From Trichuris trichiura (Eukaryota > Nematoda > Enoplea > Trichinellida > Trichuridae), in assembly GCA_037903355.1 (NCBI GenBank), contig JBAJFE010000054.1:1-64000 (forward strand): a stretch of DNA of 64,000 nt. Reading direction: 5' to 3'. A model generated the notes under the pieces. It was not told where the DNA came from and made no database searches. It saw only the letters and a list, made by a program, of their open reading frames with translations. Positions 1 through 64,000 of the stretch are shown in pieces (the first letter of the stretch is position 1; every line of letters begins with the position of its first letter). The translations under genes and the position numbers were made by a program.

Positions 1-1089
1 ATTTCCTATACGTATATAATGTAACTTATCTCCTGTAGTTCTGTTTTTCAATATCGTTAAGTATGTGTAGAAACTGCTGAAATTGATACTTTGAGAAACT
101 TGATTGTGGAAAGGTCAGAAACAGAAACGTGCCGTTCTTAGTATCGCATAGGCTTTATGAACGAATGTTACTTCTTGCAAGTCTGCATCTGCAAAATAGT
201 GCGAATACGTCAGAGACGTTGTAAAACACTTGAAAATCTTTTCACATGTCATAGCGAATGGACTTAAAAGCACAAGGTATTAACTTAAAAGCACAAAGTA
301 TTGTACTTATCATTGGCCCGTTGTGGGTAACCTGCCGCTGTTTCATTTATTTGATAAAGAAAACTGCCAATGCTTTTCCACGAGCTGCATGTCGCATTCT
401 TGACATTATCGAAGCGAGCGTATGAAAAAGAGAAACTTCTGGCAATTTTTAATTCAGATGAAGTACAAATGAATGCACATTGAATCCAATGTAGCAATAT
501 GTTACTTATTGGGGATGAAACTTACATTCCAGTATTCGTGATATATGTAATTCCAATCCAGGTTGTATTTCTTTTCGATTTTTATTACGACCTGAAAACT
601 TTACTAGATAGAGTTTGAATAAGCTGTGAAAGGCAGCGTTTTAAGCTTTGCAACTACTTGGAAACGGAAAGTGCATTATTAACAGTATTAATAGGTCTCC
701 ACTTTTCTTGCAGTCTCATCTAGGCTTTTAAAGTTTTTGCAGGCCTGTCTGTGAAACGTCAGGACAAGCGCACCACCAACGAACGGATGACCAAGATGTT
801 AGGAAAATTATGGAAGACTATATACGTGATTTTCTGGGCGTTCTAGTCTTGTCGTCAACGTGACGTAAACGGGGTCCCCTACATTATGCGAACAACGGGA
901 CTATACGAGCTGCTGCGTTTTCGGGAGTGAGTTTTCATTTGAACTCTACTTTGAAGACGAACAGATTAGCTTCCAAAAGCTGTAGGGATTACAGGTTGAA
1001 AACAATTTAAGTTTAATTTTTCACCTGCACCTCATAAACGTCACGTTGAATATCCTACCTCCAAACACTTCCTGAAAATCCCAGCCTCT

Positions 1090-1703
1090 AGATCAAAAAG
1101 TAATTAAGACATTTAAAGCTAAATACGGAACCCAGCTTCTGCAGTGAGTCATTAGCGAAGAAGAGTCACCAGCTCATCTGTGGGAGCGACTTCGATTGAC
1201 TTCGTCCGTTAATGCCTCAGACCCTGTAATTTGGGTCAGGTCTTCCTGGAATAAGTTTCAACCAGTGGTAATAAAGATTTGCTTCAGGAGAGCTAGATTC
1301 GTCAGAGACCAAGAGATTGATGTCGAGCTCTGATCCGATAGTCCGGCTCACGAGGCAGAGACTGAAGGAGTAGATAGATGGTAAGGCGGCCACTTCTACT
1401 GAACTCGACCCACAAGCAATCTTCCAAACTGTATTAGCCAAAGCAGGAATGAGCGTAGAAGCAAGTAGCGCAGGGGATGACGCAGAAGAGGAAACTGACG
1501 ATGAGACGGAAATGGTACAAAAGCTGAAGGAATAGGACGTAGGGCGCATGTTACCGCAGCTGAAGCATTTTGCTGCTGAAAAATGCCCAGAGATGCTGAG
1601 CGAGGTAGCTAGCGTGGAGGCCGCCCTCACCGCGTACGTTTGTAGTAAGAACAAGCATCAGGCTAGAATTGACACCTTTTTCAGGAAGCATTGTAGCCCC
1701 TAA
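1090..1703 (+). pseudogene. Decayed Tigger/pogo-type transposase, C-terminal part
   Basis: Read on the plus strand with frame changes, this stretch gives pieces typical of the end of a Tigger (Tc1/mariner superfamily) transposase. A 'KTFKAKYGTQLLQ'-like segment lies near 1102. It is followed by a W-x4-SW-x11-CF-x2-A-x-F pattern at about 1229-1305, the usual end of the DDE domain. An acidic stretch comes next, and the tail reads 'RIDTFFRKHCSP' before a stop at 1701-1703. In-frame stops (for example TAG near 1529) and frame changes show it is dead. The long minus-strand open frame over the same bases is a serine-rich shadow of this relic. No terminal repeats were found for it. The family call rests on motif memory, not on a search. 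Confidence 0.5.
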
Positions 1704-4700
1704 AAAACCGTATGCATGATTTTACAGTGACGTTGTTTTAATGCATCTCGCCATTTAATAGGCTTCCAATAAATGCTGTGCAACAGAATAAAGTGCGTAC
1801 AGATACTAATCTATTCAGCCGAGCCCCTTATAGCCACAACCTCCCTATGTCGATCAGTTTTCTCCAGCCCTTTGTGTGGTCAACTTATTGAGGTTGAACG
1901 GTATTTGTGGGTTGCTTTCCATGGACAGTTGTTCACTAGTTGTTAATGTCCGTACTAAAACCAAACATATGTCTTAGAAAGGTTAGGCAGTTAGTTATCA
2001 GTGAAAAGACAGACAAAAGGTACTTGTATGTCTTTTTGGTAATAACTATTCACTTTTTCGTTGGTAGTGCATCTGTTGCGCTTAATTATTGGCATTGATG
2101 AACAGTAAACAGATATGACACTAAGGCAGCATCGATAAGTTGCAAACACCCAACGTTCAGTAATCGCATAAGCTTTCTAAACTGTCTTGAATGCCGGGAG
2201 TTTTACGAAATGCCGAAACTCCTTCAATCAAATGAATGTATACTATGCTAAGACTACTTTCTTTCATTTACAGCTGGATCCACTGGCAGTACCCAGTGGA
2301 AATGGGCAGGCGAACTATAATTGAAATTGTTGCCATTGCTGTGTGTTAACATCAGTAAATAGAATTGTCATTTTTGACAATCTAAATGGTACAGATTGGA
2401 AGCCGCTGTTGATAAAATCTCACTCAGATCAGGGTAGATTAGAGTCGTCATTTTAGATAAAGAATTAACAAGTGTTTACCTTTTTGTAACATTCTGTCAC
2501 ACAATTTAAAGCCTTTTCATTGGTCCATGTCACGAACAACTTCGTTCGATTGAACTGTTTGTCGCAGTTCTTCGTGCACTTACTTTCCAAACCTCCCAAC
2601 TTTTCGACAGCATGTTTATTATCTTGTTGCTTCTATAAAATTTCGTATCGTTACATTGAATGCTAAGCGTAAATAAAACAGTTTGACGTAGACACAAAGG
2701 AGAGGAATCAAAGCTACGTATTAACATGTGTTGAAGAAACGTTCAATAAATAAAGGATGAGTGAGCAGGTATATGCTTATCAAACGCAGCCACAGTTTCG
2801 TATCCGCTGCTTCACTGAGATTCCTGAAGAGCACAGGTCAAGAAAGCTCTGCTCCTCCTATTTCCTCCTATTTAGCAGCCATGAAACCTGTGCTCTTTCT
2901 TTGCCTGATCAGCGAACCAGTTAACCTTCTGGAAAAAAATCGGCTAGCAAACGCGGATATTGAGTCAGAAAGTCTGATTCTCAGGTGGCCACCGCCAAAC
3001 TTGGCGATGCTTTGTTGCATCGCAACTGCTTGAGACCACTCCAGACACAGACTCTCGCACACTATGCCAGAACTTTCTTTGAATGGAGCTTTTAGTATTG
3101 CGCAACTATTTACTGAATATTTAGTCTGCAGTAGCGGATGAAGAAGCGTATAGCATCATCAGCATGCCGCCCTCTAGACATCTGCACCCACAATTACGTT
3201 TGGCCGAACAAAGAGGGTAGGCGGTGCCATAAAAATGGTGGAAACGCCTTCATAGTTTCATCAATAAACATTATATTTAGCGGTCAGTTTGACTTGCACA
3301 CCCAAGTCGGTTTCACTTTATACGGAAGTTGTGAATTGCATGATATTAAATTGGGCTGGTGGTAGAGAGAGGAATCTCGGATAACCGAAAGCACGGATAC
3401 AGTGGTTTGACCGTAACTGCTTTTTATGCATTAATAGTTTGGTCGATTTAGATCTAAGTAACATGTTCGAGCATTGGATTTTCACGCTTACCGTGAAATA
3501 GGCACGCAACTGGTTCACGCGAATCAACATCTCTGGCTAAAAAAAGACGAAATTAAGAATAATCGTATGCATAGTGTCAGAAACTTTACCATGTAGTGAT
3601 ACATTATTTCGTCTTGGAAAAATTATTTACAGCTGGGTTTCCTAAGTGAAACATGCTGGCAAACGAACTGAGTGTAGTTCCAGGCACAGCGCGAAGGTAG
3701 ATAATTTATTGTGCTTTCAAAATTATTCATCACATACACCAATTTTCAAATGTTTGTGTTGTTGGCTACTGCGTATAAGAAACGGAAGCAGAAGCTTCCA
3801 CAAAATTAAGTGTGTATCGAAACATTATTTTATATGAAAAACTGTTCAACTGACGTCATTCACCTCTTAAAGGAGTATGGCACGCGTGGCAAACGTATGC
3901 TCACTGGAAAGTATTAGTTCTCAATCATTAGACATATATTATTATCACCTACATTTGAACTCACCAATTCTGTAACTTCTTGTGTGGGTTCAAACTGAAA
4001 AGTGTAATTCTTGCAACTGATTGCACCAATCATAAGGAAAGTTACAAATACTTTCATCATGTTCTGAGCTACGCTATCCCAGAAATGTTACGCGAAGCAA
4101 TTTATGGCAGTAGCGATATAAAAGCATTGTTTATTTTAAGTCTCTGCTGCCTCCTGAAGCTAGACATCAGGAATGCCAGTTGCACCAGCTGATATGAAAA
4201 CCCTAAGTACCCACTAGTAATGACAATAAAAATTTACCGTCTACGGGAATTTGTTTTTCCGGCTGCCTGACTTTTAAGCAGACAAAATGTAGAGAGCAAA
4301 TCGTGAAACACTGTGTACATAAATATTACCAACATTAATCATGTACGAGAGGCTAATCTCAATAGGTGAATATCACTTCCCAATAATATGAAAGTTTGGC
4401 TACAACTTTCGTTTACTCTAATCGGGTAGATGCAGTCATTTCAAAAGCAAGTTAGCATCTCACAATTTCACGTAATCGTTTTTTCAGAAAAACGGGGTGA
4501 ACACAAACTTTATCACTATAATACTGATTGTTTCGTAGTTTTAGATTGCATTCACTTAATGTGATTCTTTTTTCTCATTTCCATTGAACAGGAAAGGTCG
4601 TAAGGTCTTCATGTTTTAGTGAAGCGTACGCACGCATGCAGCCATTGGCATTTAAAGTATAGAATTGCAAGTTACCATTCATGTAATGTCTTTAAGGCTG

Positions 4701-5279
4701 TCGCAGTACCTTGAATTCTCAGTTTTTTAGTGACTTTCGGGCCGCAATCTGGTGCAATAAAAAGTTCTGCTGCTGTATGCAAGGTCAGTCCCGGTAGAAA
4801 CGTAAACCTTCACTGTAAAGTACAGCTTTACCCTATTTACTGTACACAAGTGCTTATTGAGATTTTAGGCATAGCCTACTTAAAGCATTTGTACTGTCGA
4901 AGGCAGAGGCTGTAAATATAGATACGTTAGGTCGTAATGGACGACGCGATAAGCTTTGATAATTTTTGAGCAAGAGCGCTGCGAAAAACTGACATGCATA
5001 GTCCCAAAACATGCACAGTCACTGAATAGGCAACGTCTGTCTGCAAACAGCAATTAATTAAACAGAGTGTGCCTACGTTTGTGTATTTATAACTAGCTAA
5101 TAAATATATATTTTTATCGGTCGCAGAGTTGAAAAACTTTTTATTGCTCAAAGTACACCTTGGCCTTCAAACTGATAACTGGTGTTGCGTTAGTAATTCT
5201 CCATTCGACGAGTCTAACACATGATCTAAAGTTTTAAATTTCTTGGCTTGCAACCTCTGGGCCGCAGCTGTAAAGAAAC
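1704..5279. other. Gene-poor interval, no supported gene
   Basis: AT-rich sequence with only short unconvincing open frames. A pyrimidine-rich tract and AG at 2273 could be a splice acceptor, but no frame after it is persuasive. Nothing else is supported. Confidence 0.5.
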
Positions 5280-5281
5280 TA

Positions 5282-5970
5282 CAGTAAAAATTGCCTAATC
5301 CGGACGCCTCGGGACGGAGGGTTGTCCGGATTAGGCAAAAATCCGGATTATGGAAGAGGCTTACAGTAGGTCACAGAAAAGCAGCTAATGCAGTTTTAGA
5401 TGTAAGTTCCTGGCGTCCGCAGCGCGATGTCAGTCTCTGCAAGTGGGTCTCTTAACTTACGAGAGCAGTGAAGTCCGTCCGATTATGGAAAACGATTGAC
5501 CAGTGGAAACCAGTTTCTTATGTGGCGTGGACGCTGTACCACAAAGCGACTTGGGAAGTAATTCCTGTGAACTTATTTTGCTATAACGATTCTGTTTTTG
5601 TGCGTATCCTGCTGTTACATTGAGGGTTCTCTCCCGGCGTGTTGATGTACAGGCGCATGAACCGCGCCACGTCACACGCTCTGTTCGATGTCGATATTGA
5701 CCACTTCGATGCATATTTCTGTTTATTTGGGGAACCCTAGGCCTCGACGTGCTTTGCTGCAGTTAACCTATTGGTCTAGATTGACTCGGCAGAGCCGTGG
5801 CTAGTCTGCGCCTATGCTAACGTATACCGAAAGGACCGTTGGCACGTTGTTTGCTGCCCTTATAGTCGCTGCTGCCAAGTGACTGCCCTTTTCGCACAGC
5901 CTAATTATTTTTAATTCATACGGTCACTCTGTTGTTCTCTTCGCGAGTCCAGATTAGGGAGGTTTCACTG
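5282..5970. mobile_element. Tigger/pogo-like non-autonomous element with TA target sites
   Basis: The left end starts CAGTAAAAATTGCCTAATCC. The right end, read in reverse complement, starts CAGTGAAACCTCCCTAATCT. About 19 of the first 26 bases agree, and both are of the Tigger/pogo terminal type. TA flanks both sides (5280-5281 and 5971-5972), the target duplication of this superfamily. Just inside the left end, TAATCCGGA and its complement form a hairpin with a third copy of ATCCGGATTA. At 689 bp it has no credible transposase and is probably an internal-deletion derivative mobilised in trans. Confidence 0.7.
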
Positions 5971-5972
5971 TA

Positions 5973-8900
5973 CTGTATTTGAATTGTTATTGCTATTATG
6001 GTGCTGTTGCAACGTTGCTTTCTTGATTTGCTGTGGTAACCATATTTTTAAAGCAATGTGATCATAACATGTTTATTCTATTAGTGGCGCACCAAATTAG
6101 AAGCAGTTCAAAGGTTAACGTAGCTGCATTTAACGTTTCTGCATATCCCAGCGTGGTCGTATTACCAGAGAGTGTATGACAGCTGCTGACTCCGTCATCG
6201 AGCATGGAAGGTTTCAGTCTGAGACAGGTCTTTGCACGTATAGGAGTCATTACCACGGACGTTTGAAGTGGCTGGAATAAGCGTTAACAAAGACATCAGA
6301 CGCCAGAAATGCGTGTTAAATGTCGCCGTACATTTTGCAATTCTATCATAGTTTTTAGTTCCTCACATAGCGAAATATTTTAACTTGTTACGCACGCGTT
6401 CACAGATACCAAGGCTCTTCAGCTGAAGATTTACATCAAGGTTATTTACTGTATTCGCAATAAAAAACCTTCGTGCGGGACGCGCCATAATTAACAAAAT
6501 TTAACGATATTCACAGTCACAACTGATGTTTATTCTTGCAAACCACGAACCGTTGCGTTCCTTATTTAAACGTTAGATTGGTTTAACCGAACTGCGAGCT
6601 GGCTGCAGTACGCGGGTTCCCACAGCAGTGCTATTTTTTTTCTGATGACAGTGTTGTGGTAGCACAGAACTTCTAATTTTTCGTTGCTTACTCTCTTGGC
6701 GCCAACTTTCCCTATTGCCGTTTAAGAGCTTTTGGAGGAATGAAAAATGGCGACTTACGTGCAAAACTGCATGAAGACTGACCTTCGGATAACAGACGTA
6801 ACTAAAAGGTTTATTTTCCCTTCCTTCCTCCAAATTTATCTAAGAATAATGTAATACATTACATTTGCACTGCACTAAATGGGCTCTGCCATAAATAACG
6901 CTCCTGCGTTCATAAGTGGTGCCATCTCGGCGCTAGCCTATCGATACTCTGCTGACCATTGAACTAACGAAGTACTTTTTGAATCGACTGTATTTCATTC
7001 ATTTGAAAGATTCTGCGAGGGCAGTCTGCGCGCCTGAGAGAAACATATTTACAATCAGAAACCACCACTAGACAATTTAGTTCTGAAGGATGGAAAAGTG
7101 CAAGCAAAAGTATTGACATGCTGACGGTGTATGTGCCTAAAGAAACGATCAGATGATGCCTTCGTCGAATAGAGGAGGCAAAAATCTTAATGAAATTCAT
7201 TCGACGTGAACTGTCCAATTCGCATAAATCAGCAAGATCAGATGTACTTGAAGAACTCACTGGGTTTCGAAAAGTACTTTTCTTTAATCAGACTTTTGTG
7301 CACGATGAAAAGAGTTTTTTATTGTAACGAAAAAAGCCTAATCGTGTGGGTGAACAAAAACATTCCATCTAAGACTTTCGCAAGACTGGATTTGCACGCT
7401 AAATGTTGCGCTTTTTGTATGATCGTGTACTGTGCGTGTATCGCAATACAGAATCTTCCAACTCAGATGGACGATCACTTCAGAGGCCTGTTGACATGAA
7501 TTGCGCTCCTTAAGTTATCAAAAATATGGCCGAGATTAATGAATAGATGAAAGTTCTGTGGATACAGTAAATGTGAGCGCAAAAGTTTGCAAAAGCTGCA
7601 GAGGCCAAAGTTAAAAAACCTTATGATCAAAAAGATTTTATTTTCTCAAAATAATTGCTCCGCAATCCTGCGGATCACCGCTACAATGTTAAATACCAAT
7701 TAGCCATTAGCGCATTTTGAATTGCAATAGTTTTTAATTCAGAAAGCTGAAGTATTTGTCGTTGAAAGATCTTGGCAGTTCAGCTGCACCACTGTAGGTC
7801 TTCACACGACTGTGTATATCTTCTGCAGGTTCAACTTGTCCTCCTTTTCTCGTTTTTCAATTTTCTAAACAAGTAATTTGGGTGCTGAAAGTACTAATTA
7901 TGTGGAAGTAAGCTATTTTCTCCAAACGCGTAGCAGTAGAAAAGTATGTTTACAAGGCATCCTCCAGGTTTGAGTGCATAAGATATGTGATTTTGCTAAT
8001 GCGCTAACTGTGTAGGATGCATAATTTCCTGCATAGAAATATGAGTGAAGCGTATGTTTCAAAACTTTCTACTGTGAGGACCAGCCTGTTCAAAAATATT
8101 ATTTTTCTAGAACGCTGCACGTGAAAATCCCGCGGTCAGCTTAGCCATACAAGTAATATACAAAAGGGCATGCCTACCTTTATGTAACAAGTCACCATGC
8201 ACTCTTGACCCATCTCCTTATGCCATCCTTGGCCAAATCTGTTTTTCATTTTCTTCTTTTTTTCACATTTTTCAGTACAACGAGGATGAATATTTTTTAT
8301 CTTTTTAACTGCCACCTCATTTATTATCCTCGAATCTCTCTGTGAAAAGGCGACATCTCATTAAACGTGGCGAATTGTAGCAGCACACCAAGCGCTCCGA
8401 TTGCCGCCATTGAAGAATTGTATGACGCATAGAACATTAAGTATTTTCTTATATTATCAATGATAAGGCGATAGGCTTTTTTGCAGTGTACTCAGGTTAG
8501 TCGTTTGGTTAGTACTATTACTTAACTAGTTTTAGCGAAATAATGTGAAGTGGAACTGCAATTACTTATCAACCTTTAAAAGCGCTGTCTCAACGTTAGG
8601 AGAAAGCCTCACACAATTGTAGGCTTCTGTTCTAAAGTACTATATAAATTACAATGATTTTTTACTGCTTACCTGGTAATATTCAGATAGCTGGCCCAAT
8701 CGAATCATTAAGTATGGCTGAAAGTGTATCAGTCAGTAATCAATAGTTGCTCTACGAAGGCAAGCCTAGTGCTGCTGCAAAGTGATGCAGACCGTACGTC
8801 ACAAAGTGCACGATCCAGAAAGTTGACGAACTGAGCTTCGCCTAGAGTATTCGCGAAACCTAACCAGTACATAGTGCCTCTATTTAAGCATCTAGAACTC

Positions 8901-11374
8901 AACCTGCGCTGAAAAAAGTTCACTAAACATACCCTGCTCAAAAATGACGTCCTTTTCTTGACACTTGAAATTCCCGGGAAGGTATTAATTGTAACTCTTT
9001 GGTGGTGTTGAATTCTTGCAGCTGGTTCTTGTTTTAATTGTAAATCTTGAATCTGAGTCGACTTAAGATTTTTTGAAGTTTTGTTCTGGGCTTATCAGTA
9101 TGTGCGAGTACACCTACTGTTAACAATCTGCCTCTAAAACGAGTGTTCTAGCGATTTCTTCAGCGAACTGTAAAATTCTGAATAGACTGACTGCTTTTAG
9201 TGGCTCACACGAGTTCTCATGAATAAAAGTGCGTTGATACGTTTTTGGTTTTCCACACTTACGAGTTCTTTGATTTGATTCGTTGGGCGAACAACCCTAC
9301 CACAGATTAGGGCAAGCGACTGAAGAACTAGCAGAATAATAAACACTTTCCTCATGCTTAATGTTCATGCTAAGCTACCATGATAGGACAGGTCTTTTAT
9401 GAATTTTTTGCTAACTGCCAAACAGCTACATTCAGCTGATGCTACTAACTTGTGTAAACTACAGAGGATTTGGTTACGGTAAAATCAATCTAAAGGCTTT
9501 TGGACTTCAGCTAAAGCTCGCAGTAGTTACCAAAACTTAAGCTTTTATTTAAACAAGCTATTTTCACTTTCATAGAAACCGTTCCACGCATTTGTGTTAA
9601 AATTTGTGAAGCTGAAGCCACAGGAACGGTATACAAAGTAGTGCGCAATTTTTTCGGTTTCATACATCTAAACTGGCAAACGAAAGATTGTTACCGTTGA
9701 TATAGTGGTTTGATTAGCACATGGAAACATAATAGTGTTAACCACATTTAAGCAGCTCTGACCCAGAAAGTCTTACTTCTCTTTAAATGGCTCCTGCAAG
9801 CTAAGTATTAACTATTAGCTATTAGTTAGCTGTTAGCTATTGGTATTAGCTATTAGGCTTTTCTATGGGCACGTACAAGCTAAGTTCTAACAACAATAAA
9901 CGTTATGTGGAAAAACCGGTTAAAGCCGTAAAAGTATTTTCAAAAAGAAATTTTAAAAACCCGTTACGAAGAAGAGAGAAAAAAGAAAAAAACAGAACGT
10001 GTCATTAAAACGAGGTCGTATTCGCTAATGCGAAAGTGAGCCAAGCTGATATGTACGCATCTTGTGATCACTTCTTTCTCGAATCGTCGTTAGCCTGCTG
10101 GTAAAGGCTTACCTAGAATGCGTCCCAGCTTTGTCAGACATCATATCTAACAGGAGGCAGTGGGCATAATCTTTCGTTAATAGCCTTCTGAAAAATTTGT
10201 ATGAGCATGCCGGAAGTCTTTACTTGCGTAGGCATATATTTTATAGGACTGGATAACATGAAATGCAAGACAATCGAATAGATAGGCGCCAATTAACGGT
10301 AATGGAAATAAAAAACTGTGCTTCCATCCTACTTCCACGAACAACTTATTCCATCAACACTTTTCAGGTGATCTATGTTGTCCAGTCGCGCAATTGACAT
10401 CAGACTAGTTCATGGTTTACTCTCTGGATATCTTTTATTTGAAAAACACAAAAGGATTAGCTTGCGAAAAAACAGCTTTAATTTTCAGCTTTTTGGCGTT
10501 TCATTGCTTTCAGATGCAGCACTGATAGATCGATTGACTCCAAGTGGTTCAATCCAAAGAGACCTCTCCAACTGTGCTTCCACGAGGTCATCACAGTTAG
10601 GAGGTTTCTCATCATTACATTCATTAATTCGTGTGAAGACAAAAAGCTTTTTCTCAGAGGATTCGCATAGTAGGAGCCCACTTCAAACGTGATGGCAATG
10701 CCAGCCATTCTAGTATTGAGAAATGCAGCCTAGTCCTTTTTCTCTTTTCAATTATTGGTGGCAAAAAAGCGTAGCAACGTTTCGCATTTACAGAAACTGA
10801 GCAACTATTTAATTGCATTTTGCACATGTGTGCACAGCCGTCCTACTAACATGGGACATGTCTATTATTTTAATCTTCCGTGGGTGGATGTCATAATCTA
10901 ACTGATGCACGAAAACGGTAAACAGAGAACTAGCGCGTGATCTATCTATTTACCTATTTTTTGAGTTCAGCAGCTATGCCTAGATTATTAACAGAGCGCA
11001 GAGTCAAGGGATGTTAGTGCTCTTAAGTGAAATCAGTTTTGAAGTTTGCTATCTTTCTAGTTGGTTCACCATTTCGCTTAGACATGACCAATGATAAAAG
11101 CTGAAAAATAATTTATTACTTTTATAGTGAAGGTGACGATTAATCGGTTTCACGTGTGAGGGCCAAGTAAGAATAATTTACTGATCAACTGCGACAAGTA
11201 TCAACGCACAAATCACCAATAAATGAAAACTGTACTTATAGGTATTTAAATTATCCCTTTGTGTACTCCTGCTTTTCTGAAAAATTGTATAGTCTCAAAA
11301 ATATAATATCTAATCCTTCACGACGCTTGTTCACTACCTTAAACGTTGCTCCACTAAATTTTTTCTCTTCCCAG
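5973..11374. other. Gene-poor interval, no supported gene
   Basis: Short open frames only. Isolated acceptor-like tracts occur near 7818, 8275 and 10387. The one near 8275 would give a ten-codon terminal exon, but none is backed by a matching donor and upstream exon. A short TAGCTATTAGT-like direct repeat lies near 9800-9860. Confidence 0.45.
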
Positions 11375-11516
11375 AACTGAAGGAATATTTCAAAGGGAAT
11401 CGCGTTGGGTCTGCGAATGAGGCGAAAAACTCTCGTCGAAATGGTGCAATAGACAGCCCTCAGGATTCCACTCAGAAAGGTAGTAATGATGGAAGCACTG
11501 ATTTCAAAAATGCTTA
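11375..11516 (+). CDS. Possible terminal coding exon, hydrophilic C-tail
   Basis: A strong nematode-type acceptor (pyrimidine tract ending CTTCCCAG at 11374) opens a frame, after two leading bases, of about 46 codons. It starts LKEYFKGNRVGSANEAKNSR and ends STDFKNA before TAG at 11514-11516. The peptide is polar, rich in Asn, Ser and Gly, with no hydrophobic segment, like a cytoplasmic tail. AT-rich sequence with ATAAAATAATA follows within 50 bases. I could not identify a partner exon ending in phase 1 upstream, so the gene, if real, starts outside the part I can resolve. Family unknown; it could be a chance open frame after a cryptic acceptor. Confidence 0.3.
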
Positions 11517-11790
11517 GAGCTTTATGGAAATAATTTTGATAATATTGATAAAATAATAACTTTGACGCTATTGTAAATGAACAAAGAATCAGTTTCTCTG
11601 CTCATCCATACGTTGGTCAGGCGTTTGCTTTGGTTATTTAAGGAAACAAAAACAGGCAAGAAAAAACCTTCTGAAGCTCCATCACATTAGCGAGCAGTAT
11701 TTATTATGACGAACTGTAAAGGACTGTTAAATTCATAAGTCCATAAATATGAAAAAAGCATTTGTTCTCAAGAAACGTAAGGGTTGACAA

Positions 11791-12349
11791 TGTTTATGCG
11801 TGACGTTTTTGACAGACATAACTCGCTATCTGGGCGCCGTCGTTTGTCTTCGCAGCGCTATCTGTATTGACTGCGTTTAGGGGCGGGGTTTTAAGTTTGA
11901 AGCTGTAAAGAAAAAGGCAACGTTTAAGCAGCATAAGTGCAAATTAATGATTGATAAAAGCAGAAGGGAATATAAATTGCAACTCGAAGGATTTAGAAGC
12001 GTTGGAGTTGCTACGCCGGACACCTGTCGCAAGGAAAAAAAGCAGAGGTGTTAATGGACATCGGTCTCCAACAAAGGCAAGATTGACTATGATTGATGGT
12101 GTCCATTGATGACCACTCTGTTACCCGTTTAATGTTGTTAATCTGAGGCCATGGGAGTGACGATATCTAGGAGTTGTCTAGACGCTCCCTATTTAAAACC
12201 CTCTCGCTAACTTTGCCCCCCCTCTCTCTCTCTTTCGCTCTTACCTTCAGGCCGGTGTGGTTATGAGCGTTCACTCGTTTGTACCATTTTCACTGTGTAA
12301 CTAATAAAGTTACTTTCATTGTGCTCGACTTCGAAGGCGTAACCTCCCA
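11791..12349 (+). mobile_element. Probable solo LTR
   Basis: The 559 bp segment starts TGTTTATG and ends CTCCCA, giving the TG...CA ends of an LTR. It is flanked by a 4 bp direct repeat ACAA (11787-11790 and 12350-12353), a duplication length usual for Gypsy-type elements. Inside, in the expected order, are a TATA-like TATTTAAAA near 12189, a CT-rich run, and an AATAAAG polyadenylation-type signal near 12303. No primer-binding site, polypurine tract or retroviral-type open frame sits next to it, so it reads as the residue of recombination between two LTRs. A single copy in the window means the boundaries rest on these signals alone. Confidence 0.5.
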
Positions 12350-12353
12350 ACAA

Positions 12354-14774
12354 GAAGAAAGCAAGGTAACGAGAATGAAAGGAGAGTGGGCTAGACAGAG
12401 CAGACGGAAAACTAATATTTAACTAAACAAGCAGTTACGCCAAAAGGAAATGTAAATTAAGGAAGGTTAGAGAAACAGAGAGGAGTGTATTAACGTTAGT
12501 ACGTTTCACCGTGGAAGAAACAAAGGGAACACACTTAGTAAATAAAATAATGGTTTTTCCAAATGGAGAAGGAAGGCAAGGACAGACAAGAAAGAATACT
12601 CAGAAATAGGGAAGCCTTGTCTTACAGAATCTTGCCCATTTGATAGAGCTTAAGAACATTAGAAACAATGTACACACGTTAATAAATTTAAATATGGATA
12701 TCCTGGGCTATTCACAGTGGTGGCGGTATGTAAATGCTTTGAAAACGAGTTCACGCATGCCGTTGCGAGGTGTTCTGTTTGTCAAAAAATGTATATTGCT
12801 ACAGCAAAATGGATAAGAGAAAGTGAAATAAAGCTTTCCTATTTTCACTTATTCACTTTTCTTTCTTGTTGTGTTTCCTTTCTTACTGGTGAAAACTGTT
12901 CATTTATTTTTTCAACGTAGTTTCTTTATTTTATTTATTTTTTCATTCCTTCTTGTTCTGTAATTTTATTTTTCTCCTGGTGTAAGTGCGCTTATTCATT
13001 GGATTGCGAAATTTATTTATGAAGAGAATCCCGTTAGAACTTTAAAAACTCAGAGCTCTGGGCTGATGAACTTTCATCCGTCGTCTACGGATGAACTACA
13101 GAAGTCTGACACTTTTAAGTCAAGAGAAATGTGATATTTTTTACTCCAGCCGCTGACGACGAATGAAGATCTATCGCCTGAAAGCTCTGGATTTTTAAAT
13201 GAAGTTTTAACGGGTTACTTTCCTTAAATAAGTACACTCCGTGAAAGTTTATGATCCCCTGAAGATATGTTAAGTGCTCAATGCGCTTAAATATTTATAC
13301 ACTACCCTTCTATCTGCCTCAGCTGGCCTATCCCATACGCGTCCTCACTGGTAGTTTCTTTTGAATCCCCTAAGATACAATTTAAATCCCCCTTTTGCTT
13401 TAATCAATCATTAATTTACGTTTGTATCTTTTAGCAGTTACTTTAGCTTAAAACACACCCTAAGTTACAGTCAGTTTAGATACTTCCGCGGAGATAGACA
13501 GAGGTGTCTTACTTTTACCAAAAGTGAACAGTGGCAAATCTATACAGTTCCTGAAAACAAATATACGTCCACTGAAGTATTCGCTTTACAGAGATATGGA
13601 ATTAAACTAAATGATTTGCGACGATGAATGTCGCACGGTCAATGGTGATTAAGCATCCAGCTTCAGGTCTGCCGTTGTCAAATTAGTTTAATGATATCTT
13701 GGAAAAGTCATTAATGTTAGGAGATATGGGCGCCTTTTCTAACTTGAACACGTTAGCTCACGTTTGACTGGTTTTCTTTATTGTCAAAAATGAGGATGCT
13801 TCTGAGGTGTAGCTGATCCTGTTGTCAGCGTCTTGACCCATTTTATTCGGTCAAAACAATGTAAATTTAATAATCTATTCATGAGCGGTTGCCTGTGTTT
13901 TCGCCTTTATAAGTCGTGGAAATAATGCCTAAATTACTTGTGTATTTGTAGCAAGGAACCGGGGAGTGATTCCGTGGTCTGCTATTGGTAAGCAGGGTTT
14001 AGCCGAGGTAGACAACGAAGCGAAAGCTGCCGATGTAAAGAGCATAAGACATTACCATGTCGCCTACATAGAAGCTAGCATCGAAAATAGGCATGGTTTG
14101 TCGCTGGTTGTGCGACCTGGTCTGACCACGCAGATGGAACTGTATAAGAAGGAGATTTCTTAGAATTACTGCGGTTGGTATCGGTAAAACGAACGAAGAT
14201 CTGCTGAACAGAGCGGCCGCATTTATACTTTGTGCTTTCACGTTTTTTAATAAAGACTGGCCAAGGCTTTTGTGCATTACAGCCGTAAGCATGTATTAAC
14301 CATAACTTTTTGTTAAAAATTATTTACTGCAGGAACGCATCTTTGATCACTTTTAGTCGCATGCCCTTGTGTGCTGCACCTGCGGCAAAATCAGTTACAG
14401 GAAATTTTGTTTTTGAATTTTTGTGGTGTCTGCATAAACTAACAGTTTTTTAATTCTTTAAACAGCTGCTTGTGTTCAATGCAAGGTTTCTTCCATTCTT
14501 TCGGATGAAATTAACAGTTATGAAGAAAATGCGTGAAGTCAAAGATAACAGCCATGGTTAAGGACTGAGTAATCACTTAGCGGAAAGAGAGAGGGTACTG
14601 ATGTAACTTAAGATAATCCCGCGCATTTGAAATTTCGCTTGTTCTCTTGTTAATGTACTATGTATTTTCGTGTGGTTCTAGTATTTTCGCCTTCTAATGC
14701 GCCTATTATTATAACAGTTTAATTAAGTCCGGTATAAAGAATTAGTTGAGCTAATTCTGAACAATGCACTCACG
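12354..14774. other. Gene-poor interval
   Basis: Apart from the foldback at 13030-13214, I see only short open frames without splice support. The sequence around 12820-13020 is T-rich. Confidence 0.45.
13030..13214. repeat. Imperfect foldback element
   Basis: The left arm begins CCCGTTAGAACTTTAAAAAC and contains AGAGCTCTGG and CATCCGTCGTC. The right arm mirrors it: GACGACGAATGAAG, then GAAAGCTCTGGATTTTTAAA, ending AAGTTTTAACGGG. The arms are diverged but can pair over most of their length. The GAAAGCTC and GACGACG motifs recur in the other foldbacks of this window. Confidence 0.5.
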
Positions 14775-14782
14775 CCCTAAGC

Positions 14783-15732
14783 CAGTAATTCCCAAATGGG
14801 GTCCCAGGGGCCCCTTGGGGGCCCTGGGAAGAATTGGGGGTTTAGGGGGTCCCTGGGAGCTTATGGGGGCTTCACGGGATCCCTGGTAGTCAGTGCCGCA
14901 GGACGAGAGCGATGTGCCGTTCAGGATAGTGAGGCGAGGCGACCTGAGATTACTTCTGACGACTATCGAGCTGGACGTGGATAAATTAGTAGCACTGTAC
15001 CAAACCCAGTCGTCACACTGAGGTAAGATCAAGCGACTGTTGTCTTGCACCGAGGAAATATTGAATTTAGATTCAGTTTTGCGCAGCCCTGAGAACAGCA
15101 TCGCAGCCTGACTTACATATTACGCTACTATTGCTAACAGCCCAAAAAATTAAGGAAGAAGAAACCCGGTGCGGCGCTTGTACTCTGAAGGCTCCCTGAC
15201 CTGCAATTAGCCGGCTTAAGTCCAGCAACACGAAAAGAACGCCTTCAGTGCCAACTAAAGAATTAAAGGCGTTAACGGCTTCGAATATCGTTAAGGAGCT
15301 TTCACCGTACATGGCAGCCGGCTTCCTTACTAACTATTTCGGTCTAGTGTAGAAAAAAAATTCAGCGTTGACTTCGCATCTCCAAATTTCCCAGCCATTG
15401 ATCGCACACTCATTCTTCACAGCGCAAACCATGGGGTCCTACTTGCGGCTGACAAGATCCGCAGGTTAACAAGGTTTTTAATGACGGCCCGGCTTAACTG
15501 TTTTTTCTTTGGCACACACGATAGGCAGCGAAGTCAATTCTGCATTCTGCAGCCTGTTTCAGGTGTTGAACTACTTGTACAAATTCACAACAACGTAACC
15601 ACAGTAGGCGCGCCTGAGGATAACAGAAGCAGGAGAATTACGTTGGGGAGAATGACAGGGGCCCTCAGCAAGTTGAAGGTCGCGAAAGGGGTCCCTGGCT
15701 TCAAAAAGGTTGGGAAACACTGCAAGCATTAA
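14783..15732 (+). mobile_element. hAT (ZBED type) internal-deletion derivative
   Basis: The left end CAGTAATTCCCAAATGGGG and the right end (in reverse complement CAGTGTTTCCCAACCTTTTT) are diverged copies of the terminal repeats found at the hAT elements at 26338-29068 and 49956-50441. G/C-rich subterminal runs (GGGGCCCC, GGGGGCCC) follow, as in the other copies. Near the left end only the very C-terminus of a ZBED-like transposase survives, so most of the coding region has been lost. The flanks (CCCTAAGC and CAAGCATT) are not a clean 8 bp duplication, so the insertion is old or the ends are slightly misplaced. Confidence 0.5.
14905..15021 (+). pseudogene. C-terminal remnant of ZBED-like hAT transposase
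   Basis: An open frame ending at TGA 15019-15021 contains RGDLRLLLTTIELDVDKLVA followed by LYQTQSSH. This is the conserved end of ZBED5/FAM200-type hAT transposases (pattern GDLRL-x-LT-x-IE-x-(N/D)-x-(D/E)KLV). The equivalent segment in the larger copy nearby lies near 28808-28896. It is only about 39 codons and has no start. Confidence 0.55.
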
Positions 15733-15740
15733 CCTACTCT

Positions 15741-17204
15741 TCAAAACGTCTTTATACAGTGTACTGGAAAAGCAGTCCTGCACTTCATTTAATAAGGTAG
15801 TGGATTTAAGTTAATTTAAAAATTGAATCCTCTTAACGGAAGTCTGCCTAGCACAGCGGTACTTAAATTGATGACTTCGCAAAACCAAAAAGCACTTTCT
15901 TTAAGATAAAACGCTCAAAGTTAACTGTTATCAGACACGGAGAACCGTTGCTTTTGCTTATGAAGATCGACCTGCCGCACTGCGATTTACTTGCAAAACA
16001 CGCAAGGATGGAGAACGAAAAATTTTTACGTCTACATTGGTAGATCACACAGTCGCACCACACTGAAGTTGCAGCAACTATCGCTCCAGCCAAAAATGCT
16101 CTCTCACCCAAACAAAGAAGCGCCCCCCACGTTGTGCTCATCTGTGCCCTTCTTCTCGCTGGAAAATAGGAATACTGGTTTTGCTCAGGCACGATAAGCT
16201 GTCATGTAGCGTGCATTTTCAAAGGGGACTCCCAGGGAGACCGATTAGCTTGCTACAGGGAAGGAAAAAGTTAGCTGTAGAGATTCTTCTATGGGAAGGA
16301 GTGGCAACGTTGTCATTTCATCAAACGGAGAAACTGCGGTTCTCTACAGATTGTTGCAGAATATACTTAGATCTGTCTTGAATTCAAGATGCTACTTTAA
16401 ATCTTTCATGGATTTTAGCTGATAATCGCTTAGTCTGTGAGTAACAAAAATAGTCATTTCAAATCTCTGTGCCAATAAAAGTCTGCTTACTATTAATAAT
16501 AAATAAAATCCCCAATCATCAAAATCCCCGAATACGTCATTTTGATGTCAAGGATACGTTGTAATAGAGTAAAATTAAATTTTGCCATACGCCAAAGGGT
16601 AACTTGTTTACAAGTATTCTTTTTAATGTTACCAGTTCCTGTCTCTCAGCGATGTCACAGTTACATGCTACAAAAGTGAAAAGTGAAACGGCCATTCTAG
16701 TTGTTGGATTGCGGTGCTCAGAACGGTGTGGTCTATTCGCAGTAAACGGCGGATGCAAGAAAAGACTTACAGGTAGCTCTCGTATAACACGTGTTCGTAT
16801 AAAGCGTTTTCGCTCACAAGGAAATTTTGAAATCGTAGCACTTTCTCATATAACGCGATTCTCATTCTGTTTTTTCTCATACGGAATTTTACCGTCCGGA
16901 AAGCGCGGGCGTATGGCAAAGTTTCCCTGTATCTTCATCCGTAGGGAGTAAACACTAGTCACGTTTTCGTATTGTGCCTGTTGCTCAGGCAAGGGCAAGC
17001 AAAGCATCATTCATTTCATAAATTATAACCTGAATATAAGCATTAACTGCATCGTAGAAGCCTGGAATGACGTATTGCAATAAAGAATGCATCGTATTTG
17101 GCGAAAACGCATCTCAGATTCGACCTGCGCTTTTACAGACTTTGTGCCTTATCTTGAAGTATGCAAAATTACTGAAAGCTGCGCCAAGTTGGCAAACAGT
17201 ATTA

Positions 17205-17205
<1 letters not shown>
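15741..17205. other. Gene-poor interval
   Basis: Several overlapping open frames of 60-115 codons occur on both strands, but none has splice signals or a recognisable domain. A stretch near 16770-16870 with repeated TCGTATAA and CATATAACGCG looks transposon-derived. Confidence 0.4.

Positions 17206-17297
<92 letters not shown>
17206..17297. repeat. ATT trinucleotide microsatellite, about 30 units
   Basis: An uninterrupted run of ATT of about 92 bases ends in an AATATTAATATT tail. It creates artificial poly-Leu, poly-Tyr, poly-Ile and poly-Asn frames on both strands; these are not genes. Confidence 0.98.
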
Positions 17298-17298
<1 letters not shown>

Positions 17299-17778
17299 AT
17301 TAATATTTTGCATGCCCCACAGAAGAAACAAAAACTTGCAATCGTGTGCCGCACTAACTGTAAGTTTTGACTTGTGCAAGGGTCAGTTGTCTCGCAGAAG
17401 CAGAATTTCATGTTCGAACTTCGACATTTTTCCTTAGTCATTTCAGAAATTTGAAAAAGCAAGTTAGTACAGGTACGCATCGTTTTACGAAGGTTGATAC
17501 GTCTGGAAAATTTGTTTGTTAAGAGAAACCTTCGTAAACTGAGAAGGGAGCTCATTTATCTAACGTGCCAGACGAGTTTGTGCATACAAAGTTTGGAAGA
17601 AAACCATTCAACAGCGCCGCTGACGCAAAATGAGATACAATATCAAGAAACGTCCCATAGACATACTGAGAACCGCGAGAATTTTGAAAGAAGAGCCACA
17701 TGTAAAGTGGAAATACCGTAATTGCAATGTTGTTCCAGTTTTGAACACGGGGTGTTTCTTAACGGGGCAATGGATTTT

Positions 17779-17967
17779 CATCTCTACTTCATACGGTATG
17801 TATTTTTGCCCGTTGATGGGTTCTGAAATTAAACCGAAGCAAATGCCCTACCAACGGATGGATGAGCAATTAGGCAAATGCCCTACCAACGTTGGTAGGG
17901 CATTTGCTTCGGTTTAATTTCAGAACCCATCAACGGGCAAAAATACATACCGTATGAAGTAGAGATG
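17779..17967. repeat. Perfect 78 bp foldback with 33 bp loop
   Basis: The left arm 17779-17856 (starts CATCTCTACTTCATACGG) and right arm 17890-17967 (ends CCGTATGAAGTAGAGATG) are exact reverse complements. The loop 17857-17889 carries another copy of GCAAATGCCCTACCAA, which also occurs in the left arm. The right end is followed by TTGTTCCAGTT, and the same ATGTTGTTCCAGTT lies at 17727-17740, about 40 bases before the left arm. A diverged piece of the arm and loop recurs at 43771-43835, so this is a dispersed family. Perfect arms suggest recent formation or gene conversion. Confidence 0.9.
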
Positions 17968-19444
17968 TTGTTCCAGTTATTATAATTTGGAAGATAACGA
18001 ACTAATGACTGTTACCGCAAGTGCTCTGCAGCTCTGCCCAGCTCAGCTAGGGCTCTGCAGAAATTTTATTTGTTGGTACGACGTCGCAGAGCCATCAGTA
18101 CAGATGATTAGCTAATTGCTGCTTGCTTGGCGTACAAAGTTGTAACTGGTCGTCCGCTCTGATCGAAGATGATCGCTTGAAAAGAGTATCATGGATATTA
18201 CAGAAGCTATTGTGTTCTCTCCCCTTTCCTCGAAACGGTGAATAACGTCCTCGCAGATCCTTCGTAAAGCGAATACGGCTATAAATCCAGCTTCTTCGTA
18301 ACGTTAAAAGTTTGTAACGCATGGCACACCTATGATATTGGCCTTTGGTACTGTTCGCTTTCAAGCAGTCGAGTGTTAAAATTCTTTTGACATCCTAGAA
18401 AATTGAGGCTAAAATATTTCTGGCTCAGGCTTCTCTACACTACTTGTCTTGGAACTCCTTAATACTCCGCCGCTGTTTCCTTCTTGGGATTTCGCCTCGT
18501 GGTGGTGAATTCACAATTCATCACTAACCACAGAGTGCTGTAGGAAATAGGTTTTATTATCAACCACGTTCTGCATATTATCTAAAACTAATAGCTGATA
18601 AATTCATGGACATCCTTCATGGAGTTAGAAATGAGCCTTCACCAAAAGGGTGTGGAAGCCTTCATTTGAATTTTTATACTTATACGTTTTTCTGGAGAAA
18701 AGTCTTTCCTTTTCAATTACAAAGCGTTTTGCCAATAGTCTGCATCCCAAACTCAGTTCATTCTTTTAAATATTTAACGGATTTACCATCTTTCCTGAGC
18801 TTTGACATAATCATCGTTCATGCCCACCACTATAGGACAATTTTCAAAATGAAAATGAATCAGAAAAATCAATAAAAGGCGCACGAAAGCCGGTCTGCAC
18901 TTTACAGTAGTAGCACTGCGAAATGCAATATAAAATGCATGGAATCACTGTTTCTGTAGGTCATTAATGCTCAGGAGTAAGAATAGTCAGTGAACGCAAA
19001 AGTAGATGACAGACACACATTTCAATGCTCTTCTCTAATGCAAATATTTTATTACTTTAGAGTGTCAACGGAAGGTACCCACAGAACAAGGAAAAAGAAA
19101 TTGTTAGATGGATATTGAAAGGAGCGGGTGACTAATACGTACTCAGAATTCTTTTAAACAAACTTTGCTTCCAACGCTACAAAGGAAGTATATGCTTTGC
19201 TTCGCACTACGACAGGGTCAGGCTAAAAGCCCTGAATGCAGATTAATGAGTAGTGGTCCCATTTCTCTCAATTTGTTAATAAGATTCGTTAGGCTGCTTC
19301 TTTTTGCGCGCGCTGTTAGTTAAGACAAGCTGAACTAGGTTTTAAATGGATTGCATTTATCAGCATTTCTATTTGCTGCTTTTTCAGCAGCCGCCAAAGC
19401 GGAAGCAAAGGCTAAAAGTCTTTTATCGTAACACGGTTTTACTA
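17968..19444. other. Gene-poor interval downstream of the GPCR
   Basis: A GCTCTGCAG-rich patch near 18020-18060 may be a repeat remnant. No gene supported. Confidence 0.4.
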
Positions 19445-20458
19445 TTATGTAACATCAATTTTCATAACAGCAGATACCTGGATAGACACTTTGGTGTTCT
19501 TCAGGGAGCTACTCGAATTACATTGCAGTTCATTTGTGTAAAACTTTTTGTAATCTACCGAAGGTTGCTTGTGCAGTTTTCTCTTGTAGCCGTACGTGTG
19601 ACAGGCGCAGAGGCTGCTGTAAATCACTGAAAGGCAGCTGTTGACAAGCATGAACCATCGATTCATGGTAAAGAGTGGTATCATAACAGAGGTGACCCAA
19701 ACAGTACACAGGCCGGCAGTCATGGTTATCGCTTCGATCGACAGCTGTGTCTCTGAGGCTAACCTTCTTCTTTGACTTTGTCGAGTTTTATGAGAGAACT
19801 TTCTATTTGCCATCTTCAACTGGAAGAACACTTTCGTGTAAATTATTATTAGAGTAACTAATGCCAGCACGTTTATGATTACTTCAGCAGCTACTATCCA
19901 TACGTTGCATTTGTAAGTTAAAGGATACCCCCAAGTGTAGTAACGGTAAAGAAATTTAAACTGACACTGAGGCAGCCAGTGAACAGCAGATACCAAGGCA
20001 CCAAATATCCATCCAATTGAAATAAAAATCACGGTGTTGCTTGCAGAGAACATAGTCTTGTACCTGTTTAGCTGGCACACACCGAAGTAACGGTTCACTG
20101 CTATAAGCACTACGTGAAACAATCCAGAAAAGTAAGCAAACTGCCTAAGAAATCCAACAAAGCGCTCGCCAAGTTTTCCGTATATATGTCTTTGAAAAAA
20201 TACAACTGGAACACAATAGCTAACGTAAATGGCCAAAATTATAAGATCACAAGTGCATCGGGATATGACCATGCCGTAATACGGAAACGTCAAATTCCAA
20301 GACGCCTTTTTCTTCTTCAGTAAAAAGTATAAACACAACAAGTTCAAAATAATGCCTGGAAAACTCGCAAGAAGCAATACGCTACCACCAACCAGTTTAT
20401 CCTGCGGTGACACAATAAAACTGGACTCGTTTCGTCCTGAAGAGGAGTCATTGTACAT
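19445..20458 (-). CDS. Seven-transmembrane serpentine receptor, Srx/rhodopsin-like
   Basis: An unbroken 337-codon frame. The N-terminus carries two N-glycosylation sequons (N3-D-S, N10-E-S). Seven hydrophobic segments follow at about 22-46, 58-82, 99-121, 141-161, 185-209, 240-262 and 266-286. At the end of the third is NRYFGVC (residues 122-128), in the place of the DRY motif; NRY-type variants are common in nematode chemoreceptor families such as Srx. The third cytoplasmic loop is basic (RKFSHKTRQSQRRRLAS), as expected for G-protein coupling. The C-tail of about 50 residues is Ser-rich. It probably acts at the plasma membrane of a neuron or epithelial cell; the ligand cannot be inferred. 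No introns are needed. There is no clear TATA or polyadenylation signal beside it, and the nearest genes are several kb away. It could equally be a divergent peptide or amine receptor. Confidence 0.85.
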   Translation of the reverse strand: MYNDSSSGRNESSFIVSPQDKLVGGSVLLLASFPGIILNLLCLYFLLKKKKASWNLTFPYYGMVISRCTCDLIILAIYVSYCVPVVFFQRHIYGKLGERFVGFLRQFAYFSGLFHVVLIAVNRYFGVCQLNRYKTMFSASNTVIFISIGWIFGALVSAVHWLPQCQFKFLYRYYTWGYPLTYKCNVWIVAAEVIINVLALVTLIIIYTKVFFQLKMANRKFSHKTRQSQRRRLASETQLSIEAITMTAGLCTVWVTSVMIPLFTMNRWFMLVNSCLSVIYSSLCACHTYGYKRKLHKQPSVDYKKFYTNELQCNSSSSLKNTKVSIQVSAVMKIDVT

Positions 20459-22210
20459 TAGGAATACGAGGAAATGATCTCCAGGGGAACATTTGGAAGA
20501 AAGCTATGCCTTCTTCATTAACGATGCCCAGAATCGTATGAGCTGAAAATGGAGGCTATTAGGCCTAAGGTGAACATTGAATGACAAATGGACCAATGGA
20601 AGAGGGCCGTTGTTTACTAATTGCTGGCACTGAGCTGAGTTTCGACGAAAGATAGCGCATTGAGGAGACGTTCTGTTCAGGTAGTTTTAGCGCATAAATT
20701 AAACGCCACAGGAAAAGGGCAAATTTACAGTGCTGAAGAAAGGTGAAAACACTCATGCTTACACAATCAAAGTAGAAATCCTTGCGGTATTGAAGCTCAA
20801 TAGCGAAGCGAAAAATGCTTTAGTGATCCGTTAGCTGAAGCTGCTTCCTTCGGCTCTACGATATAATATGACTACATTAGCAAGGATTTCCTTCATAGCT
20901 ATTCCTCAATGATTTCAGTTTTTTTTGAGACCAATGACTTTTTTGCTGTAAACCTTACAGTCACGTTAATTCTAGCTAACGTGAAGATGCGAAGCTCAAA
21001 GAATACATGACGCCATGTGAGTAGGGTAGAGTAAAGTTTCACTGTGATAAACTGTAGAAGTGGGATAACAGGAAAAGTGGGAGTAATAAATCGGTTCATA
21101 CTTTATTCTTCGAAATGATTAAAGTAGTCACGCGCTGTCGAATCTATACTGTCAAAAAGCCGTTCAGTATAGACTGCTGTTCTGTGTGCATGGAACAATC
21201 GATGAAATTATTAAAACAGCTTATTTATTCACACATTTGAGTAGCTTTTGTTCATAGACGTTTCTACTGAATTTCAAGACAATGATTGGCTGAAGACAAG
21301 GCGAAAAGCAGTTGGCGTTCGATTTAATCGCGTAGGCAGTAACTGAAACAGGTAATATTTCAATAGAAGTCAGATATTATGCATCAGTTACGTGAGTAGT
21401 CACACTAGTAAAATTTTGATCGAAACTTAGACGGCTTAACCCTTCTTGTTAGTTTTCCAAAAAAGACTGCGGGCGATGCTTTTCTGCAACAGCCTCAACC
21501 CGATGGAAGATGAGAACAAAATTTTCAAGTTCAAAATTCCGTGATTAAGGTTATGCACATGCAGTGGGCTAACTTTGAGCATTGCGTTGAAAGCTGCCAA
21601 TAAAAGAGTGCCATAGCCAAACTTATTAGGCACTAAAAAATTATTGTAGTGTTCAGTTCGAAAAACCACCATGATTGCATACCCACTGTGAAAATTAACA
21701 GAAGCTTTCTAACAGCCCTTTTTAGTAATGGCATTCGTCGAAACGAATGGCAAGGAAAAGCAAACTGAAGCCTAATCGGCATTATCATTCGAAAAATAGG
21801 GGCATTACCAGCATTTACAAGGCAGCGAATCATAGTTTTCTTGAAAATTTTCTGCTCAAGCTACTTTTTCACATGCGAATTGCTGATGAATGCAACAATT
21901 CTTTCCACTTTATTAATATTAATGGCATAGAGCTCAGAGGGGTACTTTAATGAAAGAGAGCAGCGATGGGAGGTCTGCATGACTTACACGTTATGAAAAG
22001 TTCCATCTTTAATTACATTCGTTAACATTAGCTGAGTATCTCAACAGAACAATAATACTATCGCTCACAAAATGACTTCCGTTTAAAATGCAACAACATA
22101 AGGAAGAATATAAACCTACAGGAATAACTTCACCAATATTCATTGGCAAATTGAGAACTACTGTCACTGCAAGCTGCTTGATTCTCGCTCAACCATTAAA
22201 AAAAATCAAA

Positions 22211-22371
22211 TTAGCCAGACAATTTTTCTTGACAGCCAAATAGCAGAATGAATTGCGAAGAACTTCCTGCGGATAAAAAATCACAACTCTTCAGGTTCTC
22301 AGAGTCGACATTGTTGCAACTTGACAATGACAAGGTGAACTCGCCAATCACCATTAATCCAACTGCCCACG
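22211..22371 (-). CDS. Possible terminal exon of an unknown gene
   Basis: On the minus strand a GTGACTCCAG acceptor at 22372 opens, after two bases, a 52-codon frame containing GEFTLSLSSCNNVDSENLKS and ending CQEKLSG before a stop. Its phase would match the donor of the exon candidate at 24383-24514, 2 kb upstream in the same orientation. That match has a one in three chance of being accidental. It has three cysteines and no recognisable domain. Confidence 0.2.
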
Positions 22372-24382
22372 CTGGAGTCACAAACACATGATGAAAAGAT
22401 ACACATGGAAAGGAAGTTATACTGGCCAAAAACAATGCCAAATTTTAGAAAGAAAGCAATACCTCATTGTTATACTCAACAAAGGCATAACCATTGTCAA
22501 CAGCAAATCAAGCAGAACACCTGCAAGAGTGTAACGTAAAGAATACAATTGCCAAAATGCTGTAGCATGTGGTTAGCGTGTGCGCTTGAACTCCTACCGG
22601 TGAAGCCGTCAGGAAAAACTGACGCTTTCATTTTCCAGCATACATTGTCACACAGTGCGGTGTGAGGAGCAGGTTTGAACATATTTTTTGCTTTCATCGT
22701 TCTTGACGACTAGCAATACCTGATAAAATAAGAATTTTGGTGCCCTCGACCTTCGGGATTCGTGTGACCCAGAAAGATGGGGATGTGAAAAGTATTATTT
22801 TATCAGCGCTCATCAGTCGTCAAGAGGGGCAAATCATTGGAGAAGAACGCTGCGAAATAAGAATTATTCAAAAGCATTTCACTTCTGGAAATGTAGGAAA
22901 TTCTTTCTTCAGGAAATGTAAAATTTCGTTGACAATTATAACAAGGGCTCGCTAAGTTTAAAACGTCAAGTTTCTAGAACTTGGCAAAAAGCTTTTGTTT
23001 AATAGTACGCAATGATGGCAAAACACATTTGAAGGCTGGGTTTCTGGTAACTGATACAAACGCTCCCAAAAGGAATATCACATTTTGGACTATTTAAAAA
23101 CATGAAAGTATAATAACAGATTCGAAGCCTTCAAGACCTCCGGGGGACCTGTTCATCGGAGAAAGGTTAACAGATGCACTATAGAAGAGAAATTCAAAAG
23201 TTGTACACGTCATAAGCTTCGTTCGCTCAAGACGAGACCTGGCTGCCCCAAAAAACTTGAATCCTTTATTATACTTTCATTTCTATAAACAGGTCAAACA
23301 GCGACATTTCTTCTGGCAGAAAATGTTGAATTTTGAATCTTCCGTACTTTGAAACAAACGTTAGAGCAAAGCCTTACTCCTCATCAATAGCTTAAAAATT
23401 CTTAGACAATGCCTGATTTACTAGCTTTCTAAACAATCCAAAGAGTCGCTGTGCAAAGAGCGATGCTTAAGCGATGCAATAACAGCACTGATGCTTAAGC
23501 GATGCAATTACGCTAAAAAGAGTAATACACTACAGGAAAACAAGTTTCTAGACACTGGATGTCATTTAACGCGGAAGTGAATTTTCATGACGTTCTTTAA
23601 TCATGGTCTTTTCCCAAAGCCGTTGACGTCAGTAATAAAACTACTCAAATATCTTATCAACGAATGGAAGGGCAAATTGTTAGAGAAAATATCTTTAGAA
23701 CTACGTCCTCTAATAACTTTCTCAACCATTCACTGATGGGACGTTTGCATAGTTGAGTTACATTCGCCAATGACAAAGGGAAAAACGCATCATAAAGAAA
23801 GCCAGTTGACGAAAGCTGAGAACTTTAACTCTAAAAGAAAATTTACTAGCAGTTGAATTAAAATGGTTTATGAAGAAATGCGTTTACATAAAGCCAGCAC
23901 GAATTACGATTCTTTGACGTAATAATAGCGCAGAGACCACATCGTTTAGTACTCTCCTCAATTTAAAGTTTATTTTTTACTGGCTTCGCACACGAGCTAT
24001 AAATATGCTCCTGGGTCAGCCATGCAGCACTGTAGCTTGTTGTGACACCGCGTAGCGGCAGCAAACTAAAATGCAGTTCGGAGAGGTACGCACGTGTTTG
24101 AAATTTTTAATAGATAAATGTCAATTGCTAGAATTTTGTAAGGCTTCACGAGCAAATACAGGTGTCCTCGCTTGCTGCAAAGAAATACGTCATGCGATAA
24201 AGAGAATCACACTGTAACAGCTTGAAATAGTCATGAAAAATCTTTACCACCTACAGACCAGTTATTCGCAAGGAGCTAACGGAAAGGATAAGATTTTTTG
24301 AAACGCCTTTTAGTGGTAGTGATAGAGCAGGAAGACCTTGAGGAGTGTGCATGGGGGAGAACTGACAACAGAAGCAGCTCAC

Positions 24383-24514
24383 CTGTCTCCCAATCATTTG
24401 AGACCCAGTACTTCCATATTCTTATGTCTACTTCCTTCCTCTTTTTCATTCCATTTTCAGAGTAATACTTGCCGTTGCTAGAATCGTTGATATGGGCCAC
24501 CAGGTAGCGTTGTC
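24383..24514 (-). CDS. Possible internal exon, phase 1-1, unknown gene
   Basis: A 132 nt stretch on the minus strand lies between CTTGCTAATGGCAG and GAGACAG/GTGAGC, a good donor. It encodes about 44 residues (RYLVAHINDSSNGKYYSENG, then a basic stretch, then RIWKYWVSNDWETG). The aromatic-rich composition looks coding. Alternatively ATG at 24519-24521 could start it. An acceptor-donor pair also exists on the opposite strand over 24472-24521, so strand assignment is not secure. Confidence 0.3.
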
Positions 24515-25460
24515 CTGCCATTAGCAAGGTAAGCAAAAGGAGATTCCGAAGCGAACGCGAATCAGTTGAAATAGGTGAGTACAAAAGTCAGTTTAATACA
24601 GTATTGTAGACACAATATACCTGAACAACATCTACATAAGACTATAAAACATTCGTTTTAAACTGCTAAAAAACTGATTAACTAGCGATTCTCACTTGCT
24701 ATTCACATTAATTTTATTACCGCTGACGACGGGTTACGCGCGGCCCGAAAGCTAAGGAATACATTAAAAGTTTTTTGGGATCTCCTTTGATAGTGGCCCG
24801 CCGGAAGTAGAGGCGGCAGTATAAAAGCATAACGCGCGACTCTCGTGCTGATTAGTTGGCGCGGCTGCACAATGGAGCATCAGCGGCACATGCAGTAGCT
24901 GGAGTTATCGACCCGCGAAATATTGGCCGAGGCATTCCATTACTGTCCCCTAAGAAAGAGTGAAAAACATTGAAGGTCAACTGACCGATCTGCGTCGCGT
25001 CTTCGTAAAAGGCACACAACTCATTGTCCATTGTGTCTGACCCCTTGGCCTGGAATTTCGTTACTGACCCCTAAAATGAGTGAAGGCGAGCAAAAACAGC
25101 TGCGCATGGATCCTTGGCTCGGGGAGCACAATAGAGCAACAGTGGTGCATGCTGGCCTTCGGTTCGTGATTCGTAGAAAATGTCGATGGTCAACGGACCG
25201 ATCCGTGTCGCGTCTTGGTAAACGGCGTAAGCTCATTCTGCGTTATGTTTCCCTGAAAGACACCGTGGACGACCGCCTGCGCCGCTCTTCCCTGCCCCGG
25301 TGAACGGTATGCACTTTCCTTACTGTTATTTTGTTTATGCGCGTTACTATCATCTGAGTGACTACTTTCACGTATTTTCGCTTTCGTGTTCTTTCACTTT
25401 ACGTGTTACTCAGACATTGTCTCTGTGCCGCTCCAGCGTCGGAGAATTGCAGGTTCTTTT

Positions 25461-25738
25461 CTGACAAGCGTGCCTGTAGTATTTGTTGTCTTCATTACAG
25501 AGCATAACGATCACTGTTTTCTGCCCTCGTCCAAACGTAAACCAAGAAACATACCTTATGTTGAGGTTTAGGCTTAGGCTACGGCAGAACAGGATGGCTC
25601 TGACAAGCGTGCCTACAATATTTGTTGTCTTCATTACACAGCATGACGATCATTGTTTTTTGCCCTCGTCCAAACCTAAGCCAAGAAACACACCTTATGT
25701 TGAGGTTTAGGCTTAGGCTAGGGCAGAACAGGATGGCC
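25461..25738. repeat. 139 bp tandem duplication
   Basis: Copies at 25461-25599 and 25600-25738 both start CTGACAAGCGTGCCT and run through ACAGCATAACGATC-type sequence to GGCAGAACAGGATGGC, with a few differences. Each copy contains a short inverted pair, CCAAACCTAAGCC / GGTTTAGGCTTAGG. Confidence 0.85.
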
Positions 25739-25869
25739 GACAGACTGCAGTGTAACGGCAGCTGGAAACGTCCAAACCTAAGCCAAGAAACACACCTTAT
25801 GTTGAGGTTTAGGCTTAGGCTAGGGCAGAACAGGATGGCCGACAGACTGCAGTGTAACGGCAGCTGGAA
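25667..25869. repeat. 102 bp tandem duplication overlapping the 139 bp repeat
   Basis: Copies at 25667-25768 and 25769-25869 are almost identical, from CGTCCAAACCTAAGCCAAG to AACGGCAGCTGGAA. They overlap the second 139 bp unit, so two unequal duplication events of different period hit the same spot. Related sequence (GGCAGAACAGGATAGTCGAC) occurs at about 40875-40895. Confidence 0.85.
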
Positions 25870-26158
25870 CGGTGAAACACGTGGCCGTCGGCAGCGTGTT
25901 TCGCTCTTCCACTAATACGCAGCCATGCGCATCGCTGCACCGATAACCAGACCTGGCAGGCCATTGTTCCGATTACGTCATAAGCCCCACTTGACCCCCT
26001 TTGAAGTTGCCGCCCTACTTCCGGCGGGCCACTGTCAAAGGAGACCCGTAACCTTTCTACTGAGATGCGGGGACAATGGAATCTTACCCAAATGCATCCT
26101 GTTAAAATGGGGTTAAAACCTGGATAATCACTGCAAAAGAATCTTGTTCTCGGCAGGA

Positions 26159-26337
26159 ATGTCTATTAAAAAATGTAGTAATAGGACAGATTACACGAAC
26201 ACAATTGGTTTCCTCAGAAGATGGCTAAACAATATACCTTACCAGGCTTTGGTCAAACACGTTGATTTTGCCACAACAAGAGTTTGCACTGCGCAAAAAC
26301 AGGTACTAAGAAGGAATTTGAAACTCTTCGGGTTAGC
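26159..26337 (+). pseudogene. Penelope-like retroelement fragment, left of the hAT insertion
   Basis: The frame MSIKKCSNRTDYTNTIGFLR, then RWLNNIPYQALVKHVDF, with AQKQVLRRNLKLFGL at the end, resembles the N-terminal region preceding the reverse transcriptase in Penelope-like elements (pattern N-x-I-x-FL-x2-C/W-L-x5-P-x-AL). It stops exactly where the hAT element begins, and the same protein appears to resume at 29069. Without a search the family call is tentative. Confidence 0.4.
26330..26337. repeat. hAT target-site duplication, left copy (degenerate)
   Basis: GGGTTAGC before the left terminus against GGTTAGAC (29069-29076) after the right terminus. The left copy appears to be GGTTAGAC that has lost one A. 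Eight-base duplications are the hAT signature. Confidence 0.6.
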
Positions 26338-29068
26338 CAGTGTTTCTCACGGTGGGGCAGGTGCCCCACCAGGGGGGCCCATTTGAGTTGTGTGGGGCAC
26401 ATGCCCCACCTGGGCTGTCTTGTTGACGTGCATCGGAAGGTGAGGTCCGACGGTCAGGTATTGTGCGTACTGATTAGGATAACGTTGCAGGCTATGCGTG
26501 ATGGCTACCCCCCAATCCACCACATGAACCAATCACCGCTCGTGAAAATAATCATTCAAAACACACGGGGAAAGGATCGGAGGTTTGACATCGTGACCTT
26601 TCTGGCGTCGGGTTGAGTAAGGGAAGCTTTCTGCTGAGAAGCATTTAGCGCAGAGCACATGATTCACATCGGAGAATAGTTGCCCGTGTTATCAGAATGC
26701 GCCAAAGTTTTTGCAATGTATTTGCACCTGCTTTACGATTCAAACAGCGATTAGCGCGTGTTGGCGCAGCTTGGTAGCAATGACTCTGCTTTAGAATTTT
26801 GTCAACGATTGACATCTCTTGCTCTATCTCTGTGAAAAGTCGGCTTCCTTTTTCTTCCCTTTCTTTCCTCGTGCCTATTGTCCACGCAGCTACAATAGAA
26901 GCATACGCGTTAGCTGCAGGGAATTAATTGCGAGTGCTGCTCACACATTTTCTGGAAACACTTTCTCTGTACGGTTGCTTTTCTCCTACGTTCGCTCCAG
27001 TTTCGCCGGCACACATTCAGTAAGCCATATCGTGCGTACAACGTTGTCGCTGTAAGTTTGTGATATACTTGTCTAGTTGATTTTTAGAAGTGACTTTGCA
27101 GAGGCTCATTCATGGCTCAGGCGAGCAAGAAATGTGGGCAGTATAGTAGCGAATATCTGCGCTTTGGTTTCGCTGTTATGCCTGGTACAGAACAACTACC
27201 ACTATGCTTGTTGTGCGAGAGAGTTTTCTCAAACGAGTCTATGAAGCTGTCGAGGATGAAACGTCATTTAACGAGGCGGCACCCGAACATGAGTAATAAG
27301 GACGTGTCCTACTACCGGGCCCTGAGGGAGAAGGTAATGAAGAAGAGAGCACCGAACAGTGTGATACCATTTCTTTCAAAACCAGATCGTGACGGACTAG
27401 CAGCGTCATACAGAATTTCACTCTTAATTGCGAAAGGGGGTAAGCTTCATGCAATCGGCGAGAAATTGATTATGCCCGCCATAGCCGAAGTTCTGGAAAC
27501 CGTGCTTCACCAAAACGCAGATAATGTTACCAGGAAAATACCACTGAGCAATGATACTGTTCAGAGACGAATCGATACAATGGCTGAGGACACTGAAGAA
27601 ACGCTCTGCTGCATGCTCAGAGAGAGCGAATTCTCGTTGCAATTGGATGAATCAACACTGCCTTGAAATGAATTGCTTTTACTGGCCTACGTCCGGTTTA
27701 TAAAAGAAGAACGGTTTGTAGAAGAATTACTTCTTTTCGAAAGAATTTAGTACAGATAGAAGGGGTGAGTCTATCTTTCGACTAGTGGAAGAATTCTTTA
27801 TGGAAAAAGCTATTCCCCTTCAGAACATAATAGCCGTGGCAACAGGTGGTGCACCAGCTATGCTCGGCTGTCAGCGGGGATTCATATCGTATCTAAAATG
27901 CATGGTTCCCAACGTGCTGTGTATCCATTGTATGTTGCACAGGCAGCATCTCGTAGCCCGTCGTTTGAGCCCACGTTTGAATGAATCCCTTCGGTATGTC
28001 ATCAACGCGGTAAACAAGATCAAAGGTAATCCACTTAGTGACAGACTTTTCCGACGACTATGTGATGAAAATAACGAGGACTTCAATCGTCTACTTCTGC
28101 ACACAGAAGTGAGATGGCTATCAAAAGGTGCCTGCCTGTCAAAATTTTTCGTCCTGTACGAACCCGTTCTTCAATTTTTTGAAAAGGAGGACGCTTTGCT
28201 GAGCGAGAACTTGCGTAATCGGAAAGCGGACATCGCGTACTTAGCAGACTTGTATTTTAAGTTTAATGAAATGAATAAGCAGCTCCAGGCGGACGACCTG
28301 AACTTGATTAAGACAAAATCTGTTATCTCCGCGTTCATGTCAAAGCTGCTTCTCTTCAAGCGCAACTTTGCACGGGGCGAGTTTTTCCAGTTTCAAAGTC
28401 TCGCCCAAATGGGAAACGAAGGTGGGATCTTTGAAGCGGATGCGGAATTGTACTGTGAGCACTTCCAAGCGCTGCACGACGATTTCACACGTCGTTTTCA
28501 AGACATTCTGTGTATGGTAATCCCAGACTGGGTGATCAATCCGCTAACAAATGTAGACAACGAGAAGATCTCGCTGCAAGAAGAGCTGCTGGACTTGCAG
28601 TCGAACGTGCAGTTGAAGGGCAGGCTGTCACAAGGTTATCAGCAGTTTTGGCTGCAGAAAAAAATCGCAGAGTTGTACCCTGGCGTATGGGATGTGGTAA
28701 AAAAGTTCCCGATTTGTCTTTCCTCATCGAGTCTAGTGGAGCGCGCATTTAGTATCGTTACGGACCTAGTGATGAAGAAGAAACGCAGTCAGCTGCAAAT
28801 AGACGCGGTGATCTGCGTCTGCGAGTTACCTCGGTCGAGCCCAACATCGACAGGCTAGTTCGATTGCATCTGGGCGAGCCAGGCAGCTCTTGTTGACTTC
28901 CCGAAAAACAGTTCGCAGAAATAAATTTGTACAGCTGCAGTTGACCTTCTAGCGTTGCAACCATTTCAGCCAATCGGTACGCATAAATTGGCCAATCAGA
29001 ATAGGGGGGCCCGGACGCTTGGAAGCGTTCTCAGGGGGCCCAAACGGCCTTCCGCTTGAGAAACACTG
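26338..29068 (+). mobile_element. ZBED-type hAT DNA transposon, inactivated
   Basis: Terminal inverted repeats CAGTGTTTCTCA (26338-26349) and TGAGAAACACTG (29057-29068) bound a 2.73 kb element with an 8 bp target duplication. Subterminal near-palindromes GGTGGGGCAGGTGCCCCACC (26351-26370) and GTGGGGCACATGCCCCAC (26391-26408) may be transposase-binding sites. The right subterminal region is also G/C-rich (GGGGGGCCCGG, GGGGGCCC). It carries one transposase gene, now broken. It sits inside an older Penelope-like fragment whose frame is interrupted at the target site. Confidence 0.85.
27112..28896 (+). pseudogene. hAT transposase (ZBED5/FAM200-like), broken
   Basis: The first open part, 27112-27666, holds a BED-like zinc finger: CLLC at residues 32-35 and H-x4-H at 52-57, with FSNESMKLSRMKRHL. 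It then holds the IPLSNDTVQRRID and LQLDEST motifs of the RNase H-like fold. A TGA at 27664-27666 and a frameshift near 27748 separate it from 27785-28858. That part has TGGAPAMLG, CIHCMLHRQHLVAR, LLHTEVRWLSKG and the hAT dimerisation region (SSSSLVERAFSI). A second frameshift near 28805 moves the conserved GDLRLRVTSVEPNIDRLVRL tail to another frame, ending at 28896. In the usual TDGAPAMLG motif the Asp, a catalytic acid, is Gly here. Composition is more G/C-rich than the surroundings. It cannot encode an active enzyme. Confidence 0.85.
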
Positions 29069-29372
29069 GGTTAGACTCACGACGTCATCTCCAAACTGTG
29101 TCAGAACTAACCCACAGCGAACTACCAAGTCAAAGCTTTATATAGTGGTAATAAAGCTTAGCTCCTTCCCTTTAAATGAAAATGAAAAGACTAAACTAGG
29201 AAAAGGGCTGAACTTTGTGCCAGCCCCCAGAAAACAACCTTTTCTTGACATCATTGCTTCAGTTGAAGACAGCTTATCTTGTGTTGACCCATGTAAAGCT
29301 ACACAAATTAAGCGTAATTTGTCTGCATTAATTCTAGGTCACCGCTTCAATACCAATCCAAACTTAATCTGA
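29069..29372 (+). pseudogene. Penelope-like retroelement fragment, right of the hAT insertion
   Basis: The frame ending at 29372 contains KLSSFPLNENEKTKLGKGLN followed by FVPAPRKQPFLDIIASVEDS. This corresponds to the 'NLS-x-LT-x-E-x-LL-x-KGLNF-x-PTP' region before the reverse transcriptase of Penelope-like elements. A frameshift lies between the hAT boundary and this motif, and a stop follows at 29370-29372, after which the match fades. Together with 26159-26337 it marks the pre-insertion element. Confidence 0.45.
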
Positions 29373-30491
29373 TAGGAGATGAACTGCCTAAATTAACTTA
29401 AAAGGCAGTCCAACAGAATTATAACAGGGTTAGTGAGGTTTTACCGTAATTGTCATGCCACGCAGTTACTGCGGTAAGCACACCTCATTCAGAACATCAC
29501 TTGCAGTTTTTGCATAGAAACGGATAATCCATTGAGAGCAAGTTTATTTACACAGTCTCGTGAGAACTTTATTGAAGGCCATAGCTTTTAGGAGTATCGC
29601 CTTCATACTTTTCAGCGGTTTAACAACAAAAGCTCTAGTTTTCAGTAAAGTTCTAGCATGGCACTCCTCAAACTTTCACAGGGTGAAAGTCTATGGTCCC
29701 ATGGCAAAAATTTATGTGTTCAATGGATAGTTCATTCGTCCCTATGCGTAATATAGTCAGCGATAATGAATGATAATTTATCTATTAATAGGTAACATTC
29801 AGAGGGTCATAAAGTATACATGGAATTTCACAGCGCGGCTGGTCCAGACACTGAACTTTCGCGTTGTTCAAAGGAGAGGCATACTGTGGTTTAGCAAACC
29901 GTAAGGGCACTGGTGCGCTCATCTCTGGCACATGTGCTTATCTCTAATTGCCAATAAGAGCCATTTACCAACAGAGATAACGCTGCAACGACCGTCAGAC
30001 CTAGTAATTGACGTGATAACATCCGAAAAATCGACACCGTTGCGCCATTTATGATTTCGCTGCATTGGAAACATGAAAACAGATACCTAATCATTGGTGC
30101 TCTGAACTAATGAGTATTAGATTGGTTACTGGATCAGGTACTCCGGAAAAGCTATATTGTTTCTAACAATAATAATGAACACTTTCAGAAACAAATCCTG
30201 AAGCCAAACAAGCAAAATCTTTCAGAAGAAATAAGTCTTATGAGAAAAGTGAATCAGCTCGTACGTTTACTCAGTATCGGCCATGCAGAGAGTGAGGCAA
30301 CTACATTTCTCCGCTGAATTTATTGATCAAGACGTAGCTGTAATTTTATTTCATTAATGCGCGAATAGTGAAAACTACAAAATTCATGTTTTTATGCAAC
30401 TTGTAGTTCGCCCAACAAGTGAATGACCTTGTAGAAAAATTAAACAGCAGACGACCAATTGAGATTTCGCAAAACTCTTAGTCGAAGAATG
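29373..30491. other. Interval with one small secreted-peptide candidate
   Basis: Nothing recognisable except the short minus-strand frame at 29891-30022. Confidence 0.4.
29891..30022 (-). CDS. Possible small secreted peptide or signal-peptide exon
   Basis: A 43-codon frame starting MLSRQLLGLTVVAALSLLVN, which is a textbook signal peptide, followed by a short polar tail with two cysteines. The open frame extends upstream to 30094, but this Met gives the best leader. A GTAAATGG inside codons 19-20 could act as a donor, making this only a first exon. There is no homology I recognise, and a chance hydrophobic frame is possible. Confidence 0.25.
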   Translation of the reverse strand: MLSRQLLGLTVVAALSLLVNGSYWQLEISTCARDERTSALTVC

Positions 30492-30497
30492 TTTATT
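30492..30497 (-). terminator. AATAAA polyadenylation signal of the PTR gene
   Basis: AATAAA on the minus strand lies 22 bases after the stop codon of the PTR gene, so the 3' untranslated region would be very short. Confidence 0.55.
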
Positions 30498-30519
30498 TAC
30501 GTAAACACGCTTAAAGATA

Positions 30520-31916
30520 TCACTGGGGAACAGAATTCGGCCTTTTCTCACCCAGCGTGAGTTTTCTAAAACAAGCTTGAAACTTACGTAACATACTTAT
30601 CGAATTAGCAGCTCTAGACGGGTTAGGCAAGAAAAGAGTTAGCGCTGTTGGCAAAAAGATATGGCTGTGAAGTAGGCCGAGCACCATAACTAAGAAAACA
30701 GTCTTGAAAAACGTGACAATGAGGGGAACTTTGGCGACGCTGAGAACGCTAACTCCAAGAAGAGTTGCGAGTGCACTGAGCAAAACCGGGAATCCAAGAA
30801 CTTGTAAAGAATGACTAGCTCTTTGTGCTGGCGTACCTTGAGCGCAAATGTAACCATAGGATATATGCGCTGACAAGTCCACTGCAAATCCAATAGACAT
30901 TATCAACGTTATCATGGAAATGCAATCCAGATTGACACCCCACAATGACATGTATCCATACACACCTACGTTGATGGAAAGCATAGACATTGTTATGAAC
31001 AAACCGCAATAGAGATTGGGAATCATTATCAGTGCAATTATGATCATGCTGACAAATGAAACGCTTAGGTTCCTCCAAGTCGTTGGTGCAACACTCATGT
31101 ACTGATCCACATGAGGCCAGAACTCATGATAAGTGGTGACATTAAGTTCAGGATATCTGGATGCAGTTTTTCTCAAATGCTTCACAACGGCAACTTGTTC
31201 ACTGGCAGTGTCGAATCCTTTAAGCCCTATTTGAAACCTGAACGCCTTGATGAGATACTGGTCTTCTCCTTTCTTTGGATCGCCCCAGATGATATCCGTA
31301 TCCCAAAGGGGACGTCCGCCAGTGTAATGGATCCAATCTTTCAAATCAACAGTCCATAGTGTATTCACATTTGAAATAAGTGCACCCAAGTTGTTCAGAT
31401 AATTCAGATATTCTTTCAAAAAGAATATGGTGCCATTGCTACCTAAAGTGTAATCCTTATGCTCCAGTTCTCGTAGTAAGTCAAAAAGACGATCTCGGTT
31501 TTTGCTAAGAGTCAAATTTTGCGGCCGGTTGATAACCACATGGGCTTGCATGCCTTGCATTCTGAACGGAGTTGACATTCGGTAGAACTTAACGACATAA
31601 TGATTTGCATGGACAAGGTCAGCTGGCCTAAGGCCTTCCTTAATCACTAGGCATCCCCATATAGCTATTGCTATGTAAACTATATACAAAAGGCATATAA
31701 CGGCCTTTACGTATGGTTTAAATAGAATTCGACCATAATACTTTTGAAAAAAAATTGAGGTCAGTGTTTCATGGTCCGCTGTGTCGTTTGGAGCGTCCAG
31801 TTCACTTTTCACTGATTTTCCATTCCTTGCATGCAAAGAAGGTACATGCTTATTGGAAGTCACAGCTGCAGAAAGGCCTTCATTGTTTAATTCAGTGCAT
31901 TTTGAGTTCATTATTT
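30520..31916 (-). CDS. PTR gene exon 4: second half, TM7-TM12 and C-tail
   Basis: 1397 nt, acceptor TTGTTTTAG at 31917. It encodes a cytoplasmic linker, YYGRILFKPYVKAVICLLYI at TM7, extracellular loop 2 with sequons, and a five-TM cluster including GFAVDLSAHISYGY. A 30-residue tail ends at TGA 30520-30522. An in-frame Met at 31911 makes this exon look like a separate 463-codon gene, but the phase match to exon 3 and the missing first half of the fold show it is not. Confidence 0.9.
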
Positions 31917-34900
31917 CTAAAACAAAAAGTTGACATCAGGATCAGCATCAAGGCATTATCTACCCTGTGTAATCAGTTTCATCAATAATGTTTGTTCACT
32001 ACGTCAACTAAGTGTTATTTTCAGGAATTAGTGAACTGTAGTGACAACTGTGAAAATGTAATCCGTAACCAATGGATAGATGAATAACTTATCAACGTTG
32101 ACATAATGAAGACAACAGAATAATAACATTTTTCAAGATATCTATCAGTATTCACTTTACTGACAGTAAAGCCTTAATTTTTCGTGGCAAAAGTCAGACA
32201 AAACACCTAATTGATCCACGTTTCTTTCTAGCATGACAAAGTCTTCCCTTTCCTCCGGAACCATGGAAAGAGTTGAAGAAAAATAGAACCCTAAAAACTT
32301 GTTGCATACGCTTAGACTATTCTCTTTAAAAATTCTGCAACCTATCTGTCCTAGGAATGTTTATTACTATCTTTCATCAAAGAAGTCTTGGAGATCCGTA
32401 AGTATAGAAGTAATAAGAAAAGTAGTTTAGTGGACGGCACAATAACATGTGCCAATGAAAGCCAATTGCACATTAGCCATTAGTAATAACAATAGTAATA
32501 GTAATTAATAAAGACTGATTTTGAGTACTGTTAGCCTATTTTCCATCACCATGGAGTTCATATTTTCAAAACTGGGAAGTCTATCTAGAGACGAATAGAA
32601 AGTATGCTCTTAAAAAGTTCAAATGCACTAGGAGTTCTAAATAAGTAACTTCGAGAAGAAAAGCAATTGAAAAGTAGATCAACTTCACCCGAAAATTCTA
32701 GAATTATTTTCTTTCCCGCAGACATGAATATGAGGTCAAGTACACTCCGGTGGCAACTCATTCGTCAATAAGCCTACTCGAAAGAAAGCGGCACTTAGTA
32801 CGCCAACGCTAAAAGTATGAAAGCGTAGTTCATGCTTTGTAGAAGATGGATATTGTTTCAAGATGAATATCAGATCATGCAATATTAAATAATTCAATTC
32901 CACTATCAGACTTACTGAGCTTACTGAAGCTAAACCCTCATTGTAAAAGCTGGCGAATATCTTTTCATGATTCGCCTCTTTTTTCTAGCTGAGTTTAAGC
33001 AGCGTCTGTTCTTCAAGACTATTTGGCTAACGCAAAACCTATGCTACGTTCAAAACTGCATAAAAAGTAATTTCTGTAAACATTTTTCCAAGCCTATTCT
33101 ATGATTTCCTGTATTAGGCTCAGAGAAAACTAACACGTGAATGTTTAACCAAACCGTTTCTTCATATTTAGCAGCTACAGCTGGCTCAAAAAACGTAGTA
33201 AAACTTATCTTCAACAGGTTAGTATAGCAACAATCCTATTACCTTTAGTTGTTCTAGTAAACATCCCTAACAGCGTAATCTTTGATCATCTTACCCTTTA
33301 AAGTTTCATTTCTCGGTTTCATTTTGCGCCAAAGAAAGTAACAGTGCCTTCGCTCAATTTCAAAATCTCCAAAAAATGCCATAACAGCAGCAAAGAAAGT
33401 AATTTGGCAAACATAGTCCATAAACATTGCAAGAGCAGTATAGATGCAGAATGAGACGACTGACGGAAATGAGCTCCAAGCCCCAACGAGAAAAGAAACG
33501 ACATCTGTGAATGAGGTGATCGTGATTGCTACTCCAGCTTCAGAGAGCATCTGAGCAAGCCGACTTTCAGTCTTATCCATAGGATTTGTTTCCCACCATG
33601 CTGAAACCATGATGAACATATCACTGACTCCAACGGCTGAAACATGATTGACGACTTCAGTTACAGTTGTGAGTACTTAAATTCAAGCCCATACATGCGG
33701 GTAAGTGCCAGTAAAAATATTAATTTCAGCACCTTTATTAAACAAGGCTTTCAAAAATAACACATTTTTTCACTGTTGTCGGGAGACTTAGCTACAGTAA
33801 ACACTCAATAAAGGTACTAAGCCTCATGAGGATAAAATTGTAAACCCTCACATAAGCGTGACAAACGTATTGACTTATTTCTACTTCATTTATTACTTGT
33901 TGACTGTTCACTGATAGTTCGAAGTCACTTGAATTTCCTCTAGTAAGCATATAATGGCTGCGAATAGCAGTGCGGGCCTGTGTTTATAATTTTTCATAAT
34001 CGTCTTGGAGAAGAATCTTACTTTCACATACTTTTCATACCTTCAAAACAGACCATCTATACAGAAACTGATAGGTGCCACTCAAACGAAGAAGCAGAAT
34101 AAAGGTACTTACAAATTGCTAATATTGGCATAACTGCATTGATTAGTACATACTCCATGCCAACAATCAGAAGAAATCCCATGGATATGACTACAGCTAT
34201 AGCTGAAGAGAAGACGCCAAGGAAGGCCACAACTGGTTTGCTACACACCCAATCAATGCTAAGTTTGCCATCGCGGTGTGTCACCAGCATGTTTGTCAGA
34301 GTGCAAAACAAACCCAAGATTAAGTAAGAAACGCCAAAATCAGGCACGATTATGTCCACATTTTCAGCCAAACCTTGATTTATTGATTCACCATGCCACA
34401 ATCCTACATTGATCAAAGGAGACTTGAATTCCTTAACAATAAACTCTTGCAGCATAATCTTCCACCTATAACTGTCTCCATCTGTTTCGGGTGGCCATTG
34501 TTTCAAGTTGTAAGTCAAGCGGACATGCGTCGCGTAGTCGAATGTACCAGTGTCGTTCAGTACCTGTACACCTACAATTGGACTTCACTTTTGCAACTGG
34601 AATGACAAACGGCTTAATGGCTAATGGCTTAAGGCAATCATTTGTGCAACTCAAGAAAACATACAGGTGGACTTCAAGATATATGCATTTGAATAATGTA
34701 TCTAAAGTAACTGAGTCGATTCATGACTTAGACCATGTATTACCTTTCCTTAATAAGGAATCTCACTGATCAGAAGGGCACTGTCAAAACCATTAACGAG
34801 TTAATTAGCGAGTCAACCATGGAAATCTATTGAAAGATGTACCTGTCTTAGACATTATACTGCATGGTTTAGAAACAAAATGTTTTGCAAAGGCATTTTG

Positions 34901-36533
34901 CTGAAGAGATTCTTCAGTGATCTGGGCGTTTTGAGAAATATCACAGTTAAATTGCTAGTGTCATTCTATTATTGAAAGTAGGGATCCTTGTAGCGGGTAT
35001 GCAGGCACCTACTGTTGTCGCACGCAATCTGCCCATCTGTTATGAAATTTTATTGACGCAACTTTCAGGACACATCTTGTCCCGTCTTTGTCATTCTGGT
35101 TATACGAAAATGTTGAAGAAAAGGTAAATTGCATCCTGAAAATTTTGTCAATAAAACTGCGTAGAGTTGAGCAAACTGCGCTCAGCCGCGGTTACTTTTC
35201 CCAAATTAGCGCACAATTCACTATTCAAAACAATAGCTGAAAATTAATGAACAATAAAGGGCAAGGTATCAACTGCACGCAGTTGCTTGTCAAAAGTTAT
35301 CGCTTAACTGCGCTTTAATGGCAGATGTGCATTACAATTAATTGTATTCGAAAACAAACTTGCTCATTAATTGTTCACGCGCTGGAAGATAAAGCAGCAT
35401 AACGTTAATGGTCTGGAGTTTAACTGAATGAAAATTCATAGGTTAATTGTAACAAAGCTGACAAGCGAATTACCAATGCTGCGGGATAAACGGAAATGAT
35501 ATTGTGCTTTGTTGAAAAGGTCAGAATTAATGTTGGTCTCGCAGAACTGACAGAAATCGGTAAAAAGACTTTTGACCAAATGTACTCTATCTAACGCTTA
35601 GTCAAAATTATTAACCGGTTTTGAGGAGAACATTTGACTAGCTGCAAACTAATTGACCCAAAGATGCATGACCTGCCTAATACACGTCAGAGAAAGTGAT
35701 ATGCTGACCTACTTGAAGTAGCACTCCTTGAGTAGGTGTTCATTTCGTATGTGAGAGCAACTGATTTTTGCAATTGTGAGTTTATGATGGAATGAGGCAA
35801 GACAGAGCTCGTCCCAGGTACATCGATAATTTAAGTCTCATAATGCAACATGCTCTTCTTCCTTATATATTGATACCAGGACTATCTTTATCCCATTTAA
35901 TTTTATCTGGGAATGAACGATGTACAAGAACCATTTCTTACCTGAAATAAGTGAGCCGAGATAAAGAGGAGTGTCCACGGATCGAGCGACTGGATAGGTT
36001 AGCTTAATGTAATTTTCCAGTTCTTTCACTTGTTTGAACAGTGCTACGTGACCGTTGTCATAGCATTCAGTGCCCCAGCTAAGGCACAGATCACGATAGT
36101 TTACCGTCTGATTTTTGAACTGTGACCACACACTTAGATGGTCCATGACTAGTTCATTGAATTGCTCTGTTGCATTTAGTATTTCCTTTCTGAGAATATT
36201 GCCACCATCTTTCGCACTGGCAACAACCTGAATCCAATGCTTATTGGCAAAAAATTTTCCAGGAATAAATGCATTCTGCACCAAAGGCCAATGGCTGTTT
36301 ATTACAGCTTTTTCGTAGAAAGAAGCTCCGTCAGTTGGCGTGAATGTTTCCACGCTGTTAGCACGCGTACGATAAGGACGAAAATAAAATCCAAGCGCAA
36401 ATACGCATGCGAAACAACAAGGAACGAGTAGGAACAACCACCTATATCTATAAACTACCAAGGCGTACTTCGCGAAAACATTACCAATAATTCTATCTAC
36501 GGTGGGCAGATGTTCAAGGGACTCCATTAGCAA
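30520..36533 (-). CDS. Patched-related (PTR) transmembrane protein, 4 exons, 929 aa
   Basis: Exons 36533-35942, 34571-34113, 33636-33295 and 31916-30520 join in consistent phase (all junctions phase 1) into 2790 nt. Membrane segments lie at about 32-53, 272-293, 309-333 and 334-355, with two more in 380-440, then 533-556 and five from 746 to the end. Large extracellular loops span about 54-270 and 557-745. The first cluster is a sterol-sensing domain. The proton-relay-type motifs of the RND permease fold are present: VGVSDMF (Asp356) and GFAVDLSAH (807-815, Asp811). PTR proteins are expanded in nematodes. They act in moulting, cuticle and apical membrane trafficking and probably move sterols or lipids. 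Length and topology match the family (about 900-1000 aa). All introns have GT...AG ends. Best reading: a complete intact gene; the individual paralogue cannot be named. Confidence 0.92.
33295..33636 (-). CDS. PTR gene exon 3: TM4-TM6 of the sterol-sensing domain
   Basis: 342 nt. Acceptor GTTTCAG at 33637. It begins with VGVSDMFIMVSAWWETNP, the counterpart of the conserved G-V-x-D-M-F motif. Donor AAAGG/GTAAGA at 33294. Confidence 0.88.
34113..34571 (-). CDS. PTR gene exon 2: end of loop 1 and sterol-sensing domain
   Basis: 459 nt. The acceptor TTGTAG ends at 34572, chosen because it alone restores phase with exon 1 and yields the family pattern LISG-VQVLNDTGTFDYATHV. Donor T/GTAAGT at 34112. 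A downstream CAG (34564) is out of phase with exon 1. Confidence 0.82.
35942..36533 (-). CDS. PTR gene exon 1: first TM and extracellular loop
   Basis: 592 nt, 197 codons plus one base. Met at 36533 is followed two codons later by another Met (36527); either could start. RYRWLFLLVPCCFACVFALG is the first membrane segment. The exon ends LGSLIS with donor CAG/GTAAGA at 35941. Confidence 0.88.
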
Positions 36534-39500
36534 TTAAGCTTGCCTTCGCAGCAAAGAAATGATAACTGCATTGGCTGAAATGATTCATTTTACCATAGGC
36601 TTCATGCCTTTTCGTTGCTGGCAGCTGCTTCGAAACCATAACGTCATACCATGAGCAGTCGTTGCAATCACGAACTAACCCACTTTGAGACAACCGGAAA
36701 GGTTGCGCACGAGTTGGCCGGTAACGCAGGATAGTTCTGACCAACGCAAAATCAGTTGTGCGTGTTCCAGCGACAGACGCTTCTGACGAAGAAAGAGGAA
36801 TTCGATAAACCACAAACCATCGGCAGGACGTTACCAGTTTACAACATTTTCACACGTACACAGTTTGAACCGACAAAACATCGTCATTTGATCCGCTTTT
36901 CGTTGAAACACTTGGAGAGCGTAAACACTGCGTCTAACCAATACAATTACCGCTAAAGTAGTTCAGTTCAATTTCTTTTTAACTTGATACCTGTCCGTAG
37001 CGCAGTCTTGACAAAACGGCATAGAGAATTGGCTCTGAAATTGATGCGTTTTAATGGTAGGCAATTACTCAAGAATTGCTATTAAGTATTTTCTAAAGGT
37101 TTTTTTTCAAACGGTGGAAAGTGTCAGCTCCTCTGCTGTTTGATGATCATTTGTGTACTATTAAAAACTGTTAGGCTCACCGGGCAAGTGTGGACAAAAG
37201 GAAGCGAATGCTTGCGAACTACATATGTTTCATTCCTGCTCTGTTGAAATAAGCGGATTCTTCATTTTACGTGTGCATAACAAACCATGATTACCGTAAC
37301 AATTACTGCTGATACCAGCAGTTATGCTCGTTTCAGCTTTCTAGAAAGACGTTACTGCCTAATTACTATTAATGTTATGACCGATGAAATTCAATGCTAC
37401 CTCTCTTCGTATGTACAAGAACGGCATTCACGGCGTTGGCTGTCCGTTTGGGTCCCAGGGAAATTACTGTATAGGCCGTCTCATCAAAACATTAAATAAA
37501 TAGGCCATAAATTCTTGCTGTAGCTTTCTATTGCACTAGTTCAAATGTCTTTATACTAAGCTTAGTTGCAGCAATTTAGCAAAAACGCGCAGTGGTATCC
37601 ACAGTCTTTAAGGTAACCATCCGCCTGTAGCTGATGTGACTAGAGTCTAGAAGGACTAGGAAGCAAACATTGTACTATTCATCGAAAGTTTCAAACTTTA
37701 AACACAAGAAGTTGGGATGGCAGAGAGTAATTGTAGAATGGCACAGTAGCAAGAATGCACTGTCTTACCAATAAAAGTTCACCTGTTATATAGCCATGAG
37801 TAGGCTGCACTAGGAATGTAGGTAAGTGAAGTGAGGAGCATGATGAACACTTATTACTCTTGCGCAGTTAAATTTTTTCCACATATGAGCTAGACCAAAT
37901 TTACCAGATGGCTTCGATACTTGTTGCCTGCGGAAAAAAATAGTATACAGTCCCTGTTTTGATCATTTTTGTTAAAGATAAAAGTGCTCAGATGGTGCGA
38001 CCTGTTTTAAAAACCTGTCTCATAGTATCCCTCATTTTGAAATAAAAACGGTAAGAACTAGTCACATCTTCTTTCACTCCTTCCACTATTCATTCACTTC
38101 CGAAACCATTGCAAACCATAATAGGCACTGACAATGTAAATCAAACGAAACGACTATAAAACGGGTCTGGGTTTTAGAAGAAGAAAGGTGGGCGCACTCA
38201 AGACAGCTTCCTAACATTCCCCGTCAATTCATGCACTGCAATTACGTAGGTGAATTTACTACTGAATAGATAATAAAATAGTCGACTGTTTACAGTTAAT
38301 ATATCAAGCTAACGTGGCGAACTGTTAGGTAAATGTTTCAGCGAACAGTTTATTACTGCTGATAGCTGGTTCTTTACTACTGTTCGATTTTTCAACTCTG
38401 AGCAAAAAATACATACGCAACTCATTGCTCACTGGGTTGCTTGAGTACACCTAATGACGTCCCGCCCAGCCGTTAAGAACAGTAATGTTTTCAATTATTA
38501 GCAGTAGACTACTTAAAATATGATGGAACGTCAACGTGGAAATACTCAAGTATATCTTCATTAATTTTTTATTGTGAATTTTAAGTTGAATGGGCCTTTT
38601 AATACATCCAACATTGGCGTTCAAACACACCAGTCGCTTTGGCAGGTGTATTCAGGCGAAAACACCTGAAGTTTTTCAGTGTAATTGAAACTACCTCCGT
38701 CGTCTTTGTAGTAATCATAAATGCGGGATTGTTGTGTACTCATCGATTGTTCAAAGATGATTTACGATTTAAGCTTCAAATGACTGGTGTTTTGTATTAC
38801 GAATTATTTATGCACTACAATAAGACGGAAAGAAATGGACAATAATCCTAATACCGCTGTGGACGGGTCACACGTGGCCTGAAAGCTACGGAGCACGATA
38901 AAAGTTTTATTTTCCAAACGGGGCATACTCTGTAAGAAGGAACAATTTAATCATGGAAAAAATTGGAATATAATTGGGTAAGGTGGAATAACATGTGAGT
39001 GAACATAGAGGTAAAAATGTTAACATGTAACAACATAAAATGTAATAAGGGGAAATGTAAAGTAAACAGTAAAATAAAGTAAACCAAAAATGGCAAAAAA
39101 CACAAGAAAATATAAATAAAAATGGCAGAGTGAATAAAAACAAAATACGTAAATAAAATTACGTTGAAAATGAAGCTCTTTCTAACAAAGTGGAAAATGC
39201 ATAATAATATTACAGAAGTTTGACCCATGAAATTTTTTATTTAGCAAAGCTTTAGGAAACAGGCACTTCCCGATAGCTTCCAATGAACACGTCTAAAGAA
39301 CGCGCATAATATCAAATCGTGAGCAATGCCCAGTCTCAGTGAATGAAAATGCAGGAAAGCTTGCCAAATGCCCTCGCTTTCCAGCCTTTAAATTTACGCG
39401 AGTAGAAAAAGAAACATGTTTTGAGAAAATGTTGTGACTTCAAAACTCGTACAAGCGAAAACATATTACGCGAACATGCAGTATACTAGAACTATCGGTA

Positions 39501-42500
39501 TATGAAAGCTTTAAGCAACGGCGGCGGAAATCCATAGACAACATAAGAACGGAGGAGGCAGAAGAGTGAAAAGCAGAAGCATTGACCGTGGATCAATTGT
39601 TTATCTTCATTTATATCTGTTTTATTTTAATTTTTGTTCATTCACTTCGTTAATTTTTCATTTCTATTCATTTATATCTTAATTCTTAAGCATAACAAAC
39701 GGAGATATGGTAGTGAGCGGCGAGGACAGCAGCAACGTTGTCACAAGTCTCCTGAAATCCATTCGTTGGATCTTCTCGGAAGATACTTCTAATAAAAAGA
39801 TATCACTGCCTCAAACTGGCAACAGACAACTCCCACCTGTTATTGGGAAGTGAAAGTTGCATCGCACTTAGTAAGCATAGCTGCTGTAATAATTCTATCT
39901 CCCTTTGAAAACGGGAAGTATTCTACCTGCAGGAAAGATTTCATAGTTACTATGTTACCAACAATGACACGTATCAAAAGTTTAACGGAGCTTTTATAGC
40001 TCAAATGACCCATCCTTAGCGTGTGCACGCATAAGGGGTATGCTGACAGCTTCACGGCATTCTTGATAAACTGACGTATCGGGAAGATAAAAGCTAATAT
40101 CTAGAACTTCCTACAGTACTTTTATTCAAAAAGGAAAAATATCTCTGTAGCTTAATCGGTTAGCGTGTTCGGTTGTTAAACCGAAAGGCTGGTTGTTCAA
40201 GCAACTCTGGAAAGACAGGAGCATTTACGAAAGCTCTGTTCTTTTCACTAACAAAAGCCATTAGTTTTGAAGCCAGCAAGTTTGTCTACTGTTTGGAGGC
40301 GATGCTGGCAGAATTGGTTTACTTGCTATATCTTTGAAAACTGTTTTAGATATCAGTCAACAAAACACATCTTTGTGTTCTACTAACATAAACGAGAGTT
40401 ATTAATTGGTGTATTCGTCTAAAATAAAAAGCTACTCATCTTTTATTTTTGTTTTTTTAGAACTACATGTGACCATAATTATTTCAAGTAAGAATCTCGC
40501 ATAGAATATTACATTCTCAACGTTTAGCGACAAAATAAATTCCATTCCAACGGAACTGTTGCCCTGAGGTCAGGGAAAATAGCAAAAGGTACTTGCTAAA
40601 GGTATTGGTTAGTTATACGCGTTACAGGCAACATATGAAGCAGGCATTCTGCAGACAGCTGAAAAGCATTAGGCAGTGCGTGAAGCGCTTAATATTTTAC
40701 GTATCTCATAGGTATTTTATACATTGCCTAAAGGCAAACGGGCAAAATATTAAACTGAGGCTTTCCAGCTACGCCCCTGCAAGACTAGAGCGGCGACATC
40801 TATAGGACAAAATGGGTTGCTTTCCTCTACTTTGCCGACTTTACTTTCTTTATATCTTGCCTTTGGCTTACGCTTGGCAGAACAGGATAGTCGACAAGGC
40901 TGCTGCGACAATTAAATGCTTTGGTCTGAAAACGTTATTCTATATTGTGCCCTGTGCTAGCCTAAGCCTGAGCCATGCTAAAGCCAAAATAACTGGGCAT
41001 TACAGGCAAAGCACCGTGGAAAAAAAGCGCACCAGCCAGCAGGTGTCACCGTAAAGTAGAGGTGGGGAACCTTTTTGGTGCCGCGGGCCGTTTAGACGTT
41101 TATAAGACCGTTCGCGGGCCGTATAGCATACGTATACGAAAAACGGCCTGCTTTGTTTGCACGTATGCTTATTAAGTCTCCCCTAATGGGATGCTTGGAA
41201 CTGCGTTTCCCTGGAGAGAAAACTCCGAGATAAAAGACAGAATTTTGAGACAATTCTGCAACCCAGTTGTAAAGAACATAATCGCAACTACAGAGAATGA
41301 AATAACCTTTTTGTACTTCGAAGACGTAAAGGACAGGCGGCAGGCGCAAACCGACGAGAACGATAGCAAGAGAAGGCGAGAACGATGTCAGTGACTACTG
41401 AGAGTGACGGCACGCGCACCCAAGAAAACGGCCAACAATTTGCAGTAGTCAAGCAGTTCGTACTGAACAGTTATTAGCTGCAGCACCTCTGGACCGCAGG
41501 TTCTCTATGGGAATAATGTATGGCCAGAACAAAAATATCGTGTTCTTCCACCGTAATGCATTTATCTGCCAGAAAAAATCAAACTTTTCTAACCATTCTC
41601 AATAAAACGGCACAGATAGTTTGAGTCGCTGCAGCCATTAGGACTATAAAAGAACATTGTTAAATTTTCATTAGGGCAACAATGAGCCGTTGAGACGGTG
41701 GCACCCTTCTTTTCTGTGCGTAGGTTCGAATGATTCTTACAAGGAAGTGATAAGAAGGAATACTAGTGCTTGACTTGAAAGCGCTTAGACATTTCTTCAT
41801 GTAATATGAACTCCTTGGCGTTCTTATAATTGAAGGTGGTATAATTTTACCTCCTGTATGAAGAAAAGCAAATAACTGACCGATGATGAGACTTTAACAA
41901 GCACTTTCATAGCTAGCGAGCTTCAAAAGCCTATAATTTCCTTGAGTGCCGCTATTACGCTAGCGTGACTTCGTGACTTCAGGTATTGCTAGGAGATGCA
42001 TCACAAGGAAGAAAAACTCTACTTACTCCTAGTTAAACGATTCTGCTTTAATCCACTAGAAAGATTTGTTTATTGAAATTGTTTGTGTTTGAAGACAGGA
42101 AGATTCCTAAGGGGACAATGTTTCATTACGCCCTTCCTCTCGATAGTATTTTCCTGTCTGTCTCATGCGGATTTCTGCAATTTAGCGAAACGGTGTTTTG
42201 ACCATGGGTATCAAGCGCATCAGGCCACTTCGCAAATCAAGCAACGTCGGTGACTCAAGAACTTCAAACTCATACGTAAGCCTACTGTTTAGCTTTTGCA
42301 CAGCAAAGCTCTAGCACAGTAATTTACCAGAGGAAGTCTATCTGACATACAATCCACTATCACTTTCTACTTTGTCATGATATCACTGAAAAGTAAGTTC
42401 TGCCGGTTACAATCATTATGGCAAATGTGGAAGACTGGGGCAGCAGCAATTTCCTGCACTTGGAATCAATCTCATCGCGGTTTATTATCAATCTGTGCGC

Positions 42501-42984
42501 AACGAGTGCATTTGCGAATTCCCATTTAGTTACAAGGAAGTTTTAGATAAGCGGAATCTGACATTCAGCGTCTTTAGTCCGCATGTGCATTTTGGGCACA
42601 GCAGATTGCTGGCATCGAAGTCCTCATTTGGAAAGCACTTGCGTCAATCTGACGCACACCTGTTTGCGACAAAGCCTCATTGTTTCATATCTCCTTTGTT
42701 TTTGTTACCTTCTTTGTTTGTTCAAGAACAATTGCATATCCTGACTGGCATGAGTCCTTTTAAGATACAGTGTAAAATCAATGCTAAAGGGACTCAACAA
42801 GGGAAATTAAAATTTTTTATTGTAGCATGAAATAGGTGTTCAATATATCCATCCACGGGCAGCCAATGGAGGCGCTCTTACGCTGTTTGCCTGTAATTGT
42901 TGCATAAAGTTCATAGCGCGACCTGCAGTAAAGACCTAACAGCATTTGCCAAAAGTGAGTACTCAATCGTATTAAACCTATAAT
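36534..42984. other. Gene-poor interval with repeat remnants
   Basis: No gene is supported upstream of the PTR start. A single foldback-family arm (GGACGGGTCACACGTGGCCT, GAAAGCTACGG) lies at 38868-38905. The stretch 38930-39240 is low-complexity and A-rich. Sequence at 40860-41000 resembles the tandem-repeat unit at 25.6 kb and makes a false signal-peptide frame at 40812-41054. A hAT-like end (AGAGGTGGGGAACCTTTTTG, then GTGCCGCGGGCCG) begins near 41056 without a clear partner. Confidence 0.45.
40141..40213 (+). pseudogene. tRNA-Asn (GUU) pseudogene
   Basis: The D arm (TAGCTTAATCGGTTAGCG), the anticodon stem TTCGG/CCGAA around GTT, and a T arm (GGTTGTTCAAGCAACT) follow the tRNA-Asn pattern. 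The anticodon loop has eight bases (TTGTTAAA) instead of seven, and the acceptor stem pairs poorly, so it is a decayed copy. Confidence 0.65.
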
Positions 42985-43732
42985 TTTGTTCTAATCATTT
43001 TGTAGTGGGATTTCTGCCCGTTTTTTATTAACGTTTGTTGTACAAAATTTTTATGCGAAATTTTCGGGCCTTGCCGTGGCCCGTCATCAGTGCACTTTGT
43101 GCCGCCCATCGAGTCGGTCTTTATGTTAGCAAGCTGTTCCATCCGACCGACCTTGGCAGAAATCTCAGCCGTTAGGTCTATCTTGACCCGGCAGACCTTG
43201 GTCCCACCTAGTCAGTCAAACTTTGCTGCGAGCAAGCAGCCGACCTTCCATGACGGCGGCACACTAACAAAAGAGGACCAAGGATCAAACAAAACGACGT
43301 ATGCACGTCTGTTTTAAACAAACTGGTTTTAGGGGACAAACAAAATAAGGGACAACGAAAGAGAAGAAAGAAGACGGAGGGCGGGAAAGAAGAAGGTTTA
43401 AAACCCGTTTGTTTAAAACAGAAGGCTATACGTCGTTTGTTTACTCGTTGCTCTTCTTTTGATAGTGTCACCGTCGTGGAAGTTCGGTTGGGTGCTCGCA
43501 GCAAAGTCTGACTGACTAGGTGGGACCAAGGCCTACCGGGTCAAGATAGACTTGACGGTTGCGGTCTCCGCCAAGGTCGGTCGGATGGAGCAGCTTGCTA
43601 ACATAATGGACCGGCCGACAGGCGGCACACTAGCGCTGATGACGGCCAAGCCCGAAAGCTTCGCATAAAACGTTTATACAATAAATGTTAATAAAACGGG
43701 CAGAAATCCCGCTACAAAAAGATTATAACAAG
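42985..43732. repeat. Long foldback element, about 750 bp
   Basis: The left end TTTTGTAGTGGGATTTCTGC is mirrored at the right end by GCAGAAATCCCGCTACAAAA. Long arms of over 300 bases follow, including GACCGACCTTGGC / GCCAAGGTCGGTC, AGGTGGGACCAAGG / CCTTGGTCCCACCT and ACGACGTATGC / GCTATACGTCGT. The loop is a purine-rich stretch near 43340-43400. The arms carry CCCGTCATCAGTGC / GCGCTGATGACGG and CGAAAGCTTCG, linking it to the other foldbacks here. No transposase is seen. Confidence 0.8.
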
Positions 43733-43770
43733 ATTTCTGAACGGTAATTTCTTCATTACGGCTTAGTCTT

Positions 43771-43835
43771 GCCCGTTGATAAAGTCTGAAATCAAACCGA
43801 AGCAAATGCCCTACCAACGGATGGATGAGCAATTA
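43771..43835 (+). repeat. Partial copy of the 17.8 kb foldback
   Basis: Shares GCCCGTTGAT, TCTGAAAT and AAACCGAAGCAAATGCCCTA plus CCAACGGATGGATGAGCAAT with 17807-17871 (left arm and loop). It has two small differences and only one arm present. Confidence 0.85.
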
Positions 43836-43902
43836 TTAAGGAAAAGATTCAGAACAACTACTTAACAGATTCAGAACTTTTGGGACCAACCTTTTCCCCT
43901 CG

Positions 43903-43942
43903 TCAGCGATGATGGTAATGTCGACATTACCATCATCGCTGA
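43903..43942. repeat. Perfect 40 bp palindrome centred on GTCGAC
   Basis: TCAGCGATGATGGTAATGTC and its exact complement meet at 43922/43923. Pairing continues beyond a 3-base offset into CCCCTCG / GATGACGGG. It belongs with the GCTGATGACGGG foldback family. Confidence 0.9.
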
Positions 43943-46562
43943 TGACGGGAAACCTATAATTTGAATAACTACGGAGCAAAGTCAAGTGCAGCAAAATTAA
44001 AAAGATACAATGTGGCGTTTTAGCCAGACAGTAAAGGGGTAACTGGTAAAATGCTGCAGCATATTGCGTGCAGTTTGCGCAGCTGAATCAATCAGCGCTA
44101 AGTTGGAAGCACAGAACAGAAATGTTGCTATCCTTCTATCGTTTAGTTTGTTTTGCTTTGGAAAGGCTCCACCGGGCCCAAAAGCTCTGGGCTTTTCTAA
44201 GTTTCCTTGTTTTTTGTTAAAATAGCATATCGTAACTTCTTTCATGAAAATCCGTCACAAGACGTCCTATGTTCAAGCTTTTGTTGACACATAAATTGTA
44301 CGCTGCACAGGCCTTGTTCATGTGCAAGCGGTTATGATAAGCTTTCAGTCACATATTCTCGTTATGTGTCACGTTACAAATCAAGTAAGCATTATTTTCG
44401 ACGCAAGATACAAGAGAGCAAGTTAGCTGTGCGCAAATTTTAAAAACTAATCTTCTTGACATGCATTTTCACAAATTTGCCTGCAGCGACCTATCCAACG
44501 CTTGTGCGTCAGATAGCTTTGTTCCCATTCAATGAGAGTAAAGTACTTACTTTTGCTTAGAAATTTAACAATGTTGTTGAACATACAGTACGTCTCAAGT
44601 CCCGCCCTCTGCTTAGGAATTATTGCTAATAATTTCTGTTAGATTCTGTGCCGACTGCAGGTGTTTCTTTAAACAAAACAGATTTCATTAATGGAAAGCT
44701 CCAGTTAGAAGCATACGTGCTACAGCGAGGAGGTATGCTTTCTGTGAGCCAGAATTCCAATATTTAATTTGACCCCATAGTTCACAAACAAAGTTATCAG
44801 CCAATAATTGCTTCAAAGTGGTCTAATTTAACGGGCATATGCGCTTTGTTCCCGCGTCGCTTATTGAGACAGAGATGACCGAGGTTTTTTGTTAATATGA
44901 GACATTGTTTCCCTGTATATAACCAGTATGCCTTGCGGTGGCACCTTCTAAAGATTTTTTATTTTACAGCTCCTTGTTACACACTCGAAAGAGGCGGAGC
45001 AGTACTTCTTTAATCATGCTATTCCATTACCACAACAAACAATAAACAATATTAATTCCATACAACGTTACTTACTCCTGAAATTAATAGGTCATTTTCA
45101 ATCAAACAGAACTGAGAAGACTTCGTAAAAGAATAGCTGGTAAGTAGGTGATCAGTTGATCAAGGACACAAAAGCGTTTCACGGCAAACTGCTGAGGAAA
45201 GTAGGTGGTGATTATCATATTCAGCTTTTCTGAAAATTCGACTTTATCAGTCAAATTAGCTGCAGATGCTAAAAATGAGCTTTGTATTGCCATGACAAAC
45301 TGAATTTAATTCTTGAATAACAAGGAACATCATTAGGACTCAACAGCCTTAGCCCTGCTAACTTCGTTATTAACTCACGCATGATAAATAAACTAATGTG
45401 CTACTTCTGCGACTGTCTTTTTCGTTTATGAAAAAACTGTTCTTCTCATTGATTGCCACATAAACTGGAAAACAAGGTAACAACAAAAGAAGTTACACTT
45501 ACCAAATCTCAGCATGCAAGTGCTAAATAGGAGAGAGTAAGAAAGTTTCCTTGCACAGCCGCCAATAAGGAAACGCAATCAGAAGAGAAGAATTTCATAC
45601 AGACGAAATGTTCTTCTGCTGTTTGGCATGATTTAAGACGAGTGAAGATAACGTGGTAAAAAAATTTAGTTTTCTTACCACTTACCAAACTGAAACGTTT
45701 TCTAAAATGGGAGTGCTAAACGTATGATAAATTCAGCTGAGTTCGCAATAGTGCTTTTTCTTTCTGACGGCGGAGTTCACTAGTTTTGAGTGCATCACAC
45801 TTTGTCTCTTATCTAACTTGGAACGCTCTTAATTGAGGACGCGTTTTTAATTTCCTGTATTGGTTTCTTTCCTTCTGGTCGAATAGAGGCTACCTTGTAA
45901 CGGACACCTTGTGACCAGAATAAACAAAAGCCCAAACACTAATTGACAGAAGACGTAGAGGCTGGCACTTCTTTTATTTTTTTGGCGCTAGAGCACGTCA
46001 ACTAGGAGTTAGCAGCACATATTCACAAATGCGGCTAAACATGTCTCTCCCTTGATGTCCACAGTTCGCTAAGCTTTTATTATTATTTCTTAAATTCATC
46101 AGCTAACCCTTATCTCTATGCCTATTACGTCTACTTAGCAGCTAACACTGATTTTGTGTTCATAGCACCTTGAAAATTAAAATCTAAAATCTTGCGTGGA
46201 CGGATTAGAGATTAGTGCTTCTTGGTACATCGTTACGTAAAACGCAACTTGTCTCATTTGTGTTAATGGCAACTGGGTAAATTAAGTTAGTTCAACTGTA
46301 CAGTCACAGAAATCTATTCTTGCACGTAATGCTACATCCATGCTGCCTACACGAATTTTTTCGAAGATGCTTAAAGCGCAACAACAGCAGGTGATAATGC
46401 GGTGGGCAAACATGCCATTTGCGTCATGTTTGCGCATTACCAGCTGCTCTAATGCTGCAACTAGGATAGGATATTGACCATTTTACCCTAAACAAACGCA
46501 GAAGAGGAAAAGCAATAAAGATTGAAAAATTGGCAAATTAGGTTTGTGAACTTCAGTGGAGC

Positions 46563-46594
46563 TTAAAAGCAGTTGCCTCACTTTGAGCTCGAAT
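46563..46594 (+). promoter_or_regulatory. Candidate core promoter of the micro-exon gene
   Basis: TTAAAAG (46563-46569) followed about 20 bases later by CCTCACTTT, an initiator-like site. The signal-peptide ATG follows just downstream in the favourable context CTAAAATGG. Inference only. Confidence 0.25.
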
Positions 46595-46601
46595 AGCTAA
46601 A

Positions 46602-46688
46602 ATGGACCTCGTTCAAATTGGTTTAATTTTCCTGCTCCTCTTAGTGTCTTATTCTTACCCTGGTCTCATACTATCAAAGATAGCAAAT
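46602..46688 (+). CDS. Signal-peptide first exon (micro-exon gene)
   Basis: 29 codons: MDLVQIGLIFLLLLVSYSYP then GLILSKIAN, followed by the ideal donor AAT/GTAAGTACT in phase 0. Phase and position suit the downstream cassettes, but the intron would be 5 kb. An alternative leader-like frame starts at 50973 (hydrophobic LLVLVIFALLTSVL) but lacks a good donor. Confidence 0.6.
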
Positions 46689-49600
46689 GTAAGTACTGAA
46701 AACATAGCTGAATAGCTATAGCTCTTTGGAAACTATTCCTTATAAATGTCATATCAAAAGGGGTTAAAAGATATTCTCTAGCGATGAGACAGTAAAGATG
46801 GGAATAACCTTAATTTTGGCAGTCGGTTGATTCCATAACAACGTGATGAAAAGATAACTAAGCTGACAATATTCTTATGATATGTATGCACCGAGTCCTT
46901 GCCCTGTTGTTTCCTCCAACCCCGCAAGTAGGCATTGTCCGCACAAGCCATGCGCCTTTAAAACGTTCTGCTCTCATGGCCTACTCGTCATCATCTCGCT
47001 TTCTAATTCCTAGCTTTATGCTTTCGTATAAATCGAGAGAACTGTAACGATTATTTCTGTCTAATGAAGCAGGCGAGTGCCTTTGGCCAAAGTACTAAAG
47101 CATTTCGCACACGACATTATTTGCCAGTGGAGTAGCAGAAGCTTCTTTTTCTGCGAAACTTTTCCTTAAGGAAAACAAATTTATTATTCTTTGAAATTTG
47201 TTACAGAGTTTGCCTGCTATAAGTAGTATATTTTATTTGAAATCACGATTAACGTACTCGGAGCTTTCCGGGCGTTCTTCCCCCGTCATCAGCAAACAGA
47301 AAAATATAAACGGTGAATTGCCAGCATGAAATGCAGAAGGGTGGGAAAGAATGATATTCTTGAAGAGGTTGGATGATTTGTAAACTTTGAACCATATATT
47401 CATTTTAAAGTTGTTGCCTGGTATCTGTTCCGTCAAGCTCTCATGCTGAAGATGGGTCGAGGCCGAAATCGGAAAGCTCCGCGCTTAAAAGTTACTTTTT
47501 TGAACACGCCCTAGCGCAAGTAAAATAAATTTTAAAGCACTGTCAACCCGTTACGAAGTGTTACACGTCCAATGAAGATACTCGGATCTTCTCATTGAAA
47601 GCTGTTCGAAGAATCTTGCTCTCTGTAGAAACCTTGCGCGGTCAGCGATTCCAGCTTTATTGAATACAGGATGCTTCATGCCGGATATATATCTTGACGA
47701 GATTTTTTGTGGGTGCGTCTGATCCACTAGCTAGGCCAGTCTTAAAATTGAAGCCCCTGTCCAAAAGTGTCTGAATTACTTGCACACGACGTTGTAGCTA
47801 AAGGATCCTCATCTTAGGTTTCACACAAAATTCGTGTAGTCTCGGCTCCCGCCTTCACTTGGTCAAAGAATGAAATTATGTAGAGCATAAATGAACGACG
47901 TGACGCTGCCTGGCAAACGAACAAAAGGCATAAATCTACGAGCAAAACAGAGCGTTTTCGTGGGCGTAAGGCAAATATTCAGTTGATATATATTACCATA
48001 TCGACAGCAGAAACGTAGGTATAATGCTATACATAATGTAGGCAAAATTTTGAGCGGGCAAATTCATGCAAAACTTAGTGCATCTGTTATACGGAAACGT
48101 AAATTCTTTATTTTTCGTTTCTTCTTTAGGGGGTGCAATATTAAGAATTTAAACAAAGAGCATTACTTAAAGAAACTCCATTTGCCCGATGTTGACCTTC
48201 CTGCATTAACTGACACATTCGGTTGCATAACTTCACATGAACTACAGAAAAACCGCAGAAATTGTTGTCTTGGAGTAACTAGTCTCAGCGTACATATTAA
48301 CACGATCTTTGTTGAAGCTTCAAACAAAAAACTCTAAACGGTTGAAACCAGTACACCCCGCTAGGTATTCGGTTATCCTCTTCCTCCATTCCAAAAATGG
48401 GAAGCTTTTCGTTAAGATAATTTTGCACTGATGTTGCGTGATAAGTGCCCCATAAAGCATAAATCCAAAGTCAGTCGCTGTCACGCAAAGCGTCTTTTTC
48501 TTCTTTAGCCTCTCCACATACAATGTCTTTCAGGCAGCTTCTACAGTTTTATAATATGAACCTCCATCAGTTCCCGTCTCTGAGAATTTATTTATACTTT
48601 AACGTAGGGTTTTGCTTCAGCTATCAAGCAGAAATAGTAGCAGCTCATTTATAGACGCTCTGTGGGAGAACACTTGCGCCAAGAACGAAGGCTTCGATCC
48701 ACTGAACTGTTTACTGATGTAAGCGAGTACACGATAGAGGAAAGAGACCCCGTTTGGGGAAAACAATGCCTCCTTATATAAGGCATGATGATCCTATTAG
48801 GGGGGTGACTGAGTTCACTTTAGCGCGACCTGGTCATCGGTGCGCGTTTGAGGGACCACATGCCGCGGTCACTCTCGCCCTGAACGCTGGTCACTGCACC
48901 CATTAAGGTGCGACCACGGTTGGGCCACTCTGGCGCGAGACTTTTCAGAGCGGTCTTCACGCTGTCCGTCCTCGCTCTGTGCCCTGCGGGATTCATCCTC
49001 CTGCTGGCACTGCCACACGCTCAGCAAAAATAGGAACCAAGGAAGAACACACATTACCTTTTGTCCCCCCGTAGACAACAGAGTTCACGTATCGTTTTGT
49101 GCCGACGTAAAAAAATCTTATATGGTTGGCCATTCACAAAATATGCAAGAGCTGTATCTAGGCATTTCTAGCTTTCCAGTCAAATTAATCAATTAAAAAC
49201 ATTTTGCTGGCAGGGTTTTCATGAATTCCCCCTTTTTCATTATATGGCAGCACTCTTGTTCTAGCGAACATGGCAATTACCATCTTTTGATGACCCATTG
49301 CTAAAGGATGATAAGGTAAAGTCGTTATATGCTTTTGCTGTTCCTCTTCACATCATTAGTAAAGACTAAGGATGCAGGCAGTTTTTGTGTTTTGCGGTTT
49401 AGTCCGTTTTTTCTTTTACGTCTTTTATAGGTGTGACCGTTAGATTCAGAGCTTCCATGACTCACGTGAGCCATTGTCAACAAGAACTTTATCACTCGCT
49501 GGACTAGGTTTCGCTATTTACAATCTCATCTGTCTGATTGACTTTTGCAAGGATCTCAGCTCCACTGTGAAACTTTGAGCGTCAGTCAGAACCGACGGAT

Positions 49601-52600
49601 ATCACGTTTGCTTGATTGTTGTCGTTCATGCGTCGTTGTATCGTTGCGGTGGTCGGTCGGTTCAGTGTTTGCTCTGACGCCTGACAGATGTGGCGGCCTA
49701 GCGCGTGACAGCTTACGATAGAGCTGAGAGCAGAGGTCTTTGCCAAACTATGCAAGGCAGATTAGCGTGCAATTACTATGACCAAACCCAGTGAGAGACA
49801 GACTTTGTTGATGATAGGTCACGCGAGATCTGGAAGATTTGAAACTGACGATCTCATCAATAAAAGATGTAAAAGGAAAACGGCTTAAACCGCAAAAAGA
49901 TAGTAGTCATACAGGAAACCTTTCGCGAATGTTGTAGAATTATGATGATCTAATCCAGCCATTCCCAACCTTTTCTGCGCTAGGCTCCCTTTGAAAGGTG
50001 TCCACGGGCGGCAGACCTCCCCTTTTCCTATTGGTCGATTAATTTTTGCGTTTTTTGTGTAGCAGCCAATCAGCTTTCAATGGCAACTTTCCAGGATCAA
50101 GTTAATGCACTGATACAATGCGAATATACAGTCGTCAAATCATTTGAAAAGAGCACTTGGGGTTCTTCGAAACTAACAATGAAACCACTTCGTCGAGTCG
50201 AGTGAGAATTTCTGCCAATCCTCTATAGAGGGATGTTGCTAACGGTTACCGATCCTCTATAGAGGACTGGCATAAATTCTCACCCTACCGATCTACCTAA
50301 CTACGCCTGTTCCAATAAGGCCTCTCAACCCCCCTTGACGGTCTCCTGCCCCCCCCCCACCTTCTGAAAAATTTTCGATTGCGCCCCCTGACACCCTCTC
50401 GGCCCCCCTGGGGGCCCCAGGCCCCACGTTGAGAATGGCTGATCTAATCTGTGCAATGTGTATGAGCTATATTTAAAGGACATTCTTTGTCGCTGCATCG
50501 CTGACTTAAATTTTTGTATTCTTCCGAACAAGTGGAACTTGTTTATAGATTCCTTTTACGATAGATAAAGCTGTTTTGTTTCCATGAAAAAACCTTTAAT
50601 TCGCAGTAGTTCAAGGCGCTCCTCGCCCCAACTTCAACGCAGACTAAGGCATAAACGTTACTTTCGGGATGCGTTGGAGTCCTAAAGGAAAAAGCACGTG
50701 AGTTTATGCATAACTGACTATGGAATTCACTGAAGGTTCTAAAGGTTCTTAATGGTCCTAAAGGCTTTGAGATGTGCTGCCGGTGTTAGCATCTAGGCCA
50801 GATCAACTGGCAGTTAGGATCGCTAGGTCAGAAAATTTCATAGTAGTTGTAAGTAGCACTGATATGTTTAAGACAAGAAAGACTGCTTCGCCTTAGCCGC
50901 TGTATTAATATGTCACATCCTGTTGTTTTCGCTGTTTCAAGCATATATATTTGTTCTTGTGTAGTCCTTTAAATGACCATTACCTCTAAATACATTGAAG
51001 CGCGAGACTCCTTTCTTCGACTCTTAGTATTGGTTATCTTTGCACTGCTTACTTCTGTTTTAAAAACTTGCTCGCGGTTATGAAACTTTCCGGATCGGGG
51101 TATTTCGAAATACCCTAGCAAGGTATTTTGCCTTTTTTCTGATTTATTCTCCTCAACAATACAGCGTTATTGCTGATAATATTTTCAGCATGAAGTTAGC
51201 TTCCTGTGTATACGAACTAAAACATACAGCACTTTACCGGTATAAGAGCTCAGCTCTTTGATACAACAGTGCCAAATATGATTTCTCTGACTCACTGCTT
51301 CGTTTTACAACTGCCCATTTCAGAATAATAAGCATTCTCATTTCACAAAACTAAAGTAGTTGTACACGGCAAGGTACCCTTATTGTTTTTCTCTGACTTA
51401 CTAAGAAAGATGCTTTGCCTGATTTACTCCCCTCAGTTCTTTAGTGTTATTATTAACAACATTTTAAACATGGAGCATGCTTCCCCCTTAACAAGCTAAA
51501 GCATATAAAGCTTTTTCCAGTATAACAGTTCGGATGCTTGATATGACAATGTCAAACTCTTCGAAAGAACTTTAATTTTGGTAAGACTAATACACACAAC
51601 TTACGCTGGAAGAAATTTAATCCGCATTATTTGAAAGAACTTAATGTCTTCAGCTTCTTGGCGCTTCCAAATTTGCCGCATGTTTCCATTTTATGAATAG
51701 TGATTCTTACCATTTTAGAAAATCGACAAACCGACTAGTCCAGGCAAGGTACTTTTCTTTCTTCCTTTTGTAGAGAGTACGCAACTTAATTTCGCTCATA
51801 TTCTGTAACACATTGAGGTGACCAGTATATTATGAAACGGTCAAAATGCTCGCCTCAAAACTGAGTACGTAGGTTTCAACATACGAAATGTAATTTATAC
51901 ATTCCCGCTTGACGTGTTCCCTTTTCTCTTTGAATCCAGTGCCTTTTCATGCTTATCCCCTTGCTCTAATGTATATGTTTTAGGGTTCGCACCAGAAGTA
52001 CGATGTAAGTTGTTCCTAGTCTACTCCTAAAATGTCTGCTTCGTATATACTTACGTACACCGCGTGATCAAGTGGTCAATGTCGGAAAGGTACAGTGAAA
52101 ATGCTTAACCGTGAAAGAAAGCAAGTAGAGGTCAATAATTCAAAGTGAACTACTGGTGATGCTCCACAAGCAACGGAAGTTTTAACGGCTAAACCTGGAA
52201 TTTCATCGCAGCTAACTTGTGCTATCCGTTTCGGCTTACATCCATCTTTTCTCATTCCGTAGACCTTAAACTCAGTCGAATCATCTTTCGGTCAGACTGT
52301 TAAATTTCGTTAAGCAAACTGACTACTAATGCTGTCACTGAGCGCAAAAAATGTTTTGTTGCTACAAGCCTTTTCTCCTAGACCGTTCAGCTGCTACGCT
52401 TACTGACGAGTAGTTCTATCAACAAGCTTGAACATCATTACGGCGTGAATGCAGAGCAGTCATTTCAGTAGATTCTTTACTAAATACCTTGTGGTTTAAC
52501 CGTATCTGCTCTACTTTTCAGACACTCCACAAGAATGGGGAAAACGTAAGAACTTATGTTACGCCACATGAAAGATCTCAGTGGCGATCATATTCGCAGT

Positions 52601-55600
52601 TTTAACTTTTTTTATGTCTCATAATTATGAAATTGCCTTAGATTTTGTCTAGCAAACATGAGGAGGTCTCGCACACGGTTTACTAGACAAGTCACAAGGC
52701 CTCAGTGCAAATAAATGTTAGGAAACTTTGCACGTTGTAGGGGCCAACTCAAAAGGAAAGAGATGCACTGCTTAAAATGCAAGAAGAATTATTGGCGCGA
52801 GTTAAAGATTACAGGGAGAAATGTTATCCGATGCCAAAGGATGGCTGCAGCTGTATAGAACGAAGACGCGTGCACAGATACGATACGGATGAAGAATGTA
52901 GAGGAAAGGTAATTGCTCATTGGCTGCTTTTATAAATTTGAATTCAGTCTCAAATACCCGCGTAGTCATGCAGGCGACGTAATACCATTTTTACAAGTGG
53001 CGCCCTAATCTTTTTCATCTCCTTTCAATCGCCTATTTTTCAGAGGCTCATCGTCTGTTATTTGCTTAAGCTGTTGAAGCATACTTTAGCCTCAGTGCTG
53101 GCATTACATGTTTAGTTAGGACCAATTTTGATTGGAGTATCCGCCTAGCTTCCTGCAATTACTATGCTTTGCTTTTAAGCTTCTCATTCACTGTAACTGT
53201 GCGTTAGCAGGTTTCCAATGACGAAACAACGAATAACTAGCAGGATGCATAAGTTGCAGTACTCCTCGGGTGGACGGGAAAGCTGAGAACCTGGAATTTT
53301 GAATTTCAACTATCAGCGACTCTTGTGCAGTTTTCTCAGGGTCTATCTACCGGGAATTCACGAGCACGGACCTTTCGACACCAGCCGTACTGTTCAGCTA
53401 AACGGCAGCAATTTGTTCTCTCCCCACTCCAGGGTTTCCGCAGTCCATTTTTCGTTGGTGTCCTTCTTTTATCTTTCGGTCAAGCAATGGCTACAGAGCA
53501 CGAAAATGGCCATTTCGAGGTGGTATATAGTCCTGTACCTGAGAATTCATGGAAACGATTTGGCTGTATGGATGTACTACGTGCACTATGAAAGTGCTTG
53601 GTAAACTCATACCAGCAGGAAGCAGAAGATTCTCGAAATAGCATAACAATGTCAAAGAAAGTCATCACCAGTGGGCAAAAATCTATGAAAATGAATGACA
53701 AGAAACATTCAGTTTTCAATTTTGCACATGCTTTTATAGACAACAGGTTTATGCAACTTCATGCTAATGGAGTAGCTTTCGGAAAGTTTTTACGTAGAAT
53801 GAACGGTTTGAGGATTTTAATGATGGGTAGTAATTTAAATAAGAAAAATCTGAGTAGTTTAGGGCAAAAAGGGGCTGATATTGGGGCGTCTATCATGAAC
53901 AGGTAATAGAAAAAGCATCGCATATCGGTCGCCCTATTCATTATCCGTAATGGTGTTGAAGCAATGATGACTCTTCTTTTACCTCTTCTTCTTTATTTGT
54001 TGCAATCCAGTCACGACTTCAGGGAATAGGACGCTTAACCTTTCTCCTAGTCCTGTATTACGCAGTTAAACGCTAATACTAAAAATACATGAAAATTTTT
54101 CCCTATTAGTTACTGAGACCTCACTGCTAGAGGAAGTAGTAATTCGTAGTACGAAATGGATAAGAATTCCTTATTTATTTATTCGATTGTTTACAATGCG
54201 TAGCTGAAGTACGGAATGCCCAGCCTGTGAAAACGTTTAACAAGCGAACCTTTCGGCTAACCGCTGTTCCCGTCTACAGTGCAAGCGTAAGACGGGAACA
54301 GCGGCTTCTCTAAAGCTCTGAATAATGAAAGTTTTTACAAGCTGAACATTCCGTACTTCAATTTTGCGTTTGCACAGGCCTGTTAGAAGGAGTTTCGTTT
54401 TTATGTATGAAATAATGTTCACAAATGAATGCCATAAAATTCGGTTGGGAACAGACATTGGTTTTATAACTTTGCTTATGACTGGGGACAATCAAAGTGT
54501 TAAATTTTTTTTGTACTGTTGGACTGCACTAATCCAGCAACCTCGCTAATTAGATAATATTTTCTGAGACAGCTAGCAAAGAGATAGTCAAAAGTTACTG
54601 TCAGCGAACAGGTAAGCGCAGATTACGCTACCGCCAGCGTTCCTCACTAAAGTGACTCTGAGATAGTGAAAGGCATTGTAAGAGAGAAGAAAGAAGAAAG
54701 TAGTGATCACAGTAGGAGAAACGCAGCAGAGAGAAACTCTGCTGGCGGGTTAATTCAACTGATCGACAAACTGTTAAAATGTTTTGAGCAACCCAGTTTT
54801 GTAACTGAACAGGAAATAATGAATGAAAAGAAATGACTTTTTAACGTTGTTTTTGATCTTCACGTGCATGTTTTTTATTACGGAAGGGTACAAAGCCTTT
54901 ATTTTTATTTACAAATAACTAGTCCTTCGAAGCTTTCAGTGCTTTTCATGCTCCGTTGTCAACGATAACAATAGCAGGATTTTTTATTGTTATTGTTGAT
55001 AACGGAGCAAAAACAGCTCTGAAAGTTTCGGAGCACTCTTTATTGGTAAGTGAAAATAAACGCCTCGTACCCTTCAGTAATAAAAAACACGCACAGGAAA
55101 TACTGAATGTTTATATGCTGCACTTTAATTTCAGAAAGACAGAAATACATGAAGCAGCTTCTTGCGTAACACGTTCAAAAAGACGGCTAGAATAGAAACA
55201 CAAAAACAGACATTCCAAATTTTAGCGCTATCTACTTCCCATACTCAGGAAGTTCCCCCGTCATCATCGTAAGCTTTTAAGTCCCCTGTCAGATTACAAA
55301 CTGAAGGTACTGGTTGTGACAGCTCACCATCTCTCAGCCCCAAATTCTACAAAATTGTATTGATAAAGTTAGGTTCCTCGCTTATGAAATGTAGGTAACG
55401 CATTTTCCCGCTAAAGGAAAGAGATAATGTACTATCTTTTGTTTCGCTTATTCGTCAAAAAGTTTCTCACACTTCATTTGACGTTTTCTTATTTCTCTCA
55501 CCTGATCTTGCAAACTCTGTCAAAAATTTAGTAGAGTAGGGAAAGTAGAGCAAGCAATCCGGCGCGCCCATTCCGCAAGTACCAACACACTATTGCTAAT

Positions 55601-58600
55601 CCAACAAACCGGATATAAAAGCCGTATCGGATCGGCCAGATCCACCTGTATGATACTCTTATAAAAGCGTACATATAAAACTGGTGGAAATGATTACTGT
55701 TTCTATTTCAGCTACCAGAAAGTGCCCACGAAAGCCCATCCATTGAGGTATTTTTTTGTTTTTCAATTTTACTTTAAAAATGCTTCATACACGCCATATT
55801 CAATCAATGAGGTTATATTTTCCCCAATCTAGATATTATAACAATGCAGAATAACACTAACTACACCATCGTTAAACAGCTACGTTATTTTGGGATGTTT
55901 TGTTAGTACTGTTGTGACAGTTTTTTTCTTTGGAAATTCAGGGTGTTGGCGAAAAGTAATTGACTCGTAAGGATAGACAGCTGACTGTGCTTAGAGAGCT
56001 TCAGCTGACATTTGAATTTGAACGCTTAATGAACTAAATAATCTTTTGATGAATCAGAAATGATTCTGTTTCTGCATTCCAGCTACCCACCAACTGGACT
56101 CGACCGACTGGACCTACCAAGGTACTTCTATTTTACTTCAAAAAGTGTGAACAGAGTGGACAGCATGTTTTCATGCATTCTGTCTATTAAAAAGTTAAAA
56201 AATGTTTCCTCTTGAATTTTGCATAGTATCAGTTGGTCTTTCACGGGCTGCAAACGTTTTGCGAGCGCTTTATCGTTTGCGTAGCCAAATTTGCGCTCAA
56301 CATAAGAAAATATTTGCCTAAGAAAAAACGCACTCCACAGAACACAGACTAAGTTTAACCCCACCTTTGTCCTAAAATGCCTTGAACAGCACAAGATATT
56401 GCTCTTCTTTCAAGCAGAAAAGGCTTTCACAGGTGGCATGTTTGATTTGAACAATTTCCCCTGCTGATTTAGTGTGACATTCAACATGTAGCAACAAAAT
56501 TACTCACCTTTAAAATAGTATGTGCCTCCAGCAAAGTTTGAAAAACCACGTGACAGTTCATCTGTCCAAGGAGGGGCAATCATTGTTTTAAAACGCCCAT
56601 TTTCTCTTTACCAGTAGTGTCAATTACCATTTGAATGAAAGTTTGTAGGAGATAAAACACTAAATAAGCTTTTGTTCGAAAAATTCGTCCAAAATATCTG
56701 TGCTCTCAAATAGTGACCGTTTTATTTTCAGGATCCCACCAAGCCGACTGGACCTTCCAAGGTATGTCCTTCCTTTTCAATCTAAAAAACTCACGCAAAT
56801 TTTTAAACAACATCTATCAGTCTGGCAAGTGCAAACGCCTACTCTGCTAATAGTGCAGCAGATAAACTCTGTGAATGAATATCATATCCGCATAAAAAAT
56901 CAGGAAGCTCAGTTTATGCTTCATCACTTACTAAGGAGAAAGACGCAGACAAGGACAAGGTCTTTTTGCAAGCTAGCTTTCACGAAAATCAGCATTTTTT
57001 CCACATTAAGTTATGAGATTTCATGCAACCCTTGCAAAAAGCCACAGCGCAAAGCATAGTTTGCAAAATTGTTTTCGTAACCTATTGTTGACATAAACCG
57101 TTTCTCGTTTCTAGATACACTGACTGACTGACTAAATGCACGTCACTGATCTCTCACGTTTATTTTAGGATGCGCTGAAGAAATATGGAGTAAGTCACAC
57201 GCTTTGTCGTGACACATGTCTGGCGAGCTCACGTAACTTCTCAAAAACTACAAAAGAATGCATGGTGGGAAATATACTGAACGGGTGCATAGATAATATG
57301 CACGCTGAAGTCACAGACAGTACCTATCAGAAAAGGAAGTCATGAAAGCAGAAAGAGAGAGTTGTTCCAGCAACATTGCACTTTGTATTACCTTTAGCCA
57401 TCTTTCTTGTTCCGCCTTCACTAGATTTAGCCAGACACTAGCCAGCTGCACACCACCACCTGGCAAGTGCAATGCTAGCTGACATAGGAGTCATTTCCCT
57501 ATCTGCAGACTGCGCGTTTCAAACATGTAACTAATAGCTTAAGTAACTGCCGGGCGCCTCTGGCATTTCTTCTACCATTATAGCCTAAAAACACCAAGCC
57601 GAATGTTTCTTTGAAAAGCAGTTTTTGATTTATTGATTTGTCTTCTATTTTTTCAGGCTCTTCGCGACGATGTAAGAACTCACACTGTACTGCATGAAGA
57701 GAACGTTAACGTCTAATGGCGTGCATGTATACAACTTGTAACCTTTTTTGTCCCATCTGCATTACGAAATGACATCACATCTTATCAAGCAAGAATGGCT
57801 GAGTCTTCTCATATGGATTACTGAATATGATTAGAAACCTGATGACAATTTTTAAGATTTTTGTACATTGCAGGGCCCAACAACAAAGGAAAGAAATGCC
57901 AAGGCTGAGGTTCAAGAAGAGCTGATGGAGCGAGTTAGAGGCTACAGGCGGAGGTGTTACCCTATGCCAGTTGACGGATGCAGATGTGATGAAATACTAG
58001 GATCAAAGAGATATGCTACAGATGAAGAGTGTAGAAGAAAGGTAATTGTTCGTTGATTGCTACTGCTGGTAAGCACGCAGTCTGAGATACCTGCAAAGGT
58101 AAGATGATGACATGCATTTATTTTCACTTGGTGAAGCCCTATCAGCAGCTCACCAGTAGCATGCTCACGTAAGCAGGGTGTAATATCAGGCTGCCTAACA
58201 CATTATTTAGTGAAACAAAGCAACTGAATGTGTGAGTGCATTCACACAAGCTATGTCAACGTTAGTGCATTCTGAGTTCCTATTGGAAACACAGGGAGGC
58301 TTTCATGAGTTTTTTCTCCGCGTTAAAGCTCTGTAAGCTTGTAACTGTCACTCAGTAGGGCTGCACTCGCAAATTCAACGCAATGCAGTCAAATAATTAG
58401 TCACGTATTCTGCCACCAAAAATGGAGAACTGGCACTATCGCATAAATTACTGAAGTAAACACTAAAATGGCTTCAATACACTGGAATCTCTGTTAACCG
58501 TATTCTGACAGAAGAACAACGAATTGACTGCACGTAGCAAATACGTTCAGGCTCCAACCCCACCACGTATTTGAAAGAGTCACATGTGTAATTCTTAAAG

Positions 58601-61600
58601 CAAATAAGTTTTCTGCCATTTCTGTTGGACAGAAATGTCTGCTTTACTAAATTGCAAACTGTGTGCCCTTGCTTGCTCAGTCGCTACGCTTTTCCAAAAT
58701 GAAACGCTCTTCGCTTCACTATCATAAAAACTGCCAAGACAAATTTAGGCTTTCCTAAGCTGCCTTTTGCCTTACAACTGCAACGCCATGATGTACGTGC
58801 AAACGTTTAGGTTTTTTCTCTTGTGCTACTTTTACTTTAGCCTAACTCAATAACTCCATTTTTTTCTCAGCATAATAACATCTAAATTAACTTTTATAAC
58901 ACGAGCTCTATTTCGATTTCTAAACCATTACTTTAATAGCCTACACTTAATACGAAATATTGAAAACAGTGAATGTGGCTTTCATTCTTGTTAGGCGAGA
59001 GCGAACAGATGCATATTAGGAACTCTTTTTTGTCCTGATATGCTCTGTTGTTGGTCAGGTCGCCAGAAGCTTAAATATGTCCATCCCGTCTCTACCATCA
59101 ATACTTTTACAAACATAGAAGTTTTCCCTAATGAACATTATGGCGCACTGCGGTCCAGCTGCTACCTATGAAAAAGTCATTCTTGAAAACAGCAAGACTT
59201 GTTTACTTAAACATTGGTTTGGATAGGGAGAGAGATCTCGACAGTATCGCTTGTCTTGAAAATTCTACATTTTATACCAGTGAACATAATTATTTTTCTC
59301 ATTTCAGCCAGAACACGGAAGCAATACAACAACTCCAACCAAAGTAATTTCCATTTTTCATTTTGATGGATCCTTCCTATGTGCTCTTGCTCAGTCTAAA
59401 TAACAACATTTCACTGACACGTTAAGTCGCAAGTGCTGCTATGGAAAATTTATGCTTCACGTAGGAAGATATTCGTGAGGCAGATGGAAACTTAACATTT
59501 CTTTTGAAAATTTAGCAGGCAAAAATCTGTATTCCAATCTAGTGAAAACGATAAGTTTCCCTACTTCTCTGAAAGAACCAAGCTGCTTCTTCCCAAAACT
59601 GCTTTAGACGCATTCTTTCATTTCAACATCCTCTCGTAGTTCGCAGTCTGAATGATAAGACTAACCTGCTTCAGCGATTGCAAAGAGTAACTTTAATTTC
59701 AAAGTGAAAAACATTTCCTGATGAACTTTGCATTTCCGTCGCCTTCCTGATTTATAAACGGCAAGAAACACTTTCTGAGCACTACTTTCTTCGCGCCCCT
59801 AATTAGTATACTTTGTGTAGAAAAAGATTCACCTCAATAGGTTTGCCAGTAAGTCGAAGCCATAGTCAGTAGGCTACGTTATAGCCGTTGACTTTAACAT
59901 AGTCTACAGGTTGTTCTCTCAAAAATTCATCGCCGCCGTAGATCACGTAATCATGACTGCGTATTTCAGAAACCTACCACGCCGGTTGGACCTAGCAAGG
60001 TACTGTTTCTGCTTTAGAAAGACATTGCTCACGTTATTTTTAATTTAAATACTAGATTGATTCTTCTTATTTCTTTTCTTCTCACGCTTTAGAAAGTCAT
60101 TGCTCACGTGATTTTTAATTTAAATATTAGATTGATTCTTCTTTTTTCTTTTCTTCTCTCCTTTCTAACGGGTGCGTTATTCAGAATAAAAATTTTTGCG
60201 GCTTTGCTACCAGTTCGTTAGTTAAAAAACGTTTATTTCAAACGAATAACCCGCGGAGCTTTCGGGCCACACCGGGGCCCGTCATCAGCGCTAAGTGCGC
60301 CCCGTTGTGGCCTGAAAGCTCCGCGGGATATACGTTTGGAATAAACGTTTTTTAACTAACGAACGGGTAGCAAAGCCGCAAAAATTTTTACTTTAAATAT
60401 TAGATCTCGCTTTCCAGCTTAAGTACATTTATTAATATGTGGCAATGCAATCAGGGTTCTTCAAGGTGGATATTGCTTATTGATTAAATTAAAGATGTAT
60501 CACGGTTAGTTGGGACCAGCATGGGCAGTCATCCTTTTAAAATTTTCATATCTTTAACGCAAGCAACATTTCTCTCGTAGAAGAAAATCGGAACTAATAG
60601 CAAATAAAACGATGGCCACGCAGTATCACTCAAGCGTCCACATTTTCAGCCAGTAAATGTTCTCTTTATAGGGACACACCAATGCCACTGGACCTAGCAA
60701 GGTACTCCACGTTCTTGCTTGCAAACCTAAACAAACGTCTCACTTAACCTGAATATGTCTCTCAGTCTTGAAAAAATAGTAGTTTATCCAGTATAAGCTA
60801 ATGCGCGTAAGACGTTTCTCCACATCTCGTGACCCACAAAGGAAACCTACATACAACTGTTGTTTAGAAATGTTCTCGAGAACGATCTCCACATAAACTG
60901 ACCATTCCCCATTGTTTTTTCCCTGGCTGGCTCTACTTTACTGAACTCTTCTTTTTTAGGCCAAGCTGCAGAAATACGGAGTAAGTCAGAAGGGATATAC
61001 TCCATAAACCTTCTCGTCGACTCCACATAATACGTTTTCTGATATTACAACTGTCAGATGAAAAAACATGCACCACAGCAGGGAACCTCTGATCAAATAG
61101 ACTGCAGGCCAATTGTGATACGCAAGAGGAAAAAGATACAATTCTTTCCATCCAGCTCTCTCCTTCTGTTGCAACATTTAGTCAGTGTTTTCATTCCATA
61201 GGCGGAACATTCACTGATACCTTAGCCAGGCAAAACTCTCTGCTCATTTTAAGGGAACATCTGATTGACTTAACCTGTGGAGATAAGTATCACTTCTGAT
61301 ACTTGCAGACTGCTTATTTGAATATGTGACCAGTCGATTTGCCAATTGTAGGTTCCTCACTAGCTGCTTTTTTCGTAATTACTCCTTTTAAAATGCTTCA
61401 CATGAAATCTCGTCCCCTCAATAATTTTTAATTTACTAATTTGCTTTTTATTTTTCAGGCTCTTGGCAATGATACAGACGTAAGAACTTATTTTACACTG
61501 CATGACATGAGCGCAATCGCTAAACGGGGCGCACATACACAGCATGTACCTTCTGTTTCCCATTCTGCATTACCCAATGGGACCGCACCTTAACAAGCAA

Positions 61601-63482
61601 ACATGCTGAGTCTTCGCATTCAGACAACTGAATACAATTTGAAATCTGATCATGAGTAATTGTTAGATTGTTTTTCCATATTGAAGGGCCCCTCAACAAA
61701 GGAAAGAAATGCCAAGGCTGAAGTGCAAGAAGAGCTGATGGAGCGAGTTAGAGGCTACAGGCGGAAATGCTACCCTATGCCAGTTGACGGATGCAGATGT
61801 GATGAAATACTAGGATCAAAGAGATATGCTACAGATGAAGAGTGTAGAAGAAAGGTAAGAATCGTTTAGTCACTGCTATTGCATGTACGTTTTCCGTCAG
61901 AAATACGCGCATGAGCATTACTCGGATGTAAGTAGTTTTCACTTCGTGAAGCACTATCCATTCATTCCGTGCGCCGCTGCAACTGTCTGCTTATTCAAAC
62001 CCTATGACAGACCCTTTAGTGAAACTAATGAACCTGCTTTCGCATGAGCAATGGCAAAGTTCGTTTACTGTACCTTTCGAATGGAAGGATTGCATGCAGT
62101 TTCTTTATACAGTCCTGCACCCAAAGGAAACACATCGCTTTCCATAAGATCCACTAAGGAAATCTGTAGCTATGGAAATGATTTGAGACTGGAAACACTA
62201 AGTAATCCAAGGACACAAATGGTCGGATGGCAACGTTCATGGAAATGATAAGATCAGTTTGTAAAAGGCCTCCAGTTGCCATTCGTGTGTTTAGATAACA
62301 ACGATGGGAATGGAATAGTTCGATGCTGCTGATGTTAAGTAGAGACTAGTTCCTTACGTTAACTATGGGACGAAGCGGACAATTGCTGAGTAAGCTACGC
62401 AGTACCATGACTAGCAAGAAAACTCCAACGTAAACACATTTGACTCTTTACTTCTTTGCGCAAACGCTCGATGAATGGTTCCTTTTGACAAACGCCACTG
62501 ACCCATCCAGACACTAAGCAGTATGCGCCAAAATTTGCAACAATCGTAAGGTTGTGCATAATATCTGCTGGAATTTTAAAACACCTTGAATTCTCACCTC
62601 CATAGTTGACCGTCTTTGATCATTGAAGCTTTTGATTCGTCCATTCAGAGTCCCGCTTGATTGACTATATTGGCATTACTCTAAGCTTCAGCTTATTTAT
62701 CGTGGCCAAAATGCATTTCAGTCGCCTTGATCCTGAGATGAACAGCTTCACTCTGCATTTTCTTAAAGCTGGCGTCGTATACAACTATTTTTGCTATGAA
62801 AAAGTGGGTTGATCCTGTTATTGAATCATTACCATATTACCTTCCACTTTCTGTTCAGTTTCCCTCTCGCTTAACACGCGTTAGTGAGTGATAATTACAC
62901 TGCCTATAGCTAAGTATAACTTCATGTGCTTACGATGCTCCAACCCCATTTTGACCGTGCCAAACACAATAGCGTTCCAGAGTAGAAGAACGTGTTTTGC
63001 ACAAACAGATTATTACTTCGTTTAAGCAGGATAGCACGTTTCTCGCCCATTAGATTGCTGGAAAAAGCAGCTCCCTGTAATGAATGCAATGCTTCTTTGC
63101 TATTTCACAAGTCCGCATTGGCATCAGTTTAGTCTGTTTTGCCCGTGATGACTTTTTATTGGGATGAAGGGTTACCGAAAGAGCGAAATTACTTCAGAGA
63201 ATTTGCGACTGTTAAATTTGATCAGCAAACATTGAGACTGAAAGGACATGATAATGTCTCTGATCAGCATAGCAGACCCCCTATACCCTCATATGCTTTA
63301 TCCAGCATGCAGAAAGATTTGAATCTTTGCTGTCATTTCCAGCTGGCCCTTCCCGTACAGTAATGTCGATTTCTTCTGTCAATCAAGTGGTCAACTTTAA
63401 CTAACATTAACGTTTCATACCAACGCAGAGGAAATGCTGGAGAGCAACTAAGGCTTTGAGAGCTGAAAAGCTCAAGCTGTGA
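46602..63482 (+). CDS. Micro-exon gene: secreted protein with three four-Cys modules
   Basis: Proposed join of 18 exons: 46602-46688; 51719-51748, 51984-52004, 52522-52545, 52741-52908; 55712-55747, 56083-56121, 56732-56761, 57169-57189, 57657-57671, 57874-58041; 59308-59343, 59970-59999, 60672-60701, 60960-60980, 61459-61479, 61687-61854; 63429-63482. Total 999 nt, 332 residues and a stop. Every internal exon is a multiple of three and starts in phase 0. All introns have GT...AG, mostly GTAAG or GTAC donors and T-rich TTTCAG acceptors. The product has a signal peptide, then three repeats of [Pro/Thr/Ser-rich linker ending PSK or similar; x4-K-Y-(G/D); short acidic peptide; 56-residue four-Cys module]. 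Such symmetric short exons behind a leader are the hallmark of schistosome micro-exon genes. The three cassettes support each other, so the internal exons are firm. The first and last exons are less certain. Function unknown; a secreted host-interface protein is a guess. Confidence 0.75.
47237..47495. repeat. Diverged foldback in the first intron
   Basis: The left arm with CGGAGCTTTCCGGGCG and CCCCGTCATCAGC mirrors the right arm with GCTGAAGATGGGTCGAGGCC and GAAATCGGAAAGCTCCGCG. The arms pair imperfectly around a 150-base centre. Same family motifs as at 60188 and 42985. Confidence 0.5.
48869..49054 (-). CDS. Possible small secreted acidic/basic protein, unknown
   Basis: A 61-codon minus-strand frame starting MCVLPWFLFLLSVWQCQQED, a good signal peptide, then a highly charged region (SRRAQSEDGQREDRSEKSRA). 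The region is G/C-rich compared with its surroundings. It lies inside the proposed first intron of the micro-exon gene on the opposite strand. No splice or polyadenylation support; it may be repeat-derived. Confidence 0.25.
   Translation of the reverse strand: MCVLPWFLFLLSVWQCQQEDESRRAQSEDGQREDRSEKSRARVAQPWSHLNGCSDQRSGRE
49388..49898. mobile_element. Short element with 40 bp terminal inverted repeats
   Basis: TTTTGCGGTTTAGTCCGTTT, then TTTCTTTTACGTCTTTTA (49388-49427), is mirrored with six or so differences at 49861-49898 (TAAAAGATGTAAAAGGAAAA, then CGGCTTAAACCGCAAAA). About 510 bp with no coding capacity; a miniature inverted-repeat element of unassigned superfamily. Target duplication not clear. 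Confidence 0.65.
49956..50441. mobile_element. hAT miniature element with perfect 8 bp target duplication
   Basis: Ends CAGCCATTCCCAAC and GTTGAGAATGGCTG are inverted repeats, bounded by an exact duplication ATCTAATC at 49948-49955 and 50442-50449. The 486 bp interior has the G/C-rich right subterminal run (CCCCCCTGGGGGCCCCAGG) and an AGCCAATCAG string also present in the larger hAT element. Non-autonomous and apparently recent. Confidence 0.88.
50202..50283. repeat. Nested inverted repeat inside the hAT miniature element
   Basis: Arms 50202-50231 (GTGAGAATTTCTGCCAATCC, then TCTATAGAGG) and 50254-50283 (its near-exact complement) are separated by 22 bases. Each arm contains its own palindrome CCTCTATAGAGG. 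Confidence 0.85.
51107..51540 (+). repeat. Diverged tandem duplication with decayed micro-exons
   Basis: Segments near 51107-51250 and 51413-51540 align loosely (GATTTATTCTCCTCA / GATTTACTCCCCTCAG, AACATTTTAAACATGG-type and ACATACAGCACTTT / GCATATAAAGCTTT). At 51347-51373 lies a 27 nt in-frame copy of a linker micro-exon ending GGCAAG/GTACCC, whose acceptor reads TTTCAC instead of TTTCAG, so it should not splice. A weaker remnant ending CCTAGCAAG/GTATTT lies at about 51108-51122. Confidence 0.5.
51719..51748 (+). CDS. Cassette 1 micro-exon a, KIDKPTSPGK
   Basis: 30 nt between CCATTTTAG and GTACTTTT. Aligns with DPTKPTGPSK and KPTTPVGPSK of the other cassettes. Confidence 0.8.
51984..52004 (+). 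CDS. Cassette 1 micro-exon b, GSHQKYD
   Basis: 21 nt between TATGTTTTAG and GTAAGTTG. Counterpart of DALKKYG and AKLQKYG. Confidence 0.8.
52522..52545 (+). CDS. Cassette 1 micro-exon c, TLHKNGEN
   Basis: 24 nt between CTACTTTTCAG and GTAAGAACTTA. The same donor string follows the counterpart exon of cassette 3. Confidence 0.75.
52741..52908 (+). CDS. Cassette 1 cysteine exon (diverged copy)
   Basis: 168 nt, 56 codons, acceptor CACGTTGTAG and donor AAAG/GTAATT. Begins GPTQKERDALLKMQEELLAR, with a charged helical-looking half. It then has CYPMPKDGCSCIERRRVHRY and ends TDEECRGK. Cysteine spacing is C-x7-C-x-C-x14-C, as in the other two copies, but many other residues differ. TDEEC recalls the end of Kunitz domains, but the rest does not fit that fold; domain unknown. 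Confidence 0.85.
53437..53906 (+). pseudogene. Interrupted open frame, possible secreted-protein pseudogene
   Basis: After a plausible acceptor (CTCCCCACTCCAG at 53436) one frame stays open for 156 codons apart from a single TGA at 53589-53591. It starts with a leader-like stretch (FFVGVLLLSFGQAMA), then ENGHFEVVYSPVPENSWKRF. After the stop it continues KCLVNSYQQEAEDSRNS and a lysine-rich part to TAA near 53906. The same frame is also open upstream to ATG at 53325. It lies between cassettes 1 and 2. No family recognised. A chance frame is possible, but the length with one stop is unusual for this base composition. Confidence 0.3.
54927..55032. repeat. Foldback in the intron between cassettes 1 and 2
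   Basis: TCGAAGCTTTCAGTGCTTTT, then CATGCTCCGTTGTCAACGAT AACAATA, pairs with TATTGTTATTGTTGATAACG, then GAGCA and CTGAAAGTTTCGGA, around a 10-base loop. The outer GAAAGTTTCGGA / AAGCTTTCAG matches the family arm motif. Confidence 0.75.
55712..55747 (+). CDS. Cassette 2 micro-exon a, LPESAHESPSIE
   Basis: 36 nt between TTCTATTTCAG and GTATTTTT; phase 0. Confidence 0.65.
56083..56121 (+). CDS. Cassette 2 micro-exon b, LPTNWTRPTGPTK
   Basis: 39 nt between CTGCATTCCAG and GTACTTCT. Shares the RPTGPTK ending; contains an NWT sequon. Confidence 0.75.
56732..56761 (+). CDS. Cassette 2 micro-exon c, DPTKPTGPSK
   Basis: 30 nt between TTTATTTTCAG and GTATGTCC. Confidence 0.8.
57169..57189 (+). CDS. 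Cassette 2 micro-exon d, DALKKYG
   Basis: 21 nt between GTTTATTTTAG and GTAAGTCAC; same donor as its cassette 3 counterpart. Confidence 0.8.
57657..57671 (+). CDS. Cassette 2 micro-exon e, ALRDD (15 nt)
   Basis: 15 nt between TATTTTTTCAG and GTAAGAACTC. The shortest exon here, recognised because sequence and flanks match ALGNDTD in cassette 3. Confidence 0.72.
57874..58041 (+). CDS. Cassette 2 cysteine exon
   Basis: 168 nt, acceptor TACATTGCAG and donor AAAG/GTAATT. Begins GPTTKERNAKAEVQEELMER, then CYPMPVDGCRCDEILGSKRY, and ends TDEECRRK. Differs from the cassette 3 copy at only two of 56 residues. Confidence 0.9.
59308..59343 (+). CDS. Cassette 3 micro-exon a, PEHGSNTTTPTK
   Basis: 36 nt between TTCTCATTTCAG and GTAATTTC; NTT sequon present. 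Confidence 0.72.
59970..59999 (+). CDS. Cassette 3 micro-exon b, KPTTPVGPSK
   Basis: 30 nt between CGTATTTCAG and GTACTGTT. Confidence 0.8.
60011..60160 (+). repeat. 75 bp tandem duplication within an intron
   Basis: GCTTTAGAAAGACATTGCTC at 60011 and GCTTTAGAAAGTCATTGCTC at 60086 start two nearly identical 75-base copies. They lie between cassette 3 micro-exons b and c and duplicate no exon. Confidence 0.9.
60188..60389. repeat. Foldback element in a cassette 3 intron
   Basis: The left arm AAAAATTTTTGCGGCTTTGC to CCGCGGAGCTTTCGGGCCAC mirrors the right arm GTGGCCTGAAAGCTCCGCGG to GCAAAGCCGCAAAAATTTTT. The centre is CCCGTCATCAGCGCTAAGTG. Very well-matched arms of about 90 bases. Inserted close to the 75 bp tandem repeat. 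Confidence 0.9.
60672..60701 (+). CDS. Cassette 3 micro-exon c, GHTNATGPSK
   Basis: 30 nt between CTCTTTATAG and GTACTCCA; NAT sequon present. Confidence 0.78.
60960..60980 (+). CDS. Cassette 3 micro-exon d, AKLQKYG
   Basis: 21 nt between TCTTTTTTAG and GTAAGTCAG. Confidence 0.8.
61459..61479 (+). CDS. Cassette 3 micro-exon e, ALGNDTD
   Basis: 21 nt between TTATTTTTCAG and GTAAGAACTTA; NDT sequon present. Confidence 0.78.
61687..61854 (+). CDS. Cassette 3 cysteine exon
   Basis: 168 nt, acceptor CATATTGAAG (less usual than TTTCAG) and donor AAAG/GTAAGA. Begins GPSTKERNAKAEVQEELMER; otherwise as the cassette 2 copy apart from RRK for RRR before the first Cys. If the donor is skipped, the frame stops five codons later at 61867-61869, a possible alternative end. 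Confidence 0.88.
63429..63482 (+). CDS. Candidate terminal exon of the micro-exon gene
   Basis: After CATACCAACGCAG a phase-0 frame of 17 codons, RKCWRATKALRAEKLKL, ends at TGA 63480-63482. It continues the basic end of the cysteine module in frame and adds one cysteine. No AATAAA lies nearby, so the true last exon may lie beyond the window. Confidence 0.4.
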   Translation, partial: RKCWRATKALRAEKLKL

Positions 63483-64000
63483 CGATGTCTGCGATTTCCT
63501 GCTTCGGTCGTTTTCCTTTTATCTTCGTCTGCGTCTGATGCGCTAATAATTCAAGTTCAGTGTCATCGCAAAGCGCCACCAGTTCGTACTCTAAGACAGC
63601 CTGATCTAATATGTCTTTTTTTAAAATCGAACGAAAGTGATTCCACCGAGACTCTTTAGTAGAATTTATGAAATTGTTGCAACAATAACCGATTAACCTG
63701 CTGCTCTATCGAAAGGCTTGATTGCATAAGAGGTTTCTTCAGCGCCTTCCTAGACTCGTAGTTCACCGGTGCCTAAAATCTTACTTGGCAGATGTTCCAC
63801 CGAGGAGGACGGTATTCATTTCAGTGAACTCCAAACTAGAAATCTGGATTGCTTAACTTTCTCTATTTTCTTAGCGAAGTTTTAGAAGCGTTCAACTGTT
63901 AATGTCTTTGTTTTCATGATTACCTATTCATTGAAGAACTATATGACGAAAGTAATCCATTTCATTAAAACGGTGAAATCTTATAACATGAAAAATCCCC

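What the first reader, a model, noticed from the sequence alone, without database searches (positions are those of the whole stretch)
46602..63482. Micro-exon gene with three tandem cassettes in an apparent nematode
Eighteen proposed exons, fourteen of them 39 nt or shorter apart from the three 168 nt exons and the ends, all in phase 0, sit behind a signal-peptide exon and spread over 17 kb. The three cassettes repeat the same exon order (linker exons, KYG exon, short acidic exon, four-Cys exon), which strongly supports even the 15 nt exon. Micro-exon genes with secreted variable products are described from schistosomes; I know of no such gene described in nematodes. Because all internal exons are symmetric, any subset can be skipped, giving many secreted variants from one locus.
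Basis: partly seen in the sequence, partly recalled or inferred. Interest (0 to 1): 0.92.

Follow-up and report, generated by a model that had tools for sequence, protein, structure and literature searches.

The report
Whipworm micro-exon gene with four cassettes
A whipworm genome holds a 20-kb gene that is predicted to be spliced from 23 exons, 18 of them only 15-39 bases long and arranged in four repeated cassettes; it would make a likely secreted protein whose linkers could be changed by skipping tiny exons, a layout known from parasitic flatworms.

Summary
The micro-exon gene is well supported as a gene structure, but the finding's 3' end is wrong. The window is the first 64 kb of a contig from a Trichuris close to T. 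trichiura. Of the 18 exons as I reconstruct them, 17 stand. The last one (63429-63482) is rejected: the gene runs on outside the window to a fourth cassette and stops at 66501, with poly(A) signals 40 and 65 nt later. The full model has 23 phase-0 exons, 18 of them micro-exons of 15-39 nt. An annotated T. suis protein carries a matching string of micro-exon-like peptides in the same order, which makes chance untenable. One signal-peptide-like start and one terminal poly(A) region argue for one gene. The layout meets a published operational definition of micro-exon genes, so far reported from flatworms. Relatives were found only in Trichuris, so convergence is likely. No transcript was available: splicing, exon skipping and secretion are inferred. 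N-glycosylation sequons lie in the micro-exons (5 of 18) and not in the four-cysteine modules (0 of 4), so skipping would change glycan number and module spacing.

The parts
46551..46561 (+). shared promoter-like box TTAAAAGCAGT, starting 39 nt before the ATG (first base approximate)
   Evidence: same 11-mer starts 41 nt before the ATG of the neighbouring paralog
46602..46688 (+). exon 1, signal-peptide-like
   Evidence: only ATG start with hydrophobic N-terminus and phase-0 donor found on the + strand of 46.5-66.4 kb, 0 on the - strand; resembles the N-terminus of T. suis M514_22552
51719..51748 (+). linker micro-exon L1, KIDKPTSPGK, 30 nt
51984..52004 (+). KYD micro-exon, GSHQKYD, 21 nt
   Evidence: T. 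suis has DLLQKYD in this place
52522..52545 (+). short micro-exon Ac0, TLHKNGEN, 24 nt; no counterpart in the T. suis model
   Evidence: place and GTAAGA donor as in the other cassettes
52741..52908 (+). four-Cys module exon C4a, 168 nt
   Evidence: 45 of 56 residues as in T. suis, 54 of 56 as in T. trichiura
55712..55747 (+). linker micro-exon L2, LPESAHESPSIE, 36 nt
   Evidence: T. suis LPEDAYAIPSVE, 0 of 40 shuffles
56083..56121 (+). linker micro-exon L3, LPTNWTRPTGPTK, 39 nt, holds a sequon
   Evidence: weak match to T. suis (1 of 40 shuffles reaches it)
56732..56761 (+). linker micro-exon L4, DPTKPTGPSK, 30 nt
   Evidence: identical peptide in the T. trichiura model
57169..57189 (+). KYG1 micro-exon, DALKKYG, 21 nt
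   Evidence: identical peptide in T. suis
57657..57671 (+). short micro-exon Ac1, ALRDD, 15 nt
   Evidence: lies in a stretch 80% identical to cassette 3 over 437 columns; T. suis has ALRNND here, a length difference that the shuffle test could not use
57874..58041 (+). four-Cys module exon C4b, 168 nt
   Evidence: 55 of 56 as in T. suis, 56 of 56 as in T. trichiura
59308..59343 (+). linker micro-exon L5, PEHGSNTTTPTK, 36 nt, sequon shared with T. suis
59970..59999 (+). linker micro-exon L6, KPTTPVGPSK, 30 nt
60672..60701 (+). linker micro-exon L7, GHTNATGPSK, 30 nt, holds a sequon
60960..60980 (+). KYG2 micro-exon, AKLQKYG, 21 nt
   Evidence: identical peptide in T. suis
61459..61479 (+). short micro-exon Ac2, ALGNDTD, 21 nt, sequon shared with T. 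suis
   Evidence: identical peptide in T. suis
61687..61854 (+). four-Cys module exon C4c, 168 nt; acceptor is AAG rather than CAG or TAG
   Evidence: 53 of 56 as in T. suis, 55 of 56 as in T. trichiura. The gene then leaves the window: cassette 4 at contig positions 64248-66501

Best explanation
The window holds most of one 19.9-kb whipworm (Trichuris) gene that is predicted to have 23 phase-0 exons, 18 of them 15-39 nt, in four repeated cassettes (linker exons, KYG exon, short exon, four-cysteine exon) behind a likely signal-peptide exon, and its RNA is likely spliced into a secreted chain of four four-cysteine modules whose linkers would vary by in-frame skipping of micro-exons. Shown: exon sequences, phases, order, conservation and placement of splice-like sites. 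Inferred: splicing itself (from splice sites and the T. suis protein), secretion (from the hydrophobic start) and skipping (from symmetry and from weak donors on the linker exons). The likely output is a set of secreted proteins with near-constant modules that differ in module spacing and N-glycan number. The likely origin is repeated duplication of a cassette inside a gene that began with one module, made easy by uniform phase 0.
For: Matching string of peptides in T. suis M514_22552; KYG and linker patterns found only in this gene; one signal-peptide-like start, and poly(A) signals within 600 nt only after module 4 among modules 1-4; neighbouring one-module paralog with the same upstream box; cassettes 2 and 3 alike at 80% over 437 columns; donor G at +5 lacking in 8 of 10 linker exons and 0 of 8 KYG/KYD and short exons (counted; Fisher p 0.001); sequons in 5 of 18 micro-exons against a shuffle mean of 0.89 (p 0.0002) and in 0 of 4 modules; T. 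suis 3 in 21 peptides (mean 0.63, p 0.018).
Against: No transcript seen. The T. suis proteins are gene models, one of them with read-through introns and a module of the neighbouring gene fused on (P0002). The T. trichiura model has 1 of 18 micro-exon peptides exactly. Splice signals alone do not set the micro-exons apart well. Ac0 has no T. suis counterpart, Ac1 could not be tested at equal length, L3 is a weak match, and four of 21 T. suis peptides have no supported counterpart. No skipping shown.
Confidence: 0.72

Rival explanations
1. One gene with these micro-exons, but splicing is constitutive: every exon is always joined, and the small symmetric exons are only the trace of how the linkers grew by exon duplication.
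For: No isoform data; KYG1-3 and Ac2 encode the same peptides as in T. suis, as expected of parts that are always used; duplication traces.
Against: Linker donors are weak, linkers differ in number between species, and one T. suis linker has a counterpart here without an acceptor AG, so omission of linkers is tolerated in evolution.
Confidence: 0.33
2. Three or four separate small genes, each with one four-Cys exon, that gene models and the first reader have run together.
For: The next-door paralog has one module; fusion artefacts in helminth annotation are reported (PMC12964723, listing only), and P0002 does fuse the neighbour's module.
Against: Only one signal-peptide-like start on the + strand; no AATAAA or ATTAAA within 600 nt after modules 1-3; modules 1-3 end in GTAATT or GTAAGA donors instead of a stop; two T. 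suis models, one T. suis short model and the T. trichiura model all join four modules.
Confidence: 0.05
3. A decaying locus: the micro-exons are fossils and the gene no longer makes a full product.
For: One linker lacks an acceptor AG, two T. suis linkers have no supported counterpart, and a further module copy at contig 119.6 kb is frameshifted.
Against: All four modules are open and 80-98% identical to T. suis; C4b and C4c differ with dN 0.016 and dS 0.154; the losses concern phase-0 linkers, which leave the frame intact.
Confidence: 0.04

Closest known systems
Micro-exon genes (MEGs) of schistosomes and tapeworms
   Same: Signal-peptide start, most exons very small and divisible by 3, runs of micro-exons, long introns, likely secreted product, lineage-specific sequence (PMC7653826 and PMC4350168, passages; PMC10526429, abstract in listing).
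   Different: Nematode instead of flatworm; no sequence relative outside Trichuris found; the micro-exons alternate with 168-nt four-cysteine exons in four repeated cassettes; alternative splicing not shown here.
SmVAL-6 of Schistosoma mansoni (VAL gene with a MEG-like part)
   Same: A gene with ordinary exons and a stretch of very small symmetrical exons (PMC4350168, passages).
   Different: Different domain and phylum; here domain exon and micro-exons are repeated together four times.
One-module Trichuris paralogs (neighbour at contig 71464-74288; C49 gene, relative of T. suis M514_01453)
   Same: Same four-cysteine module on a phase-0 terminal exon behind a signal-peptide-like exon.
   Different: One module and three exons; no run of micro-exons.

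Membership tests
Micro-exon gene, operational definition of PMC7653826 (passage) | At least seven exons | tested here: met
   23 predicted exons; predicted, not from transcripts
Micro-exon gene, operational definition of PMC7653826 (passage) | At least half of the exons under 70 nt and divisible by 3 | tested here: met
   18 of 23 predicted exons
[quoted passage not shown]
   Runs of 3, 5, 5 and 5 (counted)
Micro-exon gene as described in PMC4350168 (passages) | Signal peptide; product secreted or membrane-anchored | tested here: inconclusive
   Hydrophobic start (best ten-residue mean 3.46) that resembles the T. suis N-terminus; no signal-peptide program and no proteome
Micro-exon gene as described in PMC4350168 (passages) | Most of the coding region in very small symmetrical exons | tested here: not met
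   489 of 1248 coding nt (39%) are in micro-exons; the four module exons hold more. Hence filed as a variant, not as a plain member
Micro-exon gene as described in PMC4350168 (passages) | Alternative splicing yields variant proteins | not testable with these tools
   No RNA reads available
Kunitz-type inhibitor domain (considered for the module) | Six cysteines and a match to the Pfam family (definition recalled) | tested here: not met
   Four cysteines per module; no Pfam family at E <= 10 for three module sequences

The most novel reading that the evidence does not exclude
First micro-exon gene of a nematode: whipworms evolved, independently of flatworms, a secreted-protein generator in which skipping of 15-39-nt exons sets the spacing and the N-glycan number between near-constant four-cysteine modules, so that one locus presents the host with many related secreted forms.
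Probability: 0.4. Interest if true: 0.86.

Novelty: new variant of a known kind. Interest (0 to 1): 0.7.

Why it matters
If transcripts confirm it, the micro-exon layout, described in one paper as apparently restricted to platyhelminths (PMC4350168, passages), also arose in a second phylum of long-lived parasites. What the layout is for could then be asked by comparison, and in the mouse whipworm T. muris, where a two-module relative is annotated. It also shows that annotation can lose such genes: the T. trichiura model contains 1 of 18 micro-exon peptides exactly and a different N-terminus, so a likely secreted protein of a human parasite is probably wrong in that annotation.

Tried and rejected
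Last exon at 63429-63482: rejected, because T. suis continues into a fourth cassette that is present at contig 64248-66501.

Extra exon 53433-53573 of the T. trichiura model: its open frame (53253-53588) holds a hydrophobic stretch but no methionine before it; one full match in the genome (second hit E 0.02 with a stop); I see nothing like it in the T. suis proteins. Left undecided and not counted as an exon.

More linkers: a blind scan for linker-like exons gave 6 on the + strand of the gene, of which 5 are model exons and one a doubtful 51-nt candidate at 49265-49315. A 139-column repeat (68%) at 51139-51276 and 51419-51556 may be the trace of duplicated linker units, but the alignment of possible relic exons was not convincing.

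Literature: micro-exon genes with nematode (11 papers), Trichuris with micro-exon (3 papers) or microexon (4 papers), microexon gene with nematode (9 papers). No title or abstract start listed describes a nematode micro-exon gene; most of these papers were not opened. Passages were read in PMC4413821, PMC6327390, PMC5979966, PMC4350168, PMC7653826, PMC6206011 and PMC8081252. The two genome papers that I looked up by DOI are not held. Supplementary files could not be read.

Full report
Where the window comes from. The window is positions 1-64000 of contig C10 (305,827 bases) in an unnamed 72.7-Mb genome of 62 contigs. A search of 5.8 billion proteins with the predicted product returned five proteins at E <= 10, all from Trichuris: three T. 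suis, one T. trichiura, one T. muris. The four modules match the T. trichiura protein at 54/56, 56/56, 55/56 and 54/55 residues, so the genome is from T. trichiura or a close relative (inference).

The observation. Reading the window gave 17 phase-0 exons from 46602 to 61854: a signal-peptide-like exon, three 168-nt exons and 13 exons of 15-39 nt, all with AG before (exon 1 apart) and GT after. The proposed 18th exon (63429-63482) does not hold. The T. suis protein M514_22552 runs on from the third module through PKNDTAGHSK, EPIGTIKPQQ, RPSKPQSKPSK, ETRETVGPSK, KLLQKYG and AIKRRDKN into a fourth module. The contig shows counterparts at 64248-64277, 64549-64578, 65339-65368, 65594-65614, 66119-66142 and 66334-66501, the last with a stop codon and poly(A) signals at 66541 and 66566. 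A counterpart of RPSKPQSKPSK is present, but no AG stands directly before it, so I did not count it. The full model is 23 exons, 1,248 coding nt (stop included) in 19,900 nt, introns of 191-5,030 nt, 415 aa.

Chance. Splice signals alone are weak evidence: a strict scan gives 22 candidates on the + strand of the gene and 13 on its - strand, 8-19 in the eight strand-scans outside the gene, and a shuffle mean of 9.2 with a maximum of 19. Other tests are stronger. First, I cut the T. suis protein into 21 peptides at module borders and by likeness to the window's exons (T. suis DNA was not seen). For 16 of 21, the best splice-flanked open stretch of equal length on the + strand is reached in 0 of 40 shuffles. 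One (GPFKPSKPTEHQK) is reached in 1 of 40, and four fail: VIKPGRPSK (32), EVTRPRPVRPSK (14), ALRNND (39) and RPSKPQSKPSK (18). Several linkers match a linker of another place better than the one in their own. Second, a KYG-exon pattern made from the three KYG exons, with up to 2 mismatches, finds only those three in the genome, reversed control 0; a linker pattern with up to 3 mismatches finds only L4, L6 and L7, control 0. The hits are there by construction; the absence elsewhere is the result. Third, a blind linker scan (ends in K, two or more prolines, open, splice-flanked) gives 6 on the + strand of the gene, 5 of them model exons, and 0 on its - strand. In 12 further strand-scans it gives 5 on the + strand of 40-60 kb, which overlaps the gene, one on the - strand of 95-115 kb, and 0 in the other ten. 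The 15-nt exon ALRDD rests on its place, on a stretch 80% identical to cassette 3 over 437 columns, and on ALRNND in T. suis.

One gene, not several. A scan for ATG starts with a hydrophobic N-terminus and a phase-0 donor finds only 46602 on the + strand of 46.5-66.4 kb and none on the - strand. Poly(A) signals follow module 4 at 40 and 65 nt and the next-door paralog's module at 49 nt; none lies within 600 nt after modules 1-3. This gene and its neighbour share TTAAAAGCAGT 39 and 41 nt before the ATG.

The family. Next door (71464-74288) lies a one-module paralog that resembles TTRE_0000411201. That entry and TTRE_0000411301 list the same longest-contig length (100,461), as expected of neighbours in T. 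trichiura. A module at 119.6 kb is frameshifted. Contig C49 carries a one-module gene whose predicted 150-aa product matches the 150-aa T. suis protein M514_01453 at 87%. Its second exon is one of 18 similar ones on C49, and only one of these is followed by a module found in that search; so the module exon seems to have moved between genes at phase-0 borders (inference). The T. muris protein has two modules with a KYG-like peptide before each. A profile search reached further one-module Trichuris proteins and nothing outside the genus at E <= 1; both searches need shared five-residue words, so distant relatives may be missed.

What the sequence suggests about mechanism. Donor type goes with exon class: all 8 KYG/KYD and short exons have G at +5, while 8 of 10 linker exons lack it (counted; Fisher p 0.001). 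Weak donors on very short exons favour skipping (general splicing knowledge, not tested here), and every skip keeps the frame. Sequons occur in 5 of 18 micro-exons (shuffle mean 0.89, p 0.0002), three of them shared with T. suis (3 in 21 peptides there, p 0.018), and in 0 of 4 modules. Skipping L1 would itself create one across the joint IAN-GSH (read by eye). Skipping would therefore change glycan number and module spacing and leave the modules alone. C4b and C4c differ with dN 0.016 and dS 0.154; against T. suis the modules keep 45/56, 55/56, 53/56 and 46/55 residues. The module is predicted as a helix, a short strand, a hairpin and a short helix at middling confidence, with no convincing fold match. 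What it binds is unknown; my guess is a host or gut-surface ligand bound several times by the repeated module.

Comparison. PMC7653826 (passages) calls a gene a micro-exon gene if it has at least seven exons, at least half of them under 70 nt and divisible by 3, and a run of at least four. This model has 23 exons, 18 micro-exons and runs of 3, 5, 5 and 5. PMC4350168 (passages) adds that most of the coding region lies in such exons, which is not so here (489 of 1,248 nt), and that such genes appear restricted to platyhelminths. PMC4413821 (passages) finds no antigenic variation of the unicellular kind in helminths. Searches of the library held listed no nematode micro-exon gene by title or abstract start, and six identifiers of these proteins and their loci occur in none of its texts; most subscription papers are missing. 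I therefore call it a variant of the micro-exon kind by structure and leave open whether it behaves as one; convergence is the likely reading.

Verdict. A real and unusual gene, wrongly ended in the finding and incomplete in the T. trichiura model; structure well supported, splicing behaviour inferred.

Noticed in passing
window 60178-60399: Palindromic element in an intron (101-nt arms, 91% complementary). A query covering most of it matched 50 places in the genome, a lower bound that counts both arms at some places: probably a foldback transposon family.
   Followed up: partly
window 54859-55099: Second palindrome in an intron (115-nt arms, 82%); a stretch overlapping it is 71% identical to a stretch inside the first intron of the neighbouring paralog (contig 71877-72150).
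   Followed up: no
window 53433-53573: 141-nt open stretch with a hydrophobic segment, included as an exon in the T. trichiura model but without a methionine before the hydrophobic part and absent from the T. suis proteins as read; may be an extra exon, a relic or a model error.
   Followed up: partly
contig C49:169256-224795, - strand (outside the window; loci L022, L028-L030 cover part): Array of 18 similar second exons (acidic, DSSADSDED-like), several with a similar signal-peptide exon; one copy is followed by a four-cysteine module exon. A tandem family of likely secreted proteins.
   Followed up: partly
window 27112-28858: Two open frames, the first with a BED zinc finger match above the curated cut-off; looks like a hAT-type transposase (type recalled, not tested).
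   Followed up: no
window 33254-33619 and 19445-20458, - strand: Patched/sterol-sensing domain match and a serpentine 7TM receptor of the Srx type.
   Followed up: no
window 17087-17437: Long simple run that translates as poly-Leu on + and poly-Ile on -.
   Followed up: no
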